64,000 bases of DNA from Hyphococcus sp. (GTDB lineage Bacteria; Pseudomonadota; Alphaproteobacteria; Caulobacterales; Parvularculaceae), in contig JANQON010000006.1 of NCBI GenBank assembly GCA_028289605.1, positions 372,001 through 436,000 of the forward strand, read 5' to 3'. The notes beneath the pieces are model-generated. The model was not told where the DNA came from and made no database searches. It saw nothing but the letters and a program-made list of their open reading frames with translations. The first letter of the stretch is position 1. The number at the start of each line of letters is the position of its first letter. The translations under genes were made by a program, and so were the position numbers. Of this stretch, positions 1-64,000 are shown in pieces.

Positions 1-503
1 TTCAACAGCAACCGCGCCGCCCGGTCGGCGGCTTCGGTTCCCTCCAGGGTGTAAATTGGCCGCGATTTGTAAAATGCGCCGAGCGCGTTGGAAATCGCCT
101 GGTTGGCCCTGTTGGCGTAGCGGTCGGGGATCCCGGCGATGCGCACATTTTCAACCTGCGGATCGGCGAGATAGAAAGCGGCCTCTTCGCGCACATAGCG
201 AACCGACCCGGACAGATCGACGGCGCCGGACAGCGGCTGCGGATTGTCGTTGATAGTGATGTTGAGGGTCGCGTCGACGCCGCCGGCGACCCGGTCGCTG
301 CCCTCAATCAAATCGATGCGCGGATTGTCGACCGTCACTTCAAAAATCAGATAATAGCGCTCCGACCATGGCAGTTGATCGTCCAGCCGCTCGCGCAAGT
401 CCGCCTCGGAAAACCGAAACACGAATTCCTGGTCGCGGAGAAAGAAGAAGGCGGCGGCGCCTGCTGCAATGACGAGGAGAATGATGGTTGTCAGAATTCT
501 CAT
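1..503 (-). CDS. DUF1439/YceB-like membrane-anchored protein (3' end beyond left edge)
   Basis: The reading frame starts at an ATG at 503 and runs open off the left edge, giving about 167 residues. Residues 4-21 form a hydrophobic segment (ILTTIILLVIAAGAAAFFF), a signal anchor or uncleaved signal. The rest shows the alternating pattern of DUF1439 proteins: 'FSEADLRERLDDQLPW', then beta-strand-like stretches such as 'VDNPRIDLIEGSDRVAG' and 'SGAVDLSGSVRYV'. Known YceB-family members are envelope proteins of poorly known role in the BPI/Takeout-like fold group. It is divergent from bdhA with about 140 bp between starts. The frame and anchor are clear; the family call is from pattern recognition only. 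Confidence 0.7.
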   Translation of the reverse strand, partial: MRILTTIILLVIAAGAAAFFFLRDQEFVFRFSEADLRERLDDQLPWSERYYLIFEVTVDNPRIDLIEGSDRVAGGVDATLNITINDNPQPLSGAVDLSGSVRYVREEAAFYLADPQVENVRIAGIPDRYANRANQAISNALGAFYKSRPIYTLEGTEAADRAARLLL

Positions 504-646
504 AGAACGTGTCTTGGCGCAGCCCCGCTATTCCCTTCGCAGGTTTCACGCCCCCGGCAAACCCCTCCGCCCTACGCCAGACGTGATTTGCCGTTTTGCG
601 TTGCAGCATTTAGGAAACCGCCATGCAGCATGAAAGGACGCGCCCC

Positions 647-1429
647 ATGACAGCCCCGCTCAACGCCGTCGTCACCGGCTCCACCTCCGGCATCGGTCTC
701 GGCATTGCGACCGCATTCGCCGAGAACGGCATGAACGTGATGCTCAACGGATTTGGCGACGCCGATGAGATTGAGGGGATCCGGGCCGGCCTCGAACAAC
801 AGCACAGCGTGAAAGTGCGCTACAGCGGCGCGGACATGACGAAACCGGAAGAGATTCGCGCCATGATGGCGCAGGCGGAAGACGCGTTCGGCCAGGTCGA
901 CGTCCTCGTCAACAACGCCGGCATCCAGCATGTGGTGAAGATCGAAGATTTTCCCGAGGAGAAATTCGACGCCATTATCGCGATCAACATGGTCTCCGCC
1001 TTCCACACCACCAAAGCGGTGATCGGCGGCATGAAGGATCGCGGCTTTGGACGCCTCATCAACATCGCGTCCGCGCACGGCCTTGTCGCCTCGCCGTTCA
1101 AGTCGGCCTATGTCATGGCCAAACACGGCATTGTCGGCTTCACCAAGGTCGCCGCCATGGAAGGCGCGGAGTTCGGCGTGACAGCCAACGCCATTTGTCC
1201 CGGCTACGTCAAAACGCCGCTGGTGGAGAACCAGATCGCCGACACCGCAAAAGAACGCGGCATCACGGAAGAAGAAGTGGTGAGAGACGTCATGCTTGGC
1301 GAGCAGCCGACCAAGGAATTCGTCACGGTCGAACAGCTGGGCGCTCTTGCCGTGTTCCTGTGTTCAGAGGCGGCCGCGTCGATCACCGGAACGGCGTTGC
1401 CGGTCGACGGCGGCTGGGTCGCCCACTAG
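647..1429 (+). CDS. bdhA: D-beta-hydroxybutyrate dehydrogenase (SDR family)
   Basis: Oxidises 3-hydroxybutyrate to acetoacetate with NAD+ in the cytoplasm, the step that follows PHB depolymerisation. The 260-residue product has the Rossmann motif TGSTSGIG at 9-16, NNAG at 89-92, and the catalytic Ser142, Tyr155 and Lys159 (YVMAK). The C-terminal 'PVDGGWVAH' is typical of HBDH. An in-frame ATG at 623 exists, but AAAGGA lies at a good distance before the ATG at 647, so I use 647. The next gene starts on the base after the stop codon, so the two are surely co-translated. Family assignment is strong; substrate is inferred from overall resemblance to alphaproteobacterial HBDH. Confidence 0.9.
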   Translation: MTAPLNAVVTGSTSGIGLGIATAFAENGMNVMLNGFGDADEIEGIRAGLEQQHSVKVRYSGADMTKPEEIRAMMAQAEDAFGQVDVLVNNAGIQHVVKIEDFPEEKFDAIIAINMVSAFHTTKAVIGGMKDRGFGRLINIASAHGLVASPFKSAYVMAKHGIVGFTKVAAMEGAEFGVTANAICPGYVKTPLVENQIADTAKERGITEEEVVRDVMLGEQPTKEFVTVEQLGALAVFLCSEAAASITGTALPVDGGWVAH

Positions 1430-2467
1430 ATGGCGCAATCGAAAAGCATCAACCTCGCGCTTCAGGGCGGCGGCGCCCATGGCGCTGTCTCCTGGGGCGT
1501 CGCCGACAGGATCCTCGAGGATCCGCGCTTCGACATCGACGCCATATCCGGCTCCAGCGCCGGCGCCGTCAACGCCGCCGCCGTCGCCTACGGCCTCCAT
1601 GTGGGCGGCAAGGAAGGCGCGCGCGCGTCGCTTGAGACGCTGTGGCGCGAAGTCTCCAAAGCCGGTCAGGCCTTCAGTCCGGTGCGCGCCAATCCGTTTC
1701 CATCCCTCTTCGGCAAGGACATTGTGAACGCCGTTTCCTACCAGATGTTCGACAGCGTCACGCGCACCTTCTCGCCCTATCAGCTCAATCCCTTCGGATT
1801 TAATCCGCTTAGGGACATTTTAGAAGCCTGCATCGATTTTGAGAGCCTGCAAAAATGCGACGTGACGAAACTCTTTCTCTCGGCGACTAACGTTCGCACC
1901 GGCAAGGTTCACGTCTTTGAAACAAAAGACGCCACCGTCGACGCGGTCTGCGCTTCGACATGCCTGCCCTTCCTTTTCAAGGCGGTCGAAATCAACGGGG
2001 AGCACTATTGGGACGGCGGCTATATGGGCAACCCCGTGCTGTTTCCCTTTTTCTATGAAGCAGGCTCGGCGGATGTCGTCATCGTTCACGTCAATCCTAT
2101 CGAAAGGGATGAAGTGCCGATAACGGCGCCCGACATCATGAACCGGGTCAACGAAGTCACGTTTAACTCCTCTCTCTTGCGGGAACTGCGCGCCATATCT
2201 TTCGTGCACAAATTGCTCGACGACGGCTGGCTGAAAGACGAATACCGCGATCGCCTGCGGGACATACGCATTCATTCGGTCCGGTCCGACAAGGCGCTGG
2301 TCGACTATGATATCTCGTCGAAATTTCGCACTGACTGGGCGTTCCTGACAGACCTTCGCGACAAGGGCCGCGACATTGCCGCCGCCTGGATCGATGACCA
2401 TGTCGACAAGATTGGCGTTGAGTCCTCGGTCGACCTGCGCGCCATGTTCGACGGCGGACCGAACTAG
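1430..2467 (+). CDS. Patatin-like phospholipase
   Basis: A 345-residue patatin-domain hydrolase. It has the oxyanion loop GGGAHG (13-18), the nucleophile elbow GSSAG with Ser43, and the catalytic Asp195 in 'WDGGY', so the Ser-Asp dyad is intact. There is no signal peptide, so it acts in the cytoplasm or at the inner face of the membrane. It follows bdhA with zero spacing; this pairing suggests a role in PHB-granule or membrane lipid turnover, though that is inference. The substrate could be a phospholipid or another acyl ester. Confidence 0.9.
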   Translation: MAQSKSINLALQGGGAHGAVSWGVADRILEDPRFDIDAISGSSAGAVNAAAVAYGLHVGGKEGARASLETLWREVSKAGQAFSPVRANPFPSLFGKDIVNAVSYQMFDSVTRTFSPYQLNPFGFNPLRDILEACIDFESLQKCDVTKLFLSATNVRTGKVHVFETKDATVDAVCASTCLPFLFKAVEINGEHYWDGGYMGNPVLFPFFYEAGSADVVIVHVNPIERDEVPITAPDIMNRVNEVTFNSSLLRELRAISFVHKLLDDGWLKDEYRDRLRDIRIHSVRSDKALVDYDISSKFRTDWAFLTDLRDKGRDIAAAWIDDHVDKIGVESSVDLRAMFDGGPN

Positions 2468-2513
2468 GGATTTTTGTAGTTGAGGCGGGTCGAAATTCTC
2501 CGCACACTCCCGA

Positions 2514-2552
2514 CCTCATCCTGAGGTGGGCCGAAGGCCCCTCGAAGGATGG
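2514..2552. repeat. Family B intergenic repeat ('CTCATCCTGAGG...CTCGAAGGATGG')
   Basis: A short dispersed element running from CCTCATCCTGAGG to CTCGAAGGATGG, with an internal GGGCC/GGCCC hairpin. Related copies lie at 7111-7155 and 26303-26426. It sits between the convergent patatin gene and the beta-propeller gene. Confidence 0.75.
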
Positions 2553-2589
2553 CGGCGATCAGAAATGACAATCGCGAACGCAATGCGCG

Positions 2590-3834
2590 CTAGTCGAGTT
2601 CAATCGCCATGATGCGCACCGGCCGGGGCGGATTATCGTCGCGCACCGCCCAGCCGTTTTCAGCGTCATATGAAGGCCAGTTGCTCGTGGCGATGTAGTA
2701 AAACGTGTCGCCCCGAACCGAACCGTGAGTCGGCTCGTTCCATTGCGACAGGTTTTGCGCCAACACTTTGAACTTTCGCACGTTCATCCCGTCTTTGGAA
2801 AGGCGCATGCGGACGATCCGCTGCGGCGTTGTCCCGTTCTGCACGCCGATAAGATCGCCGTCATAAAGATAAAGCCCGTCGATGCCGCCGAGATGGGCGT
2901 CCGCGTCGTTGCCCAACAGCGTCGCTTCGCCGGTGTCGAGGTCCATGGCGTAGAGCCCAGTCAGATAGTCGGCGACGTAAAGCCGCCCATTTTCCTCATC
3001 CAAGGCAATGCCTTGAAGGTTCGCATAGCGCGGATTGGCGAAACTCACAGCGCGTTTGTCGTCTGCGGAATCGATCTTGAAAATGCGCGGCGTTTTGGAG
3101 TCGCTCGCATAGATGACGCCGTCCCCGCCAATTTCGATATCGCCGATCAGCGCGTCGCCCGCGCCGAGGCGGATCTCGCGGATCTGGGCGCCCATCTCAA
3201 GATCGAAGGCGGCGACCGCAGCGAAGGCCGGTTCCTCGCCTGCCTTTTTATAAGCAAGCTGATTGTTTATAGCCGCCCAAAGCGTTTGCCCCCTGACTTC
3301 AATATCGAAAACGCCGCCGCGCGCATAAAGCACGTCGTCGCGTTGACGAAGATCATGAATTTCCCCGCTCCGGACGCAGCCGATAAAATCTGCTTCGTCG
3401 CGGCCGATGGCGATCGCTTCCGGCAACCAGTCGTCATATGCAAGTTCGACGAAGTCGATACTTTCGCCCCGCGCCGACGCGTTATCCGCCATCTGCTTGG
3501 CGATTGCTGCGAACGCTGGATCATCCTTTACCGCATCGAACGCGTCATGACCGGAGAGGTCCATCGACAGCCCGCGCTCGGCCGCTTGTCTCGCGATCTG
3601 CAGCGCCCGCGCCCGGTCGCCATTCATCTCATGAGCAAGAATGCGGTTTCTCATGAGATAGAGCGAATACGGACGAAGACGTTGGGCCGCGTCGAGCTCG
3701 GCGGCGAGCGCATTCCAATTTTCTGAAGCGAACGCGTCCTGCGCGCGCGCCATTGTTTCGTCGTAGGACGGCGGCTCCGCAGCGACGGCGAAACCGAGCA
3801 TGGCGACCGCCACTATGGTTATTCTGAGTTTCAC
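2590..3834 (-). CDS. Exported TPR/NHL-like beta-propeller protein
   Basis: A 414-residue protein with an N-terminal signal peptide (hydrophobic core to about residue 18, 'GFAVAAEPP'). Residues 24-110 are helical and TPR-like ('DAFASENWNALAAELDAAQ', 'ALQIARQAAERG'). From about residue 150 the chain resembles an NHL/SMP-30-type propeller with repeated blades: 'IEIGGDGVIYASDS', 'IALDEENGRLYVADY', 'IDGLYLYDGDLIGVQNG'. It probably acts in the periplasm as a binding or gluconolactonase-like protein; no catalytic residue set can be fixed from sequence alone. It is a single gene, divergent from trhO. Confidence 0.75.
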   Translation of the reverse strand: MKLRITIVAVAMLGFAVAAEPPSYDETMARAQDAFASENWNALAAELDAAQRLRPYSLYLMRNRILAHEMNGDRARALQIARQAAERGLSMDLSGHDAFDAVKDDPAFAAIAKQMADNASARGESIDFVELAYDDWLPEAIAIGRDEADFIGCVRSGEIHDLRQRDDVLYARGGVFDIEVRGQTLWAAINNQLAYKKAGEEPAFAAVAAFDLEMGAQIREIRLGAGDALIGDIEIGGDGVIYASDSKTPRIFKIDSADDKRAVSFANPRYANLQGIALDEENGRLYVADYLTGLYAMDLDTGEATLLGNDADAHLGGIDGLYLYDGDLIGVQNGTTPQRIVRMRLSKDGMNVRKFKVLAQNLSQWNEPTHGSVRGDTFYYIATSNWPSYDAENGWAVRDDNPPRPVRIMAIELD

Positions 3835-3875
3835 GGCTTCCCCCTCCGTTTTTTTTGGCGTTCCGCATTTTTTTT

Positions 3876-3962
3876 CCGCTCATCCCGGCGAAGGCCGGGA
3901 TCTTCCGCTGGATGACTCAGAGCAATGTCTCATGAGGTCCCGGCCTTCGCCGGGATGAGCGG
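3876..3962. repeat. Family A inverted repeat unit, copy 1
   Basis: Two imperfect inverted arms of about 27 bp (3876-3902 and 3936-3962) carry the core CTCATCCCGGCGAAGGCC and its complement, separated by about 33 bp. It is one of eight copies in the window (others near 6243, 6931, 23594, 31693, 39551, 50596 and 58123). It lies in the divergent gap upstream of trhO. Confidence 0.85.
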
Positions 3963-4106
3963 TTTTTTCCTTCACCGAGTCTATCTACCCACTGATCTAT
4001 CTCTCTTTTCATGTCCACCGACGTGACAGGAGACCCTAAGGCGGTCGTCAGGGATGGCAAGAGCGCCCGTCTTGAGCCGCGGCCGCGGTCAGGCTAAGCG
4101 GACGCC

Positions 4107-5033
4107 ATGGCGAAAACTGTCGTTGCAGCATTTTATAAGTTCGTCGCGCTTCCCGATGTCGAAGCGCGCCAGCCCGGCCTTCTCGCCGTTGCGAACAAGG
4201 CGGGTGTCTTCGGGACGATCCTGCTCGCGCCGGAAGGGGTAAACGGCACGATCGCCGGTCCGCGCGGCGGCGTCGACGCCGTGCTCGCCCATATCCGCGC
4301 CTTTCCCGGCTGCGCCGATCTCGACTGGAAGGAGTCCTTCGCCGAGACCGCGCCCTTTCACCGGATGAAGGTGCGGCTCAAAAAAGAAATCGTGACCATG
4401 GGCGTCGCTGATATCGAACCGGCCAAAAGTCATGAACGCTATGTGGAACCGGCGAACTGGAACGAGGTCATCAGCGATCCGGACACCGTCGTTATCGACA
4501 CCCGGAATGATTATGAAGTCAGTATCGGGACCTTTGACGGCGCGATCAATCCGCAGACCACCTCGTTTCGCGAATTCCCCGAATGGTTCCTAGCGTTTCG
4601 GAAATCCCGCGACGTCAAAAAAGTCGCGATGTTCTGCACCGGCGGCATTCGCTGCGAAAAGTCCACGGCCTTTCTGCGCAGCGAGGGCGTTGAAGACGTC
4701 GTCCACCTCAAAGGCGGCATTTTGAAATATCTCGAGACTGTTCCTCGCGAAGAGAGCCTCTGGCGCGGGGAGTGCTTCGTCTTTGACGAGCGCGTTTCGG
4801 TGGGACACGATCTGGCGCCCGGCTCCTATGACATGTGCCACGCCTGCCGCCGGCCCATTGACGAGGCCGACAAAGACTCGCCCCATTACGCGCCCGGCGT
4901 TTCCTGTCCCCATTGCGTCGACGAGTATACCGAAGACCAGCGCCGCGCCTTCGCCGAACGACAGAAACAGGTGGAACTGGCCGAAGCCCGAGGGGAAACC
5001 CATATCGGAACGAAGCCTGGCGCCGCGCGATGA
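4107..5033 (+). CDS. trhO: tRNA uridine(34) hydroxylase, rhodanese-type (TrhO/YceA family)
   Basis: Introduces the hydroxyl group at C5 of wobble uridine in tRNA, the oxygen-dependent route to 5-hydroxyuridine. The 308-residue length is usual. An N-terminal ferredoxin-like region ('[10 protein letters not shown]', '[13 protein letters not shown]') is followed by a rhodanese domain with the active-site loop [10 protein letters not shown], putative catalytic Cys177. The C-terminal tail has paired cysteines (CHAC, CPHC), as in family members. Its stop overlaps the ATG of the GST gene (ATGA), so the two are coupled. Confidence 0.92.
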
Positions 5034-5668
5034 CGGACGCTCTTCCCCTCCTCTATTCCTTCCGGCGCTGCCCTTACGCCATGCGCGCGCGCATGGCGAT
5101 TGCTATGAGCGGTACATCCGTGCGCCTGCGCGAGGTGCTGCTCAAAGACAAACCGGAGGAGATGCTCGCCGTCTCGCCTAAGGGAACGGTCCCTGTACTG
5201 ATCGATGACGGCGCCGTGATCGACGAAAGCCTCGCGGTGATGGACTGGGCGCTTGCTAAACACGACCCGGAAGACTGGCGCGCGCGAGACGACGCCGATC
5301 TCATCGCCGTCAATGACGGCGACTTCAAGCACCATCTCGACCGCTACAAATACGCAACCCGATACGACGGCGCCGACCCGGAAGAGCACCGCGAGCAAGG
5401 CGCACGGTTTTTAAATCAGCTCGCCGCTCGCCTCGTCGACCGACCGTTTTTATGCGGCGAGGCGCGCGGGCGCGCCGACATTGCGATTTTTCCGTTCGTG
5501 CGTCAGTTCCGCATCGCTGACGAACAGTGGTTTGACGCGCACGCGCCGGCGCCCGTGCGCGCCTGGCTGAAGACACTGACGACATCAGACCTCTTCGCAT
5601 CGGCGATGGCGAAATATCCGCAATGGAAAGATACAGGCGAGGAATTCGTGTTCGGCGACGGCGCCTGA
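5030..5668 (+). CDS. Glutathione S-transferase family protein
   Basis: A 212-residue GST. The thioredoxin-fold N-terminus has '[15 protein letters not shown]' (glutaredoxin-like CPYA site, residues about 9-22) and the cis-Pro segment 'KGTVPVLI'; the all-helical C-terminal domain follows. It resembles the Grx2/YibF-like class with a cysteine at the active site rather than Tyr or Ser. The ATG at 5030 overlaps the trhO stop, giving translational coupling; longer in-frame starts would run deep into trhO and are unlikely. The physiological substrate cannot be told. Confidence 0.88.
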
Positions 5669-5769
5669 GATCTCACCGCGCGGCGCCGACCTCGTCCGGC
5701 ACTGGACAGGCGACGATGCTTGTGAAACCCTTACTCACCGCGCGCGCAAGCCGCGGCCTTTTTTGGCTT

Positions 5770-5790
5770 CCAGGCTGAATTGGAGCCTGG
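5770..5790 (+). other. Leader hairpin before the RlpA-like gene
   Basis: A 7-bp perfect stem, CCAGGCT / AGCCTGG, with a 7-base loop sits directly upstream of the GGGGAGG ribosome site of the RlpA-like gene. It could modulate mRNA stability or access to the start. The role is untested. Confidence 0.35.
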
Positions 5791-5804
5791 TTGGGGAGGA
5801 CCTG

Positions 5805-6206
5805 ATGCGACATTTTCTTTACGCGGTTTTCGCCGTGGGCGCCGTCGGATGCGCGACCGCCGGTACGGGCGCCGACAGCAGCAATGGCGGCGCGAGCACG
5901 GCGTCCTCATCGGGCAAGGCGTTTGAATGCGGCGGCGCGTCCTATTATGCCGACTCCCTCGCCGGCAATTCGACCGCCAGCGGCGAGCCCTATGCGCCGG
6001 GTAAGCTGACGGCGGCGCACAAAACCCTCGCCTTCGGCACGATGGTGCGCGTCGAACGCAAGGACGGCGGCGGCTCGGTCACCGTACGCGTCAACGATCG
6101 CGGCCCCTTCACGCCTGGCCGGGTGATCGACCTCTCCCGCAAAGCGGCGGAACGGATCGACCTCATCACGGACGGCGTTACCGACGTTTGCATTTACGTT
6201 CAGTAA
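5805..6206 (+). CDS. RlpA-like lipoprotein, double-psi beta-barrel domain
   Basis: A short (133 aa) envelope lipoprotein. The signal ends in a lipobox-like 'GAVGC' at residues 12-16, followed by a low-complexity Ser/Gly linker and a double-psi beta-barrel: 'GGASYYADSLAGNSTASGE', 'TAAHKTLAFGTMVRV', 'VRVNDRGPF', 'IDLSRKAAERI'. The Asp of the NDRGPF motif, catalytic in lytic transglycosylase RlpA, is present. There is no SPOR domain, so it is not canonical RlpA. The start at 5805 is set by GGGGAGG just upstream; longer in-frame starts would bury the lipobox. Confidence 0.85.
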   Translation: MRHFLYAVFAVGAVGCATAGTGADSSNGGASTASSSGKAFECGGASYYADSLAGNSTASGEPYAPGKLTAAHKTLAFGTMVRVERKDGGGSVTVRVNDRGPFTPGRVIDLSRKAAERIDLITDGVTDVCIYVQ

Positions 6207-6242
6207 ACGGACGGTTTAGCTGGCGCTGGGCCAATCACTTTA

Positions 6243-6327
6243 CCGCTCATCCCGGCGAAAGCCGGGACCTCGCGCAACAAGTTCGGAGTATGCGGACTGA
6301 GATCCCGGCTTTCGCCGGGATGAGCGG
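6243..6327. repeat. Family A inverted repeat unit, copy 2
   Basis: Arms 6243-6269 and 6301-6327 with the CTCATCCCGGCGAAAGCC core. The spacer between the arms is nearly the reverse complement of the spacer in copy 3 (6931-7000), so the two are the same element in opposite orientation. It fills much of the 307-bp gap 6207-6513; I see nothing else there. Confidence 0.85.
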
Positions 6328-6513
6328 AAAAACTTGTTTCCTCCGTCCGGCCCGCAGCTTGCAGCGCCCCTTTCCGCGAGGCGAATGACGCCGAAAAGCG
6401 CCGTAATCCACCTCGAAATGTTCCGATCTGCGCCCGATTTTAACCATGAAGGGCGCGCATCACGGACCAGCGCGGGGGAGCGGCGCAAAGGGAAACGCGG
6501 AAGGGCCGAAACG

Positions 6514-6900
6514 ATGCTGGCGAGCATGACAGGCGCTTTATTGCTGAAGACAATCGCGGCGGCGAGCCCCGCCCCCGCTGTCGGGCCGGATATCGGGCCC
6601 AGCGCAGCGCACTATTCCGTATACGGCGCCCTTGGCGCGCAACCCGCGACGTTTCGCGCCGGCGACGGCTTTGCGTTCGCCGCGCCCCGCATCAACCGAA
6701 CCGTCATGCCCCTGCGCGACGCGGTCCCCATGATGGAGCGCAACGGCTTCCGCCTCCAGCTCTCCGCCGTCGGCAAAGCCGAGGGCCCCGACTACGGCCC
6801 CGCGCCCATCGTCCGAAAAGACGACCGCGCCATGGCGCATAACAAGACGTTTTACCCGGAGGCGGCGCCGGTGGTGATTGGATTTCGGGTGGAGTATTGA
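6514..6900 (+). CDS. Hypothetical exported protein
   Basis: A 128-residue product with a short hydrophobic N-terminus (MLASMTGALLLKTIAAASPAPA) that could be a signal peptide. The rest is Ala/Pro/Arg-rich with no motif I recognise. The start at 6514 is preceded by GGAAGGG at proper spacing, favouring it over upstream in-frame codons. It lies alone between two family A repeats. The codon pattern agrees with neighbours, so I think it is real, but the function is unknown. Confidence 0.5.
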   Translation: MLASMTGALLLKTIAAASPAPAVGPDIGPSAAHYSVYGALGAQPATFRAGDGFAFAAPRINRTVMPLRDAVPMMERNGFRLQLSAVGKAEGPDYGPAPIVRKDDRAMAHNKTFYPEAAPVVIGFRVEY

Positions 6901-6930
6901 GAGCGCCGCGGGCGCGTTCTAAACAAAACC

Positions 6931-7000
6931 CCGCTCATCCCGGCGCAGGCCGGGACCTCAGTCCGCATACTCAGAACCTGTTGCGCCAGATCCCGGCCCG
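6931..7000. repeat. Family A inverted repeat unit, copy 3, right arm truncated
   Basis: The left arm (6931-6957) is intact, but the right arm stops after 'GATCCCGGC' near 6998, where unrelated sequence takes over. The spacer matches copy 2 in inverted orientation. The break lies at the left border of a region of different composition and may mark a past recombination or insertion. Confidence 0.75.
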
Positions 7001-7025
7001 ACCGGCTTTGCAGGCTGCGGGTTAT

Positions 7026-7055
7026 GGTTCAATGAACAGAAATGTTCATTGAACC
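7026..7055. promoter_or_regulatory. Perfect 13-bp inverted repeat with GAAA loop
   Basis: GGTTCAATGAACA (7026-7038), loop GAAA (7039-7042), TGTTCATTGAACC (7043-7055). The arms match at all 13 positions. There is no T-run after it, so it is not an ordinary terminator. It could be an operator, a transposon or integration remnant, or a hairpin recognised by an enzyme. Confidence 0.6.
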
Positions 7056-7110
7056 GATCATTAGCCAACAATGAAACTATCCGTAGCGTCTGGCCCATGA
7101 TTCTCCCGGA

Positions 7111-7155
7111 CTTCATCCTGAGGTGCTTTTGCACAGCAAAAGCCTCGAAGGATGG
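7111..7155. repeat. Family B intergenic repeat, copy 2
   Basis: Runs from CTTCATCCTGAGG to CTCGAAGGATGGG and contains the internal hairpin GCTTTTG/CAAAAGC. It is homologous in layout to 2514-2552, and overlies the downstream side of the small gene at 7160-7396. Confidence 0.7.
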
Positions 7156-7159
7156 GCAA

Positions 7160-7396
7160 CTACACCCGATACTTCACCAACCGAAACACCCCCTTCTCCG
7201 GCTTGTAGACCTTGTCCGGAAACCTCTCGCAAAGCTTCCACACACAGCCGTTGACCGTCTTCGGATGAAACCCCGCATCAGCCGCCTCGATCATCCTGTT
7301 GAGATCGACCCAGCGGAGACCCTCGGGGTGTTGGTCGAGCAACGCGAGGGCGGTTTCGTTGATACGGTGGGTGATGGGGGCGGGTTTGGGGGGCAT
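7160..7396 (-). CDS. Small winged-helix-like protein
   Basis: A 78-residue basic protein. 'ETALALLDQHPEGLRWVDLNRMI' followed by 'GFHPKTVNGCVWKLCERFPDKV' and 'KPEKGVFRLVKYR' reads like three helices and a beta wing, as in HARE-type or other winged-helix DNA-binding domains. No clear ribosome site precedes its ATG. Base composition is close to the high-GC genome, unlike the two genes upstream of it on the same strand, so it may be a separate unit. It could be a small regulator; the call is from fold-like pattern only. Confidence 0.5.
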   Translation of the reverse strand: MPPKPAPITHRINETALALLDQHPEGLRWVDLNRMIEAADAGFHPKTVNGCVWKLCERFPDKVYKPEKGVFRLVKYRV

Positions 7397-7426
7397 GGGC
7401 GCGTGTAACGTTGGCTGAAGCCTGCC

Positions 7427-7993
7427 CTATTCTAAAACCTCACCGTATCCCGGCGGATTTTTGAATGATTTTGTTTCTGGTGCGCCAGCTATTTCAGATG
7501 CAGCGTCAGCATTTTTACGTCGAACACTTTGTTCCAACAAATCCGCTTGCAAATCAAATAAGCTAATATCCCCTTGTATCACCATAAAAGTCCTACAGAA
7601 CGAATAAACAATTATAAAGGCCAATACAAAACTATAAGATTGCTGCGATACCGAAATGAGAGCTGACGAAATATCTAGCGAGCCGATAAATGCCATAAAT
7701 GGCGTCAAGGCAATCAATCCGCCCATAGCGAATAGAATCACGATAATCAGAGCGCGCAGAGCGAGCATCGTCTTGCGAACTGCGATTGCCAATCGACGAG
7801 ATTCCTCAAGATCCAACGAATCCATATTTGCGAATGGAAATCCGCGTGACAGTCTAATCAATGATGCAGCGCCGATAACCGACAACGCCGTAATGATTGC
7901 AGATCGCATTTCACGCCAGAGATCCAATGGCATAAAAACCGCGAGACCGCCTGCGATCAAAGGGGCTCCAACAATGAGAATCCTAATCAGCAT
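7427..7993 (-). CDS. Four-helix membrane protein of AT-rich two-gene cassette
   Basis: A 188-residue membrane protein with four likely transmembrane helices: about 3-23 (ILIVGAPLIAGGLAVFM), 31-48, 78-105 (ALRALIIVILFAMGGLIAL) and 122-141 (FVLAFIIVYSFCRTFMV). A cytosolic tail of about 45 residues follows. It starts 17 bp after the 347-aa gene on the same strand, so the two form an operon. The DNA is visibly AT-richer than the flanks and uses codons such as ATA, AGA and TTA that are rare elsewhere here, a sign of recent acquisition. I recognise no family. Membrane partner plus cytosolic partner is a layout common in defence systems; that role is a hypothesis. Confidence 0.75.
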   Translation of the reverse strand: MLIRILIVGAPLIAGGLAVFMPLDLWREMRSAIITALSVIGAASLIRLSRGFPFANMDSLDLEESRRLAIAVRKTMLALRALIIVILFAMGGLIALTPFMAFIGSLDISSALISVSQQSYSFVLAFIIVYSFCRTFMVIQGDISLFDLQADLLEQSVRRKNADAASEIAGAPETKSFKNPPGYGEVLE

Positions 7994-8010
7994 TATTCAG
8001 TTTGTATGCA

Positions 8011-9054
8011 TCACCCGATTTTCCCGTCGTGCAAAAATCTTCTATGCACCTCCAACATCTGTTCGAGCGTATGCTCTAAGTCCAACAATGAACTATTTTT
8101 AGAAACTTTTTTGATCTGCATGTCCGTTTGCAATCGGGCGTCGTTTCCTTTGACTTCACCGTCTCGTCCACGGATACGTATCTCACCGTCCGGGATATTT
8201 CTCAAACCAGACGCCAATTCGTCCATGAAAGCTTTCTTAAGCTTTCGTTTTCGAGCGCGATATCCGATATTTACCTTGACTTCCAACGCAGCTTCGTCCG
8301 GAACGGATTCAAGAATCCGCGTCGCCTCAACCTCACCGAACAGTTGTTCAATAATATCCCTGGACTTTGACCAGCCTTGCGCAATACCTTCTGCGAGTTT
8401 TCCGTGCATCTCCGATTCGATAACCTTTATCTGGGAGTCCATTGCTCCCGGCTCTGCAACTGTTTCTGGAACAAGTCCACCAATTTCCACTGTGGATATG
8501 TCGCCTAAATCTCCGCCAACTTGAGATCGATCAAATTTAGCTTGAAGCTCAACGCATTGATCTGTGTCTATTGCGCCGGCTTTTTCACGCAAGAGCCATG
8601 AAAAATACTCTTCCATTGCTTTTACTTGAATTGCCACATGCTGAATCTGATAAAAATGATCACCTATTGCGAGCCAATACGAGATACCATGGAGATACTC
8701 ATAGCCGGAGGGGGCCTTTCTTTCCGCAATTTTCCAAGCGTCCAGAGCTTCTTCTAATGAACCATGTTTTTGCTTTCCTTCGAGTTCCAAAAGAGCCTGC
8801 AATTCGCCAGGTGAGAACAAGCACAAGTTTCCAAAAACGTACTCATCGTCAAAGTGTAAATTATTGATCACTCGTTGATAATTGTTGGATTCCACCGGTG
8901 GGCTAATTCGTTCACTGATATTGTTCTTGAGCTGCTCCCGTCCTATCTTCTTCTCTAAGGCACCCTTGAGAACGTCAGAAAATGAGCGTTCCGGAAATTG
9001 ATTGTTCCCTCGTGACAATAGTCTGTAATTAATTCGACACCTTTTATTTGCCAA
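8011..9054 (-). CDS. Unrecognised 347-aa soluble protein of AT-rich two-gene cassette
   Basis: The first gene of the cassette. The start is TTG at 9054, backed by GGAG eight bases before it. No signal peptide or membrane span. The first ~180 residues look like a mixed alpha/beta domain: 'FDDEYVFGNLCLFSPGELQ', 'GYEYLHGISYWLAIGDHFYQIQHV', 'MEEYFSWLLRE'. A linker around 190-215 follows, then a helical/basic region ('YRARKRKLKKAFMDELASGL') and a C-terminal helix ending 'LEHTLEQMLEVHRRFL'. The layout recalls DUF4747-type proteins of phage-defence islands, but I cannot assign it. Same foreign-looking composition as 7427-7993. Confidence 0.75.
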   Translation of the reverse strand: MANKRCRINYRLLSRGNNQFPERSFSDVLKGALEKKIGREQLKNNISERISPPVESNNYQRVINNLHFDDEYVFGNLCLFSPGELQALLELEGKQKHGSLEEALDAWKIAERKAPSGYEYLHGISYWLAIGDHFYQIQHVAIQVKAMEEYFSWLLREKAGAIDTDQCVELQAKFDRSQVGGDLGDISTVEIGGLVPETVAEPGAMDSQIKVIESEMHGKLAEGIAQGWSKSRDIIEQLFGEVEATRILESVPDEAALEVKVNIGYRARKRKLKKAFMDELASGLRNIPDGEIRIRGRDGEVKGNDARLQTDMQIKKVSKNSSLLDLEHTLEQMLEVHRRFLHDGKIG

Positions 9055-9158
9055 AATTCAATCTCCAAATGGCTTCACTTTCAGAGTCTTCGCCAATTCG
9101 AGATTCAATCCAAGCCCTTTGAAGTTAATCAACAAAAAAGAACAAATCAAGAACAAAC

Positions 9159-10574
9159 TTAAATATGCATCACCCGCCCGTAAGCATCCAACACACTCTC
9201 ATGCATCATCTCCGACAACGTCGGGTGCGGGAAAATCGCATGCATCAGATCCTGCTCCACCAGCTCCGCTGATCGCGCAAGTCCAAACCCCTGGATGAGT
9301 TCCGTCACTTCCGCGCCGATCATGTGGGCGCCTAATAGCTCTCCGGTTTCTGCGTCGAACACGGTTTTGACGAGGCCTTCCGGTTCGCCGAGCGCGATGG
9401 CTTTGCCGTTGCCGTTGAAGGGGAACTTGCCGACTTTGACTTTGCGGCCCGCTTCTTTCGCCTTGTCTTCGGTGAGACCGACTGACGCGATTTGCGGTTG
9501 GCAATAGGTGCAGCCCGGGATGTTGGTGACGTCCAGGGGGTGGACGCCCTTCTCGCCGGCGATCTTTTCAACGCAGATGACCCCTTCGTGGGACGCCTTG
9601 TGGGCGAGCCAGGGGGCGCCGACGACGTCGCCGATGGCGTAGAGGCCTTTGACGCCGGTCTCCAGCCATTCGTTGACGACGATGTGGCCGCGATCGACTT
9701 TCGCGCCCACCGCTTCGAGGCCGAGGTTTTCGGTGTTGCCGACAATGCCGACGGCGAGGACGACGCGTTCGGCTTCCACCGTTTCGCTTTTGCCGTGTTT
9801 GGTTTTGATGGTCGCTTTCGCCAGGGCGCCCGACGTGTCGAGTTTTTCGACCTGGGCCGAGGTCATGATCTTCATGCCCTGTTTCTGGAACTGTTTGTCG
9901 GCGAAGGCGGAGATCTCTTTGTCCTCCACCGGCAGGATGCGGTCGAGCATTTCGACGATGGTCACCTCCGCGCCGAGGGCGCGGTAGAAGCTCGCAAACT
10001 CGATGCCGATGGCGCCCGACCCGATGACGAGCAGCGACTTGGGCATGATGTCAGGGACCATCGCTTCCTTCGCGGTCCACACGAACTTACCGTCGGGCTC
10101 AAGGCCCGCTTGCGGGATCGTGCGCGCCCGGGCGCCGGTGGCGAGGATGACGTGCTTCGCCGTCAGCGTGTCTTCCCCGTCTTTGGTTTTGACTTTGACT
10201 AAGGGCGCCGCAGCGCCCTTCTCCAGCCGCGCCTCGCCCTCGATCACCTGGATCTTGTTCTTTTTCATGAGATAGGCGACGCCCTTGGAGAGCTGGCCGG
10301 CGACATTGCGCGAGCGCTTGATCACCTTGTCGATGTCGAAGCCGATATTCTCCGCCATCAGGCCGAACTGCTCGGCGTGCTTCATGTTGGTGTAGATTTC
10401 CGACGTCCTCAGGAGCGCCTTGGTCGGGATGCAGCCCCAGTTGAGGCAAACCCCGCCCAAGGCGTCGCGCTCGACGATCGCCGCCTTCATCCCCAGCTGG
10501 GCGGCGCGGATCGCGGCCACATAGCCCCCGGGGCCGGAGCCGATAACGACGAGGTCTGCTTTGTGGTCGGTCAT
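9159..10574 (-). CDS. lpdA: Dihydrolipoyl dehydrogenase (E3)
   Basis: Reoxidises dihydrolipoamide on the E2 subunits of 2-oxoacid dehydrogenase complexes, passing electrons through FAD to NAD+. The 471 residues include the FAD motif GSGPGG (12-17), the redox disulfide GGVCLNWGCIPTK with Cys43 and Cys48, a second dinucleotide motif 'IGSGAIGIEFASF', and the C-terminal dimer-interface base in 'HAIFPHPTLSEMMHE'. AAAGG sits eight bases before the ATG. It stands alone between two AT-richer blocks. No other E3 is visible, so it may also serve the E1/E2 set at 59.3-62.6 kb. Confidence 0.96.
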   Translation of the reverse strand: MTDHKADLVVIGSGPGGYVAAIRAAQLGMKAAIVERDALGGVCLNWGCIPTKALLRTSEIYTNMKHAEQFGLMAENIGFDIDKVIKRSRNVAGQLSKGVAYLMKKNKIQVIEGEARLEKGAAAPLVKVKTKDGEDTLTAKHVILATGARARTIPQAGLEPDGKFVWTAKEAMVPDIMPKSLLVIGSGAIGIEFASFYRALGAEVTIVEMLDRILPVEDKEISAFADKQFQKQGMKIMTSAQVEKLDTSGALAKATIKTKHGKSETVEAERVVLAVGIVGNTENLGLEAVGAKVDRGHIVVNEWLETGVKGLYAIGDVVGAPWLAHKASHEGVICVEKIAGEKGVHPLDVTNIPGCTYCQPQIASVGLTEDKAKEAGRKVKVGKFPFNGNGKAIALGEPEGLVKTVFDAETGELLGAHMIGAEVTELIQGFGLARSAELVEQDLMHAIFPHPTLSEMMHESVLDAYGRVMHI

Positions 10575-10639
10575 GGGGAGCGCCTTTCTCTGCTCTGTGA
10601 GACATTTGAATGTCTGCTAGCAGGGAAAGCGCCAGCGCA

Positions 10640-12040
10640 TCAATCTTTTACTTTGTCTCCGCCTTCAAGTTGGAGTTCCAGGAGCAGCGCCTGCAAAGTC
10701 TCCGAAATAGCCAGGTTTCCATCGGCTCCGAATACCTGCCAGTCACGGCCGAGGCGTGCGTTCCTGATATTTCCCTGGCCATTCCCGGAATTATCCGCAA
10801 CAGCACCCAAGAGCTCCACCAATTGGTCCGGAGGAATTTCATTAATACGTTCGGCGAGAGCGTTTGTAATCGCCGCCTGACTTTGTCGACGCGCTTTGCG
10901 TTGCGCAACATACTCGTCGAGCAGGTCCTTGCAAATCTGGCTGGCGTAGGCCGTCGATCCGCCGTCAACGGCGTAACGCGGCAAATTCGCTGGCGAAGCT
11001 TTGCGAAGATAGCTCAAGCAGATTGTCGGCCCAAAATCGTTGTCGTCAACTTGCTTGACAACTTCGACCATCTGTTTCGCGATTTCCTGCTGTTGCGTAT
11101 TGCAGTTCTCCTTGCAATGCTCCTGACGCACCTCTTGCATGATGGATCTCGCTGTCGCGCCCGTAGCGCCGCCCGACTTCACGAGCTCGACCAACGCCTG
11201 CGATAGCTTTTCGTTCGTGGCAATCTTGCCTTGAAGCGCTTTGATGTCTGTTGCGATTTCGTTCTGCTCGTCTTCCAGTGACTTGACTCGCTTTTCCGCC
11301 GCCGCCAGCCGCGCCATCCGCTCTTTTTTCGCCTCATCGCTTTCATTTGCGGGAGCATTTGATTCTGCATCCACGGCGTTTCTTGCTTCAGGCAGCGCGT
11401 CATTGATTTCCTTTTCGCGCTGTTTTTTTGCGTCAGTTTTTTCTTGATATTCCGCATTCTCTTCGAGTGCCGCGTTAATCGCCTTTGCGATTTCCTGTAT
11501 TCCCGACGCCGAAGTCGCGCTCGCCGAGCCGCCGATTACAACAGCAGGTCGCTTCGCCAACGCGTTCATTTCCTCGATCGCAAGCAATCCCATCAACGCT
11601 GTCTGATTATGTCTTTGTCCGACCATGAAGTCGATTTCATCGATCATGCCGTTGCCATAGGCTTCACACAATCGAAAGTAAGCGTCGCGCAACGCTTGTA
11701 ACGCGGTTGTGCGCTCAATTAAAGATGCGCCCGTTTCTGTTGTTGCAAATGACCCAGCCCCGCTGGCGCCGCCCTTGCTTACCGACGCCTCGCCGCTTGC
11801 AGCGAAAACGGAGAACACATCAGGGCTGGGCTCGGCGCACGATATCGTCTGTGTACGAATGACCTCACCATGAGAATTATATTTGACAAGGCCGGGGTAC
11901 GTCAGAACAAATCGTTGTTTGGCGTCGACGATGTGACTATCGCCATGTTTCAATGTCGACGAACGGTACAACGAATTGATGTTTCCAAGCGTACAACCCG
12001 TGAGTAAAAAACAGAAAATGCAAGTAACAAGCAGTTTCAC
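10640..12040 (-). CDS. Large lipoprotein with coiled-coil core, function unknown
   Basis: A 466-residue putative outer-membrane lipoprotein. The GTG start at 12040 follows GGAGGGG; the signal ends in the lipobox LTGC (Cys16). Residues 125-190 contain 'TTALQALRDAYFRLCEAYGNG' and 'ALMGLLAIEEM', a block I believe recurs in uncharacterised proteobacterial lipoproteins. Residues 195-300 are a highly charged coiled coil (EKTDAKKQREKEINDAL, RLAAAEKRVKSLEDEQNE). Paired cysteines (CKENC) follow. Composition is lower in GC than in lpdA. The function is unknown; scaffold or surface attachment are possibilities. Confidence 0.7.
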   Translation of the reverse strand: MKLLVTCIFCFLLTGCTLGNINSLYRSSTLKHGDSHIVDAKQRFVLTYPGLVKYNSHGEVIRTQTISCAEPSPDVFSVFAASGEASVSKGGASGAGSFATTETGASLIERTTALQALRDAYFRLCEAYGNGMIDEIDFMVGQRHNQTALMGLLAIEEMNALAKRPAVVIGGSASATSASGIQEIAKAINAALEENAEYQEKTDAKKQREKEINDALPEARNAVDAESNAPANESDEAKKERMARLAAAEKRVKSLEDEQNEIATDIKALQGKIATNEKLSQALVELVKSGGATGATARSIMQEVRQEHCKENCNTQQQEIAKQMVEVVKQVDDNDFGPTICLSYLRKASPANLPRYAVDGGSTAYASQICKDLLDEYVAQRKARRQSQAAITNALAERINEIPPDQLVELLGAVADNSGNGQGNIRNARLGRDWQVFGADGNLAISETLQALLLELQLEGGDKVKD

Positions 12041-12146
12041 CCCACCCCTCCAATAGAAACGCCTCAGGAAAGCGTACTACTTCATTCCAGTAGAATGCAA
12101 TATTGATTGTGCACAACTGACTGCGCAAACTTATTGCAGTTCTGTT

Positions 12147-12168
12147 TGTGCGACCGCACAGTACGTAC
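12147..12168. promoter_or_regulatory. Palindromes in the haloalkane dehalogenase promoter region
   Basis: TGTGCG-AC-CGCACA (12147-12160) is immediately followed by the self-complementary GTACGTAC (12161-12168), 20-45 bp before the dehalogenase start. The gap 12041-12190 is AT-rich and serves two divergent genes. A regulator site is plausible but not shown. Confidence 0.4.
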
Positions 12169-12190
12169 ATTACACACACAGGATTGATCC

Positions 12191-13111
12191 ATGACCATCG
12201 ATGCTCTTCGCACCCCCGACGACCGCTTCGACAACCTCCCCGGCTGGACGTTCGCGCCCCGCTATGTTGAGGACCTGCCCGGCTATGAGGGCCTGCGCAT
12301 GCACTACGTCGACGAGGGAGACGGCGACGTGACCTTCCTTTGCATTCACGGCGAGCCCTCATGGGCCTATCTCTTCCGCAAGATGATCCCGGTCTTCACC
12401 GCCGCCGGCCATCGCGCCGTGGCGGTCGACATGTTCGGTTTCGGGCGCTCGGACAAGCCGACAGACGATAATGTCTACACGTATCATTTTCACCGCAACG
12501 CCCTCCTCGCCTTTATCGAGCGGATGGATTTGAAAAATGTCTGCCTCGTCTGTCAGGACTGGGGCGGGCTTCTGGGCCTCACCCTACCGATGGAGGCGCC
12601 GGACCGGTTCACCCGGCTGCTGGTGATGAACACCGGCCTTCCCGCCGGCGAGGAAGCGGGCGAAGGCTTCGCCATGTGGCGCGCCTATAACCGCGCCAAT
12701 CCGGATCTAAACGTCAGCGGCCTGATGCAACGCGGGACGCCTGTTCTTTCCGACGCGGAGGCGGCTGCTTATGACGCGCCTTTCCCCGACCAATCCTACA
12801 AGGGCGGCGTGCGGCGCTTCCCCGAACTGGTCATGTTGAAGGAACAGGGCCAAGACCTAACGCCCTTGTCGTCGGAAGGGGTCGAGACGTCTTTAAAGGC
12901 GCGCAAATTCTGGTCTGAAGACTGGTCCGGCGATGCATTCATGGCGATCGGCATGCAGGACCCGGTGCTGGGTCCGCCCGCCATGTACGGCCTTAAGAAG
13001 ATCATCAAGAACTGCCCCGACCCCGTCGAAGTCGCCGAGGCCGGCCACTTCGTCCAGGAATGGGGAGAACCAATCGCCAAAGCGGCGCTGGAAAAATTCG
13101 GGATCGCCTGA
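12191..13111 (+). CDS. Haloalkane dehalogenase (HLD-I, DhlA-like)
   Basis: An alpha/beta hydrolase that cleaves carbon-halogen bonds of haloalkanes by SN2 attack and hydrolysis, releasing an alcohol and halide. The 306 residues show the HLD-I set: oxyanion segment 'HGEPSWAY' (53-60), nucleophile Asp123 followed by halide-binding Trp124 ('QDWGG'), catalytic acid Asp257 ('GMQDPVLG') and His286 ('AGHFVQEWG'). These positions nearly match Asp124, Trp125, Asp260 and His289 of DhlA. Cytoplasmic. AGGA precedes the ATG. No haloacid or alcohol dehydrogenase lies beside it, so its natural substrate is open; an epoxide hydrolase is unlikely given the Asp-Trp pair. Confidence 0.92.
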   Translation: MTIDALRTPDDRFDNLPGWTFAPRYVEDLPGYEGLRMHYVDEGDGDVTFLCIHGEPSWAYLFRKMIPVFTAAGHRAVAVDMFGFGRSDKPTDDNVYTYHFHRNALLAFIERMDLKNVCLVCQDWGGLLGLTLPMEAPDRFTRLLVMNTGLPAGEEAGEGFAMWRAYNRANPDLNVSGLMQRGTPVLSDAEAAAYDAPFPDQSYKGGVRRFPELVMLKEQGQDLTPLSSEGVETSLKARKFWSEDWSGDAFMAIGMQDPVLGPPAMYGLKKIIKNCPDPVEVAEAGHFVQEWGEPIAKAALEKFGIA

Positions 13112-13114
13112 TCC

Positions 13115-13495
13115 CTATTCCTGCCACAGAGCGATCACCGCGCCGGCCGGGTCTCTGATCACCGCCATCTTGCCGCCGGCGAGACCGCGGGTCGGCGCCG
13201 CGATTTCGCCGCCCCGCGCCTTGACCTCTTCCAGGCTCTTGTCAAGGTCTTCAACCACCACATACATCAGCCATTGCGGCGGAATGTCGGCGTTCGTTCC
13301 AAGGGCGTGACAAACGCCGCTGACCGCTTCGCCGTTGGCGTCCTTCATCGTGTAGTCCGAATAGTCGCCCATGGGCGTGTCTTCGACTTGCCAGCCGACG
13401 ACCGCCTCATAGAAATCGCGAAGGCCCTCCGCATTCTGAACAGTCAGATCCCGCCAGCCGATAGAGCCGATGGGTTGTTTTTCCTTGTCCGTCAT
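13115..13495 (-). CDS. VOC-superfamily (glyoxalase-like) protein
   Basis: A 126-residue single VOC module pair: 'GSIGWRDLTVQNAEGLRDFYEAVVGW' and 'WLMYVVVEDLDKSLEEVKARGGEI', ending 'MAVIRDPAGAVIALWQE'. Metal-ligand positions (a terminal Glu in 'LWQE' type contexts) are partly preserved. The start at 13495 is chosen because GAGGAGA lies seven bases before it; a longer frame reaches 13525 without a site. It is convergent with the dehalogenase, three bases apart. The enzymatic role is unknown. Confidence 0.82.
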   Translation of the reverse strand: MTDKEKQPIGSIGWRDLTVQNAEGLRDFYEAVVGWQVEDTPMGDYSDYTMKDANGEAVSGVCHALGTNADIPPQWLMYVVVEDLDKSLEEVKARGGEIAAPTRGLAGGKMAVIRDPAGAVIALWQE

Positions 13496-13566
13496 CGTGT
13501 CTCTCCTCATGCGCTTCAGAACCATGCTAGGCTTTCGAAAAACAGCCTGTCAAAGGAAGACGCGCC

Positions 13567-15321
13567 ATGAGCCGCTTTGCCGTCAACTATGCATTCCTTT
13601 CCTGCGTCGCCCTGTGGGCGGCAGCCGAGACGAGCCTCGCCAGAGAACCCGCCGCTGACCGCACGCCGCCGCTCGAGGCGGCGTTGCACCATCCGAATGC
13701 AGGCCGCATGGGCATCGTGGTCGCTGAAGAAAAAACCGCAGCAAAAATCGGCTCGGAGATCCTGGCCAAGGGCGGCAACGCCGTCGACGCCGCGGTGGCG
13801 ACCGGCTTCGCGCTCGCCGTTACCCATCCGCGCGCCGGCAATATCGGCGGCGGCGGTTTCATGCTCGTTCATCTGCGCGAAGCAGGCGAGACCGTCGCCA
13901 TCGATTATCGCGAGACAGCGCCCGCGGCAGCGAGCCGCGATATGTTTCTGGATGACGGCGGCGTGGTCGACGAAGAGGCCGCCACACGGTCATACAAGTC
14001 TGCAGGCGTGCCAGGCACGGTGGCGGGCCTTCTTCATGCGCAAGATCAGTATGGGACTCTTTCCCGCAAGGAGGTCATGGCGCCGGCGATCCGCCTGGCG
14101 GAAAAGGGATGGCCCCTCACCTACTACCAGACCGCGATGATCGAAAGTCATCGAGACCTTCTAACCCGCGACCCCGCCGCCAAAGCGATTTTCTTTAAGG
14201 AGGACGGAGAGGGTTATCTTCCGGGCGATCATTTCCGCCGACCAGATCTCGCGCGCACGCTGAAGGCGATTTCCCGAAAAGGGCGCAACGGTTTTTACAA
14301 GGGCGACGTCGCGCAAAAGATCGCTGACGCTATGGCGGCGAATGGCGGGCTGATCACGACAGCGGATCTCGAAGGCTATGAGGTCGCAGTGCGCGAACCG
14401 GTGACGGGAACCTTTCGCGGCTATGAGATTCACTCCATGCCGCCGCCAAGCTCCGGCGGCGTTCATATCATTCAGATGCTCAACATGCTGGAAACAAAGC
14501 CGCCCTTCAAAAGCGCCGGCGACTCCGCCCCCCGCCTTCATTTCATCGCAGAGATTATGCGCCGCGCATATGCCGATCGCGCAGAGCATCTCGGCGACGC
14601 CGACTTTGTCGACACGCCCGTCGACGGGCTCATTTCCAAAGACTACGCTGCTGCGCTGGTCGCTGAAATCAACGCGGCCCGGGCGTCAACATCGAGCGAG
14701 GTGCGCGAAGGCGATCCGTACCCTTACGAAGGGCCCGACACCACGCATTACTCCGTCATCGACAAGGACGGAAATATGGTTGCAAACACCTATACGCTGA
14801 ATTTGTCCTACGGCTCCGGTATCGTTGCGCCCGGCACGGGTGTTCTGCTTAACAATGAAATGGACGACTTTTCTGCGGCGCCCGGCGTACCGAACAGCTA
14901 CGGCCTCGTCGGCGGCGAAAAGAACGCCATCGAACCCGGCAAACGGCCGCTGAGCTCCATGACGCCCGTTCTTGTCTTCAAGGACGGCGAACCGTTTCTC
15001 GCAACCGGCGCCCCCGGCGGCGCACGCATCATCACCGCGACGTTCAACGTCATCGTCAATGTCATCGATCGGGGCATGAATATCGCCGACGCCGCCGATG
15101 CGCCGCGCATCCATCATCAATGGTTGCCCGATGCGGTGATGTATGAACCGGGACTCGGCGTAGAAACGAAAGCCGCGCTCGAAGCCATGGGCCACACGCT
15201 GCAACCGTTCGACTGGTACGCCCGACCGGCGTCCGCGCAGACTGAGGACGGCTGGTTCTACGGCTACGCCGACAGCCGCATCCCCGGCGGCGGCGCCTGC
15301 GCGCCGGACGCCGGGTGCTGA
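13567..15321 (+). CDS. ggt: Gamma-glutamyltransferase / glutathione hydrolase
   Basis: A periplasmic Ntn-hydrolase that cleaves the gamma-glutamyl bond of glutathione. The 584-aa precursor has a signal peptide (to about residue 25, 'AAAETSLARE'), large-subunit motifs 'GGNAVDAAVATGFAL' and 'NIGGGGFM', and the autoprocessing site before Thr392 in 'DTTHYSV', which becomes the nucleophile of the small subunit. 'RPLSSMTPVLV' and 'GAPGGARI' form the glutamate-binding part. Length is normal. It may feed recovered amino acids to the cell together with the exported aminopeptidase at 17.2 kb. Confidence 0.95.
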   Translation: MSRFAVNYAFLSCVALWAAAETSLAREPAADRTPPLEAALHHPNAGRMGIVVAEEKTAAKIGSEILAKGGNAVDAAVATGFALAVTHPRAGNIGGGGFMLVHLREAGETVAIDYRETAPAAASRDMFLDDGGVVDEEAATRSYKSAGVPGTVAGLLHAQDQYGTLSRKEVMAPAIRLAEKGWPLTYYQTAMIESHRDLLTRDPAAKAIFFKEDGEGYLPGDHFRRPDLARTLKAISRKGRNGFYKGDVAQKIADAMAANGGLITTADLEGYEVAVREPVTGTFRGYEIHSMPPPSSGGVHIIQMLNMLETKPPFKSAGDSAPRLHFIAEIMRRAYADRAEHLGDADFVDTPVDGLISKDYAAALVAEINAARASTSSEVREGDPYPYEGPDTTHYSVIDKDGNMVANTYTLNLSYGSGIVAPGTGVLLNNEMDDFSAAPGVPNSYGLVGGEKNAIEPGKRPLSSMTPVLVFKDGEPFLATGAPGGARIITATFNVIVNVIDRGMNIADAADAPRIHHQWLPDAVMYEPGLGVETKAALEAMGHTLQPFDWYARPASAQTEDGWFYGYADSRIPGGGACAPDAGC

Positions 15322-15327
15322 GGCCAA

Positions 15328-15915
15328 TCAGTCGTCGGTGCGTTCGGGCAGCACCTTTAGGACCTTGTCGGTCACGAGTTCGACGGCGCCGCGCTGCATT
15401 TGCCCTTTCATAGTCATGCCCATCAGCCCGCCCATGCTGAATTCAGCAAATTCCTTGTTACGCCAGACGACTTCATTCGTTTCCTTGTCCATCAGATAGC
15501 CGGTCATTTCCGCGCCGCCGCTGGATCCAAAGGTCATCTTTGACGACGCATCGTGCAGCACCAGCAAGAGCACCCATCGGGAGCCGTCCGGCCCGATGTC
15601 GGCAATCATCTCCGGGTCGGCCTCTTCAAGGCCGTCGCGGGTGACGGCGGCGATCGTGTCGCGGTTTGTTTCAACCGAAAACACATAGTCGGACTTTTTC
15701 AGGCGGGCCTCGGCGACATTGTGCACCCATTTGTCGAGCTTCAGCTCTTTTTCCGTATCGATGCGGTGATCGACGACGGGCAACAAGACGAGATTGTCGA
15801 TCGCATCGCCGCTTAAGTTCGGGGCGACGAATTCCGCGGGCGGCGGCGCGCTTGCGCATCCCGCAAAGGCGACCGCCACGGCGCTGATTAGGCAATTTCG
15901 TATTGTGTTAATCAT
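15328..15915 (-). CDS. Lipoprotein, GNA1162/DUF799-like
   Basis: A 195-residue lipoprotein. The ATG at 15915 starts a signal ending in the lipobox 'FAGC' (Cys20); the frame extends further upstream but only over the neighbouring gene. The body has 'NLVLLPVVDHRID', 'SRWVLLLVLHDASSKM', 'AEMTGYLMDKETNEVVWRN', a pattern seen in DUF799/GNA1162-type and related outer-membrane assembly lipoproteins. Its start overlaps the stop of the 230-aa gene by 8 bp, so the two are one operon. Role inferred only as envelope-associated. Confidence 0.75.
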   Translation of the reverse strand: MINTIRNCLISAVAVAFAGCASAPPPAEFVAPNLSGDAIDNLVLLPVVDHRIDTEKELKLDKWVHNVAEARLKKSDYVFSVETNRDTIAAVTRDGLEEADPEMIADIGPDGSRWVLLLVLHDASSKMTFGSSGGAEMTGYLMDKETNEVVWRNKEFAEFSMGGLMGMTMKGQMQRGAVELVTDKVLKVLPERTDD

Positions 15916-16600
15916 CGTTCTCTCCCTCGTTTTTGTTGTTCCAGAACTCATCGGCAATTCTCTGCGCGATTTCTTCAAGCTCCTCATCGGCGGTGCGCGG
16001 CGTGACCCTGTCTTGCAATAAAAGCCGCGCACGCTCCGACAAATCGCTGGCGCGATAGACGCGAGCATCGATGACCAGCCGCTTGTCGGAGCGATCTGCG
16101 AGCAGAACCGATTGCGCCACTTGCCAACCGCGCCCGGAGCGCGCCCAGTAATCGAGATAAAACCGTGCACGGATAATCAAGACCTCGCGGTCGGCGGCGA
16201 TGTCAGACATCACCGCGCTTGCGTTGTCAAATGCTTGCCCTCGGCCTCGCTTTATGCCCTTGACAATATCGTTGTAGTCGGCTGCGCCATCGGACGCTTC
16301 CACCATTACGCGGTCGATGCGGCGCTCATCGATACCGTGATCGGACAGCGCCTGTGATATCTGATCGGCGAGCGCAGCGCTGAGTGTGTCCACGTCCGCT
16401 TTCGGCGCATCGATATGCGCATCGGTCTCCATGGAGAGGAATTCGACCTGCGGCGCAAAGACGGCGACCGCGGCGGCGTGATCGCTGGGTTCGGGTCCGT
16501 TAGCAGGATCGGCCGCGTGCGCGGCGCAGAGCGCTGCTGCAGCTGCGAAAACCGGCGCCGGCCACGCAGTAATCAGATGGTTTCGCGTTCTGACGGCCAT
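15908..16600 (-). CDS. Exported protein of unknown function, operon with 15328-15915
   Basis: A 230-residue protein with a probable signal peptide (hydrophobic 14-29, 'FAAAAALCAAHAAD'). The body has 'DVDTLSAALADQISQALSDHGI' and 'REVLIIRARFYLDYW', then a C-terminal 'TADEELEEIAQRIADEFWN'. This resembles envelope proteins that compute a summed value from CsgG/DUF4410-like folds, but I cannot name a family. Translationally coupled to the following lipoprotein. Confidence 0.65.
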   Translation of the reverse strand: MAVRTRNHLITAWPAPVFAAAAALCAAHAADPANGPEPSDHAAAVAVFAPQVEFLSMETDAHIDAPKADVDTLSAALADQISQALSDHGIDERRIDRVMVEASDGAADYNDIVKGIKRGRGQAFDNASAVMSDIAADREVLIIRARFYLDYWARSGRGWQVAQSVLLADRSDKRLVIDARVYRASDLSERARLLLQDRVTPRTADEELEEIAQRIADEFWNNKNEGENDD

Positions 16601-16744
16601 CGCCGCCTCCCGTTACGTTCTGTTCTCGGAAACGCAACCGGCGGGGAGGCTATCGGGCTGGGGACGGAATATCAATACTCGGACGATTTATGGCGTGCGC
16701 CTCCACCAGCCGGCAGTGAAGGCGCGGGCGTCTCTTATCGCGCG

Positions 16745-17224
16745 TCAGGCCCTGGCGCGAGACAAAGCGAGCAGCAATGGCGCCCCCACTAAGGCGGTCA
16801 CCAGCGTGCGGATTGCGGCCATCGTGTTCCACGCTTCTCCGCGCGCTTGGAGCTCGGGATCAAAAACGTCCGCATAGGGAGTCGCCGTCAGTTCCCTAAA
16901 CTCGGGAAAGACAAAAGCAAAGGACAACGCGTTAATCACTATAAATCCAACTACGGAAAAAAGAATGAGAAAGCGCCGAGATTTCACCCAATTCAATGCA
17001 AGCGCAATGATTCCCACCGCAATGGCGATATTTGAAAGCAACGCCCAAAACCCGGCGCTGTCAAAATCCACGGGTCCGCTGACCAGATAAAGCGTGCGCG
17101 GCGGCTCAGAAAACAGATAAGGAACCAGCAGGGCTTGCACAAAAAGATCAGCGCCCACAATCAGATAATAGACGACGATGAGCCCCATGAGTGCAACATC
17201 GCCCGCAAACGTCAACGATCGCAT
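16745..17224 (-). CDS. Four-helix inner-membrane protein (DUF1772-like)
   Basis: 159 residues with four predicted spans: about 8-36 (ALMGLIVVYYLIVGADLFVQALL), 56-77 (FWALLSNIAIAVGIIALAL), 83-106 (FLILFSVVGFIVINALSFAFVF) and 133-155. Layout and length are like DUF1772/anthrone oxygenase-like membrane proteins, though I see no decisive residue. It is downstream of pepA (minus strand) with an 8-bp gap, so it is likely co-transcribed. Confidence 0.7.
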   Translation of the reverse strand: MRSLTFAGDVALMGLIVVYYLIVGADLFVQALLVPYLFSEPPRTLYLVSGPVDFDSAGFWALLSNIAIAVGIIALALNWVKSRRFLILFSVVGFIVINALSFAFVFPEFRELTATPYADVFDPELQARGEAWNTMAAIRTLVTALVGAPLLLALSRARA

Positions 17225-17232
17225 GGTTCGAT

Positions 17233-18756
17233 CTACTCCGCCCGGTCCCGCGCCAACCGGTCGAGCAGGCGAACGCTGAAGCCGCTGGCGCCGACCGGCG
17301 TCGTCGCCGTCGGCTCGTCAAGCCAGTCGACGCCGGCGATATCGAGATGGGCCCAGGGCGTTTCTTCCTTCACAAAGGCGCCTACAAACGCGGCGCCGGT
17401 CGATGCGCCAGGCGCGCCGGTGTCGCCATTCTTTACATCCGCGATCATCGACGCGATTTGCCTGTTGTGATTGGGATGCAGCGGCAAGCGCCACAAGTCG
17501 TCGCCGGACCGTTCACCCGCCCTGAGCAAATCCTCCGCAATCGAATCGTCGCGGGCGAAAAGGCCTGCATATTCGTCGCCAAGGGCGCGCCCGACGGAAC
17601 CCGTGAGCGTCGCCACATCCACCAGAAGCGCCGGTTGGAACTCCTGCTGGGCGTACCAGACCGCGTCGGAAAGAATAAGCCGGCCTTCAGCGTCGGTCGA
17701 CATAATCTCGATCGTTTTGCCTGACATCGAACGAATGACGTCGCCCGGCCGCAGCGCGCCGCCGTCGGGCATGTTTTCGGCAAGCCCCGCGACGGCGATG
17801 ACATTCACCGGCGCATTCGACTTCGCCAGCGACGTCACCGCGGCGACGACCGCGGCGGCGCCGGTCATATCCGCTTTCATCTTCCACATGCCGGGGTTCG
17901 GCTTGAGCGAAATCCCGCCGGTGTCGAAGGTGACGCCCTTGCCGACGAACACGATCGGCGCATCGCTGGCGGCGCCGCCGGCGTAGCGTGCAATGAGGAG
18001 GCGCGGCGGCCGGATGCTGCCCCGCCCGACGCTGAGATGCGTGTTCATGCCGAGCCGGGCCATTTGTCGTTCGTTCAGGACGGTAATCGACACGCGCTGT
18101 ACGCCGCGAAGCGCCGCCTGCGCCCGACGCACAAACTCCTCGGGGTACAGCACATTGCCCGGTTCGGACTGCATATCCCGGGTCCAGTTCACCGCTTCGG
18201 CGAGATGGCGTTCTTCGGCGTTGAACCGCGCCCGCGCCGCGGCGGCCTCGGCGACGATGAAGGTGAGATCGCCATCAGCAATCTCCGGCGGTTCGCTCTT
18301 GTACTTGTCGAATGAATAAGCGCCGAGAATCGCCCCACCGCCCGCAGCCGCCGCATCGCCCGCCCCTGCGCCGGGCGTCAGGACGGCGATGCGCGCCGCC
18401 TTGCTGGACTTGGCGATCAGGCCGGCGCGGCCGCCGAAATCAGCCCAGTCGCGCGCGCGCATGCCGTCCGGCGCAACACCGATCAGGTGCACTTCGCGAA
18501 ACTGATCGTCGCCGATCAAAAAGCTCGCCGTTTCGCCCGGAACGCCGGTGAACGCCGACGCAGCGACGGCGCGCTGCAGATTGGCGCCGGCTTCCTCGCT
18601 CATCAGCGCCTTCAAGCCGTCAAGGTTGACCGGCTCACTGACGGCCGCGATCAACGCGTCCGCGTCTCCCGCCTGAGCGGCGAAGTCGACAGACCGTTCC
18701 GCCATTGACGGCGAAGCAAATATGCATAGTGAAAGAATGAGGGCGAATACGCGCAT
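17233..18756 (-). CDS. pepA: Exported M17-family leucyl aminopeptidase
   Basis: A di-metal (Zn/Mn) aminopeptidase removing N-terminal residues from peptides. The 507 residues carry the M17 core: 'GKGVTFDTGGISLKP', 'MWKMKADMTGAAAVVAAV', and the signature 'STDAEGRLILSDAVWYA' with metal ligands Asp and Glu and catalytic Arg; also 'LPLHPNHNRQI'. Unlike cytosolic PepA it begins with a clear signal peptide (MRVFALILSLCIFASPSMA), so it should work in the periplasm. The first ~180 residues are a diverged N-terminal domain. Confidence 0.93.
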   Translation of the reverse strand: MRVFALILSLCIFASPSMAERSVDFAAQAGDADALIAAVSEPVNLDGLKALMSEEAGANLQRAVAASAFTGVPGETASFLIGDDQFREVHLIGVAPDGMRARDWADFGGRAGLIAKSSKAARIAVLTPGAGAGDAAAAGGGAILGAYSFDKYKSEPPEIADGDLTFIVAEAAAARARFNAEERHLAEAVNWTRDMQSEPGNVLYPEEFVRRAQAALRGVQRVSITVLNERQMARLGMNTHLSVGRGSIRPPRLLIARYAGGAASDAPIVFVGKGVTFDTGGISLKPNPGMWKMKADMTGAAAVVAAVTSLAKSNAPVNVIAVAGLAENMPDGGALRPGDVIRSMSGKTIEIMSTDAEGRLILSDAVWYAQQEFQPALLVDVATLTGSVGRALGDEYAGLFARDDSIAEDLLRAGERSGDDLWRLPLHPNHNRQIASMIADVKNGDTGAPGASTGAAFVGAFVKEETPWAHLDIAGVDWLDEPTATTPVGASGFSVRLLDRLARDRAE

Positions 18757-18857
18757 GTAGGCACCTTTGTTCGTTGCGGGTTGGGGCGATCATAAACCCG
18801 ACTTGCGCGGCGGGGCCAGCCCGGGCGCGCTCGCAAAACTGACAGTAAAGGCTCGCC

Positions 18858-19790
18858 ATGACCCATTCGACCCACGCCTATGCTCCCGACGCCCGCAACG
18901 CCTCGATCAAGATTGACGTCAATGGAGAACTGTTTCCGCGGGAAGAGGCGAAAGTTTCGGTTTTTGATTCAGGTTTCGTGCTGGGCGACGGCGTCTGGGA
19001 GGGGCTGCGCGTTCATCCGGGTCCGGACGGAAAAGGCGTGATCGCGTTTCTCGACCGCCACCTCAAGCGGCTCTATGACGGCGCCAAAACCCTCGACTTT
19101 GAAATGAACGTCTCAAAAGACGTCTTGCGCGAACGGCTTTATCGCTGCCTGGACGCCAATGACGGTCATGACGGCGTTCACATCCGACTCATGGTTTCCC
19201 GCGGCGTCAAGGCCACGCCGTATCAGGACCCGCGCGCGACGATCACCCCGCCGACCATCGTCATCGTGCCGGAATTCAAAACGCCGACGCCGGACACCGC
19301 CGCCGCCGGCGCGTCCCTCTTCACGGTGCATGTGCGCCGAGGGTATCCCGACGTTCAGGACCAGAAGCTCAACTCCCACTCCAAGCTGAACTGCATCATG
19401 GGTTGCATCCAGGCGGCAAAGGCCGGCGCGGACGAAGCGCTCATGCTGGATCCGCACGGTTTCGTTGCAACATGCAACTCAACACACTTTTTCATTGTGC
19501 GCGATGGGGAGATATGGACGTCGACCGGCGACTACTGCCTTGGCGGCATTACCCGGGGCGTCATCCTTGAAATCGCCCGCGCCGGCGGCATGACGGCGCG
19601 CGAGAAAACCTTTTCGTTGCATGACGTTTACGGCGCTGAGGAGGCTTTTATCACCGGCACGTTCGCCGGCGTGACGCCGGTTGGCGAGGTGGACGGAAGG
19701 CGTATTTCAGACGGCCGCGGGCCCGTCGTCACGCAGTTGCAGGGTCTTTATCGGGCGCGGATTGAAGAAGAGGTTGCAAAGGGCCGGTAA
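18858..19790 (+). CDS. Class IV (fold-type IV PLP) aminotransferase
   Basis: 310 residues, PLP-dependent. The D-AAT/IlvE signature is present: 'FDSGFVLGDGVWEGLRVH' near 38-55, PLP lysine Lys176 in 'NSHSKLNCIMG', 'EALMLDPHGFVATCNSTHFFIV', and 'GGITRGVILEIAR'. Substrate may be a branched-chain or D-amino acid or aminodeoxychorismate; the 'RRGYPDVQDQKLNSHS' stretch is nearest to branched-chain/D-amino-acid types. Followed by a small membrane protein and a sulfotransferase-like gene on the same strand. Confidence 0.9.
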   Translation: MTHSTHAYAPDARNASIKIDVNGELFPREEAKVSVFDSGFVLGDGVWEGLRVHPGPDGKGVIAFLDRHLKRLYDGAKTLDFEMNVSKDVLRERLYRCLDANDGHDGVHIRLMVSRGVKATPYQDPRATITPPTIVIVPEFKTPTPDTAAAGASLFTVHVRRGYPDVQDQKLNSHSKLNCIMGCIQAAKAGADEALMLDPHGFVATCNSTHFFIVRDGEIWTSTGDYCLGGITRGVILEIARAGGMTAREKTFSLHDVYGAEEAFITGTFAGVTPVGEVDGRRISDGRGPVVTQLQGLYRARIEEEVAKGR

Positions 19791-19831
19791 ATCCGAAAAA
19801 ATACGTCCAGGGATGGAATGGGGCGTATTCA

Positions 19832-20299
19832 GTGTTGTCACAAAGCATATTAATCGCCGCTGTCGCTGCGGCTCTTGGCGGCGCATTGTTTGGGGCGCTC
19901 GCCGGTTCTTGGTTCACCGGTCGTCGCATGCGCCTGCGCATTGAGGAAATCGGCCGCGAGATCGTTTCCTTGCGCAAATCAGCGGAAGACAAGCTGCTTG
20001 ACGACGATCCGAACCTTCCCGATCTCCTGCGCAATCTGAATTCGTCCATTGACCAGGCGAACCGCGCTGTGGACGCGCTGGAAAACCAGTCCGAGCTCAC
20101 CAAGCGCAAGACCGAAGCGGCAAAAGAGCTCGTCGCTGCGTCGCGCGGCATCGTGCGCATGATCGAGGATATGGGCGCGGAGCTTCCCTATGATCCGCCG
20201 ACGAGCCAACGCGCCCTCACGGCCGCGGCGCCGGAACCGGTGGAAGCCGAAGCGGTTGAAGACGTCGCAGCGCCGACGCCGTCGCCGCAGTTGCGCTAA
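19832..20299 (+). CDS. Single-span membrane protein with coiled coil
   Basis: GTG start at 19832. The 155 residues consist of one N-terminal transmembrane helix (8-29, AAVAAALGGALFGALAGSWF), a coiled-coil from 35 to 115 (IEEIGREIVSLRKSAEDKL..., NRAVDALENQSELTKRK), and an acidic Pro/Ala-rich tail. The layout resembles DUF1043/YhcB-like cell-envelope proteins. I do not recognise a family. It lies between the aminotransferase and the sulfotransferase-like gene and may be co-transcribed with them. Confidence 0.65.
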   Translation: MLSQSILIAAVAAALGGALFGALAGSWFTGRRMRLRIEEIGREIVSLRKSAEDKLLDDDPNLPDLLRNLNSSIDQANRAVDALENQSELTKRKTEAAKELVAASRGIVRMIEDMGAELPYDPPTSQRALTAAAPEPVEAEAVEDVAAPTPSPQLR

Positions 20300-20356
20300 G
20301 CCAAAGCCGAACAACTTTCTGTTGACGCGCCCCGTGGCGCGGCCTAGCGAGCGCCC

Positions 20357-21070
20357 ATGAGCACTATCGCCATGTTTTCGGGTCCGCGGAACATTTCAAC
20401 AACCGTGATGCGTGCGTTTGAAAATCGCGCCGACACCGCGGTTTTGGATGAGCCGTTCTACGCCTGCTACTTGATCGAGAGCGGCGCGCCCCATCCCATG
20501 CGCGATGAGATATTGCGCGCGCAACCGCATCGATGGACCGACGTCGTTGACGCATTGACGGCGCCGGCGCCAGGGGGCGAACCGATCCGGTTTCAAAAGC
20601 ACATCGCCTTTCACTTCGCGGGCGGCGCGCCGCTTGATTGGCTGAAGGGCGCGCGGATCTTTCATCTGATCCGCGACCCGAGAGCCATGGTTGCATCTTA
20701 TGCAAACAAGTATGACGACCTGGCGCCGATCATCGACAGCTACCGCATGCAACGCATCATCGACGAGCGGGCCGGCGGCGCGTGCCCGGTTGTCGACGCC
20801 CGCGACATTCTCCTCAATCCGGACGCCATGCTGCAGAAACTCTGCGCCGCCCTCGACATCGAATTCGACGACGCGATGCTGTCCTGGCCCGCGGGCAAGC
20901 GCGACACAGACGGGGTATGGGCCGACCACTGGTACGACGCGGTGGCGTCGTCGACGGGGTTCAAACCTTATAAAGAACAGCTGCTGGATTTGACGCCGGC
21001 GCAGGAGGACGTCGCCGCCAAGTGCATGGCGGACTACGACTTTTTCCACAATCGGCGGATTATCGCCTGA
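20357..21070 (+). CDS. Sulfotransferase-like P-loop protein
   Basis: 237 residues. 'MFSGPRNISTTVMRAFENR' at the N-terminus is the 5'-phosphosulfate loop of PAPS-dependent sulfotransferases, and 'IFHLIRDPRAMVASYANKY' is the 3'-phosphate motif with Arg and Ser. The C-terminal part ('WADHWYDAVASSTGF') matches the short cytosolic type that is often found near class IV aminotransferases. Acceptor unknown; it may have lost transferase activity. Start is ATG at 20357. Confidence 0.8.
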   Translation: MSTIAMFSGPRNISTTVMRAFENRADTAVLDEPFYACYLIESGAPHPMRDEILRAQPHRWTDVVDALTAPAPGGEPIRFQKHIAFHFAGGAPLDWLKGARIFHLIRDPRAMVASYANKYDDLAPIIDSYRMQRIIDERAGGACPVVDARDILLNPDAMLQKLCAALDIEFDDAMLSWPAGKRDTDGVWADHWYDAVASSTGFKPYKEQLLDLTPAQEDVAAKCMADYDFFHNRRIIA

Positions 21071-21171
21071 GAAGGCGATGCATTTGCGCAACGCCGCGTT
21101 CGTTACTGTCGCAAACGCTGAATAATACTGACACAAACCCGTCAAATAGCGTTAATTAATCTTTCCTGGTG

Positions 21172-21191
21172 GCGGCCGTTTTGACGGCCGC
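21172..21191 (+). promoter_or_regulatory. Leader hairpin of TonB receptor
   Basis: GCGGCCGT, loop of 4, ACGGCCGC: an 8-bp perfect stem 30 bp before the receptor start. The upstream stretch (21110-21165) is AT-rich and likely holds the promoter. Confidence 0.4.
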
Positions 21192-21220
21192 AGGTGGCGG
21201 ACTTCAACCGGGACAATCAC

Positions 21221-23530
21221 ATGACACGACACAACCTATCCTTGCGCGCTGTTCTCTTCGCCGGCGCGTCGACGCTGGCGGCCGCAGCGGCCTCGACCGC
21301 GCCAGCGCAGGACGACGGCGCCCAGGCCGCCGGCGGCCTCGACACAATCATCGTCACCACGCAAAAGCGTGAAGAAAATCAACAGGAAATCCCTATTTCA
21401 GTGGAAACACTGTCGGCCGAACGATTCGCCAGCATTCAGGCCGCGGGCGATGACATTCTCGCCCTCGCCGCGCGCGTTCCCAGCCTCTATGCGGAATCCT
21501 CAAACGGCCGTCTGGCGCCCCGGTTTTACATTCGCGGCCTCGGCAATGTCGATTTCGACGTCGCTGCGTCCCAACCCGTATCGATTGTCATGGACGACGT
21601 CGTTCAGGAAAATGTTGTTCTGAAAAGCGCGCCGCTGTTCGACATCGACCAGGTCGAAGTCAGCCGCGGCCCGCAGGGCACACTGTTCGGCCGCAACACG
21701 CCCGCGGGCGTCGTCAAATTCGTGACCGCGAAGCCAACCCAGGAGTTTAGCTACAACGCGCAGTTCGCCTATGGCTCGCTTGATACGATTACGGCGCAGG
21801 GCGGCGTGGGCGGCCCGCTGATTGAAGACGTCTTGGCGATCCGCGTGTCTGGATTGTATCAGCGCCGCGGCGACTGGGTGGACAATGGCTTTACCGGCGA
21901 AGACGACGTCATCGGCGGCTTTCGTGAAGCCGCAGGCCGCGTCCAACTGCTTTACACACCGACGGAAAACTTCAGTCTGTTGGCGAATGTCCACGGCCGA
22001 AACTACCGCGGCACGTCGGCGCTTTTCCGAGCGAATATCCTGACCTCAGGCAGCAACGAATTAAACGCCAACTTTGATCGCGACACCGTATTTTACGACG
22101 GCGGCGCCAACAATCCTCAGGATGCAACCGGCATCGGCGGGTCTGTGAAAATCGACTGGGACTGGGGTCCGGTCGTCGTGACCTCAATTACCGGATATGA
22201 AGACGCATCAAGCTTTAGCCTCGGCGACATCGACGGCGGCGTGATTACGCCAGGCCTTAGCGCCTCCGTTCCGCCGGGTTTGACGTCGGGTCTCACCGAC
22301 ACCAGTTTTCCGGCCGACGGCATTGTCGATTCAACGACTTTCCCCGGGTTCATTCCGTTTGCAGCGGAGACGCAGGACTCGGTCGACGATCTTGAACAAT
22401 TCACGCAGGAATTGCGGATCGCGTCGGACGGCTCCGGGCCGTTCAACTGGGTGGCGGGATTTTACTATTTCGACACCAGCTTCGATGTTGAGACGTTTGG
22501 CCCCGGCTTCCCGCCGCTCACCGTCGTCAATCACGGCAATGACAGCTGGGCCCTTTTCGGTCAGTTGAGCTATGACGTAACGGACCGCCTCAACATCACA
22601 GGGGGCGTGCGCTACACCGAAGACGAACGCACGCTAGATGCGACGCCGCCTCCTTTTGTCACCGTCAACCCGACGTCGGTCGAAGACGAGGACTTTTCCT
22701 GGGACGTCAGCGGCCTTTATCAGCTCACTGACGGCTTAAACGTCTACGCACGGGTGGCCCGCGGATATCGCGGCCCCACCATTCAAGGCCGCGACATCGC
22801 ATTCGCCGCCTTTTCCGGCGCTGTCGACCCCCAGACGATCGCAACGTCGGAAACAATCCTCTCCTACGAGGCCGGCTTCAAGTCGGAGTTTCTGGATAAC
22901 CGGGCCCGTCTCAATGCGACCGGCTATTACTACACGGTCGACGATCAGCAATTCTCGATCATCGGCGGTCTGACCAACTCCAACCAGGTGATCAACGCCG
23001 ATGAAGGTGTCGGCTGGGGTTTCGAAGTCGACGCCGAAGCGCTTTTGACGGACAACTTCTATGTTGCCGCGGGCTTCAGCTACAACAATACGGAAATCAA
23101 CGACCCGGATCTGGCGACCGCCCCTTGCGGTTCCGGCCAGTGTACGGTCCTTGATCCGCTGAACGGGCTCGGTCAGGCGCTCATTGACGGTAACCCGTTC
23201 CCCAACGCGCCGGAGATTACGTTCAATGTATTCGCAGAATACACGCATCCGTGGGGCGACAAGGGCGAGCTTTTTGCGAACACTGATTGGGCGATTCAGG
23301 GAGAAACGAATTTTTTCCTCTATGAGTCGGCCGAATTCAACTCAAGCGGCAATACTGAAGGAGGGCTCCGCATTGGCTATCGGACCGCCGACGGTCATGT
23401 CGAAGGCGCTTTTTTCGCCCGCAATATTCTCGATGCGGAGAACCTCAAAGGCGGCATCGACTTTAACAACCTGACCGGGTTTGTTAACGAGCCGCGCATT
23501 GTCGGCTTCCAACTGAGCCTGAGGAACTAA
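21221..23530 (+). CDS. TonB-dependent outer-membrane receptor
   Basis: A 769-residue receptor using TonB/ExbBD energy for uptake of a ligand too large or scarce for porins. Signal peptide to about residue 33 ('AAAASTAPAQDD'), then the TonB box-like 'DTIIVTTQKREENQQEIPIS', plug domain with 'LGNVDFDVAASQPVSIVMDDV' and 'VEVSRGPQGTLFGRNTPAGVV', and a barrel with many aromatic strands. The ATG at 21221 gives a proper signal peptide; a GTG at 21194 is less likely. Single gene closed by an intrinsic terminator; ligand unknown (these often carry glycans, terpenoids or siderophores). Confidence 0.93.
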   Translation: MTRHNLSLRAVLFAGASTLAAAAASTAPAQDDGAQAAGGLDTIIVTTQKREENQQEIPISVETLSAERFASIQAAGDDILALAARVPSLYAESSNGRLAPRFYIRGLGNVDFDVAASQPVSIVMDDVVQENVVLKSAPLFDIDQVEVSRGPQGTLFGRNTPAGVVKFVTAKPTQEFSYNAQFAYGSLDTITAQGGVGGPLIEDVLAIRVSGLYQRRGDWVDNGFTGEDDVIGGFREAAGRVQLLYTPTENFSLLANVHGRNYRGTSALFRANILTSGSNELNANFDRDTVFYDGGANNPQDATGIGGSVKIDWDWGPVVVTSITGYEDASSFSLGDIDGGVITPGLSASVPPGLTSGLTDTSFPADGIVDSTTFPGFIPFAAETQDSVDDLEQFTQELRIASDGSGPFNWVAGFYYFDTSFDVETFGPGFPPLTVVNHGNDSWALFGQLSYDVTDRLNITGGVRYTEDERTLDATPPPFVTVNPTSVEDEDFSWDVSGLYQLTDGLNVYARVARGYRGPTIQGRDIAFAAFSGAVDPQTIATSETILSYEAGFKSEFLDNRARLNATGYYYTVDDQQFSIIGGLTNSNQVINADEGVGWGFEVDAEALLTDNFYVAAGFSYNNTEINDPDLATAPCGSGQCTVLDPLNGLGQALIDGNPFPNAPEITFNVFAEYTHPWGDKGELFANTDWAIQGETNFFLYESAEFNSSGNTEGGLRIGYRTADGHVEGAFFARNILDAENLKGGIDFNNLTGFVNEPRIVGFQLSLRN

Positions 23531-23556
23531 GCGTCAATAGACGTGAACGAGTCATT

Positions 23557-23590
23557 AAGCGCCGCATGGAACCCATGCGGCGCTTTTTTT
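23557..23590 (+). terminator. Rho-independent terminator of TonB receptor
   Basis: A 13-bp perfect stem, AAGCGCCGCATGG / CCATGCGGCGCTT, with a 3-base loop, followed by a run of seven or more T. It starts 27 bp after the receptor stop. Confidence 0.93.
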
Positions 23591-23593
23591 GTT

Positions 23594-23665
23594 CCGCTCA
23601 TTCCCGCGCAAGCGGAAGTCCATCTCTCCGCACGCGTATATCCCCGCTTTCGCAGGAATGAGCGG
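23594..23665. repeat. Family A inverted repeat unit, copy 4 (diverged)
   Basis: Arms 23594-23620 and 23641-23665 keep CCGCTCATTCCCGCG... and AATGAGCGG but have drifted from the consensus and the spacer is shorter. It sits right after the terminator. Confidence 0.7.
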
Positions 23666-23755
23666 TGTTGTTGAAGTCCTATCTCTTAACAAATCATCGA
23701 CCATTAACCATCACCATGACTTCGCGGCGGATTTCGCCGAGGGGCCCCGGATTGC

Positions 23756-25216
23756 ATGGTCTTTTCGAGTTACGTTTTTCTGCTGGCGTTCCTGCCGGCG
23801 GTGCTGATCGGGTTTTACGCCTTGCGCGCGCGCAGGGCGTATCATGCGTCTGTTACGTTCCTGCTGGCAGCCTCGTTCGTCTTTTACGCCTACTGGTCGC
23901 TGCCGCATTTGGCAGTGCTGATCGCGAGCATCGGCGCGAATTACGCGCTTGGACGCATTGCGGCCGGCCGGCGTTCAAAGCCAGTCCGCCGCGCCGCAAC
24001 AGCGCTTGGTATCGCCGGCAATCTCTCGCTGATCTTCATCTTTAAGTATCTCGACTTCGCCGGGACGAACCTTGCAGCGGTCACCGGCGGTCAGTGGACG
24101 CTCCTGAACTTTCTATTGCCCATCGGCATTTCGTTCTTCACCTTCCAGCAGATCGCCTATCTCGTCGACTGCTACACATCCGGCAAAGCCGAACGGTCCG
24201 CGCGGGATTACGCCCTCTTCGTTTCTTTCTTTCCGCAGCTGATTGCGGGGCCGATCGTACACCATTCCCAAACACGGCCGCAGTTTGCGGCGCTGGCGAA
24301 AGCGCCCCTCAATCTCGATATGCTCCCCTATGGCGTCCTGATTTTTGCGATGGGGCTCTTCAAAAAAGCCATGATCGCCGACCCGATCGCCCGCGCGATC
24401 GACCCTATTTACGCCGCCGCGGCGGCGGGCGATCCGCTTACCGCCGCCATGGTCTGGACCGCCATGGTCGGTTACACGCTGCAGATTTACTTCGACTTCT
24501 CAGGATATTGCGACATGGCGATCGGTCTGGGCCTCATGCTCGGCGTGCGCCTGCCCGTGAATTTCAATTCGCCCTACAAAGCAAAATCGATCATTGAGTT
24601 CTGGCGACGCTGGCACATTACGCTGTCAAATTTCCTGCGCGATTATGTGTACATCCCGCTCGGCGGCAATCGCGGATCGCAGCTCTTCCGGCTACGGAAT
24701 ATCTTCCTGACAATGCTCATCGGCGGAATCTGGCACGGCGCCGCCTGGACGTTCGTCATATGGGGCGCGCTGCACGCGGCGATGATCACCGCAAACCATG
24801 CCTTACGCGTCTGGGCGCCGATGCTGGATCGCTGGGACGACACCGCGACGACCGTCGTGAAACGTATGGGACTTCTCGCCTTTGTCATGCTGGCCTGGGT
24901 GTTCTTCCGCGCCGATAGCCTGCCCACAGCGATGTCCATCATCGCCGCGCTCGGCGCTGCGGGGCCGGCGTCCGTCGGCGTCGAGCCGGCCGCCCTGGCG
25001 CTTATGGCCGTCGCGGCGGGACTCGCGCTCTTTGCACCGAACAGTCTGGAGATCGCTGGTTACACGGCGAATCTGCAACGGCGGTTTCCGCCTCAGGAAA
25101 AGGGGCTCGGCGTCCTCCGCCCCACCCCGCTGTCGGCGACCGCCGCCGCCATCATGCTCGCATGCGGGATCTTCGCCGCCTGGCGCCCCGCCGTTTTCAT
25201 CTACTTCAATTTCTGA
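23756..25216 (+). CDS. MBOAT-family O-acyltransferase (AlgI-like)
   Basis: A 486-residue multi-span membrane protein that passes acyl (often acetyl) groups across the inner membrane to an extracytoplasmic acceptor. It has about a dozen hydrophobic segments and the MBOAT signatures: 'FNSPYKAKSIIEFWRRWHITLSNFLRDY' (His of the RWH block) and the active-site histidine in 'GGIWHGAAWTFVIWG'. It is followed seven bases later by an SGNH partner, the usual AlgI-AlgJ/X or PatA-PatB layout. No polysaccharide synthesis genes adjoin, so the acceptor is unknown. Confidence 0.92.
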   Translation: MVFSSYVFLLAFLPAVLIGFYALRARRAYHASVTFLLAASFVFYAYWSLPHLAVLIASIGANYALGRIAAGRRSKPVRRAATALGIAGNLSLIFIFKYLDFAGTNLAAVTGGQWTLLNFLLPIGISFFTFQQIAYLVDCYTSGKAERSARDYALFVSFFPQLIAGPIVHHSQTRPQFAALAKAPLNLDMLPYGVLIFAMGLFKKAMIADPIARAIDPIYAAAAAGDPLTAAMVWTAMVGYTLQIYFDFSGYCDMAIGLGLMLGVRLPVNFNSPYKAKSIIEFWRRWHITLSNFLRDYVYIPLGGNRGSQLFRLRNIFLTMLIGGIWHGAAWTFVIWGALHAAMITANHALRVWAPMLDRWDDTATTVVKRMGLLAFVMLAWVFFRADSLPTAMSIIAALGAAGPASVGVEPAALALMAVAAGLALFAPNSLEIAGYTANLQRRFPPQEKGLGVLRPTPLSATAAAIMLACGIFAAWRPAVFIYFNF

Positions 25217-25223
25217 GGCGGCG

Positions 25224-26258
25224 ATGGAAAAGCATCTCAATCCGGTCCGCTTCGCTGTCGCACTGATCATCGCTCTCAGCGTGTTGCTGTGCGCGTCGCT
25301 TATGCTGCCCCATGACCGCTATTTCCGCTTTCAGACGTATGACAATGTGACGACGCGCAAGGCGGACTGGATTTATGAACGCCTTCACTTCGACACGACG
25401 CCGGTCGACGTCGCCCTGATCGGCACCTCGCGCACCGCCGGCGGCCTTTCCGCACCGCTCATTGAACAGACCTATTGCACGCAAACGGGACGACGCATCC
25501 GCGTCGCCAATCTCGGACTGCCGGAAACCGGACGCAATCTGCACTATGTCGTCGCCCGCGAGGCGGCGCGCACCAAGGCGCCGGCGCTAACGGTCATCGA
25601 GCTCAATGACGTCGAGACGCGCAAACCGCATCGGGGCTTCATCTTTCTCGCCGACGCCCAAGACGTGTTGGCGGCGCCGGCGGCGATCAATCTCAATTAC
25701 GTGTCTGATCTTATCCGCTTGCCCGGCCGCCAGGCGGCACTGTTCGCACAGACGACGCTAGGCCAACCGACATTGCGCAACAGCTTCGATCCGAATGCCT
25801 ATCCCGGCGCCCATATGGACCGCACTGCGCAACAGATTTCCATCGACGGCGAGACGAAATCGCGCGACGTGACGCACAGCCAGGCGAAGATGAATGCGCT
25901 TCGCGCCAAACGCATGCAGCATGTTTCGCCGACCTGGCTGGCGCCGGAACCTCTTCGTTTCCTCGAATACCGGTTTTCAAAAACCTATCTCAACAGAATC
26001 AGGCAAACCGCGCGCGGCGGCGTCGCTTATGTCTACATCCCCGCCTACGGCGCGCCGGCCCCGCCGATCGCTTTGTTCGACGCGCTCGGCGTCGACGGCC
26101 CGGTCATCGACCTCGGCGGCGCGGCCGCCCTGGATCCGTCCCTATGGATTGACGCAACCCACTTCAACGCTAACGGCGCGCGCGCAGCGTCCCTTCGGTT
26201 CGCAAACGAGCTGGCGCGAACACATCCGACGCTGGGCGAAAAAGATCACTGCCCTTAA
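25224..26258 (+). CDS. SGNH-type acyltransferase partner (AlgX/DltD-like)
   Basis: A 344-residue protein with one N-terminal signal anchor (10-30, FAVALIIALSVLLCASLML), periplasmic body. 'VALIGTSRTAGG' supplies the SGNH nucleophile Ser, and 'WIDATHFNANGA' the Asp-x-x-His pair near the C-terminus. It should accept the acyl group from the MBOAT protein and place it on the final acceptor. The ATG at 25224 lies just after the MBOAT stop; longer frames overlap that gene in a different frame and are not credible. Confidence 0.87.
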   Translation: MEKHLNPVRFAVALIIALSVLLCASLMLPHDRYFRFQTYDNVTTRKADWIYERLHFDTTPVDVALIGTSRTAGGLSAPLIEQTYCTQTGRRIRVANLGLPETGRNLHYVVAREAARTKAPALTVIELNDVETRKPHRGFIFLADAQDVLAAPAAINLNYVSDLIRLPGRQAALFAQTTLGQPTLRNSFDPNAYPGAHMDRTAQQISIDGETKSRDVTHSQAKMNALRAKRMQHVSPTWLAPEPLRFLEYRFSKTYLNRIRQTARGGVAYVYIPAYGAPAPPIALFDALGVDGPVIDLGGAAALDPSLWIDATHFNANGARAASLRFANELARTHPTLGEKDHCP

Positions 26259-26302
26259 GCCCCGGAAGACATCAAAGATGACTTCGCGCCGCGAAGCATT
26301 TC

Positions 26303-26426
26303 GCCGGTCCGTCGTGACGCGAAACCGCTTTCAGCGGTCTCGCTCCTCAGGATGAAGATCTAATTTTTGTTGAAACAATCACAATTTTCATCCTGAGGAG
26401 GTCCGCAGGACCGTCTCGAAGGATGG
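26303..26426. repeat. Family B repeat, inverted pair
   Basis: Two facing copies: one ending CTCCTCAGGATGAAG (to about 26356) and the other TCATCCTGAGGAGG...CTCGAAGGATGGG (26388-26426). The left half also contains CCGCTTTCAGCGG. It fills the convergent gap between the SGNH gene and the HD-domain gene. Confidence 0.7.
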
Positions 26427-26451
26427 GAGGCTTCGCCGACGCCGGCAAATC

Positions 26452-27054
26452 TCAGAGACTATCGCCCGCTTTTGCGTATACTGAGTTTTTCGGGCTCTCA
26501 AACAGCTTCATGACCATCGGCTCGAACGCCTCGAGCGGCATGGACTCATAATCGCCGTCAAATGCGTTTTGGTCGTATTTCTCGCAGAACTCTGCGGTGC
26601 GTTCAAAATGGGGGTGGCCGCGGAACTGTTCACGCATATCCCGGTCCAGGCCCAGATAGTGGAAATAGTAGTATCCCTGGAAGATACCATGATTGCCAAC
26701 CATCCAGTGATTTTCTTCTGAAACGAACGGTTTCAAGATGGCTGCGGCGATGTCGGGATGGTTATAGGCGCCGAGCGTGTCGCCAATATCGTGCAGCAGG
26801 GCGCAGACAACATATTCCTCGTCGCGCCCGTCTCGATGAGCCCGGGTTGCGGTCTGCAAGGAATGCTCCAGCCGGTCCACGGGAAAGCCGCCGAAGTCGC
26901 CGTCCAGCAACCGCAAGTGGTCAAGAATGCGCTTGCCCCCTGCTTGCGCGAACGGCACGAAGGCGCCGGCGATTTTCATCCAATCCTCCTGGGTGCCCTC
27001 GGTCATCGCCTTGAATTGGGCGCGTGGGGCGGCGGGATCTCCATGGTCAGGCAT
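26452..27054 (-). CDS. HD-domain oxygenase/phosphohydrolase-like protein
   Basis: 200 residues with an HD fold: 'RLEHSLQTATRA' (His64), 'CALLHDIGD' (His88-Asp89), 'NHPDIAAAIL', and 'MVGNHGIFQGYYYFHYLG'. The helical arrangement and the HGIFQGYYYFHY block are nearer to PhnZ/MIOX-type diiron oxygenases than to nucleotide hydrolases. The ATG at 27054 is preceded by GAGG; a TTG codon 12 bases upstream is less likely. No partner genes of phosphonate or inositol catabolism are nearby, so substrate is open. Confidence 0.78.
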   Translation of the reverse strand: MPDHGDPAAPRAQFKAMTEGTQEDWMKIAGAFVPFAQAGGKRILDHLRLLDGDFGGFPVDRLEHSLQTATRAHRDGRDEEYVVCALLHDIGDTLGAYNHPDIAAAILKPFVSEENHWMVGNHGIFQGYYYFHYLGLDRDMREQFRGHPHFERTAEFCEKYDQNAFDGDYESMPLEAFEPMVMKLFESPKNSVYAKAGDSL

Positions 27055-27137
27055 CGCGAACCTCAAGCTTTCATACTATTATGGCCGGACCGCGCTTAGC
27101 GCGGCGCTACGCGCGCGCAGAATAAGGGCTTGGAGGG

Positions 27138-27536
27138 GTGACGCACAAGGACGGCGAACATCACCGGACGGAGAAGATTCGCGAGTTCATCGTCCGGATC
27201 TTCACGACCCTGATCGGGATCGTGCTGTTCGTTTACGGGTTGATTGCGGCGTTTTCGCCGCTTCCGCTGGGCGCGCCCCTTGTCATTATCGGACTCCTCA
27301 TGATCGCCGGCGCCAATCCCGCATTCCGGCCGGTCATTCGCCGCATGCGCAAGCGATGGGGCTGGTTTGACAAGCTGGTGCGCCTGGTGGCGACCCGAAC
27401 CGGCGCCAGCGTTCGCTCAGTGATTGAGGAAACAGAGCCGGAAGAGCAAGACAAGCCCAAAGACAAAGATAAAGACAAGACCGAAGACGAGGCTGATGCT
27501 GAGGCTGAAGCGGAAGAGAAGAGCGAAAAAACATGA
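27138..27536 (+). CDS. Small membrane protein, PGPGW-like, paralogue 1
   Basis: 132 residues, GTG start. Two hydrophobic segments (20-45 and 47-63) around 'FSPLPLGAPLVIIGLLMIAG', then the basic 'RPVIRRMRKRWGWFDKLVRL' and a strikingly acidic/lysine tail (KPKDKDKDKTEDEADAEAEAEE). Its core is repeated in the next gene, with which it overlaps by ATGA. Likely inner-membrane; function unknown. Confidence 0.72.
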   Translation: MTHKDGEHHRTEKIREFIVRIFTTLIGIVLFVYGLIAAFSPLPLGAPLVIIGLLMIAGANPAFRPVIRRMRKRWGWFDKLVRLVATRTGASVRSVIEETEPEEQDKPKDKDKDKTEDEADAEAEAEEKSEKT

Positions 27537-27880
27537 GAGTATTTCGTATCGCCGTCGCCGTGTTCGCGGTGATCCTGATCGTTGTGGGAGCGATGACTGC
27601 GATTTCGCCGATTCCGTTCGGCTTGCCGCTCGTTGTTCTGGGTTTCGTTCTTCTGGCGACATCGTCGCCGGCCACATTGCGCTGGATGCGCCGTCGCTGG
27701 GGCTGGCTTGACCGGCGGTTCAGATGGCTGCAAGAGCGCGCGCCGGCGCGGATGCGAGAGCGCCTGAGACGCACCGATCCTTATCCCGACCAGGAAGACG
27801 ATGAAGAGACCGAAGACGACGGCTCGCCAGCCGCCGAAGACGCCGCCGCCGTTGCCCGGCGGCTTTTGAAGCGCGCTTAG
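27533..27880 (+). CDS. Small membrane protein, PGPGW-like, paralogue 2
   Basis: 115 residues. 'ISPIPFGLPLVVLGFVLLATSSPATLRWMRRRWGWLDRRF' aligns with the matching block of the preceding gene, so the pair arose by tandem duplication. The C-terminal tail is again acidic. Its stop overlaps the stop of nusG by four bases on the opposite strand, leaving no room for a terminator. Confidence 0.72.
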   Translation: MRVFRIAVAVFAVILIVVGAMTAISPIPFGLPLVVLGFVLLATSSPATLRWMRRRWGWLDRRFRWLQERAPARMRERLRRTDPYPDQEDDEETEDDGSPAAEDAAAVARRLLKRA

Positions 27881-28410
27881 TCCGCCTTTTCGACCTGCGT
27901 GAACTCAAGCTCGACCGGCGTCGCGCGCCCGAAGATCGACACCGCCACCTTAACCCGCAGGTTGTCTTCGTCGACTTCTTCCACCGCGCCGGAAAACGAT
28001 GCGAACGGACCGTCGATGACGCGCACGGTCTCGCCGATATCGAAAGTGATGCTCGGCCCGACGCGGGTCTCGCCTTCTTCCATGACGCCGCGAATGCGAT
28101 CAATTTCTTTTTGCGGCACCGGCATCGGCTTGCTGCCGGAACCAAGAAACCCGGTGACTTTCGGCGTGTCCTTGATCAGATGGTAGATCTGATCGTTCAG
28201 CGCCATTTTCACCAGTACATATCCCGGGAAAAAGCGGCGCTCTGTGTTGATTTTGCGCCCGCGGCGCACCTCAGTCACTTCCTCTGTGGGCACGAACACT
28301 TCTTCAATGAACTGATCGAGCCCTTTTTCCTTGGCGGAGAGCAAGATCGCGTCAGCGACTTTCTTTTCAAAGTTCGAATAGGCGTGAACGATGTACCAGT
28401 TCGCGGTCAT
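27877..28410 (-). CDS. nusG: Transcription termination/antitermination protein NusG
   Basis: 177 residues. NGN domain (WYIVHAYSNFEKKVADAI..., 'FFPGYVLVKMALND') joined to a C-terminal KOW domain ('GETVRVIDGPFASFSGAVEEV'). It binds RNA polymerase and couples it to Rho or ribosomes. It follows secE by 29 bp, the classic secE-nusG operon, but rplK does not follow; instead the convergent small membrane gene overlaps its end. Confidence 0.97.
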   Translation of the reverse strand: MTANWYIVHAYSNFEKKVADAILLSAKEKGLDQFIEEVFVPTEEVTEVRRGRKINTERRFFPGYVLVKMALNDQIYHLIKDTPKVTGFLGSGSKPMPVPQKEIDRIRGVMEEGETRVGPSITFDIGETVRVIDGPFASFSGAVEEVDEDNLRVKVAVSIFGRATPVELEFTQVEKAD

Positions 28411-28439
28411 AGCAATTTCCGAATTTTGTTATTCTCGTT

Positions 28440-28733
28440 TTATGAAGCGCAGTCGATCGGCAGCACCGAGCAAACGCTCCAGCGCAGGAATTGATCAACG
28501 CCGAAAAAGAACAAGGCCATAATCGCGACCATGATCAGCACCATGATCGTGGACACCATGGTTTCGTTGCGCGACGTCCATGTCACCTTGGAGCCTTCGC
28601 TGCGAACCTGCTGAATGAACTCAAAAGGACTGGTTTTCTTTTTTGGCTTAGGCTGCTCGCTCGCTTTGCCCTCGATCGTCTGGGCGGGCGCGCCCGACGC
28701 GCCTGAGGACTTGGTTTTCTTTTTCTTCGCCAT
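28440..28733 (-). CDS. secE: Preprotein translocase subunit SecE
   Basis: 97 residues with a Lys/Pro-rich N-terminal tail, then 'SPFEFIQQVRSEGSKVTWTSRNETMVSTIMVLIMVAIMALFF', the SecE amphipathic helix plus one membrane span. It is a core part of SecYEG. The 240-bp region upstream of it (28734-28973) shows no tRNA-Trp or other RNA gene that I can fold; it presumably holds the secE-nusG promoter. Confidence 0.96.
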   Translation of the reverse strand: MAKKKKTKSSGASGAPAQTIEGKASEQPKPKKKTSPFEFIQQVRSEGSKVTWTSRNETMVSTIMVLIMVAIMALFFFGVDQFLRWSVCSVLPIDCAS

Positions 28734-28973
28734 AACGGGTCTGTCTCAACTGGTTTCCGCCTTCCCGGCTCAAAAACATGGGGGCTTTGGGCGCCGCCGC
28801 GACGCAGATCACATGTCCTAAAAAACCGGGGAAGTTGCGTGTAGGTAAACCATTTCCGGGCGTCGTCAAGCGGCGCATCCGCGATTTCGCCCGCGCCCAG
28901 CTCGAGGCATCCGATAGAATCCACAGCTGATCGACATAAACCGCTGATTTTTGGCGGTTTTAGCACCCTCTCC

Positions 28974-30104
28974 TCAGGCGACCACGCCGGCCGCACGCAA
29001 TTCCCTCACGGCCTCTTCGTCAATCCCGACGGCGCCCAAAACCGCGTCGCTGTCGGCGCCGACGGCGGAGGCCGGCCGCGGCGTGTTCGTTTGTGTTTTG
29101 CTGTAGCGCGGTGACGGCGCAGGCTGCATCACCCCGCCCACATCGATAAAAGTCTCGCGGGCGGCATTGTGGGGGTGGGCTGGCGCTTCCGCCATGGACA
29201 GCACCGGGGCGAAACAGGCGTCGGTATTGTCCATGAGCGCGCACCATTCGTCCCTGGTTTTTGTCAGAAACAGCGCCGCCAGCTTCGTCTTGAGCGCAGG
29301 CCATTTCGACGGATCGTTTTGCGCGTCGAATTCCGGATCCGCATTGAGGCCCGTCTTTTCGCGCAGCAGGGCGTAAAACTGAGGCTCGATGGCGCCCACC
29401 GATATCCATTTTTCGTCGCTCGTTTCATAGGTGTCGTAAAAATGCGCGCCCGTGTCGATCAGATTGACGCCCCGCTCGTCCCGCCACAGACCCGCCGCTT
29501 TGAGTCCCCAGGTCAGGGACGAAAGCGTCGCCGAGCCGTCCGTCATTGCGCAGTCGACGACTTGTCCGGGCGCGCCGTTCCTTACCGCGAGAAGCGCCGA
29601 AACCATGCCGAAGGCGAGCATCATGGCGCCGCCCCCGAAATCGCCGACATAGTTTACCGGCGGCGTCGGCTTCTCGCCCGCCCGTCCGCAGGTATGCAGA
29701 ACCCCGCTAAGGGCGATGTAGTTGATGTCGTGGCCGGCGGCCTTGGCCCAGGGCCCCGACTGTCCCCATCCGGTCATGCGTCCGTACACCAGGTTCGGCT
29801 GATCGTTGAAAAGGTCGTCGGGCCCGAGCCCGATCCCTTCCATCACGCCGGGACGGAAGCCCTCGATAATCCCGTCGGCGGAAGCGGCGAGCTTGCGCGC
29901 GATATCAACGCCTTCTGGCGCTTTCAGGTTGAGTGCGATTGACTGTTTGGATCGGCTCAGCGGATCATTTGGGATCATCGCTGCGCCGATACGGTCTATG
30001 CGGATCACTTCCGCGCCATGATCCGCGAGCATCATGCCGCAGAACGGACCGGGGCCGATGCCGGAGAACTCAATGATGCGAACGCCGCTCAAGGGGCCTG
30101 ACAT
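28974..30104 (-). CDS. CaiB/BaiF-type CoA transferase, alpha-methylacyl-CoA racemase-like
   Basis: 376 residues, family III CoA transferase fold. 'LSGVRIIEFSGIGPGPFCGMMLADHGAEVIRIDR' at the N-terminus and 'GRMTGWGQSGPWAKAAGHDINYIALSG' with the His-Asp-Ile-Asn-Tyr block are characteristic of alpha-methylacyl-CoA racemase, which epimerises 2-methyl acyl-CoAs before beta-oxidation. AAGGAG before the ATG. It follows the nitroreductase-like gene by 9 bp in the same operon. Confidence 0.9.
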   Translation of the reverse strand: MSGPLSGVRIIEFSGIGPGPFCGMMLADHGAEVIRIDRIGAAMIPNDPLSRSKQSIALNLKAPEGVDIARKLAASADGIIEGFRPGVMEGIGLGPDDLFNDQPNLVYGRMTGWGQSGPWAKAAGHDINYIALSGVLHTCGRAGEKPTPPVNYVGDFGGGAMMLAFGMVSALLAVRNGAPGQVVDCAMTDGSATLSSLTWGLKAAGLWRDERGVNLIDTGAHFYDTYETSDEKWISVGAIEPQFYALLREKTGLNADPEFDAQNDPSKWPALKTKLAALFLTKTRDEWCALMDNTDACFAPVLSMAEAPAHPHNAARETFIDVGGVMQPAPSPRYSKTQTNTPRPASAVGADSDAVLGAVGIDEEAVRELRAAGVVA

Positions 30105-30113
30105 AGTCGCTCC

Positions 30114-30797
30114 TTATTCGTCGAAGCCGTGAAAGGTAGTGAATTCGTCCAGGGCCGCACGGTCCGTGCGCAAGCGGTTTAAAGGATGGTCCGGGTCGCG
30201 ATACCCCATCGCCATGCCGGAAAAAACGACGGCGTCGTCGTCAAGGTCGCAGAACGACTTGATTGTCTCCGGATAACGGCTCCACGCCTCCTGCGCGCAG
30301 GTGTCGAGGCCCTGTTCGATCGCCAACAGCATCACCGTTTGCATATACATGCCGACATCGGACCATTGCGGCGGCCCGAATTTCTTGTCCAACGAAAAGA
30401 ACAGTCCCACTGGCGCGCCAAAGAACTGGAAGTTCTTCGCCAACTGCTGGAGCCTGCCCATCTTGTCTTCCCGCGGGATATTGATGAGCGCGTAGAGATC
30501 TTCCCCGGTCTTGAACCGATAGCTGCGATGAGGCTCCCAGAGTTTCGGCGGATAGACTTCATATTGCGCGGGCTCGGCTTCCATCGTCTGCAGTTTTTCA
30601 GCGACGATCGCATTGAATTTTGTCAGCGCCTCTCCGGCGACGACGTTGACCTTCCACGGCTGCACGTTGCCGCCCGACGGGGCGCGGCGAGCCTTATCCA
30701 AGATCTCGCGTACGATGTCGTACGGTACGGGCTTCGGTAAAAAGCCGCGCACGGACATGCGCCGGTCGACCGCCTCGGAAACGCTGGTGCTATTCAT
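30114..30797 (-). CDS. Nitroreductase-family flavoprotein
   Basis: 227 residues. FMN-dependent NAD(P)H oxidoreductase fold: 'AVDRRMSVRGFLPKPVPYDIVREILDKARRAPSGGNVQPWKVNVV' with FMN-phosphate-binding Arg/Ser, and C-terminal 'VFSGMAMGYRDPDHPLNRLRT'. The start at 30797 keeps the standard N-terminus; the frame can be extended by 45 residues into the divergent promoter, which is unlikely. Substrate unknown; many of these act on nitroaromatics or quinones. Confidence 0.88.
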   Translation of the reverse strand: MNSTSVSEAVDRRMSVRGFLPKPVPYDIVREILDKARRAPSGGNVQPWKVNVVAGEALTKFNAIVAEKLQTMEAEPAQYEVYPPKLWEPHRSYRFKTGEDLYALINIPREDKMGRLQQLAKNFQFFGAPVGLFFSLDKKFGPPQWSDVGMYMQTVMLLAIEQGLDTCAQEAWSRYPETIKSFCDLDDDAVVFSGMAMGYRDPDHPLNRLRTDRAALDEFTTFHGFDE

Positions 30798-30899
30798 TGT
30801 TGCCCGTTCAGTTGCGTCAGGCTTTAGTGTGGCGCAAGAGGCGGTCAACGCAAGCGCCGATGACATATGATCAACATGGGCGCGGCGACAGGAGGAAAC

Positions 30900-31688
30900 A
30901 TGGCGGATCAGGAACTCGTTCAATATGAACAAGACGGCGACCTGGCTGTTTTGTATTTGAATCAGCCGGAAACGCTGAATGCGCTTTCCGTCGCGGTCAT
31001 GGATGCGCTGGCGACAAACATTGACAAGGCGTCGGGCCGCGCCCGCGCGATCGTGTTGTCCAGCCGCGGACGGGCCTTTAGCTCAGGCGCGAATCTCGCC
31101 GACGGCACAATTGACGTTAATGATGGGAGCCGCGACCTCGGCGAGCGTCTCGATTCGATCTACAATCCGATGATCCGCCAGATCCGCGATCTGCCGGTGC
31201 CGATTGTGACGGCGGTGCGCGGACCGGCGGCCGGCGTCGCCTGCGCCATTGCATTGATGGGCGACATCATTGTCGCCGGAAAGAGCGCGTATTTCCTCCA
31301 GGCGTTCTGCAACATCGGTCTCGTGCCCGACGGCGGCTCAGCGTATATCCTGTCGCGCACAATTGGACGCGTGCGCGCCATGGAAATGATGCTTTTGGGC
31401 GAACGTCTGCCGGCGGAGGAAGCCTTTAAGGCGGGTCTGGTCAACCGTCTTGTCGACGACGAAGACGTCGACAAGACCGCGATCAATATCGCGGGCAAGC
31501 TCGCCGCCGGCCCCACCAAAGCGCTTGGCATGATCCGCAGCGCCGCTTGGGCCGCCCTCGATTCAACCCTCGACGAACAGCTTGAGCGCGAGCGCGCGCT
31601 GCAGCGGGAAGCTGGTCGCACGGACGACTTTGTCGAAGGCGTCCGGGCGTTTTTTGAAAAACGCAAGGCGCAGTTTACGGGGAAGTAG
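30900..31688 (+). CDS. Enoyl-CoA hydratase/isomerase family protein
   Basis: 262 residues of the crotonase fold. 'AIVLSSRGRAFSSGANLAD' supplies the oxyanion hole, 'GPAAGVACAIALMGDIIVAGKSAYF' the second glycine-rich turn, and 'NIGLVPDGGSAYILSRTIG' an acidic position near the active site. The start at 30900 is preceded by AGGAGGAAAC, a near-perfect ribosome site. The usual first catalytic Glu is not obvious, so it may be an isomerase (PaaG-like 1,2-epoxyphenylacetyl type) rather than a hydratase. Confidence 0.9.
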   Translation: MADQELVQYEQDGDLAVLYLNQPETLNALSVAVMDALATNIDKASGRARAIVLSSRGRAFSSGANLADGTIDVNDGSRDLGERLDSIYNPMIRQIRDLPVPIVTAVRGPAAGVACAIALMGDIIVAGKSAYFLQAFCNIGLVPDGGSAYILSRTIGRVRAMEMMLLGERLPAEEAFKAGLVNRLVDDEDVDKTAINIAGKLAAGPTKALGMIRSAAWAALDSTLDEQLERERALQREAGRTDDFVEGVRAFFEKRKAQFTGK

Positions 31689-31692
31689 GTTA

Positions 31693-31780
31693 CCCGCTCA
31701 CTCCGGCGAAAGCCGGAATCTCACTCAGCTTGCTCCTGCATAGTTCGTGAGAGATCCCGACTTTCGTCGGGATAAGAGGG
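31693..31780. repeat. Family A inverted repeat unit, copy 5
   Basis: Arms 31693-31722 and 31751-31780, with substitutions (CTCACTCCGGCG; GTCGGGATAAGAGGG). It lies in the convergent gap between the crotonase gene and the hydrolase gene, where it may act as a bidirectional stop. Confidence 0.75.
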
Positions 31781-31850
31781 GTTTTTCTTGTTTTGTTGGC
31801 TGAACCTCGGCCTCGCCGTCGAAACCATGTCAAACAACAACCAACGCGCC

Positions 31851-32723
31851 CTACCCGACAGCCCCGTCGAGCCAAGCAATAAGATCTCGCGTCACCTCGT
31901 CCCGATTGGTCTCATTCAGCATTTCGTGACGACCCTCTTCGTAGATTTTCAGGGTCACGTCCGTCAGGCCGGCGCCCTGATAGCGCGAGACCAGCAAATC
32001 CAGCAGCGCGCCGCCGCCGCATAGGGGATCAGCCCGGCCGGAAAAGAGGTAGAGCGGCAGATCCTTGCGAATGTTTCCGAGCGCCTCAGCGTCCGCCATC
32101 CGCGTCGCGGCGCCGAGCATTGCGGCGGAGGTCTCCAAAGGCGCCTCAAACCCGCACAAGGGATCGTCGATATAGGCGTCGACTTCGGCGTCGTCGCGGC
32201 TCAACCAATCAAACGGCGTGCGCGCGGGCTCAAAAGCGGCGTTGAACGCAGCCAGAGACATCTCCGCGCCGGACGCCGCCATTTGCGCCAGCGTCGGCAT
32301 GTCGCTGGAGCCGGAAAGCACGCAGGCGGCGATCTTGTCGCTGCGGTCCAGCAGAAAAGACTGCGCTGCGAACGATCCCATAGAGTGGCCCAGGAGAATA
32401 AGCGGCGCGCCGTCCGTCTCGCTCCGGGCGATCTCGCCTAATTGAGCGATATCAGAAACGAGCCCGTCCCAGCCGCTGTTTCCAAACGCGCCCAAGGGCT
32501 CGCCCGGCAAGACAGACTGACCGTGACCGCGATGATCATTCGCATACGCTGCATAGCCGGCTGCGTTCAATGCCTTGGCGACCCTGGCGTAGCGCGCGGC
32601 GTGTTCCGCGATGCCGTGGGCGATCTGAACAACTGCCTTGACGCTCCCGTCCGGTGTCCATTTGAGCGCCGAAATCGTCGCTCCATCCGCGTCCGATTGA
32701 TACGTGAACCGTTCTTCAGCCAT
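31851..32723 (-). CDS. Alpha/beta hydrolase, monoacylglycerol lipase-like
   Basis: 290 residues. 'VQIAHGIAEHAARYARVAKAL' and 'YANDHRGHGQS' are the HG and cap-border motifs of the YvaK/PldB-like lysophospholipase family; nucleophile Ser in 'LLGHSMGSFAAQ', Asp in 'LFSGRADPLCGGG' and His in 'YEEGRHEMLNE'. It is divergent from the HAD-PlsC gene across a short AT-rich promoter region, so it may counterbalance the lipid-synthesis genes. Confidence 0.88.
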   Translation of the reverse strand: MAEERFTYQSDADGATISALKWTPDGSVKAVVQIAHGIAEHAARYARVAKALNAAGYAAYANDHRGHGQSVLPGEPLGAFGNSGWDGLVSDIAQLGEIARSETDGAPLILLGHSMGSFAAQSFLLDRSDKIAACVLSGSSDMPTLAQMAASGAEMSLAAFNAAFEPARTPFDWLSRDDAEVDAYIDDPLCGFEAPLETSAAMLGAATRMADAEALGNIRKDLPLYLFSGRADPLCGGGALLDLLVSRYQGAGLTDVTLKIYEEGRHEMLNETNRDEVTRDLIAWLDGAVG

Positions 32724-32845
32724 TGCGGCGACGCCCCCGTTTTGAGATTTTTGGTGAATTTGAATTTTGCAATATTATCAATTTCTTGTTCATTTTTGAC
32801 CATAGAGGGCGTATCGTCCATGATCAAGGAAAACGGCAGGGGAAC

Positions 32846-34357
32846 GTGACAGCCGAAGCGCAATTGCAACGCATACTTGACGACATCGAGGAAGCGCCCG
32901 CCGGCCCTGAGGTCGGCGCCATTTTCGACTATGACGGCACGCTCATCGCCGGCTTTTCGGCGATGGCGTTTCTCCGTGAACAAATCATGAGCGGCGCGCT
33001 TTCTCCGCGCGAATTTCGCGATCAGTTTAACGCAGTGCGGCGTTTCGCAACCGGCAAGACGGGGTTTTCCGCTTTTGTCGGCGCGACGGCGAAGTCCTTA
33101 AGAGGCCGGTCGGAAGACTGGTTCGCTGAGCTCGGCGAAAAAGTCTATCGCAAGTCTATCGCCGGGTCGATTTATCCCGAAGCGCGCGCCATCGTCGCGG
33201 CCCACCGCAAAAAAGGACACACGATCGCGATCATCTCTTCGGCGACGAAGTTTCAGATCGATCCGGTTGCCGATGATCTCGGCATCAAGCATGTGCTGTG
33301 CACGGAGTTGGAATCGGAGAACGGTGTTTTCACCGGCGAAGTTATTCGCCCGACTTGTTTCGGTGAAGGCAAAAGGCTCGCGGCGCTGAAGCTCGCCGAC
33401 GAGACCGGTGTCGATCTCTTCGAAAGTTTTTTCTATACCGACAGCGACGACGACATTGAGCTGCTTGACGCCGTGGGCAGACCGCGGATCGTCAACGCCA
33501 ATAAGGCGCTGACGAAAATCGCGAACCAGCGCAGCTGGCAGACTTATCGGTTCACCAGCCGCGGCCGGCCGAGCCTGTCCAATTTGTTCCGTACCGGGCT
33601 TTCCTATTCCGCGCTGCCGGCCGCTTTCGCCGCGTCGACGCCGATCCTGGCGCTGACGGGCAACAAGCGGGAGATGCTCAACACGGCCGTCGGCATGTGG
33701 GCAGACTACGCCGCTGCGATCAGTGGGCTGAACATTCATATCGAAGGCGAGGAGCATCTCTGGTCGCACCGGCCGGCCGTATTCGCGTTCAATCACCAAA
33801 GCGCCGTCGACGCGCTGATCGTGCCGAAACTGTTGCGCCGGGACTTCACCAGCATCGGCAAAAAAGAAATCGGCAACTATCCGGTAATTGGGCAGATTGC
33901 GCGTTTCGCCGACGTCGTGCTAATTGATCGAAAGAACACCGCGAAAACGATCGAAGCGATGCGTCCGGTTGTCGAGGCGATCCAGACGGAAGGCCTGTCC
34001 GTCGCGATTTCGCCGGAGGGCACGCGCAGCGTGTCGACCACGCTCGGCCCCTTCAAGAAAGGTGCGTTCCACATGGCGATGCAGGCCGGGGTTCCGATCG
34101 TGCCGATCGTCATCCACAACGCCACCGACGCCTTGCCGCGCGGGCGCAACATTCCGCGTCCAGCCGACATCAACGTCACGGTGTTGCCGCCGGTCGACAC
34201 CAGCAATTGGTCGCCGGAAACCGTTGATCAACATGTCGAAGACGTGCGCAACATGTTCCTGGAATCCTTAGAGCGCGGCGTCGGCGAAGCCGCCGACGAT
34301 GATCTCAATCTTGATCACTGGGACACGCCGGCCGCGGCGAATGATGAAGCCTCTTAG
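32846..34357 (+). CDS. HAD-IB phosphatase / PlsC 1-acylglycerol-3-phosphate acyltransferase fusion
   Basis: 503 residues with two domains. The N-terminal HAD-IB module has 'FDYDGTL' (Asp28, Asp30), 'IISSATKFQIDPVAD' and 'FYTDSDDDIELL'. The C-terminal PlsC module has 'NHQSAVDALIV' (His317-x4-Asp322), 'EGTRS' and 'PIVPIVIHNA'. The protein could dephosphorylate a lipid precursor and acylate lysophosphatidate, a fusion known in actinobacteria and some proteobacteria. The start is GTG at 32846 after AGGGGA; an upstream in-frame ATG at 32723 has no ribosome site and sits in the promoter. First gene of the lipid operon. Confidence 0.9.
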   Translation: MTAEAQLQRILDDIEEAPAGPEVGAIFDYDGTLIAGFSAMAFLREQIMSGALSPREFRDQFNAVRRFATGKTGFSAFVGATAKSLRGRSEDWFAELGEKVYRKSIAGSIYPEARAIVAAHRKKGHTIAIISSATKFQIDPVADDLGIKHVLCTELESENGVFTGEVIRPTCFGEGKRLAALKLADETGVDLFESFFYTDSDDDIELLDAVGRPRIVNANKALTKIANQRSWQTYRFTSRGRPSLSNLFRTGLSYSALPAAFAASTPILALTGNKREMLNTAVGMWADYAAAISGLNIHIEGEEHLWSHRPAVFAFNHQSAVDALIVPKLLRRDFTSIGKKEIGNYPVIGQIARFADVVLIDRKNTAKTIEAMRPVVEAIQTEGLSVAISPEGTRSVSTTLGPFKKGAFHMAMQAGVPIVPIVIHNATDALPRGRNIPRPADINVTVLPPVDTSNWSPETVDQHVEDVRNMFLESLERGVGEAADDDLNLDHWDTPAAANDEAS

Positions 34358-34391
34358 GGGCGCGAGAAAAAAGGGTGAGGATGGAAACGCG

Positions 34392-35393
34392 ATGAAATTG
34401 AAATCGGCGGTGATCGGCGGCGGGTCATGGGGAACGACGGTGGCGTCGGTGCTTGCGAATAACACGCCGACCATGATCTGGGCGCGCCGGGCCGAAGTCG
34501 CCGACGAGATCAACACGTCCCACACAAACGAACAGTATCTGCCGGGCGCCAAACTTTCTCCGAAGCTTCAAGCAACGGCGGATCTCGACAAGGCCGTCAG
34601 TTACGCCGACGTTCTGGTGCTCGGCGTGCCGTCGAAAGCCATGCGCGAGACGCTGGAAGCCATTCGGCCGTCAATCCGACCCTGGGTGCCGGTTATCAGC
34701 CTCGCCAAGGGCCTTGAGCCCGGGACCGGCTACCGCATGACCGAAATCATCAAGGAAATGCTGCCGGGACATCCTCCTGGGGTTTTGACCGGACCCAATC
34801 TCGCGAAGGAAATCATCGACGGTTTCGCAGCGGCAAGCGTTCTCGCCATGGAAGACGAAGTCATCGTTGAGAGACTGAAACCGCTTTTCGCGTCCGGCGT
34901 TTTTCGCGTCTATACGAATACGGACGTTGTCGGCTGTGAGCTCGGCGGCGCCTTCAAAAACGTCATCGCCATCGCGGCGGGCATGGGCGACGGCGCCGGC
35001 GCCGGCGTGAATACGCGGTCGACCGTTATCACGCGCGGGCTGGCGGAAATGACCCGTCTCGGCACCGTGATGGGCGGGCGAGCCCGCACGTTCGCCGGTC
35101 TCGCCGGCATGGGCGATATGATGGCGACCTGCACCAGCGAGCTCAGCCGCAACCATCACGTCGGCGTTGAGCTCGGCAAGGGGCGCACCATCGATGAGAT
35201 TATCGCGGACATGAATCAGGTCGCCGAAGGCGTTAAGACGAGCAAAGTTGTCATGGAGCTCGCCAAGCAATACGACATTGAAATGCCGATTTCCCATGAA
35301 GTGTATAAGGTCTGTCATGAGGGTTCGTCTGCGCGCCAGGCGTTTCGAGGATTATTGCGCACCGCATCCGGGTCAGAAGCCGATCCCGGTTAA
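34392..35393 (+). CDS. gpsA: NAD(P)-dependent glycerol-3-phosphate dehydrogenase
   Basis: Makes sn-glycerol 3-phosphate from dihydroxyacetone phosphate, the backbone for all glycerolipids. 333 residues: Rossmann loop 'VIGGGSWGTT' (8-15), 'LGVPSKAMRETL', 'SLAKGLEP', 'LTGPNLAKEI', and catalytic Lys in 'GGAFKNVIAIAAG'. Start at 34392 gives the normal N-terminus; the frame extends upstream over the previous gene's end. Feeds the PlsB-like enzyme encoded next. Confidence 0.96.
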   Translation: MKLKSAVIGGGSWGTTVASVLANNTPTMIWARRAEVADEINTSHTNEQYLPGAKLSPKLQATADLDKAVSYADVLVLGVPSKAMRETLEAIRPSIRPWVPVISLAKGLEPGTGYRMTEIIKEMLPGHPPGVLTGPNLAKEIIDGFAAASVLAMEDEVIVERLKPLFASGVFRVYTNTDVVGCELGGAFKNVIAIAAGMGDGAGAGVNTRSTVITRGLAEMTRLGTVMGGRARTFAGLAGMGDMMATCTSELSRNHHVGVELGKGRTIDEIIADMNQVAEGVKTSKVVMELAKQYDIEMPISHEVYKVCHEGSSARQAFRGLLRTASGSEADPG

Positions 35394-35426
35394 AATCGGG
35401 GCGCGCTAGGGGGGCGGGAGAAGCAG

Positions 35427-37823
35427 TTGACGTTTACGGAAGTCATTCATCGCGTTCGCACCCATGGGTCGCCGTGGCCTGAGGATCGCTCGGTCGCCAT
35501 ACAGTTTGTCATCTACGGCGCCGACGACTTTGACCATGATCTCGTGCGGCAATGGATTGACGCGTCACGTCCATCGGACTCCGAGAACGAAACAAGCTAC
35601 GCCGCCATCGTCACCGCTATCGACGATACGCCGGTCCATTCAGGTCTCGCCGGCGCCTATGATGCAGCCGGAGCGCGGCTTGTGATACCGGTCGGCGTCG
35701 CCTGGACCGCTGGAGACAAGGGCGGCCCCCGACGCTGGTTCGCCGGCGCGCCCACGAGCAAAACCGCCCGGGAACGCACCCTGAAAAAACATCCTGAACG
35801 CTGCATCATGATCGCCGGCGACGGCGCCTCCATCACGGCGTTGCGCGATCGCTTTCATCGCAAGTTCGGCAATGAACGCCGCGACAACGCATTCGAGGAT
35901 TTTATCGCGCGTCAGGCGGCGCTGACGATCGATCGGGATTTGCGTCGCATCGAAGGCGTGACCTTGAAGCTGCCGCGTTTCATTGTGCCGTCGATCATGG
36001 CGCGCGCGGATTTTCGCGCCGAGCTCGAACAAATTGCCGATGAGACGGGAAGTCCTCTCGCCAAAGTCGAAGAAGAAGCGCGTAAGTGTCTGCGCGAAAT
36101 CGCGCCGGCGCCCTCACCGCTCTATGTCAACGCCATGGCGAGAATAATGCGCGGGCTCTGCAGTCTCGGTTATGATCCGGATATTGTCGTCGACGAAACC
36201 CGGGCAGCGGAGATTGGCGAGCTTGTTCGCAACCGTCCGGCCGCGCTCTTGTTTACCCACAAGTCCCACGTTGACGGCGGGGCGCTGATCCACTTTGCCC
36301 ATGAACGAGGTTTCCCGTTGCTGCATATGATTGGCGGCATCAATATGGCGTTCTTTGGCCTGGGAACGCTCGGTAAGAAAAGCGGCGCCATCTTCATCCG
36401 CCGCAGCTTTCAGGACAACGTTGTCTATAAGGCGGCGCTGCGCCACTACCTGGCCTATATCCTGGAGAAACGCTTTCCGGTCGCATGGTCGCTCGAAGGC
36501 ACGCGCTCGCGGATTGGGAAGTTGATGCCGCCCCGCTTCGGCATCCTGAAATATGTGGTTGAGGCGGCGCAGAAGAACGGCATCGACGATCTTCAGCTTA
36601 TCCCCGTGTCGATCTATTACGATCTCATCCCGGAAATAGAGTCCTATGCATCGGAGCAAACCGGCGCTGTAAAACGAAAAGAAAGCTTCGCCTGGTTCGT
36701 CGGATTTGCGGCCGGCATGCGCAAACCCCTGGGGCGCATTTTCATGACCTTTGGCGAGCCAGTTCCGGCCGCCCTTGCGGAAGATGGAGCCAGTGAAGAC
36801 GGCGACGGCGACTCCTTTACGCTCGGCTTGCAAAAAATCGCGTTTCAGTCCGCCGTCAACATCAACGAGGCGACCCCTCTTACCGCATCTGGCCTTCTGT
36901 CGTTTGTGATGATGAGCGCAGCGCCTCGGGCGCTGTCGGAGGCGGAAATCGGCGACGATCTTGCGCGGCTGCAGGACTGGGCGCTGAAACGAAAAATTCC
37001 GATGACGGATGACTTAAAGAACGCTGACGTACGCAAGATCCGCAAAGTCGCGCAGGCGATGATCGAAGTCGGCGTCCTGAAGCAATATGACGGCGGGTTG
37101 GAGCCGCTTTACGGCATCGCCCCCGGACAGGATTTCACCGTCAGTTATTATCGCAACACGATCCTGCATTTCTTCTTTCTCAACGGCATGATCGAGCTCG
37201 CGCTCGCCAAAGCCATGACAGCGGCGCCCGGCGGATCGGCGCAGGTGTTCTGGGATGAAACCAACGAACTCCGCGACCTGTTCAAATTCGAGTTTTTTTA
37301 TCCCACCAAGGAATCCTTCAACCGTCTGATCGAGATGGAGCTCGCAGCGCAGAACCCCGAATGGGCCAATCTCTTGAACGCCGGCGGCGGCGCGATCGAA
37401 ACGCTTTTGGAAAGCCTTTCCCCGCTGTTCGCCTATGGCGGGCTCAAGCAATTCATCGAATCCTACGGAGTCGTCTCAGAGGCGATCCTCAGGCTTAAGC
37501 CCGGGGAGGCCAGCGACGAAAAGTCGATCGTCGCCACCTGCCTGAAGCTTGGCAATGAAGCGGTCCTCCGGCGGCGGATCACCGGTGCTGAATCAGTCGC
37601 CAAACTGTTTTTCGCCAATGGCTACAAAATCGCCGAAAATCGCGGCCTTTTTGACGATGATCGAGACCCGTCGGGCGAACGGGTCGCTTTTGCCCGCCAG
37701 ATGCGGGACCTGCAGCGGCGCTTGCGCCTCATCGAGGCCATAGACGAGCGGCGGCGTTCGGCGCAGGATCTGGGGGTGACGGGCGTCGTCGAGGGCGACG
37801 GCGAACTGCGCGCGGCCCAGTGA
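35427..37823 (+). CDS. plsB: Glycerol-3-phosphate 1-O-acyltransferase, PlsB-like
   Basis: A 798-residue membrane-associated acyltransferase adding the first fatty acyl group to glycerol 3-phosphate. Catalytic block 'LFTHKSHVDGGALIHF' (His278-x4-Asp283), 'GAIFIRRSF', 'SLEGTRSRIGK' and 'IPVSIYYD' are the four conserved PlsB/GPAT motifs. The start codon is TTG at 35427 with GGGAG upstream. The N-terminal 150 residues are not typical of E. coli PlsB; the protein is nearer to the long actinobacterial/alphaproteobacterial form. In operon after gpsA. Confidence 0.93.
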   Translation: MTFTEVIHRVRTHGSPWPEDRSVAIQFVIYGADDFDHDLVRQWIDASRPSDSENETSYAAIVTAIDDTPVHSGLAGAYDAAGARLVIPVGVAWTAGDKGGPRRWFAGAPTSKTARERTLKKHPERCIMIAGDGASITALRDRFHRKFGNERRDNAFEDFIARQAALTIDRDLRRIEGVTLKLPRFIVPSIMARADFRAELEQIADETGSPLAKVEEEARKCLREIAPAPSPLYVNAMARIMRGLCSLGYDPDIVVDETRAAEIGELVRNRPAALLFTHKSHVDGGALIHFAHERGFPLLHMIGGINMAFFGLGTLGKKSGAIFIRRSFQDNVVYKAALRHYLAYILEKRFPVAWSLEGTRSRIGKLMPPRFGILKYVVEAAQKNGIDDLQLIPVSIYYDLIPEIESYASEQTGAVKRKESFAWFVGFAAGMRKPLGRIFMTFGEPVPAALAEDGASEDGDGDSFTLGLQKIAFQSAVNINEATPLTASGLLSFVMMSAAPRALSEAEIGDDLARLQDWALKRKIPMTDDLKNADVRKIRKVAQAMIEVGVLKQYDGGLEPLYGIAPGQDFTVSYYRNTILHFFFLNGMIELALAKAMTAAPGGSAQVFWDETNELRDLFKFEFFYPTKESFNRLIEMELAAQNPEWANLLNAGGGAIETLLESLSPLFAYGGLKQFIESYGVVSEAILRLKPGEASDEKSIVATCLKLGNEAVLRRRITGAESVAKLFFANGYKIAENRGLFDDDRDPSGERVAFARQMRDLQRRLRLIEAIDERRRSAQDLGVTGVVEGDGELRAAQ

Positions 37824-37881
37824 CCCGGGGCCCAGTGACGCGGGGGTTTGCGGGGAGCGACCGGCCCGGCAATATATCCTT

Positions 37882-37906
37882 CACGATACCGGTTTAAACC
37901 GGCGTG
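37882..37906. promoter_or_regulatory. Palindrome upstream of the wax ester synthase gene
   Basis: CCGGTTTAAACCGG (37889-37902) is a perfect 14-bp palindrome flanked by CACG and CGTG, giving a 25-bp dyad that ends 10 bp before the AAAGGAG ribosome site. It is well placed as an operator for the WS/DGAT gene. Confidence 0.5.
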
Positions 37907-37929
37907 AGGCGGCTCAAAGGAGCGGTAGG

Positions 37930-39465
37930 ATGGATCAGTTAAGCGCCCAGGATGCGCAATATGTCTATATGGAAGACGCCGACGTGGTGGCGAACATCAC
38001 CGGCGGCTATATCTGCGACCAATCGAGCGCGCCGGGCGGCGTTGTCCGTTTCAGGAAAATTGTCGAACGGATCGAAGAGCGCCTTTCCGCCTCGCCCATC
38101 TTTCGCCGCAAGCTGCTGCGCGTACCGATGGATCTCGACCACCCTTACTGGGTGAACGATCCCCATTTCGACATCATGAATCACGTCCATCATGCGCGCC
38201 TGCCCAAGCCCGCAGACTGGCGTCAGTTCTGCATTCACTTTGCGCGGTATCATTCGCGCCCGTTGAATATGGGTCGTCCGTTATGGGACATTTACATTGT
38301 CGAAGGCCTCGACAATTTGGACGGCGTTCCGAAGGGCAGCTTCGCTATTCTCTCCAAGGTTCACCATTCCGCCGTGGACGGAACGTCTGGCCTGCAAATG
38401 CTGGGCGCGCTGATGGACGTAACGCCTGACGGCCCGCCGGCGTTCAAATACCCGAAATTGCGCAAGCGACGGTCCGACCCGAAAATCGGCGACGTCATGC
38501 GCCGCGCGACTTTCAATAACATGCGTTCGCCCGTACGCGTCGCCAATGCGCTGCGCAAGGCGAGCCCGCAGATCGCGCAAGGCCTCGCCAATGCGCGCAA
38601 AGCGCGCAAGATGTACAAAAGCGGCGGGAACGTGCCCGATACGCCCTTCAACGGCCGCGTCTCGCCGCAGAAGGTCTTTGACGCGACGGAATTTTCCATG
38701 AGCGACATCAAACGCATCCGGACGGCCTACCCGGAGGCGAAGGTCAACGATATTGTGCTGTCAACGGTCAGCGGCGGCGTTGCGAAATACCTGAAAGCCA
38801 AGGACGCGTTGCCCAAACAGTCCCTCGTCGCCATGGCGCCCATCAATGCGCGCCCCGCCGGCAAAAGCGGCAAGGCGGGATCGGGCAACAACATCACTGC
38901 GATGACGGTGAAGTTGCATACAGGCATCGCGCACCCGGTCGAGCGTCTCAAAGCGATCGTGCTGTCCACGCGCAAGACGAAAGCAGCCAAGGAAGGCGTG
39001 AATGCCCGCCTTCTGACTGACCTGACCAAACAGGCGCCGGCGGCGATGATGGCGCTGTCGAGCAGGTTTATCGTGCAGAGCATGGCCGAGCGTGCGCCGA
39101 TGAATAATCTCATCGTTTCCAACGTACCCGGCCCCCAGGCGCCACTCTATTTCTGCGGCGCAAAAATGCTCACCATGTACGGCATGGCGCCTTTGGGCGG
39201 CGGTATGGGATTGTTCATCACAACCCCAAGCTACAACGGCAAGATTGCATTTTGCGTGACGTCGACCGGCGAAATTATGCCGGACACGCCGTTTTTTATG
39301 GAATGTTTGCGCGGCGCTTTCGACGAATTGAAAAAAGCGGCGGAAACGCGCCTCGGCGTCTTCGCCGCCAAACCGGCCAAATCCAAAACCAAACAGAAAA
39401 AGAAAAAAGAACGGGATAAGCAACCGTCGGTGAACGGTTCAGGGGCGACGGCGGAAGCGAACTGA
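37930..39465 (+). CDS. Wax ester synthase/diacylglycerol acyltransferase (WS/DGAT)
   Basis: 511 residues. Transfers acyl groups from acyl-CoA to diacylglycerol or fatty alcohols, making triacylglycerol or wax ester storage lipid. The catalytic 'HHSAVDG' motif is intact (145-151, His145/His146 and Asp150), with the second conserved block 'NNLIVSNVPGPQAPLYFCGAKM' and 'GYPEAKVNDIVLS'-type region (YPEAKVNDIVL). The tail after 470 is Lys-rich low complexity. AAAGGAG precedes the ATG. It ends the lipid cluster, with its own palindromic operator candidate. Confidence 0.95.
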   Translation: MDQLSAQDAQYVYMEDADVVANITGGYICDQSSAPGGVVRFRKIVERIEERLSASPIFRRKLLRVPMDLDHPYWVNDPHFDIMNHVHHARLPKPADWRQFCIHFARYHSRPLNMGRPLWDIYIVEGLDNLDGVPKGSFAILSKVHHSAVDGTSGLQMLGALMDVTPDGPPAFKYPKLRKRRSDPKIGDVMRRATFNNMRSPVRVANALRKASPQIAQGLANARKARKMYKSGGNVPDTPFNGRVSPQKVFDATEFSMSDIKRIRTAYPEAKVNDIVLSTVSGGVAKYLKAKDALPKQSLVAMAPINARPAGKSGKAGSGNNITAMTVKLHTGIAHPVERLKAIVLSTRKTKAAKEGVNARLLTDLTKQAPAAMMALSSRFIVQSMAERAPMNNLIVSNVPGPQAPLYFCGAKMLTMYGMAPLGGGMGLFITTPSYNGKIAFCVTSTGEIMPDTPFFMECLRGAFDELKKAAETRLGVFAAKPAKSKTKQKKKKERDKQPSVNGSGATAEAN

Positions 39466-39550
39466 CGCGTCTGGTTGGTCGAATAGTTGTTAAACGACGG
39501 CGAGCTCGCCTGGGCTGTCCCACAGAAAAATACAGCATTCTATCTTTCGG

Positions 39551-39636
39551 CCGCTCATCCCGGCGAAGGCCGGGACCTGGTGCGACATTCTCCGGTGCAA
39601 GTTTCATGAGATTCCGGCTTTCGCCGGAATGAGCGG
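39551..39636. repeat. Family A inverted repeat unit, copy 6
   Basis: Arms 39551-39577 and 39610-39636 with the CTCATCCCGGCGAAGGCC core. It separates the lipid cluster from the catabolic island. The 301-bp gap 39466-39766 holds this repeat, then operator A and the promoter at 39675-39715. Confidence 0.85.
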
Positions 39637-39674
39637 ATGATTGTTTGGTGAACACCCATCTCCCAGAAAAAATA

Positions 39675-39715
39675 AAACAAACATGATTGATTGTTTTTTG
39701 GCGCATCGGCATACT
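39675..39715 (+). promoter_or_regulatory. Operator A (18-bp palindrome) overlapping a sigma70-type promoter
   Basis: AAACAAACATGATTGATT (39675-39692) matches the AAACAATCATGATTGTTT consensus at 16 of 18 positions. Its right half contains a -35 candidate TTGATT (39687-39692), followed 17 bp later by CATACT (39710-39715) as -10. The promoter would drive the PQQ-protein/MaoC transcript. The overlap favours a repressor, probably TetR-like. Confidence 0.75.
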
Positions 39716-39766
39716 GACCCGTTAGGCGACGGGACGGATGAAGCCCGGGCAATGCGAGGAAGTAAA

Positions 39767-41692
39767 ATGACAGGCGAAAACCGCGCATTGCGCACGCGCT
39801 CCCTTTCAATCCTCATTGGACTGTCCGCCCTCCTCGCCGCGTGCGGCGGCGACCAGACCGATCCGCCGAGCCATCTTGAAGAAACGCGCGTGAAGTCCAC
39901 TGACGAGTTCGTGTCGCGCGCAGGCAACGCGATTGATCCGGCGACCCATCCGGGCAATGCGCTGTTCGCCGAAAACTGCGCGGCCTGTCACAACGGACGC
40001 GTGCCCAAAGCGCCGGCGACGGTGTGGCTTGAAATGATGGCGCCGGACGCCATTCTCGCATCCATGAACGACGGCATTATGAGCGCGCAGTCGGCGCATC
40101 TTCAGCCGTCGGAAAGAATGCAGATCGCGGAATATCTGACGCGCACGTCGCTGGAAGACTACAAGCCTCCTGCGCCGCCGCAACAATGCGCCGGCGACGC
40201 TATGCAATTTGAGGGCGCAGCGCCGGCGAAGGTCGGTTGGGGCCACGACACAACGCGCTTCATCCCGGAGACGGTAAGCGGACTGTCAAAGGAACAGGTT
40301 GCAAATCTCAAATTAAAATGGGCGTTTGCATTCCCGTCTGCGGTGCGGGCGCGCTCGCAGCCTGCGATTGGCTGGAACACCATTTTTGTCGGCAGTCAGG
40401 ACGGAACCGTTTACGCCTTTGACCTCGAAACTGGTTGCGCAAAATGGACGTATCGCGCATCTGCGGAGGTGCGCACGGGGATCATTGTCGACGCGGAAGA
40501 AAAGCGCCTCTATTTCGGCGATTTCTTGGGGCGCGCTTACGCTCTCGACGCCATAAACGGCCGGGAACTGTGGCGGACGAAAGTCGACGACCATCCCAAC
40601 GCCACCATTACCGGCACGCCGACGTTGGGCGGCGGCAGGCTCTATGTGCCGATTTCGTCGCTGGAAGTCACCTCAGCCGCCGATCCGACCTATGCTTGCT
40701 GCACCTTCCGCGGGGCTGTCGCCGCCTTGAATCCCGAAACCGGGGCGATTGAGTGGAAAACCCACACCATTCCCGAACCGCCGACCAAATTCGGCGAAAC
40801 GTCCGTAGGCACAGCAATCCTGGGCCCTTCAGGCGCACCGGTCTGGTCAGCGCCGACCTATGATGCAAAGCGCAATCGCGTCTATGTCGGATCCGGCGAA
40901 AACTATTCTTCGCCTGCTGACGAAAACTCTGACGCCGTTTTCGCTCTTGATGCGGCCACCGGCGTAAAAGTCTGGCAAACACAGTTCACCGTCGGCGACG
41001 CCTGGAATGTCGGATGCATGATGGGCAATGAGAACTGCCCGGAAGAAAACGGCCCTGATCTGGATCTCTCGGCGGCGCCGCTCATCGTGCCGGTCGCCGA
41101 CAATCGCGAGATGCTGGTGATCGGACAGAAATCAGGCGTCGCCTACGGGCTCAATATCGATAATGGCGACATCGTCTGGGAACGCCGCCTCGGCCATGGC
41201 GGCACCCAAGGCGGCGTGCATTTCGGCATGACGACGATCGGCGACAAAGTGTTCGTCCCGATCGTCGATATGCAAAACACTTATGACGCGCGCGTGTACG
41301 ATACGTCACAATACGGGGCGGGCATCCACGCCGTCAGCGCGTCAACGGGCGATATCCTGTGGCGCCATATCGCCGACAATGTCTGCGACGGCCGACAGTT
41401 CTGCGACCCCGGCGTTTCCGCCGCCGCCACGTCGATCCCGGGCGTTGTCTTTGCCGGGCATCTCGACGGACGGTTTCGCGCCTATGACGCAGAGACCGGC
41501 GACGCCATCTGGACTTTCGACACGACGCAGCAGATTGAAACGGTATCCGGCGAGATCGCTTCCGGCGGCTCCATGAGCGGCCCCGGCGCCGCCATCGCCG
41601 ACGGACATGTCGTGATCAACTCCGGTTACGGACTTTACTATCATATGCCGGGCAACGTCCTGTTGGTTTTTGCCGTCGATGAACGTGCATGA
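39767..41692 (+). CDS. Lipoprotein fusing cytochrome c to a PQQ-type propeller dehydrogenase
   Basis: A 641-residue periplasmic lipoprotein. GAGGAAG precedes the ATG at 39767 and the signal ends in the lipobox 'LAAC' (Cys26). Residues about 64-130 form a c-type cytochrome with CAACH (Cys71, Cys74, His75). The remainder is a PQQ/WD-like 8-blade propeller ('QDGTVYAFDLETGCAKWTY', 'ALDAATGVKVWQ', 'YGLNIDNGDIVWERRLG', 'RAYDAETGDAIWTFD'). N-terminal haem plus propeller is the layout of polyvinyl-alcohol dehydrogenase (PVADH)-type enzymes. It likely oxidises an alcohol and passes electrons to the respiratory chain. Co-transcribed with a MaoC gene. Confidence 0.87.
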   Translation: MTGENRALRTRSLSILIGLSALLAACGGDQTDPPSHLEETRVKSTDEFVSRAGNAIDPATHPGNALFAENCAACHNGRVPKAPATVWLEMMAPDAILASMNDGIMSAQSAHLQPSERMQIAEYLTRTSLEDYKPPAPPQQCAGDAMQFEGAAPAKVGWGHDTTRFIPETVSGLSKEQVANLKLKWAFAFPSAVRARSQPAIGWNTIFVGSQDGTVYAFDLETGCAKWTYRASAEVRTGIIVDAEEKRLYFGDFLGRAYALDAINGRELWRTKVDDHPNATITGTPTLGGGRLYVPISSLEVTSAADPTYACCTFRGAVAALNPETGAIEWKTHTIPEPPTKFGETSVGTAILGPSGAPVWSAPTYDAKRNRVYVGSGENYSSPADENSDAVFALDAATGVKVWQTQFTVGDAWNVGCMMGNENCPEENGPDLDLSAAPLIVPVADNREMLVIGQKSGVAYGLNIDNGDIVWERRLGHGGTQGGVHFGMTTIGDKVFVPIVDMQNTYDARVYDTSQYGAGIHAVSASTGDILWRHIADNVCDGRQFCDPGVSAAATSIPGVVFAGHLDGRFRAYDAETGDAIWTFDTTQQIETVSGEIASGGSMSGPGAAIADGHVVINSGYGLYYHMPGNVLLVFAVDERA

Positions 41693-41711
41693 TAGGGCGG
41701 CGCGCGGCGAT

Positions 41712-42158
41712 ATGAGACAATACGAAGACCTCAAAATCGGGGAGAAAGCTGTTTCAGCGCCGGCGCCAGTTGACCGGGAAGATATGCTCAGTTTCGCCCG
41801 AAAGTACGATCCCCAGTGGTTTCACACCGACATCGACGCCGCGCAACACTCCGTGTTTGGCGAGCTGATCGCGAGCGGCGTTTACACGGCAGCGTTCTGG
41901 CGCAAGCTCGATCATACGATCAACGGCGACGTAGACTTTATATGCGGCGTTGCCTGGGAGGACGTGCGATGGCCGAAAGCGGTGCGCGCCGGCGATGTGC
42001 TTCGCGCGTCGTCCGAAGTCCTCGAAAAGCGTCCGTCCGAAAGCAACCCGGAACGGGGGGTCGTTGTGTTTCTTTATCAGCTGCACAATCAGGACGACGA
42101 GACGGTCTTTTCCTGTCGCAGCATCAATCTGGTGCGTCGGCGCTCTGCTGGGGATTGA
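41712..42158 (+). CDS. MaoC-type (R)-hydratase
   Basis: 148 residues with the hotdog-fold MaoC pattern: 'YEDLKIGEKAVSAPAPVDREDMLSFARKYDPQWFHTD' (with 'D...H' pair typical of the catalytic Asp/His), 'GELIASGVYTAAFWRKL'. It probably hydrates enoyl-CoA esters or acts as a thioesterase-like domain. It starts at 41712, 19 bp after the PQQ-gene stop, with only a weak ribosome site. Its 3' end overlaps the convergent Rieske ferredoxin gene by 35 bp. Confidence 0.82.
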   Translation: MRQYEDLKIGEKAVSAPAPVDREDMLSFARKYDPQWFHTDIDAAQHSVFGELIASGVYTAAFWRKLDHTINGDVDFICGVAWEDVRWPKAVRAGDVLRASSEVLEKRPSESNPERGVVVFLYQLHNQDDETVFSCRSINLVRRRSAGD

Positions 42159-42459
42159 CCAGGACGTCGCCGTCCTCAACGCGCAAGGCGAACGTGGCCA
42201 ACGGCTTGTCGGTCAGCTTACCGATCGGGGCGCCGTCTTTCAGGTTAAAGCGTTGCCCGTGAAGCGGACAAAATATGAAGCACCCGCGGATCTTTCCGCC
42301 TTCGAGCTCCTGGAGCTGGTGCGTACAAATATTGTCGACGGCGAAAAATCCGTCCTTGGTGTTGCAGACAAGAATGCTGCGGCCGTCGATGTCGAACGCC
42401 TTGCTTTCGTTGTCCCCGATCTCATCAGTCGAGCACACTTTCCGAAACGGATTGTCCAT
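42124..42459 (-). CDS. Rieske [2Fe-2S] ferredoxin
   Basis: 111 residues. Cys45-x-His47 ('CTHQ') and Cys64-x2-His67 ('CPLHG') bind a Rieske cluster. The size and the lack of a signal peptide identify a soluble ferredoxin that would deliver electrons to the Rieske oxygenases of this island, which come without their own ferredoxin. No reductase gene is visible. Downstream of the acyl-CoA dehydrogenase by 5 bp in one operon. Confidence 0.93.
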   Translation of the reverse strand: MDNPFRKVCSTDEIGDNESKAFDIDGRSILVCNTKDGFFAVDNICTHQLQELEGGKIRGCFIFCPLHGQRFNLKDGAPIGKLTDKPLATFALRVEDGDVLVNPQQSADAPD

Positions 42460-42464
42460 CGAAG

Positions 42465-43625
42465 CTACTTCCGCTGATCAAAGCGGCGGCCGACCATGGC
42501 CGACGCGATATTCACCTTCTGAATATCGATGGCGCCGCCGGCGATTCCCCAGCCCCAGGCGTCGCGCATGCGCCGTTCCATACCGAATTCCTTGGAATAG
42601 CCGTAAGCACCCATCATCTGCACCGCGGAGCCCGTCACTTCGCGCGCAATTTCGTTCGCGTAACACTTGGCGACGGAGGAATCCAAAATGCTTGGCAAAC
42701 CAATCTGCGAATTGCAGGCGACCCGATGGATCAAGAGCCGCGCGGCCTCAACCCGCATCTGCATTTCCGCCAGACGCAACTGCACCGCCTGAAAGTCGAC
42801 GATGGGTTTGCCGAACTGCCGGCGCTCCTGAACATAGGCGAGCACATCCTCAAGGGCTCCGGACGCCTGGCCCAGCGCCATGGTCGCGTTTCCGCAACGC
42901 TCAAGATCAAACGCTTCCATCAGCTTTTTGAAGCCGCCGGCGGGAACGACGACATTCTCCGCCGAAACCTCCGCATCGTCGAAAAAAATGTCGCTTGACG
43001 GCACGCCGCGAAAACCCATCAGGCTTTCCTGCGGCCCGAACGTTACGCCGGGCGCGTCCTTTTCGACGTAAACCGCCCCGATCCCGCGCGCGCCGGCATC
43101 GTCCGACATGCGGCAGTAAACGAGATACCCGTCGGCATGACCGCCGCCGGAGCACCAGCGTTTCATGCCATTCAGGATGACTTTGTCGCCCGCTGCGACA
43201 GCCTTCGTTTTCAGATCGGTCAGCGCCGACCCGGCGTCCGGCTCCGACATAGCGATGGCGACGACGGTCTCGCCCTTGCACACAGCGGGAACGACGCGCT
43301 TTTTCAGGTCTTCCGAACCAAAATGCTCAATCGCTTTTACCGGACCCACGCAGGATTCAAAAATCGGAAACGCGACGGCGGACGAAATCTTGGCGAATTC
43401 CTCAACAATCAGCAGCGCCTCAAGATTGCCGAGCCCGAGCCCGCCATATTCTGCGGGAATGTTGACGCCGAGAAAGCCCATATCGGCGTATTGTTTGATA
43501 AGCTCAGTAGACGGAGGTTCGGCGTTTTCCTCGCATGCTTTGGCGATATCCGGCAGTTCCGCGCGGGCGAATGCGCGCGCTGCGTCGCGCAATCGAACCT
43601 GATCGTCGGTTAGTCTGAAATCCAT
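42465..43625 (-). CDS. Acyl-CoA dehydrogenase
   Basis: 386 residues, FAD-dependent acyl-CoA dehydrogenase. 'GVNIPAEYGGLGLGNLEALLIVEEFAKIS' and 'VAIAMSEPDAGSALTDLKTKAVAAG' are the FAD/substrate loops, and 'MMGAYGYSKEFGMERRMRDAWGWGIAGG' the C-terminal dimer segment. The start at 43625 follows the operator B region and gives the normal N-terminus; upstream in-frame starts would run into operator B. Substrate likely a bulky acyl-CoA of the island pathway. Confidence 0.92.
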   Translation of the reverse strand: MDFRLTDDQVRLRDAARAFARAELPDIAKACEENAEPPSTELIKQYADMGFLGVNIPAEYGGLGLGNLEALLIVEEFAKISSAVAFPIFESCVGPVKAIEHFGSEDLKKRVVPAVCKGETVVAIAMSEPDAGSALTDLKTKAVAAGDKVILNGMKRWCSGGGHADGYLVYCRMSDDAGARGIGAVYVEKDAPGVTFGPQESLMGFRGVPSSDIFFDDAEVSAENVVVPAGGFKKLMEAFDLERCGNATMALGQASGALEDVLAYVQERRQFGKPIVDFQAVQLRLAEMQMRVEAARLLIHRVACNSQIGLPSILDSSVAKCYANEIAREVTGSAVQMMGAYGYSKEFGMERRMRDAWGWGIAGGAIDIQKVNIASAMVGRRFDQRK

Positions 43626-43690
43626 CGGTGTTTGCTCTTGGCCGCGACTTCCGCGACCATATCGGGACCGGCTGGCCATGCCAAGAGAAA

Positions 43691-43731
43691 AAACAGTCAT
43701 GATTGTTTTTCTTTTCTCTGTGCGGTATGGA
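43691..43731 (+). promoter_or_regulatory. Operator B (18-bp palindrome) with promoter for CoA transferase gene
   Basis: AAACAGTCATGATTGTTT (43691-43708) matches the consensus at 17 of 18 positions. TTGTTT in its right arm (43703-43708) is followed 17 bp later by TATGGA (43726-43731), the same geometry as at operator A. It lies between divergent genes: the acyl-CoA dehydrogenase (minus) and the CoA transferase (plus). Confidence 0.78.
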
Positions 43732-43762
43732 AAAGCTTAAGAAAATCAAAGACGGAGACCCT

Positions 43763-44962
43763 ATGTCCCCTCTCCTGAAAGGCGTGCGCGTACTCGATAT
43801 CGGGCGCTACGTGGCGGGCCCTTATTGTGCGACGCTGCTGGGCTATTTCGGCGCGGAGGTCATCCGCGTCGAACGGCGCGAAGGCGGCGAGGACCGCTAC
43901 ATCGCGCCGCTTTTCACCCATGACGACGGCGCGCCCGGCGAGGGCGGGTTATTCATGCAAACCGGCTGCGGGAAAAAGTCGGTGACCCTCGATCTGTCAA
44001 AACCGCAGGGCCGTGAGATCCTCCATCGGCTTGCTGCAGTATCAGACATCGTCGTCGCCAACCTGCCGCCGAAAGCATTGAAAAAACTGGGGCTCGACTG
44101 GGCGGGTTTCTCGGCGATGAATGACAAAGGCATCCTCGTTACACAGACGAGTTTCGGCTCGCGCGGTCCGGACGCAGACAAGGGCGGCTTCGACGGCGTC
44201 GCCCAGGCGATGTCCGGCGCTATGTATCTGACGGGGACGCCGGACCACCCGGCGAAAGCCGGCGCACCGTATGCTGATTTTTCAACCGCCGTTTTCTCAG
44301 CGCTCGGCGCAATGGCTGCGCTTATGGCGCGCGACAAGACCGGCAGGGGCCAACATGTGGAAACATCGCTTCTCGGCGTCGCCCTCGCTGCAATGAATTC
44401 CCATCTTGCAGAACAGGCCGTGACGCAAATCAATCGCGCCGGCACCGGCAATCGCGTGCAGACATCCGCTCCTTCCGACGTATTCAAAACCCTGGACGGG
44501 CATATCCTGGTGCACACGGTCGGCGACGGCCTGTTCAAGCGATGGGCGGCGCTTGTCGGCCGGCCCGAACTCGCTGACGACCCACGCTATCGGGGCGACC
44601 AGGCGCGCGGAGATGCTCGCGACGCGCTATGCGCCATTATGGCCGACTGGTGCGGTGGAAAGTCGACCGACGACGCCCTCGCCGCGCTGCAACAGGCCGG
44701 CGTCCCGTCAGGACCGGTCCTTACCCAGCAACAGGCGCTCGACAATCCCCAGGCGGACGCCATGGAATTTTTTAAGTCGGTCACTTTTCCCGGCCTGCCT
44801 CTCCCGGCTCCCGTCGCCGATTTGCCGATTGATTTCTCAGACCTCGACGCCGGCGTACAGGGCCCGCCGCCGCGACTCGGCGAGCATTCGCACGCCGTGC
44901 TGCGCCTTGTCGGATACAGCGACCGAGAAATCGCCGAATTGGAAGCAAATGAGATTATTTGA
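43763..44962 (+). CDS. Class III CoA transferase (CaiB/BaiF family)
   Basis: 399 residues. 'LLKGVRVLDIGRYVAGPYCATLLGYFGAEVIRVERREGGEDRY' and the catalytic-Asp region 'TQTSFGSRGPDADKGGFDGVAQAMSGAMYLTG' match formyl-CoA-transferase-type enzymes, which move CoA between acids. Together with the acyl-CoA ligase at 54.7 kb it offers a second way to activate substrates or recycle CoA esters. GGAG precedes the ATG at 43763. Confidence 0.9.
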   Translation: MSPLLKGVRVLDIGRYVAGPYCATLLGYFGAEVIRVERREGGEDRYIAPLFTHDDGAPGEGGLFMQTGCGKKSVTLDLSKPQGREILHRLAAVSDIVVANLPPKALKKLGLDWAGFSAMNDKGILVTQTSFGSRGPDADKGGFDGVAQAMSGAMYLTGTPDHPAKAGAPYADFSTAVFSALGAMAALMARDKTGRGQHVETSLLGVALAAMNSHLAEQAVTQINRAGTGNRVQTSAPSDVFKTLDGHILVHTVGDGLFKRWAALVGRPELADDPRYRGDQARGDARDALCAIMADWCGGKSTDDALAALQQAGVPSGPVLTQQQALDNPQADAMEFFKSVTFPGLPLPAPVADLPIDFSDLDAGVQGPPPRLGEHSHAVLRLVGYSDREIAELEANEII

Positions 44963-45071
44963 TCGAATAGCCGATTTCGCCGCATCGACCGCCTATCTGT
45001 AAAATATCATATTTTTCAGACAATTAGGTCCTGTTTGAGCATTTCACCGCAAAGCAATTCAATCAATTTAA

Positions 45072-45089
45072 AAACAATCATGTCTGTTT
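45072..45089 (+). promoter_or_regulatory. Operator C (18-bp palindrome)
   Basis: AAACAATCATGTCTGTTT matches the consensus at 16 of 18 positions. It lies 72-89 bp upstream of the Rieske oxygenase start. I do not see a good -10 at the 17-bp distance used at A and B, so the promoter position here is uncertain. The 198-bp gap 44963-45160 holds nothing else that I recognise. Confidence 0.75.
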
Positions 45090-45160
45090 TTCTTTTATTG
45101 GGCGTTCACCCGTGATAGTCTTTTTGCATTCGTTTCCACGACCTTTTTGAGGACGGTTCC

Positions 45161-46396
45161 ATGGACGCGTCGACCATCGAAAAAATCAAAGCCGGCATGG
45201 CGTATGAGTCAGCGCGGAACGGCCCGCCGGATGGGTTCCCCGCCCTGCCGCCGATTCCGAGCGCGCGCTACATCGATCAGGAATTCAATGATCTTGAAAT
45301 GGCGCGGCTTTGGAAGAGAAGCTGGGTTTACGCCTGTCATATGGACGAGTTGCCCGAGCAGGGCAGCTATATTCTGTGGAAGCGTCTTGGTTCGCCGATC
45401 CTTATCATCCGCGGCAAGGACGACAAGGTTCGCGCATTCTACAATACATGCCGCCATCGCGGCGGCCCGCTTGTGAAAGACGAGTCCGGGCGGCGCAATT
45501 TATTTGTGTGCGGATATCACGGCTGGAGCTACGATCACGAAGGCAATCTGGTGGCCGTGCGGGACCCGCGGGACTTCCCGAATTTCGACAAGTCTTGCCT
45601 CGGCCTTATTCCTGTCGCCTGTGAAAACTTGGGAAATTGGGTTTTTGTCAATTGCGACGAAAACGCGGAGCCCCTGCTCGACTATCTCGGCCCTGTCGCG
45701 GATGAAATGTCCGAATTTCAGCCGGAGAATATTCGTCTCGCCCATAAGGCAGAGTATGAAATCAAGTGCAATGTGAAGGTGCTCCTCGACGCCTTTCTCG
45801 AGACGTACCACCTGAAATCCATTCATCAGCAGACGGTCGATCGCTTTCTTGATCATATGGGCACGACCATCGAACTTTGGCCGAACGGGCATTCGCGCAT
45901 GGTAACGCCGAACCGTCGCCCGGAATGGAAAGACCCGGGCGTCGCCGGGCTGCCGGAGTTGGATACCGTAGGCGAAATCGCGCGGGACAATAACGTCTCC
46001 TACAATGTCTTTCCCAATATCGTCTGCCCGCCGTCGCCCACGGGCATGCCGTTCATCGTCTTCTGGCCGAAGACGCTCAATACGATGGCGCTCGAATGCA
46101 TCTGGTTTTCGCCGGACTGGGGCGGCGGCCCGCTGCCGGAAATCTGGCGGACGCGCATCGACAATTTCGAGCGGATCCTGGAAGAGGACACCCAGTTTGC
46201 GCCGCAAATCCAGGAGTCGGTTGAGTCAGACGGCTTCAAGGGGATCCCGCTTTCGTACCAGGAACGGCGCATCTATCATTGGCATGAAGAACTGGACCGC
46301 CGCATCGGCGCCGAGAACGCCAAACAGAATGTGCGCGTAGAACCTGTTTTGGCGCCGTACATCGAAAATCCACACGCCAGCCGCGCGGCGGAATAG
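45161..46396 (+). CDS. Rieske non-heme iron oxygenase, alpha subunit
   Basis: 411 residues. Rieske ligands Cys97-x-His99 ('CRHRGG') and Cys117-x2-His120 ('CGYHGWSYDHEG'); catalytic domain with 'DAFLETYHLKSIHQQT' giving Asp210, His217 and His222 at the mononuclear iron. It probably hydroxylates or demethylates a cyclic substrate. No beta subunit follows, so a homotrimeric alpha-only enzyme is likely. GAGGA before the ATG; heads an operon of oxygenase, KAS-like, thiolase, SDR and CMD. Confidence 0.94.
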   Translation: MDASTIEKIKAGMAYESARNGPPDGFPALPPIPSARYIDQEFNDLEMARLWKRSWVYACHMDELPEQGSYILWKRLGSPILIIRGKDDKVRAFYNTCRHRGGPLVKDESGRRNLFVCGYHGWSYDHEGNLVAVRDPRDFPNFDKSCLGLIPVACENLGNWVFVNCDENAEPLLDYLGPVADEMSEFQPENIRLAHKAEYEIKCNVKVLLDAFLETYHLKSIHQQTVDRFLDHMGTTIELWPNGHSRMVTPNRRPEWKDPGVAGLPELDTVGEIARDNNVSYNVFPNIVCPPSPTGMPFIVFWPKTLNTMALECIWFSPDWGGGPLPEIWRTRIDNFERILEEDTQFAPQIQESVESDGFKGIPLSYQERRIYHWHEELDRRIGAENAKQNVRVEPVLAPYIENPHASRAAE

Positions 46397-46407
46397 TCAG
46401 CGACGCC

Positions 46408-47856
46408 ATGACCGCATTCGGGATATTGAGTTACGGCGCCTATGTACCGCGCCGGCGCATGTCCCGCACGCACCTGTTCGAGGCCGTCGGCTGGGCGCAA
46501 CCGTCATTAAAGGGCTTGGCGAAAGGCGCGCGCGCCTTCGGCGCCTGGGACGAAGACCCGATCACGATGGCCGTCGAAGCGGCGCGCGCCGCACTCGCGG
46601 GCGGCGTTCCAAAACCTGACGCCCTGTGTTTTGCATCGACCACGGCGCCCTTTCTTGATCGTCAGAACGCCGGCGTCATCGCGGCGGCGCTTGATCTCGC
46701 CGCTGAAACGCATGTTTACGACGGGGGCGGTTCGCAGCGCGCGGCGACGTCCGCTTTGATGCGCGCCGCGACGGCGCAAAACGGCGCAACGCTTGTTGCG
46801 ACGGCGGAGCAACGTCCCGCCAAATCGGCGAGTGTGACGGAGATGCTCTCAGGCGATGCAGGCGCAGCGTTGTTGATCGGCGCCGGCGAGCCGCTTGCAG
46901 ACATTATCGGCGCGAATGCGGTTTACGCGGACATCGTTGATCATTACCGGACCGCCGCCTCGGGCGAAGACTACGTTCTCGAGGAACGATGGTTCCGCGA
47001 CGAAGGACTGACAAAGCTGGCGCCTCAGGCCGCAGGCCCGTTGTTGGAAAAAGCAAAGCTTGCCGCAGGCGACATCGACTGTCTGATCGTTCCTGTTTCG
47101 AACCCTGCTCTCGCCGGGGCGGTCGCGCGTGCGCTCGACATTGGAAAAGACAAACTCGCCGGCAGCTTATTCAACGAGTGCGGACACGCCGGCGCAGCGC
47201 ATCCCCTACTCATGCTCGCAGCCGCCCTCGAAAGCGCAACGCCGGGTCAGGTCATCCTGATGACCGCTTTCGGTCAGGGATGCGACGCTGTCCTGCTGCG
47301 CGCGACGGATGCGGTTTCAAAGCGGAGAACCGCTCTATCCGGCCAACTGGAAAACGGCCGGATCGAGACCAACTACACAAAGTTTCTGGCCGCGCGCGGC
47401 GCCATCGACATCGACTGGGGCATGCGCGCCGAACGAGACAGCCGCACGGCGCAAACCGTCGCCTACGACAAGTCTCGCGACATTTACGGATTCGTCGGTG
47501 GCGTCTGCAGCGCGTGCGGCACACCGCAGTTCCCGAAATCGCGACGCTGCGTCAATCCGGACTGCGGCGCGCTGGACACGCAGACCGACTATCGATTTGC
47601 TGATTTAACCGCGACGGTTAAGTCCTATACTGAGGATTGGATGGCGTTTACGCGGGAGCCGCCGCTTGTCTACGGCAATGTCTCGTTTGAAGGCGGCGGC
47701 AACAAATTCATGGAAATGTGTGATTTCGAACCTGGCGGCGTAGCGGTCGGCACGTCCGTCGCCATGAATTTCCGCATTAAGGACATCGATGCGGCGCGCG
47801 GCTTTCACCGCTATTTTTGGAAAGCCGGCCCTGTTCCGGGAGGCGCCGGTGGCTGA
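46408..47856 (+). CDS. Ketoacyl-synthase-III/HMG-CoA-synthase-like protein fused to a DUF35 OB-fold domain
   Basis: 482 residues. The first ~345 residues are thiolase-fold and KAS III/HMGS-like ('PDALCFASTTAPFLDRQNAGVIA', 'FNECGHAGAAHPLLMLAAAL'). The loop where KAS III has its nucleophilic Cys reads 'YDGGGSQRAATSAL': the cysteine seems replaced. Then a zinc ribbon, Cys367-x2-Cys370 ('CSACG') and 'CVNPDCG', and an OB-fold DUF35 tail ('TVKSYTEDWMAFTREPPLVYGNVSFEGGG'). DUF35 domains partner thiolases in BbsAB and Ltp2-ChsH2. Its end overlaps the thiolase gene by 8 bp. Confidence 0.85.
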   Translation: MTAFGILSYGAYVPRRRMSRTHLFEAVGWAQPSLKGLAKGARAFGAWDEDPITMAVEAARAALAGGVPKPDALCFASTTAPFLDRQNAGVIAAALDLAAETHVYDGGGSQRAATSALMRAATAQNGATLVATAEQRPAKSASVTEMLSGDAGAALLIGAGEPLADIIGANAVYADIVDHYRTAASGEDYVLEERWFRDEGLTKLAPQAAGPLLEKAKLAAGDIDCLIVPVSNPALAGAVARALDIGKDKLAGSLFNECGHAGAAHPLLMLAAALESATPGQVILMTAFGQGCDAVLLRATDAVSKRRTALSGQLENGRIETNYTKFLAARGAIDIDWGMRAERDSRTAQTVAYDKSRDIYGFVGGVCSACGTPQFPKSRRCVNPDCGALDTQTDYRFADLTATVKSYTEDWMAFTREPPLVYGNVSFEGGGNKFMEMCDFEPGGVAVGTSVAMNFRIKDIDAARGFHRYFWKAGPVPGGAGG

Positions 47857-49048
47857 AGGCATACGCGACAAAGTCGCCATCATCGGCATGGGCTGCACCC
47901 GGTTCGGAGAACGCTGGGATGCGCGTCCTGAGGACCTCGTTACGGAAGCGTTCGAGGAAGCCATCGCCGACGCCGGCATCGAAAAAGATCAGATTGAAGC
48001 CGGTTGGTTCGGCGTCTTTTATGACGAACAGAATGTCGGCAAGTCGGCCTATCCGTTATCGCAATATCTTCGCCTGCCAAACATCCCGGTTACGCGCGTA
48101 GAAAATCTGTGCGCCACAGGAACGGAAGCCTTGCGCGGCGCGACCTACGCTGTCGCCGCCGGCGCCTGCGACATCGCGCTGGCGATGGGCTGCGAAAAGC
48201 TGAAGGACACCGGGTTCTCAGGGCTGCCCGAGCGCACGAAGGGCACGTTCGAAGATCTCTATCAACCGGGATTCACCCCGCCCGGCGCGTTTGCGCAGCT
48301 CGGCGCCGCCTACGCCGCCAAACACCGCCTCAACATGGATGACCTGAAGCGCGCGATGGCGCATGTCTCCTGGAAAAGCCACGAGAACGGCGCGCGCAAC
48401 GACAAAGCGCATTTGCGACGCAAGCTGACAATGGAGCAGATTCTCGACGCGCCGATGGTCGCCTACCCGCTTGGCGTATTCGATTGTTGCGGCGTTTCTG
48501 ACGGCGCGGCGTGCGCGATCGTCGCCCGGCCGGAAATCGCCCGGGAACTCGTTGGCGACAGTTTCGTGACCGTCAAGGCGATGCAGCTGGCGCCGTCGAA
48601 CGGCGTTGAAATGGGCCATCAGTCCTGGGACGGCGCCCATACGCTGACAACGCGCAAAGCCGCGTCACGCGCTTACGAGGAAGCCGGCGTCAGCGATCCG
48701 CTTGCCGATATCAGCGTCACTGAAGTCCATGACTGTTTTTCGATCACTGAACTTGTCCTGATGGAAGATCTCGGTCTATCGCAGGACGGCGCGGCGCCGT
48801 CGGACATTTTGGACGGCAGATATGACGCCGACGGCGCCATTCCTTGTCAGATCGACGGCGGGCTTAAGTGCTTTGGTCATCCGATCGGCGCATCGGGCTT
48901 GCGCATGACGTATGAAATCTATTTGCAGCTCCTCGGACGCGCCGGCGAGCGACAGCTTAAATCGCCGAACTTCGGACTTGCGCACAATCTGGGCGGCATT
49001 CCGAACCGGAATGTGGCGGCCGTTTCGATTTTCGGCATGAGCGATTAA
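47849..49048 (+). CDS. SCP2-type thiolase/acyl-CoA acetyltransferase family protein
   Basis: 399 residues. Nucleophilic Cys88 ('ENLCATGTEAL'), 'HDCFSITELVL' and 'CFGHPIGASGLRM' (His344) preserve the thiolase Cys/His set, while the C-terminal second Cys motif is replaced by 'AHNLGGI', as in SCP2-type enzymes. Starts with GTG inside the stop region of the KAS/DUF35 gene (GTGGCTGA overlap), so the two are made in equal amounts and very likely form one complex. Likely role: retro-Claisen or retro-aldol cleavage of a bulky CoA ester side chain. Start set by GGGAGG. Confidence 0.9.
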   Translation: MAEGIRDKVAIIGMGCTRFGERWDARPEDLVTEAFEEAIADAGIEKDQIEAGWFGVFYDEQNVGKSAYPLSQYLRLPNIPVTRVENLCATGTEALRGATYAVAAGACDIALAMGCEKLKDTGFSGLPERTKGTFEDLYQPGFTPPGAFAQLGAAYAAKHRLNMDDLKRAMAHVSWKSHENGARNDKAHLRRKLTMEQILDAPMVAYPLGVFDCCGVSDGAACAIVARPEIARELVGDSFVTVKAMQLAPSNGVEMGHQSWDGAHTLTTRKAASRAYEEAGVSDPLADISVTEVHDCFSITELVLMEDLGLSQDGAAPSDILDGRYDADGAIPCQIDGGLKCFGHPIGASGLRMTYEIYLQLLGRAGERQLKSPNFGLAHNLGGIPNRNVAAVSIFGMSD

Positions 49049-49064
49049 GGGGAGTGCGCGGAAC

Positions 49065-49985
49065 ATGGGAAACAAAATGAAATCCAGCAATTTGACTGCG
49101 AGCGCGAGCGATGCATCCGGCAACGTGACGCCCATCCGCGACTATTCAGGAATGACGCTCGAAGAACTGGCGAAGGCGCCGACGGTCTACAAGGACGACC
49201 TTCTGGACGGTCAAACGGCAGTGATTTCGGGCGGCGGCAGCGGCATGGGCCGGGCCATGGCCGTGCTTTTCGCGCGGCTCGGCGCCAATGTGGTAATTTG
49301 CGGCCGGCGCGAAGAGAAACTCGCCGAAGTACGCGACGGCATCAAGGCTTTTGCGGGGCGCGACATATCCTACAAGCCGCTCACTATTCGCGATGCAGAC
49401 AGCGTCGATATCTTCATGGAAGAGACCTTCAAAAAATTCGGTCCGATTGACGTGTTGATTAACAGCGCCGGCGGTCAGTTTTCTCAGGATGCGATCGATT
49501 TTTCCAGAAAAGGCTGGCTTGCGGTCATCGACACCAATCTCAACGGCACCTGGTGGATGATGCAGGAGGCTGCGCAACGCTGGCGCGACAAAGGCGCGCC
49601 CGGCAACATTATCAACATTACGGCGACCGTCGAGCGCGGCATGCCTCAGTCGGCGCATTCATGCGCAGCGCGGGCCGGCGTGATCTATTTGTCGAAGACG
49701 GTGTCCACCGAATGGGCGCCCCTCAATATTCGCGTGAATTGCATTGCGCCCGGCGCCATCGAAACCGAAGGGGTCACGCAATATTCGAAAGATGCGTTGC
49801 ACGATTTTCCGCTCGCCAATCCGATGAAGAAATTCGGCGATGTTTGGGATATTGCGGAAACCGCCGTCTACCTCGCGGCGCCGTCATCTAAGTTCGTGAC
49901 CGGCGAAGTCATCACTGTCGACGGCGGCATGTCTCAGTACGGATGGGTTTGGCCGATCGGCAAGCCGGATTATTTCAAGGACTAA
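49065..49985 (+). CDS. SDR oxidoreductase, dienoyl-CoA-reductase-like, Lys replaced by Arg
   Basis: 306 residues. NAD(P)-binding 'ISGGGSGMGRAMA', 'INSAGG', and 'TATVERGMPQSAHSCAARAGVIYLSK...EWAPLNIRVNCIAPG'. The segment is of 2,4-dienoyl-CoA reductase/citronellol dehydrogenase type and lacks the YxxxK pair of classical SDRs; the lysine usual in 'AAKAGV' is arginine here. An N-terminal extension of ~45 residues precedes the Rossmann fold. Alternative start at 49077. Follows the thiolase by 16 bp. Confidence 0.85.
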   Translation: MGNKMKSSNLTASASDASGNVTPIRDYSGMTLEELAKAPTVYKDDLLDGQTAVISGGGSGMGRAMAVLFARLGANVVICGRREEKLAEVRDGIKAFAGRDISYKPLTIRDADSVDIFMEETFKKFGPIDVLINSAGGQFSQDAIDFSRKGWLAVIDTNLNGTWWMMQEAAQRWRDKGAPGNIINITATVERGMPQSAHSCAARAGVIYLSKTVSTEWAPLNIRVNCIAPGAIETEGVTQYSKDALHDFPLANPMKKFGDVWDIAETAVYLAAPSSKFVTGEVITVDGGMSQYGWVWPIGKPDYFKD

Positions 49986-49999
49986 AGACGGAGGCGACA

Positions 50000-50566
50000 A
50001 TGCCAAACACCCCTCTTTCGCGCGTTCCCCGGGACAAGCTTTCTGAAGACCTCAAACCGGTCTGGGATACGTTAAACGGTCTTACCGGCGAGCCGGCCTT
50101 TGTCGAAGCATTTGCAAACGCGCCGGAGCTTTTGCACTTCGTGATGGGCGAGTTTTACGGCAAGATCTTTTTCGAAGGGCGCGTGGACAACAAGTACAAA
50201 CAACTTGCACGCCTTTATCTTTCGATGACTCATGGCTGCATGACCTGCAACAAGCAGAACGTGCCCGGAAGCCTTGAGGCCGGAATCACGCAAGTGCAGG
50301 TCGACGCGATAACGGACTTTGAATCAGGGCCGTTCGACGAGGCGGAAAAAGCGGTTCTGCGATACACAGCGCAAATGGCGCTGACCAATGCCGACGGCTA
50401 TATGGACAAAAAGCTGTACGACGACTTGCGCGCGCATTTCGACGATGCGCAGATCTGCGAGCTCGGCGTCGTCATGGGCGTTATCGGCGGGATGGCAAAG
50501 CTTTCCTTCGTGCTTAATCTCGTGGAAAAGGAACCTTACTGCGAGTTTGCAAAACCCGCCGCTTAG
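50000..50566 (+). CDS. Carboxymuconolactone decarboxylase (CMD) family protein
   Basis: 188 residues, AhpD-like fold. 'LYLSMTHGCMTCNKQNVPGSLEAGI' holds the CxxC redox pair, followed by 'ALRYTAQMALTNADGYMD'-type helices (VLRYTAQMALTNADG). CMD members decarboxylate muconolactones or act as alkylhydroperoxidase reductases; the CxxC favours a peroxidase-like role that could protect oxygenases from peroxide. Start at 50000 is backed by GGAGG. Last gene of the operon opened by operator C. Confidence 0.85.
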   Translation: MPNTPLSRVPRDKLSEDLKPVWDTLNGLTGEPAFVEAFANAPELLHFVMGEFYGKIFFEGRVDNKYKQLARLYLSMTHGCMTCNKQNVPGSLEAGITQVQVDAITDFESGPFDEAEKAVLRYTAQMALTNADGYMDKKLYDDLRAHFDDAQICELGVVMGVIGGMAKLSFVLNLVEKEPYCEFAKPAA

Positions 50567-50595
50567 ATGGGTTGCAGGTCGGGCGACTCTCTTTC

Positions 50596-50681
50596 CCGCT
50601 CATCCCGACGAAGGTCGGGATCTCGTTCAACAGAATTCTGCGCAAGCTTTTTGAGATTCCGGCTTTCGCCGGAATGAGCGG
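50596..50681. repeat. Family A inverted repeat unit, copy 7
   Basis: Arms 50596-50622 and 50655-50681 (CTCATCCCGACGAAGGTC; GGAATGAGCGG) with a different spacer. It fills the convergent gap between the CMD gene and the SDR gene, a natural place for a bidirectional stop. Confidence 0.8.
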
Positions 50682-50711
50682 ATGTGTTTTTCAAGGATGT
50701 CGCGTCCCAGC

Positions 50712-51476
50712 CTAAAACTTAACAATCGCGCCGCCGTCTACATTCAATCCGACGCCGGAAACAAATTGCGCCTCGTCTGTGGCGAGAAACACCGCCGCCG
50801 CGGCGACATCTTCCGGTTGGCCCAACCGCCCGACCGGCGCCTTGTGTTCCCAATACTGACGAAACTCCTTGTCTTCGAAAAACGGCGCTGACAGCGCTGT
50901 TACGATGGCTCCCGGCTGCAGATAGTTTGCCGTTATGCCGTACTGACCGAGGTCGACCGCCATGGATTTCGTCATGCCCGCAACAGCGTGTTTTGACGTC
51001 CCGTATACGAATAAATCGGGCCCGCCCATATCGGACATGATGGAACCAAGATTGATGATCCGACCCGCCCTGCTTTGCTTTAGAGCAGGTATCGCCGCTC
51101 GGGAAATCTTGAACATCGCCGTAACATTGACGCCCATGACCTGATCCCAAAGCTCATCGCTGGTCATTTCCAGGGACGACCCCATGGCGACGCCGGCGTT
51201 ATTCACCAGAATGTCGATCCCGCCCAGCGCCGTCGCCGCCTCAGCCACAATGCGGTCCGCGGCATTTGTTTCCGTTACGTCCTGTTCGAGGCAGGCTGCG
51301 GCTGCGTGATCGGCGTAGACCGCGTGCAACGATTTTTCCGGCAGGTCCACCGCCAGGACCGATGCGCCCTCTTTAAGATAGGCTTTCGCAATGGCTTCGC
51401 CGATTCCGCTCGCCGCGCCGGTGACCACCGCTTTTTTGCCGCTCAATCGTCCGTTCGCATCATTGCCCGACGCCAT
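50712..51476 (-). CDS. SDR-family oxidoreductase (classical)
   Basis: 254 residues: 'VVTGAASGIGEAIA', 'LVNNAGVAMGSSLE', catalytic Ser ('NLGSIMSDM') and 'YGTSKHAVAGM' (Tyr and Lys). The classical residues are all present. Start at 51476 is backed by GGAG seven bases upstream; the longer frame to 51509 is not. Downstream of the second TonB receptor, behind a strong hairpin at 51497-51522. Substrate unknown. Confidence 0.9.
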   Translation of the reverse strand: MASGNDANGRLSGKKAVVTGAASGIGEAIAKAYLKEGASVLAVDLPEKSLHAVYADHAAAACLEQDVTETNAADRIVAEAATALGGIDILVNNAGVAMGSSLEMTSDELWDQVMGVNVTAMFKISRAAIPALKQSRAGRIINLGSIMSDMGGPDLFVYGTSKHAVAGMTKSMAVDLGQYGITANYLQPGAIVTALSAPFFEDKEFRQYWEHKAPVGRLGQPEDVAAAAVFLATDEAQFVSGVGLNVDGGAIVKF

Positions 51477-51496
51477 CAGCAATCTCCATAAAATAT

Positions 51497-51522
51497 GGGG
51501 CCGGCGCAATAACGCCGGCCCC
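51497..51522 (-). terminator. Hairpin between TonB receptor and SDR genes
   Basis: GGGGCCGGCG, loop CAATAA, CGCCGGCCCC: a 10-bp perfect G+C stem. On the minus strand it is followed by the T-rich ATATTTTATGG, so it can act as a partial intrinsic terminator or as an mRNA-end stabiliser for the receptor message, lowering expression of the SDR gene behind it. Confidence 0.65.
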
Positions 51523-51558
51523 TGTCGTTCTCTCCCCGACGGACGGGGCCGATGGAAC

Positions 51559-54015
51559 CTAGAAGTTTACGCCCAGTTCGGCGCCAAAGACGCGCGGTTC
51601 GCCATACTGGCTGAAAATCCACAAGTCGGCCACCGCCTGGGAAGAGACGCGGTAGCGTTCATTGGTGAGGTTGCGGCCGAACAGTCGGAAACTCCAGATA
51701 TCGTCCTCGCCGGCAAGCTCAATTGTCGCGCCCACAAGCGTTCTGGCGTTCAGCGTCGTATCAAAATCCGGATCGACGTCGGAGTACGAGAACACGTTCT
51801 CGTCCTCGTGCGCCGCAGTAACGCCGAGACGCAGGGTCAAGTCGTCGGCGACCGGTGTTTCGTAGCGCCCGTAGATTGTCCAGATTGTCTCTGGCGTCCG
51901 TGTCAGCGGCCGACCGGAGAAGTCAACGTCGATAACGCCGTCAAAGTCCGTATCCGCCTCAAACGACTCGAACTCGGCGTCCTGCCAGGAGAAGTTGCCG
52001 CCAATGAGCAGCCCTTCAACCGGCGTCACCCACTGGGTTTCCAGCTCGATCCCGAATACGCGCGCTTCCGCCGCGTTAAAGAAGCGGGTTTCCTGGAAAT
52101 CAACGCCAAGGCTGTTGGTCAGCGTCGCCGCGATCTGACGTTGGGCGTCTTTGTATTTTACGTAGAAGAATGTCGGGTTGAACCGAATGGTTCCGTCCGC
52201 AAGGTCCGTCCGCAGACCCACTTCATAGGACGTCGCAATCTCAGGCCGCGTCGGCGCTATGAGTTCGGCTGTCAATTCGTTGCCCGTCGTACCCGACTGG
52301 TCGTTAAAGGCGCCGGATCGGAAGCTGCGCGACGCGTTGAAGTACCCGTAGATATCGTCGGTGAATTCATAGGAGAGAACGCCGCGCCAGCTCGGCTCTT
52401 CGAAATCGCCGTTTTCGGTGTCCGCAAGCACCCCGTCGGAGAACCTTACAAAGTCCGCGGCGCCCAGAAGGCCGAGCGTGTCGAAGGTGATTGCCGGATT
52501 GAACGTCACGCCGTCTTCCAGAAGCTGGAACGTCCGCTGGTTGCGGCCGATCCATTCTTTCTGTTCCCAAGTATAGCGAATACCGCCAGCGAGGGTCAGG
52601 CGATCGGTGATGTCATAGGTCGCATCAGCGAACAGCGCGAACGCATTGGCGTCCTGGGCGTTACACAAAACCTGCGGACCGTTGTTCAGGGCGCCGAAGG
52701 GCGCAAGACCGAAGAGATCCACAAAGCCTAAGCGTTGCGTCACGCAGAACGTGGTGTCGTTGGATTGATAAAACCCGCCAGCGACCACATCGACCTGCTC
52801 GTTGAGATTAAAATTCAGGCGGACTTCCTGTTGAAAGGTTTCACGGTGGTCGGCCCGGTTGGCGTCGAACTGTGAGATTGGCCCGACTTCGCCGACATAG
52901 TTATTGGCGAGCGCAGAGGACTGTTCGCGATATCCCGTGATCGACTTCACGGTTACGGGTCCGAGGTCCCAATTGATGTTCAGATAGTAGCCGTCGACGT
53001 CGACCTGATGGCCGTCGTCAAGGCCGATATCAAACGCGCCGCGCGCGCTGGGATCGGTAATCCCTGCATTGTTGAGCACTTCGCCGCCGACGTCCTGGGT
53101 GAAGCCCAAGAGATTGAATATGAACCGGGGATCGCCGACCGGCGTTTCATTAATGGCGGGAACGGCGTCGGAATCTTCGCGAATGCGCTCATACTGGAAC
53201 AGCGCATTAAAGCTGTCGCTCGGCTCCCACAGGAGTTTTGTTCGGAAACTGAGAACGTCTTCTCCGCCGAGGCGGCGGAAGTCGCCCTGCCCTGTGGCGC
53301 CGTCGACCGGCGTCGGCACAAAACCGAAGACCGGCCCAAACTCGGCGCCGTTGCGATAGTAGCCGTCGTGTTTCTGGTACATACCGGCGAAACGGAAGGC
53401 GAAGTGATCCCATAGCGGCACATTGACTGCGAACCGCCCTTCCACGCGATTGTAGGATCCATATTGAATGCGCGCCTGCAAGGACGCCGCATCCAGATCC
53501 GGTCGCTTCGTGCGCACGTTAACGACGCCCGCCGTCGAGTTCTTCCCAAACAGCGTGCCCTGCGGCCCGCGCAGCACTTCGACCTGCTCGATGTCGAAAA
53601 TATCGAGCAGCTGAGTTTGCACATGAGGAACAACAAAGTCGTCGAGGGTGACCGCGACCTGTGACTCTGAATAGACGATGATGTCTGTCTGCGCCGCGCC
53701 GCGGATGGCGAAGGACGCCGCGTTGAAGCCGGTCACTTTTGACGCCGAGAAGTTCGGCACGAAAGCGGCGATGTCGCCAAGGTCATTGGGCACAAGAGAG
53801 TCCACAACGTCTTCGTTCAGCGCGGTCACGGCGACCGGCGTTTCCTGCAGGTCGGTTTCCCGCCGGGTCGCAGTGACGGTAATCACGTCGTTCTGCGCCA
53901 TGGCGCCGGCCGGAATCGCGACGCCGGCGAATCCCGCGCCTGCGGCCGCCAGTTTCAACGCCAGCGGCGCAGCGCTGATTTTCAACACTGATTTGAGTTT
54001 TTTGCTTGCAGACAT
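51559..54015 (-). CDS. TonB-dependent outer-membrane receptor of the catabolic island
   Basis: An 818-residue receptor. A signal peptide ends near residue 42 ('IPAGAMAQ'), then 'DVITVTATRRETDLQETPVAVTALNED' (TonB box and plug), 'EVLRGPQGTLFGKNSTAGVVNVRT', and a long aromatic-rich barrel ending 'GAELGVNF'. GGGAGGGG precedes the ATG at 54015. Operator D lies just upstream, so it belongs to the island regulon and probably imports its substrate. The TonB-box region is close to that of receptors near 21-23 kb. Confidence 0.93.
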   Translation of the reverse strand: MSASKKLKSVLKISAAPLALKLAAAGAGFAGVAIPAGAMAQNDVITVTATRRETDLQETPVAVTALNEDVVDSLVPNDLGDIAAFVPNFSASKVTGFNAASFAIRGAAQTDIIVYSESQVAVTLDDFVVPHVQTQLLDIFDIEQVEVLRGPQGTLFGKNSTAGVVNVRTKRPDLDAASLQARIQYGSYNRVEGRFAVNVPLWDHFAFRFAGMYQKHDGYYRNGAEFGPVFGFVPTPVDGATGQGDFRRLGGEDVLSFRTKLLWEPSDSFNALFQYERIREDSDAVPAINETPVGDPRFIFNLLGFTQDVGGEVLNNAGITDPSARGAFDIGLDDGHQVDVDGYYLNINWDLGPVTVKSITGYREQSSALANNYVGEVGPISQFDANRADHRETFQQEVRLNFNLNEQVDVVAGGFYQSNDTTFCVTQRLGFVDLFGLAPFGALNNGPQVLCNAQDANAFALFADATYDITDRLTLAGGIRYTWEQKEWIGRNQRTFQLLEDGVTFNPAITFDTLGLLGAADFVRFSDGVLADTENGDFEEPSWRGVLSYEFTDDIYGYFNASRSFRSGAFNDQSGTTGNELTAELIAPTRPEIATSYEVGLRTDLADGTIRFNPTFFYVKYKDAQRQIAATLTNSLGVDFQETRFFNAAEARVFGIELETQWVTPVEGLLIGGNFSWQDAEFESFEADTDFDGVIDVDFSGRPLTRTPETIWTIYGRYETPVADDLTLRLGVTAAHEDENVFSYSDVDPDFDTTLNARTLVGATIELAGEDDIWSFRLFGRNLTNERYRVSSQAVADLWIFSQYGEPRVFGAELGVNF

Positions 54016-54128
54016 CACTGCCCCTCCCAAAACGACCGTTCAGATTCCTACCTGCGATCTGGCTCCGGCGACCACGGCGGCCGCCAGCGAAAACTTCAAT
54101 CCGATCGTAGCGCGTCGAATCAAATTAC

Positions 54129-54146
54129 GAACAATCATGCTTGTTT
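54129..54146 (-). promoter_or_regulatory. Operator D (18-bp palindrome) upstream of the TonB receptor
   Basis: GAACAATCATGCTTGTTT matches the consensus at 16 of 18 positions. It lies 114-131 bp before the receptor ATG in the divergent gap. On the minus strand TTGTTC could serve as -35 with TACGAT 19 bp beyond it, a weaker fit than at A and B. Confidence 0.72.
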
Positions 54147-54249
54147 TTTTCTTGGCTGGCAACAGACGATAAAACCCGTCGTGACTGGTTTTCCGAACGA
54201 TTTGGCGAATGTGCAACACTTCTTTTTTCATATTGCGCCGCACAAAAAC

Positions 54250-54303
54250 AATCCAACATGTTTGTTTTTTTGTTGACCTTGCGCCGCGTCGGGTGTGGTC
54301 TAT
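54250..54303 (+). promoter_or_regulatory. Operator E (degenerate palindrome) and promoter of the ligase operon
   Basis: AATCCAACATGTTTGTTT (54250-54267) keeps the CATG centre and the right arm and matches 14 of 18 positions. Just behind it TTGACC (54273-54278) with GGTCTA (54297-54302, 18-bp spacer) forms a promoter candidate toward the ABM/ligase operon. The 369-bp gap 54016-54384 holds sites D and E and nothing else I recognise. Confidence 0.6.
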
Positions 54304-54384
54304 CGTCGGACGCGAAGCGACATCGCCGCAGCCCTAGCGTTTGTTGCACCGCAATAAGAAAAACTCTTCGGGAGAACGCTCACT

Positions 54385-54678
54385 ATGGCGCACACTTTCA
54401 TCGCGAGATTCAAAATTTTTCCGGAAAAGGAGGCGCAATTCCTCGCCGCCTGCGAGCGCATGGAAAAGGCGGTCGCCGCCAACGAACCGGATGCGCTCGG
54501 CTACAAATTCTACCGTCTGCGCGAGCCGAACATGTTTGCGGCATTTGAGGCGTTCACGGATGAGGCCGCCGACGAAGCCCACCAGAATTCAGACCACTTC
54601 AAGGAGATCGCCCCCACCCTCATTGAATGCATTGACGGCGGCTGGGAACGCGAATTTCTCGATCCGTTGAAGAAATAG
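54385..54678 (+). CDS. ABM-domain (antibiotic biosynthesis monooxygenase-like) protein 1
   Basis: 97 residues of the dimeric alpha/beta ABM fold: 'AHTFIARFKIFPEKEAQFLAACERMEKAV', 'LGYKFYRLREPNMFAAFEAFTDEAA', 'HFKEIAPTLIECID'. Such proteins act as cofactor-free oxygenases on quinols or as heme/flavin partners. GGGAGA precedes its ATG. First gene of the ligase operon; a second ABM paralogue is at 56366. Confidence 0.82.
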   Translation: MAHTFIARFKIFPEKEAQFLAACERMEKAVAANEPDALGYKFYRLREPNMFAAFEAFTDEAADEAHQNSDHFKEIAPTLIECIDGGWEREFLDPLKK

Positions 54679-54688
54679 GGCGAGCGCC

Positions 54689-56353
54689 ATGGCCGACCGC
54701 AATCCCGACGACATCCTTACTTTGAGTGACTTGCTGCTCACGGCCGCAGCCGCGCGCCCTGAAGAAGACGCCCTCGTTTTTCCCGACAGCCGCCAGAGCT
54801 ACGCTGAATTGCTCGCCAACGCGCGGCGTTGGGCGAAGGCGTTTATCGCTTTGGGCGTTCAGCGCCGGGATCATGTCGGACTGTTGATGACGACCCAGCC
54901 GGAATTCGTAGAGGCGCTTTTTGGCGCGGCATTGGCGGGCGCCGCGGGCGTTCCCATTAACGCCCGATACGCCCCGGCCGAACTCGCCTATCTTATCGAG
55001 AACGCCGACATTGTTTCGCTTGTCACCACCGACAAGGTGGCCGACGCTGTTGATTTTATCGCCCGCCTCAACGAAGCGTTTCCTGATATCGCCGCCAACA
55101 AAGACCCGTCGTCATTAAGTGTTTCCTCGGCGCCGAAATTGAAAAACATCGTCGTCACCGGCGACGGCAGCCACGACGGCTATATCGCCGACAGCGGTCT
55201 CGATGCGATTGCGAGCCGCGTATCCGACGCCGATCTCGACGCGCGCATCGCTGAGATTGATCCCGCCGATCTCGGCCTCATTCTGTATACGTCCGGAACG
55301 ACGTCAAATCCCAAAGGCTGTATGATCCCACACAGCGCGATCGTCTCTAACAGCCGCGCGCTTGGCCGCTATCGATACGAAATGACGGAACAGGACCGCT
55401 TCTGGTCACCGCTGCCGATTTTTCACATCGCGGGGATTTTGCCTATGGTCGCCGTTTTTGACGTGGGCGGCGCCTATCTCACGATTCCTCATTTCGAAGC
55501 GGGTATGGCGCTCAAGATGCTCGAATCGGAGCGGGCCACTATGACCTATCCGTCCTTTGTGACGATCATGCAGGACTTGATCAATCATCCGAACTTTCCG
55601 GATACGGATCTGTCGCGAATTCGACTTATGAATTCCAATCTCGGGGTTCAGCCCGCCGAGATTAAGGAGGCCATCGTTAAGGCCATGCCGCAAACTATTC
55701 AGGTCGGCACCTACGGGCTGACAGAAGCGTCCGGTACAGTGTGCACGAGCCGTCTTTCCGATGACGAAGGGACACGCACGTCGCGGCTGGGCGTTCCTTT
55801 GCGCGGCTGGGATTTGAAAATTCTGGACATGGAAACCGGCGCGGAATGCGGCGTCGATGAACGCGGCGACATTTGCATTCGCGGCCCAGGCATGCTGACC
55901 GGCTATTACAAGGATCCGGAGAAAACCGCTGAATCCATTGATAAGGACGGCTGGCTGCACACCGGCGATCTCGGCTCCCTCGACGCTAACGGTCAGATCA
56001 TGTTCCATGGCCGCACCAAGGACATGCTCAAGGTCGGCGGTGAGAATGTCGCCGCCGCTGAAATCGAAGCGGTGCTGAACAGCCATCCCGCCGTTGAACT
56101 CGCCCAGATCGTTGGCGCGCCGGATCCGCGCTACGAGGAAGTGGCGGCGGCTTTCATCAAACTGAAGAGCGGCGCCAACGCGAGCGAAGACGAGCTCATC
56201 GCTCATTGCGACGGCAAACTCGCGCGCTTCAAGATCCCGCGTTATGTCCGCTTCGTCGACGACTGGCCCATGTCGACCAGCAAAATTCAGAAATTCAAAC
56301 TCAAAGACCAGATCACCGATGAACTGAAACAATCAGCGACCCATGTCGCTTAA
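54689..56353 (+). CDS. Acyl-CoA synthetase (AMP-forming)
   Basis: 554 residues of the ANL family. AMP-binding P-loop 'LILYTSGTTSNPKGC' (about 198-212), 'GTYGLTEASGTVC', 'GWLHTGDLGSLDANGQI', and catalytic Lys in the C-terminal 'MSTSKIQKFKLKDQ'. It activates a carboxylic acid to its CoA ester through an acyl-adenylate, the likely entry step of the island pathway. Between the two ABM genes. Confidence 0.93.
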   Translation: MADRNPDDILTLSDLLLTAAAARPEEDALVFPDSRQSYAELLANARRWAKAFIALGVQRRDHVGLLMTTQPEFVEALFGAALAGAAGVPINARYAPAELAYLIENADIVSLVTTDKVADAVDFIARLNEAFPDIAANKDPSSLSVSSAPKLKNIVVTGDGSHDGYIADSGLDAIASRVSDADLDARIAEIDPADLGLILYTSGTTSNPKGCMIPHSAIVSNSRALGRYRYEMTEQDRFWSPLPIFHIAGILPMVAVFDVGGAYLTIPHFEAGMALKMLESERATMTYPSFVTIMQDLINHPNFPDTDLSRIRLMNSNLGVQPAEIKEAIVKAMPQTIQVGTYGLTEASGTVCTSRLSDDEGTRTSRLGVPLRGWDLKILDMETGAECGVDERGDICIRGPGMLTGYYKDPEKTAESIDKDGWLHTGDLGSLDANGQIMFHGRTKDMLKVGGENVAAAEIEAVLNSHPAVELAQIVGAPDPRYEEVAAAFIKLKSGANASEDELIAHCDGKLARFKIPRYVRFVDDWPMSTSKIQKFKLKDQITDELKQSATHVA

Positions 56354-56365
56354 AGGAGACGATCT

Positions 56366-56677
56366 ATGACGGCGTTTGTGGCGAAACTCGTAGTGAAACC
56401 GGAAAAACGCGAAGAGTTTGAAAAGTTGCAGACCGAGCTGCGCGCGCTTACCCACAAGCACGAACCGGAAGCGCCCGTGTACGAGTTAATCCGGTCCCGG
56501 GACGAAGAAAACACCTATCTATGCGTTGCAACCTTTACCAGTGAAGCCGCATTCGATCATCACATGTCGATCGATTTTCATGATCGCTTGGTGCCGCCGA
56601 TCCTCGACTGCCTCGCCGAGGAAATGGACCTGAAATTCTACGACATTATTGGCGAGCCGAAACGCGCGGCGGAATGA
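56366..56677 (+). CDS. ABM-domain protein 2
   Basis: 103 residues: 'AFVAKLVVKPEKREEFEKLQTELRALTHK', 'APVYELIRSRDEENTYLCVATFTSEAAFDHH'. Diverged paralogue of the protein at 54385. AAAGGAG gives a very strong ribosome site. Its TGA stop overlaps an ATG of the next frame. Confidence 0.82.
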   Translation: MTAFVAKLVVKPEKREEFEKLQTELRALTHKHEPEAPVYELIRSRDEENTYLCVATFTSEAAFDHHMSIDFHDRLVPPILDCLAEEMDLKFYDIIGEPKRAAE

Positions 56678-56694
56678 ACAACAGGAGCGCGGTC

Positions 56695-57285
56695 ATGGGC
56701 GATTATGACGACGCCGAGTTGCAGGAAATCGTGGATCGCAAGCGCATTTATGATGTGCTGACCCGATACTGTCGTGCGCTTGACCGCTGCGACGTCGACC
56801 TCATGCGCTCGGTGTATTGGGATGACGCCAGAGACGATCACGGCGTCTTCAACGGCGGCGCCCAGGAATTTGCCGAATTCATCATTCGCGAAATCCAGGA
56901 GTGGTTCGAAGTGACAGTGCACGCCATTATGAACGTTCATATGGAGCTCGAAGGAAATATTGCGTGCACGGAGAGCTACCTTTTCGCCTATCATCGCATT
57001 CGCGGCGACAAGAAAAAAGTCGAGGAGATATTCGGTTCGACCTACCTCTCGCAATTCGACTGGTCGAAGGTGGAAGGCGTTCCCCATGTCTTTTGGTATG
57101 GCGGTCGCTACGTGGATCGCCTCGAAAAGCGCGGCAAGGAATGGAAAATCGCCCACCGCCAGGTGGTGATGGACTGGAACCAGAATGAACCGTCAACCGC
57201 GATTTGGGACGAAGGCATGTTCAAGACCCTGACATTGCGCGGAACCCGGGGTCATGAAGACCCGGTCTTCAAGAACGTACCCTGA
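56695..57285 (+). CDS. SnoaL/NTF2-like protein
   Basis: 196 residues. 'ELQEIVDRKRIYDVLTRYCRALDRCDVDLMRSVYWDDARDDHGVF' is the helix-cone entry of NTF2-fold proteins such as SnoaL and oxygenase small subunits; the sequence then runs into 'WKIAHRQVVMDWNQNE'. It may be a dehydratase/isomerase or a small-subunit-like helper of the oxygenases. AGGAG before 56695 is better than for the overlapping ATG at 56674. Confidence 0.8.
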   Translation: MGDYDDAELQEIVDRKRIYDVLTRYCRALDRCDVDLMRSVYWDDARDDHGVFNGGAQEFAEFIIREIQEWFEVTVHAIMNVHMELEGNIACTESYLFAYHRIRGDKKKVEEIFGSTYLSQFDWSKVEGVPHVFWYGGRYVDRLEKRGKEWKIAHRQVVMDWNQNEPSTAIWDEGMFKTLTLRGTRGHEDPVFKNVP

Positions 57286-58091
57286 TGCCTGGTCCCGCCC
57301 TCGCCGATAAATCCGCCATCGTGCTCGGCGCCGCCGGACGCGGCAATATGGGCCAGACGATTGCGCGCCGCTTTGCAGAAGAAGGTGCGAAAGTCATGGC
57401 GGCGGGCCGCCATGAAGAAGAACTGAGGCGGTTTTCAAAAGAGATCGGCGGAGACTATGCCCTTTGCGACATCACCAGTCGCGCGGACAATGATGCGCTT
57501 ATCAAAAAAACCAAAGCGACATTCGGCGGCGTCGATATCGCCGTCAACGCAACCGGCTGGGGATTTGTAAAACGGTTCGACAAAACAACAGAGGAAGAGC
57601 TCGACCGAATCCTGGCCCTGCAGTTCAAAGGCCCATTTTTCTTCTGTCAGGCGATCGCGCCGGCAATGGCCGAGCGAGGCGGCGGTTCGCTTATTCAGAT
57701 TTCCTCCGCGACGGCGACAATTATGCTCAACCACCACGCCGCTTATATGGGAACAAAGGCGGGCATTGATCACGTAATCCGTTGCGTCGCCTACGAGTAC
57801 GGCAAAAACGGCGTGCGCGCGAATTCGATTTCGCCGGGCTTCACCAAAACGCCGATGACGCAAGACGCCGCGAACATGCCGGGTTTGGAAGAAGCCTTTG
57901 TCAAAGAATACCCGCTTGGGCGCATCGGTACGTCGGACGATGTGGCGGCAGCCTGTGTATTCCTGGCGTCTGATGAATGCTTCATGACCGGTCAAAACCT
58001 ACAGGTGAACGGCGGTCTAACGCTCCGCCGCAACCCGACTCAGGCGGAAATCAATGCCTCGATTGCGGCGGCGAAGGGTGAGCACGAATAG
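57285..58091 (+). CDS. SDR-family oxidoreductase (last gene of ligase operon)
   Basis: 268 residues. 'VLGAAGRGNMGQTIARRFAEEG', 'AVNATGWGFVKRF' (NNAG variant 'NATG'), Ser in 'QISSATATIML' and 'YMGTKAGIDHV' with Tyr and Lys. 'PGFTKTPMTQDAANMPG' follows. Its ATG overlaps the stop of the SnoaL-like gene, so translation is coupled. It probably oxidises or reduces a ring or side-chain hydroxyl of the pathway. Confidence 0.9.
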   Translation: MPGPALADKSAIVLGAAGRGNMGQTIARRFAEEGAKVMAAGRHEEELRRFSKEIGGDYALCDITSRADNDALIKKTKATFGGVDIAVNATGWGFVKRFDKTTEEELDRILALQFKGPFFFCQAIAPAMAERGGGSLIQISSATATIMLNHHAAYMGTKAGIDHVIRCVAYEYGKNGVRANSISPGFTKTPMTQDAANMPGLEEAFVKEYPLGRIGTSDDVAAACVFLASDECFMTGQNLQVNGGLTLRRNPTQAEINASIAAAKGEHE

Positions 58092-58122
58092 AGTGAATTG
58101 AGGGTTCGATCTCTTTATCTCC

Positions 58123-58207
58123 TCCGCTCATCCCGACGAAAGTCGGGATCTCCTTCAGATAGATCGGGCAGGCCGAGAAAGATCCCGGCCTTCGCCGGGA
58201 TGAGCGG
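58123..58207. repeat. Family A inverted repeat unit, copy 8
   Basis: Arms 58123-58152 and 58181-58207 (CTCATCCCGACGAAAGTC; CCTTCGCCGGGATGAGCGG). It separates two convergent operons of the island. Confidence 0.85.
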
Positions 58208-58236
58208 ATTCGTATCTTGTCCAATCCTCAACCGCC

Positions 58237-58791
58237 TTACAGGCGCCGCAACACCTCTGACCCGTCCCAGTCGTCTGATTTGCGTTTGACAAAGCTATAA
58301 AATTTGTCGAGCGGCTCGGACCGCTCATAAAACTCCAGCATGCACCCATGAGCGTTTCGCGCATCGACCATGACAAAGCGCACCCCGTCGGTCGTGGTCG
58401 CATCCAGCGCGCAAGCCATGCCCGCCGCTGCGGCGTCCTCCAGCGCTATATCGACGCTGCCGACAAAGACCGCCAGGTGATGCAGCCCTTCTTCGTTCGC
58501 CGCATACATATCGCGCACCGCAGACGGTTGATCGTCATGCTGATGAATAAGTTCGATCATCACATCGCCGAACTGGCCATAGGCCGATGAATGGTCAAAC
58601 GGCGTTTCCTTCCCGCGATAGAGGCTTTTGGAAAGCCCAACATGCTCAAGCAAAAAAAATGGGCCCGCCGTCAATGCGGCCGCAAACCAGTTCGCCGCTC
58701 GCTCGATGTCCGGCGCGTGATAAGCGATTTGGACGATCTCTCCGAACGCCGTCGTTCGGTCGACGTCGTCCGGATGGCGCAGCAGTCTCAC
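58237..58791 (-). CDS. VOC-superfamily protein A
   Basis: 184 residues. GTG start at 58791 overlaps the stop of the next VOC gene (GTGA). 'FGEIVQIAYHAPDIERAANWFAAALTAGPFFLLEHVGL' and 'HHLAVFVGSVDIALEDAAAAG' are two VOC modules of the methylmalonyl-CoA epimerase-like type. The long N-terminal in-frame extension above the GTG overlaps its neighbour and is not used. Paralogue of the following gene. Confidence 0.8.
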   Translation of the reverse strand: MRLLRHPDDVDRTTAFGEIVQIAYHAPDIERAANWFAAALTAGPFFLLEHVGLSKSLYRGKETPFDHSSAYGQFGDVMIELIHQHDDQPSAVRDMYAANEEGLHHLAVFVGSVDIALEDAAAAGMACALDATTTDGVRFVMVDARNAHGCMLEFYERSEPLDKFYSFVKRKSDDWDGSEVLRRL

Positions 58792-59327
58792 CCGGCGAGA
58801 TCGTTGGCGTCGCGGATGGGATCTGATCCGTCCCATTTCTCCGCCGCCTCGCGAATGCGTGCAAAATAATTGTGGATGAACGGCAAGTCTTCCAGCACTT
58901 CGATCATGCCGCCAGTGATCGGCGACGTATCCACATAGCAAAAGCTCAAAGGGCCAAACGTTCCGCTCGCCGCAACTGAAAAGCCCAGTTCCTCATAGCG
59001 GGCGACTTCCTTTTTGTAGTCTTCGACGATCACCGCCACGTGGTGAAAGCCCTCGCTGCCCTTGGGAATGAGGTCGCGATAACAGGACGGCGAGTCGCAA
59101 TGCTGTTCGATGAGTTCAATATGGACGTCGCCCGCCTGGGCGAGCGCGGCGGAAAACTCAACGTCTTGCGGCGCGCCGCGATACAGCGCATCGCCAACCT
59201 GCGGCCGGTCAAGAATGTAGAACGGACCAACGCCGAAGGTTTCCATCCACTTCTCAGCTGACGCGCGCACGTCATTCACCACATAGGCAATTTGCAGCAC
59301 CTTGTGGTTCATGGCGGGATGCAGCAT
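58788..59327 (-). CDS. VOC-superfamily protein B
   Basis: 179 residues with 'VLQIAYVVNDVRASAEKWMETFGVGPFYILDRPQVGDALYRG' and 'GFHHVAVIVEDYKKEVARYEELGFSVAASG'. It is about the same size and layout as protein A, so the pair is a tandem duplication. GAAGGGG lies before the ATG at 59327. It follows the E2 gene by 17 bp; in such a setting VOC proteins can act as epimerases or ring-cleavage-like enzymes on CoA esters. Confidence 0.82.
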   Translation of the reverse strand: MLHPAMNHKVLQIAYVVNDVRASAEKWMETFGVGPFYILDRPQVGDALYRGAPQDVEFSAALAQAGDVHIELIEQHCDSPSCYRDLIPKGSEGFHHVAVIVEDYKKEVARYEELGFSVAASGTFGPLSFCYVDTSPITGGMIEVLEDLPFIHNYFARIREAAEKWDGSDPIRDANDLAG

Positions 59328-59344
59328 GGGCGTCGCCCCTTCTT

Positions 59345-60553
59345 CTAGAGTTGCGCCGGCGCTTCGATCAACGTCTTCAACGCCTTCAGAAATTCACCAG
59401 CGATCGCGCCGTCGATGGCGCGATGATCGCAGGTCAGCGTCGCGGTGAGGACGCTTTCAAACCCGCCCGCTTCCGCGGGCGCGCGTTCAACCGCGCCCAC
59501 CGCGAGGATCGCCGCCATGGGCGGATTGATGAAAGCGTCAAAACTCGTCACGCCATACATGCCGAGATTGGAGATGCTGAAACTACCGGGCTGGTATTCA
59601 TGTTGCTCCAGCTTTTCTTCTCGGGCTCGCGCTGCAAGATCGCGCGCTTCGGCGCCGATCTCCGCAACGCTCTTTTCTTCCACGCGCCTGATCACGGGGG
59701 CGACAAGTCCGCCCGGCACGGCGACGGCGACATTGATATCGGCATGTTTGAAGCGATGGATGGCGTCGCCTGCGAAATGCACGTTGACGTCCGGGACCTG
59801 CATCAGCGCTAAAGCCGAGGCCTTAATCAGATAGTCATTGATCGACGGCGCGGCGACCGATGATTGCTTCAAATTTTCGCGCAGGGCGATCAGCGGATCC
59901 ATCACGAATTTGGCGCGCACATAGTACTGAGGCACCGTTTGCGTCGCTTCCGTGAGCCGCTTAGCGATCGTGCGCCGCATGGAGGACAGTTTGACGACGT
60001 CATATGCGGCTTCGTTAGTCGCGGCGGCGTCGGGATCGAGCCCTTGGCTCTTCGCGGCCTGTTCAACATCTTGCAGGGATATGCGGCCGTTGCGGCCGCT
60101 GCCCTCAACGTGGCCGAGGTCGACGCCAAGAGATTGCGCCAACGCTGCGGCTTTCGGCGAAATTGATAGGCCATCGGGAATAACCGCTTTGGCAGGCGCC
60201 GACGCCGGCGGGGCGCTGCGCTCCGGCTCAGCGCTGTCGGAATGCGCAAAGCCCGCAGCCGCTCCCTTAAAGTCCGCGATGAATGCATCGATCTCCGCAT
60301 CCGGAACATCGTCATCAGCGAAGACGGCGATCAAGGCGCCGACGGGATAGGTTTCCTCCGCCTCGCCGATCCGTTTGCGCAAGGTCCCGGTGAATTCGAG
60401 CTCCACGTCATTAGCGATCTTGTCTGTCTCGATAACAACAAACAGATCGCCTTCGTTGACCGTTTGCCCCTCTTCCGCATGCCATTCGCGGATGACGCCT
60501 TCTTCCATTTCGATGCCCCATTTGGGCATGGTGAAAGGAGTAATTTTTCCCAC
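59345..60553 (-). CDS. 2-oxoacid dehydrogenase E2 (dihydrolipoamide acyltransferase)
   Basis: 402 residues. Domains in order: lipoyl domain with Lys45 in 'VVIETDKIAND', a Pro/Ala linker, a peripheral-subunit-binding domain ('SISPKAAALAQSLGVDLGHV...GRISLQDVEQA'), and a catalytic domain with 'LTATLTCDHRAIDGAIAG' (His). GTG start at 60553 with AGGAG five bases before it; a preceding GTG two codons upstream lacks that spacing. Acyl acceptor could be acetyl, acetoin-derived or branched. Confidence 0.92.
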   Translation of the reverse strand: MGKITPFTMPKWGIEMEEGVIREWHAEEGQTVNEGDLFVVIETDKIANDVELEFTGTLRKRIGEAEETYPVGALIAVFADDDVPDAEIDAFIADFKGAAAGFAHSDSAEPERSAPPASAPAKAVIPDGLSISPKAAALAQSLGVDLGHVEGSGRNGRISLQDVEQAAKSQGLDPDAAATNEAAYDVVKLSSMRRTIAKRLTEATQTVPQYYVRAKFVMDPLIALRENLKQSSVAAPSINDYLIKASALALMQVPDVNVHFAGDAIHRFKHADINVAVAVPGGLVAPVIRRVEEKSVAEIGAEARDLAARAREEKLEQHEYQPGSFSISNLGMYGVTSFDAFINPPMAAILAVGAVERAPAEAGGFESVLTATLTCDHRAIDGAIAGEFLKALKTLIEAPAQL

Positions 60554-60566
60554 TATCACTCCTCGC

Positions 60567-61580
60567 CTATTTGTAGGAAACGACTTTGCGCACAGCCGCA
60601 TCGATATGGGCTGGACCCGGAACATAGGCCCGTTCCAGATCTCTGGAGAACGGCACGGGCGCATGGGGCGCCGTCACCTGCTGCACCGGCGCCTTTAGCG
60701 ACGAGAAACCGTGACTTGCAATAAATCCTGCAATGTCCGACGCGAGCGAACAGCGCGGCGGGCTTTCATCGACGACGACGACGCGGCCGGTTTTTTCAAC
60801 GCTGTCGAGGATCGCATCTTCATCAAGCGGGCTTGTGGTGCGAAGATCAATGAGATCGCAATTGATGCCGTCTTCGGCCAGTTTCGGCAGCGCTTTTTCG
60901 GCGAAGGCGACCATGCGGCCCATGGCGACAATTGTTGCATCGTCGCCTTCGTTCAAAACCGCCGCCTGACCGAACGGAACCAGATACTCTCCCTCCGGCA
61001 CCTCGCCTTTGCGGCCATACATGGCCTTGTGTTCGAAAAAGACGACCGGGTCATCGTCGCGGATGGCGGTCGTGAGGAGGCCTTTCGCATCAGCGGGATT
61101 TGACGGCATCACCACTTTTAGACCGGGTACGGACGTTACGATTTGATACATCGTCTGGCTGTGCTGGGCGGCCATATTCATGCCGGCGCCATAAGGAACC
61201 CGAATCACAACGGGGCACTTCGCCTTGCCGCCGGACATGTAGCGAAACTTCGCCGCCTGATTCATCGTCTGGTCCAGAGCCAAGCCCAGGAAATCGGCGA
61301 ACATGATCTCCGCGATACCGCGTTTGCCGGCGAGCGAGGCGCCGACCGCCAAGCCAACAATTGTGTTTTCCGAAATGGGCGTATCGATCACCCGGTCTTC
61401 ACCGAACTTTGGAAGAAGCCCGCCAGTAACGCCGAAAATCCCGCCGGACGCTTCCCGTTCCCCGGACGTACCGCCGGCGCCGCCGGAAACATCTTCGCCG
61501 CATACAAAGACGGTCGGGTCGCGCTCCATTTCCTGATGCATCACCTGATTGAGCGCATCGCGATAGGTCATTACCGGCAT
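60567..61580 (-). CDS. 2-oxoacid dehydrogenase E1 beta subunit
   Basis: 337 residues. 'YRDALNQVMHQEMERDPTVFVCGEDV', 'GASLAGKRGIAEIMFADFLGLALDQTMNQAAKFRYMSGG' and 'YGAGMNMAAQHSQTMYQIVTSVPGLKVVMPSNPADAKGLL' are the PdhB/AcoB transketolase signatures. It forms the alpha2beta2 E1 with the preceding gene, 12 bp away. Confidence 0.94.
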   Translation of the reverse strand: MPVMTYRDALNQVMHQEMERDPTVFVCGEDVSGGAGGTSGEREASGGIFGVTGGLLPKFGEDRVIDTPISENTIVGLAVGASLAGKRGIAEIMFADFLGLALDQTMNQAAKFRYMSGGKAKCPVVIRVPYGAGMNMAAQHSQTMYQIVTSVPGLKVVMPSNPADAKGLLTTAIRDDDPVVFFEHKAMYGRKGEVPEGEYLVPFGQAAVLNEGDDATIVAMGRMVAFAEKALPKLAEDGINCDLIDLRTTSPLDEDAILDSVEKTGRVVVVDESPPRCSLASDIAGFIASHGFSSLKAPVQQVTAPHAPVPFSRDLERAYVPGPAHIDAAVRKVVSYK

Positions 61581-61592
61581 GGCGGCGCTCCC

Positions 61593-62558
61593 TTATTGAT
61601 AAGAAATGTAGACATCGGTGGTGATCTCTTCGGGCCCCGGCATCGGCGCGGCCCGGGCTTCCTCGACCGCTTCATCGATCAGGGCGAGCACTTCCGCATC
61701 GATGGCGTCGAGCTTGTCGTCGCTGACGGCGCCCACAGCACGGAAATTTTTGAGGCAATCCATCTCTTCGCGATGGCGCTTTACTTCGTCTTTCGCGCGG
61801 TATTTTTGCGGATCGCCCTCAAAGTGCCCGAAGAACCGCGTTGTCATGAATTCCGCCGTACACGGTCCCTTGCCGGCGCGCGCATGATCCAGCAATTCGG
61901 CCATGGCATCGTAGACCGCGAAATAGTCGCAACCATCGGCCTTGATTGTCTTCATGCCGAACGCTTCTGACCGCGCCGCGATGTCTTTCGAGCCAACCGC
62001 GTAGTCGGCGCCGGTGTGTTCGGAGTATCCATTATTCTCAATTACAAAGATGGCCGGCGCGTTGATGACCACCGCCATGTTCATCGCTTCCAGAACCGCA
62101 CCCTGATTGACCGAGCCGTCGCCGCCGAAGGAAATCGCCACGCGGCCCTCGCCATCGAGTTTTGCCGACAGAGCCGCCCCCACGGCCAGCGGCCCGCCGG
62201 CGCCGACGATGCCATTGGCGCCGAGCATGCCCTTGTCGAAATCGGCGATGTGCATCGACCCGCCTTTGCCTTTGCCGAGGCCTGTCGCGCGGCCGTAAAT
62301 TTCCGCCATCATCGCCTTCACATCACACCCCTTGGCGATGCAGTGGCCGTGGCCGCGATGGGTGGAAACGATGAGGTCTTTCTCGTCGAGATGCTCGCAC
62401 ACCCCGACAGCGACCGCTTCCTGGCCTGAATAAAGGTGCGTGAATCCGGCGATTTCGCCCGTCATGATCTCTTTATGCAGACGTTCTTCAAACTCGCGGA
62501 TGGTTTTCATCTGCCGGTAGGCGCGCAGGAGCTGGTCTTCGCTTTGCTGAATCGCCAT
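61593..62558 (-). CDS. 2-oxoacid dehydrogenase E1 alpha subunit
   Basis: 321 residues. TPP-binding 'FGGDGSVNQGAVLEAMNMAVVINAPAIFVIENNGYSEHTG' with the GDG...NN motif, and 'THRGHGHCIAKGCDVKAMMAEIYG'. Short PdhA/AcoA-like form. The first enzyme of an E1-E2 set that decarboxylates a 2-oxoacid or acetoin; no E3 gene follows, so lpdA at 9.2 kb must serve it. The ATG lies 3 bp beyond the Rieske gene stop. Confidence 0.93.
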   Translation of the reverse strand: MAIQQSEDQLLRAYRQMKTIREFEERLHKEIMTGEIAGFTHLYSGQEAVAVGVCEHLDEKDLIVSTHRGHGHCIAKGCDVKAMMAEIYGRATGLGKGKGGSMHIADFDKGMLGANGIVGAGGPLAVGAALSAKLDGEGRVAISFGGDGSVNQGAVLEAMNMAVVINAPAIFVIENNGYSEHTGADYAVGSKDIAARSEAFGMKTIKADGCDYFAVYDAMAELLDHARAGKGPCTAEFMTTRFFGHFEGDPQKYRAKDEVKRHREEMDCLKNFRAVGAVSDDKLDAIDAEVLALIDEAVEEARAAPMPGPEEITTDVYISYQ

Positions 62559-62561
62559 GGG

Positions 62562-63914
62562 TCAAGACCCCGCTTTCGTTCTGGGTTTCGCGGTGTCGCC
62601 GGAGACATAGTCCTCCAGCGTTTTGTGGAAATGCCGGATCCTCAACTCCTGATCGCCAAGCCAAAGGCCCGAGTAACCGGCGCTGTTCATCCCTTTTTGC
62701 ACGAATGGCAAATTGTAGGCGTCCTGGTTGATGACGAGACCGAGCGACGTTTCCCCATGCTTGTACTGACGCCATTTCGGCCGCTTGTATTCTTCGTCAT
62801 CGAATTCATTGTCCGGAAGCTCGAACATCCAGTAATCGAAAAACATTTTGTTCGGATCTTCCGGATGCGGACGCTGCCGGAACAGCATCAGGTCATCGGC
62901 GTGAACATTCATCGTGATGTTCGGGAAAATCATATAGTGATAGTCATCCGTCAGCTGATCGTCGTTCAGCGCGGAATAGTCCCGTCCCTGCTTCGGCCCG
63001 TTTTTGCGCTTGAACTTCTGGATCGCCTCGCGGGCGTCGTACACCGATCCTTCATAAGAGGCGGGGTCCATGCCGGCGTCGCGCATGACAACTTTGATTG
63101 GCGGGGGAATTTCCGAGGGAGAAACAACGCGCGGGCTCAAGACACCGAACGCAATCAAATAGCGCGAATGACGTTCATAACAGTCGATCTGAATGTCGAG
63201 ATCGTCGAGATAATAGAGCAACTGCGGGTGAATGCCCTGAACGTGGTAGCTTTCATTGAATGCGTCGACGGACGCTTTCCAATTGCAATCCCACTCTACC
63301 GTCTTCCATTCCTTGAGCACCATCCGATCGAGGTGATAGGGATCAAGATGCTCCGGAATAATCCCGAGATAGTCGAGAAGCGGCTCCACATCCGGGTCGA
63401 GGCTGAACCAGACAAAGGACCCCCATGTGTCGCAAGGCAGACCAATAAGCCCGCCGCATGGCGGCGCTCCCTGCGGAAAAGTCTCTAAATCTGGAATATC
63501 GAAAAAGCGCCCATCAAGGCGATACTGCCAGTTATGGTAATGACAGCGCAGGCTTTCCTCCGCCTCCTGCGGCTCGTGAACCGCATGAACGAGCTGATTG
63601 CCCCGGTGCTGGCAAACATTGTAGAAAGCGCGAACCGATCGGTCTTTCTGACGTATAAGGAGGATCGAGTCCGGCCCAATCTCTGTGACGATGTGGTCGC
63701 CGGGCTCAGGAATATCGTCTTCCCGGCAGCCGAGCAGCCAGACCTTCGTCCACATATGCTCCCATTCGCGCTGCATGTAATCGCGCGAGGTGTAGCGATC
63801 TTTCGGGATCATCTCTGTGGAGAAATTCGGCTTCGGCGCCGGTTTGACAGGCGTGCCGGCGGCGCCCTGGCGTTTCGCCGTCCGTTTGATCTTTTGTTGA
63901 CGCCTGACTTTCAT
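62562..63914 (-). CDS. Rieske non-heme iron oxygenase, alpha subunit 2
   Basis: 450 residues. Rieske ligands Cys101-x-His103 ('CQHRGN') and Cys124-x2-His127 ('CHYHNWQYRLDG'); mononuclear iron block 'CNWKASVDAFNESYHVQGIHPQ'. A basic N-terminal extension (~30 residues, RRQQKIKRTAKRQG) precedes the domain. Distinct in sequence from the oxygenase at 45161, so likely acts at another step. Six bases after the SDR stop at the right edge; first complete gene of the E1/E2 operon in the window. Confidence 0.94.
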   Translation of the reverse strand: MKVRRQQKIKRTAKRQGAAGTPVKPAPKPNFSTEMIPKDRYTSRDYMQREWEHMWTKVWLLGCREDDIPEPGDHIVTEIGPDSILLIRQKDRSVRAFYNVCQHRGNQLVHAVHEPQEAEESLRCHYHNWQYRLDGRFFDIPDLETFPQGAPPCGGLIGLPCDTWGSFVWFSLDPDVEPLLDYLGIIPEHLDPYHLDRMVLKEWKTVEWDCNWKASVDAFNESYHVQGIHPQLLYYLDDLDIQIDCYERHSRYLIAFGVLSPRVVSPSEIPPPIKVVMRDAGMDPASYEGSVYDAREAIQKFKRKNGPKQGRDYSALNDDQLTDDYHYMIFPNITMNVHADDLMLFRQRPHPEDPNKMFFDYWMFELPDNEFDDEEYKRPKWRQYKHGETSLGLVINQDAYNLPFVQKGMNSAGYSGLWLGDQELRIRHFHKTLEDYVSGDTAKPRTKAGS

Positions 63915-63920
63915 GAGACC

Positions 63921-64000
63921 CTAGAACTGAACCCGTTTCGTATAACCGCCGTCGACGACGAGATTGACGCCCGTGACCCAGCTCGCCGCCGCGCTTGATA
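63921..64000 (-). CDS. SDR-family oxidoreductase, C-terminus (5' part beyond right edge)
   Basis: The last 25 codons, ending at a TAG at 63921-63923, read 'SSAAASWVTGVNLVVDGGYTKR' followed by VQF. The 'VTGxNLxVDGGY' pattern is the standard C-terminus of classical SDRs. Only the tail lies in the window. It is six bases before the second Rieske oxygenase and so leads that operon. Confidence 0.85.
   Translation of the reverse strand, partial: SSAAASWVTGVNLVVDGGYTKRVQF

Follow-up and report, generated by a model that had tools for sequence, protein, structure and literature searches.

A palindrome repeated across a catabolic island of Hyphococcus sp. is the predicted operator of a neighboring TetR-type regulator

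The TetR-family proteins KstR and KstR2 are reportedly the catabolic repressors of mycobacterial cholesterol degradation. In the KstR system short palindromes allow one autoregulated TetR protein to control numerous units within a single large cluster of degradation genes. The 30-kb island analyzed here, which extends past the right edge of a window of 64,000 nucleotides (C14:372001-436000), resembles this system by analogy; it combines many catabolic units with short palindromes and with one TetR gene, all predicted to work in the same autoregulated manner. The sequences of the KstR sites differ from the island palindrome.

EdcR of Caenibius tardaugens, a TetR repressor of estradiol degradation, belongs to a sphingomonad ring-degradation cluster. 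Its authors propose a palindrome at several promoters of the cluster, which overlaps the -10 element and is less conserved at the promoter of the regulator itself (PMC8700777). The proposed operator TnnCnnTACnAnTnGTAnnGnnA is unlike the island palindrome AAACAATCATGATTGTTT when the consensus sequences are compared by eye (PMC8700777), and EdcR-type regulation was rejected on this difference between the proposed operators. As with PheR from the phenanthrene degrader Sphingobium sp. SHPJ-2, a repressor in the island appears to control how a hydrophobic substrate is taken up and broken down; PheR, however, belongs to the IclR family and has the core motif GCAACG (PMC13273656). PheR-type regulation was rejected because the regulator family differs.

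A search of the open-licence literature by gene and taxon words found no matching cluster. In the main text of the Sphingobium Chol11 paper, as far as it was available, TonB and thiolase are absent, and the passages with 'tetr' contain words such as tetraene (PMC8540908). The operator string ACAATCATGATTGT is absent from the open-licence literature, and CAATCATGATTG occurs there only in two papers, titled on patchouli viruses and on yeast. The regulator logic of the island is ordinary; the breadth of its conservation and its two operator forms are less so.

Palindromic sites and gene units of the island

An earlier note on this DNA had described five copies of an 18-bp palindrome, the last of them at 54250, with 16, 17, 16, 16 and 14 of 18 letters matching the consensus. 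All five exist at the positions given and our recount agrees with the scores; the total, however, is eight, with two further sites (F and G) and a diverged one before the TetR gene (H) outside the window (Table 1).

The analysis confirmed that the strict motif is real and occurs far above chance. With at most 3 mismatches the window contains 4 matches, compared with a mean of 0.01 and a maximum of 1 in 100 dinucleotide shuffles, and the whole genome of 4.29 Mb contains 7, compared with 0 for the reversed pattern. Six of the seven are clustered within 28 kb; they include C14:436746 and C14:439412 beyond the right edge of the window (sites F and G), which have 1 mismatch each. The seventh (C11:191201, 3 mismatches) lies inside a reading frame that encodes the motif VEAMKTMN and that we take to be accB-like, and it was rejected as a member of the regulon because of this position within a coding frame. 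Strict matches are rare outside the island. A relaxed pattern, which like the 22-bp pattern was designed after the sites had been seen, found 10 weak places there versus 5 in the control, and a few weak sites may exist outside the island under this pattern.

Table 1. Predicted operator sites and gene units of the island. Positions above 64000 continue the window numbering and lie outside the window.
Feature	Position	Strand	Description
Site A	39675..39696	-	22-bp predicted operator form (18-bp register 39675-39692); 301-bp gap before PQQ/cytochrome c dehydrogenase and MaoC genes
Site B	43691..43708		18-bp predicted operator, 17/18; between divergent acyl-CoA dehydrogenase and CoA-transferase genes
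Site C	45072..45089		18-bp predicted operator; before RO1 unit
Site D	54129..54146		18-bp predicted operator; 369-bp divergent gap, TonB-receptor side
Site E	54246..54267	+	22-bp predicted operator form (the earlier 54250 copy); ligase side of the 369-bp divergent gap shared with site D
Site F	64746-64763
Site H	65650-65671		Diverged; TetR promoter gap
Site G	67412-67429
Unit A	39767..42158	+	PQQ beta-propeller dehydrogenase with cytochrome c domain (39767-41692), MaoC-like protein (41712-42158)
Unit B, minus	42124..43625	-	Acyl-CoA dehydrogenase (42465-43625), Rieske-type ferredoxin (42124-42459)
Unit B, plus	43763..44962	+	Family III CoA-transferase
Unit C	45161..50566	+	Rieske oxygenase RO1, HMG-CoA-synthase-like/ChsH2 zinc-ribbon fusion, thiolase, SDR1, carboxymuconolactone decarboxylase-like protein
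Unit D	50712..54015	-	TonB-dependent receptor (51559-54015), SDR2 (50712-51476)
Unit E	54385..58091	+	ABM protein, AMP-binding ligase, second ABM protein, SnoaL_4 protein, SDR3
Unit F, part in window	58237..64000	-	RO2, E1 alpha, E1 beta, E2, two glyoxalase-like frames, SDR4 end
SDR4	63921-64685		Extends past the window edge
SDR5	64804-65571	-
TetR regulator	65689-66426	+	G000:C14:437689-438426
GST	66473-67396
RO3	67498-68862

The island has ten gaps of at least 60 bp. When gap types are assigned from the gene directions, a site is present in all 3 divergent gaps, in 4 of the 5 same-strand gaps and in neither of the 2 convergent gaps. This placement supports the earlier reading of the island as one regulon; the list of units given with it was too short, as it missed the SDR4-RO2-E1-E2-glyoxalase unit at 58-64 kb, RO3 and SDR5. 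Comparison of RO3, RO1, the synthase and the thiolase with solved structures yielded general relatives only.

A TetR gene next to the sites and its predicted action

To the right of the window, sites F and G, both strong copies of the palindrome, enclose a TetR gene, and the gap with the promoter of this gene holds a diverged candidate operator. The earlier note had found no regulator in the window and guessed at a repressor, probably of TetR type. None of the 31 TetR_N matches in the genome falls within the window, which agrees with the first statement as far as TetR genes are concerned, and the gene with its flanking sites lends support to the second.

The protein contains a TetR_N domain (PF00440, 48.2 bits versus a cut-off of 24; 51 bits in a six-frame search). 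Its structure, modeled as a monomer (pLDDT 88.0, pTM 0.80), consists of helices only, and the predicted all-helical fold combines a helix-turn-helix with a putative C-terminal ligand and dimer domain. Of 158 PDB matches to the model (E ≤0.001) the 50 listed are TetR-type regulators with TMt values of 0.43-0.73, among them EthR2, DarR and GusR. The best PDB match by sequence is TtgR (E 5.9e-10), which covers residues 28-101, the DNA-binding part. Seventeen NCBIfam equivalog families, from a set with BetI, AcrR, RutR, FadR, PsrA and others, matched at E ≤0.001 and none scored over its cut-off; the best, of ScbR type, reached 46.6 of the 150 bits required. Judged by position, the palindrome also appears to lie over the promoter of the TetR gene and those of its neighbors (sites A-H), as is typical of the family.

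The palindrome is very probably the operator of this TetR protein, which would be an autoregulated repressor that controls the island, including the unit at 58-64 kb. In the absence of an inducer a TetR dimer would sit on each operator, or perhaps two dimers at the 22-bp sites, over or beside the promoter. The bound protein would shut off TonB uptake, the PQQ dehydrogenase, the CoA ligase and the CoA-transferase, and it would also silence the three Rieske oxygenases, the thiolase, the E1/E2 dehydrogenase and its own gene. We infer that a pathway intermediate or an imported compound binds the C-terminal domain and frees TetR from the operators; this release would induce the island as a single regulon, while the regulator damps itself. 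An orphan motif becomes part of a candidate regulator-operator pair, and an uncharacterised degradation regulon is outlined. Searches for similar regulons in Novosphingobium, Croceicoccus and gammaproteobacteria from the sea could use the pair as a marker, and the TetR protein could act as a reporter for the substrate in a screen for the compound that causes release.

Promoters with a -35 element, a 17-bp spacer and a -10 element had been proposed at sites A and B. These elements are present in the letters but weak; a promoter scan returned no hit at A, and its single hit at B is the minus-strand match TTGGCA-17-TATGGT, which starts 6 bp beside the palindrome and not over it. The best-supported candidate for a promoter overlap is site F. 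Here the palindrome overlaps the -10 of a promoter-like match, and 5/5 aligned genomes retain the CGTCAAG that holds its -35 (TTGACG, minus strand). Sites C and G abut or overlap the likely -35 region, as seen by eye.

Some TetR proteins are activators, and the same TetR might activate instead of repress, or do both at different promoters. The location of site B beside its promoter-like match and of C and G at the likely -35 region would be possible positions for an activator. However, a protein bound at site F would block the polymerase, and autorepressors usually have an operator within their own promoter. Because of these two features activation is disfavored, and we consider it improbable.

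Conservation of the sites and two operator forms

We next consider 60 genomes, including the present one. Only this genome and two relatives (G002 and G032) have a TetR match with an identity of about 80% or higher. The same three genomes are the only ones with any site at ≤1 mismatch and the only ones with more than one site at ≤2 mismatches, namely 6, 5 and 5. The sites are conserved in relatives that carry the island. G002 and G032 keep 18/18 and 17/18 letters of site C, and across 18 comparisons with relatives, which cover sites B-H, 14-18 of the 18 site letters are kept, while the flanks are 30-65% identical. The two outcomes that the earlier note had named as refuting, a palindrome equally frequent elsewhere in the genome and a lack of conservation in relatives with the island, were both checked, and neither was observed.

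The peptide patterns GAMMHHF and EIGRQAQK served to collect a wider set of 80 loci with TetR relatives; this set is therefore biased towards proteins that share a recognition helix, and its loci were not drawn at random. In alphaproteobacteria 24/28 loci contain together 43 sites with ≤3 mismatches (37 permuted-palindrome controls: mean 0.22, largest 6), and in gammaproteobacteria 23/52 loci contain 34 (35 controls: mean 0.31, largest 4); the remaining 4/28 and 29/52 loci are without such a site. An operator-like site is present in the start region of the TetR gene, from about 360 bp before to 60 bp into the estimated start, in 53/79 loci compared with 0/79 for each of two reversed patterns; the 26/79 regions without a site include that of G002 (L068). 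Within 400 bp after the site an island-gene homologue follows in 57/57 cases (alpha) and 37/46 cases (gamma), and no site is inside a matched homologue. The helix SRGAMMHHF, which contains one of the two retrieval patterns, is invariant in 37 aligned TetR proteins.

Among 240 genomes of the class, including the present one, five others have a TetR match at E ≤1e-40, with 0 sites at ≤2 mismatches, and no further genome has both regulator and site. Matches at ≤2 mismatches, 1-3 per genome, occur in 32 other genomes that lack such a TetR, with 1-mismatch matches in G291 (two) and G210 (one); background matches to the palindrome exist class-wide. We read the five proteins as mostly paralogues. In three of them GAML replaces GAMM where the helix pattern matched, and four of their loci, one on a 5.3-kb contig, show no more than a single island homologue in addition to TetR. 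Several homologues are present in G149 (L151), yet only one weak site with 3 mismatches.

The background matches, the number of TetR_N genes in the genome and the start regions without a site would fit another DNA-binding protein, encoded elsewhere, that owns the palindrome, with the TetR gene a passenger of the island. However, Pfam revealed no other DNA-binding family in the island proteins that were searched, the site marks the start of the TetR gene in 53/79 loci from two classes, multiple sites at ≤2 mismatches occur only in the orthologue-bearing genomes of the 60, and 17 loci around other TetR genes (L015-L031, only 3.2-3.6 kb each) contain 0 sites with ≤3 mismatches; another owner is very unlikely. 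The several near-identical copies within one region might suggest a mobile element or structural repeat that plays no part in regulation; this reading was rejected on the diverging flanks and the placement in gaps before genes, and with letters that differ among the sites it is hardly credible.

The predicted operators of the TetR protein come in two forms. The copy at 54250 had been taken for a degraded 18-mer, which was not borne out: by eye, 54246-54267 is a 22-bp site that agrees in 20/22 letters with the reverse complement of site A. It was rejected as a decayed copy and belongs to a second form common to site A and the TetR promoter. In this form two dyads overlap, shifted against each other by 4 bp; both CA-N8-TG dyads are complete at A and H, and at E one has CC for CA (by eye). 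QacR-type operators of TetR proteins are bound by two dimers, and by analogy the 22-bp form could seat two dimers as well. Compared by sequence, the island differs from the QacR type in the 4-bp shift of its dyads and in the additional 18-bp form with a single dyad.

A tentative reading, which we hold possible rather than probable, is that the TetR protein reads both geometries and that these set different strength or timing for the regulator, the uptake and activation units and the enzyme units. It includes the joint proposal that the protein represents an undescribed TetR subfamily with the helix SRGAMMHHF, which would have retained a single operator in both Alpha- and Gammaproteobacteria and would control an uncharacterised TonB/Rieske/CoA pathway widespread among bacteria of the sea. 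A TetR relative is also found in 10 plasmid records, of which the regions were inspected in two, and gammaproteobacterial loci titled SAR92, Halieaceae and Porticoccaceae are among the relatives.

The palindrome and a TetR gene past the window edge

The earlier note had placed an 18-bp palindrome at five sites (A to E, at 39675, 43691, 45072, 54129 and 54250), and both the places and the match counts were confirmed in the sequence. Four of the five have three mismatches or fewer, where 100 dinucleotide shuffles gave an expected mean of 0.01. A scan of the full genome (4,292,329 bases, 19 contigs, ≤3 mismatches) returned seven palindrome matches versus 0 for the reversed pattern. Six of the seven lie in C14:411675-439429, on the contig of the window; the seventh, on contig C11, is within a frame that encodes a biotinyl-type motif. 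A relaxed consensus of 14 fixed letters, with ≤2 mismatches allowed, occurred at 19 places versus 5 in the control. Nine of these are in the island, including 437654, directly upstream of a TetR gene. The ten places elsewhere have two mismatches each, so the genome may hold some weak sites beyond the island.

The window ends at C14:436000 and the TetR gene lies past that edge. The search for a regulator near a further palindrome copy thus succeeded: strong palindromes flank the gene about 0.9 kb before and about 1.0 kb behind it, and a third, diverged copy is in its own promoter gap. As regards TetR, the note was also right that the window holds no regulator, with none of the genome's 31 TetR_N matches there. 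The structure model of the island TetR is all-helical (mean pLDDT 88.0), and the 50 PDB matches listed for it are TetR-type regulators. No NCBIfam subfamily matched it at that subfamily's cut-off.

Island layout and operator forms

From 39,466 to 69,620 (window numbering) the intergenic share is 6.3% by the gene table of this analysis. Ten island gaps are at least 60 bp long, with gap types judged from gene directions. The palindrome is present in all three divergent gaps, with two sites in the TonB-receptor/ABM gap, and in every same-strand gap but one of the five (the 82-bp stretch that separates the TonB receptor from SDR2); neither of the two convergent gaps has one.

Gene units, inferred from direction and spacing, and sites past the window edge (window numbering continued past the right edge; RO, Rieske oxygenase)
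Feature	Position	Contig C14	Remarks
PQQ/cytochrome c dehydrogenase, MaoC			unit
Acyl-CoA dehydrogenase, Rieske-type ferredoxin			unit
CoA-transferase			unit
RO1, HMG-CoA-synthase-like/zinc-ribbon fusion, thiolase, SDR1, CMD			unit
TonB receptor, SDR2			unit
ABM, ligase, ABM, SnoaL, SDR3			unit
SDR4, RO2, E1, E2, glyoxalases			unit
Site F	64746-64763	436746	palindrome
SDR5	64804-65571		unit
Site H	65650-65671	437650	palindrome
TetR, GST			unit
TetR gene	65689-66426	437689-438426	245 aa; TetR_N domain, 48.2 bits (cut-off 24)
Site G	67412-67429	439412	palindrome
RO3	67498-68862		unit

Five of the sites (B, C, D, F and G) are dyads of 18 bp. A 22-bp form, NNACAATCANNCATGNNTGTTT, is found at A (minus strand), E and H with 0, 1 and 1 mismatches; A and E are alike in 20 of 22 letters. 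One reading of this form is a pair of CA-N8-TG dyads offset by 4 bp, with both intact at A and H and a single letter deviating at E; two dimers may be seated on it.

Two minus-strand, glyoxalase-like frames of 234 and 179 aa overlap at 58237-59327, and where the first begins is not certain. A lipid cluster adjoins the island at 32723-39465 (HAD-acyltransferase, glycerol-3-phosphate dehydrogenase, GPAT and a WS/DGAT wax-ester/triglyceride synthase) and has no palindrome at ≤3 mismatches.

Conservation and background in other genomes

Among 60 near-relative genomes (own included), a TetR of about 80% identity or more was found only in our genome, G002 and G032, which hold 6, 5 and 5 palindromes at ≤2 mismatches. 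Five others (G003, G009, G022, G035 and G056) have one each, with two mismatches. Promoters of relatives that carry the island were compared at sites B to H: 14-18 of 18 letters are kept at B to G (14 comparisons; flank identity 30-60%) and 15-17 of 18 at H (4 comparisons; flanks 43-65%), while the flanks diverge.

A contig scan with peptide patterns from three TetR orthologues yielded 102 relatives, of which the best 80 loci were retained and grouped into 28 alpha (L089 titled only Proteobacteria) and 52 gamma (L134 titled Flavobacteriaceae). Strict sites (≤3 mismatches) occur in 24 of the 28 alpha loci (43 sites; permuted palindromes of the same letter composition: mean 0.22, largest 6) and in 23 of the 52 gamma loci (34 sites; permuted palindromes: mean 0.31, largest 4); because the loci were partly selected on the recognition helix, these counts indicate that a TetR with this helix travels with the operator and give no frequency for others. 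Operators lie ≤400 bp before an island-gene homologue in 57/57 alpha and 37/46 gamma cases, and none is inside a matched gene.

At the TetR start, the 18-bp or 22-bp form (relaxed patterns, ≤2 mismatches) occurs in 53 of 79 loci, leaving 26 without a site by this criterion. The 22-bp form occurs there in 17 of the 79, in nine without mismatch; its pattern was drawn after some sites had been seen, with the reversed control as sole guard (0/79 for each reversed pattern). The 26 include the TetR start of G002, although the alignment shows related sequence there. The 762-kb plasmid pCME4A9I of Croceicoccus marinus (L147) bears a related island that has both a TetR and palindromes; in sphingomonads, then, a regulon of this kind can reside on a plasmid.

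A class-wide draw of 240 genomes, own included, contained five others with a TetR at E ≤1e-40, and the palindrome (≤2 mismatches) is in none of the five. Another 32 genomes without such a TetR have one to three matches each, three of them at one mismatch (two in G291, one in G210), so single matches occur as background; no other genome exceeds three. The TetRs of G098 (L149, ~9830) and G225 (L150, ~9546) are 51% and 49% identical to the island TetR, each beside one other island homologue. Their helix is GAMLHHF, versus GAMMHHF in the island TetR, and no operator was found at either locus; the two helices are possibly a natural specificity pair. The G284 locus, on a 5.3-kb contig, has GAMLYHF, and G233 has the TetR with no further island gene. 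The G098, G225 and G284 proteins fit paralogues with another operator. G149 (L151, 1842-15152; TetR 36% identical) stands as an exception: it has several island homologues, yet its only palindrome, at 14394, is weak, with 3 mismatches.

Promoter layout, proposed mode and substrate

At site F the promoter scan gave TTGACG-16 bp-CATGAT on the minus strand, with the -10 within the palindrome; the -35 is kept in 5/5 aligned genomes at the same distance, plus or minus one base. At B, a minus-strand TTGGCA-17-TATGGT is 6 bp beside the palindrome. Read by eye, the alignment shows a GATAG/GCTAG-like element conserved behind C and G, with constant or almost constant spacing, so the site would sit at or beside the -35. 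TetR on its operators would block polymerase and thereby repress. The site positions favour such a mode, most clearly at F. The class-wide background and the promoter at B take very slightly from confidence in this reading and add as little to an unlikely rival, activation by TetR.

By analogy, the regulon would work like other TetR catabolic repressors. The operator proposed for EdcR differs from the island palindrome (PMC8700777), and PheR belongs to the IclR family, versus TetR here (PMC13273656). The proposed regulon is of an ordinary kind; its operator is unusually well conserved and its regulator newly assigned.

A hydrophobic ring compound would suit as substrate because of TonB-receptor uptake, three Rieske oxygenases and CoA-thioester steps. 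At 46408-49048 an HMG-CoA-synthase-like protein is fused with a ChsH2-type zinc ribbon, and a thiolase gene overlaps; among the closest proteins of solved structure are PhlA-type enzymes and the chains of a thiolase/HMG-CoA synthase complex (6esq). This could mean that C-C bonds are cleaved or formed on CoA esters.
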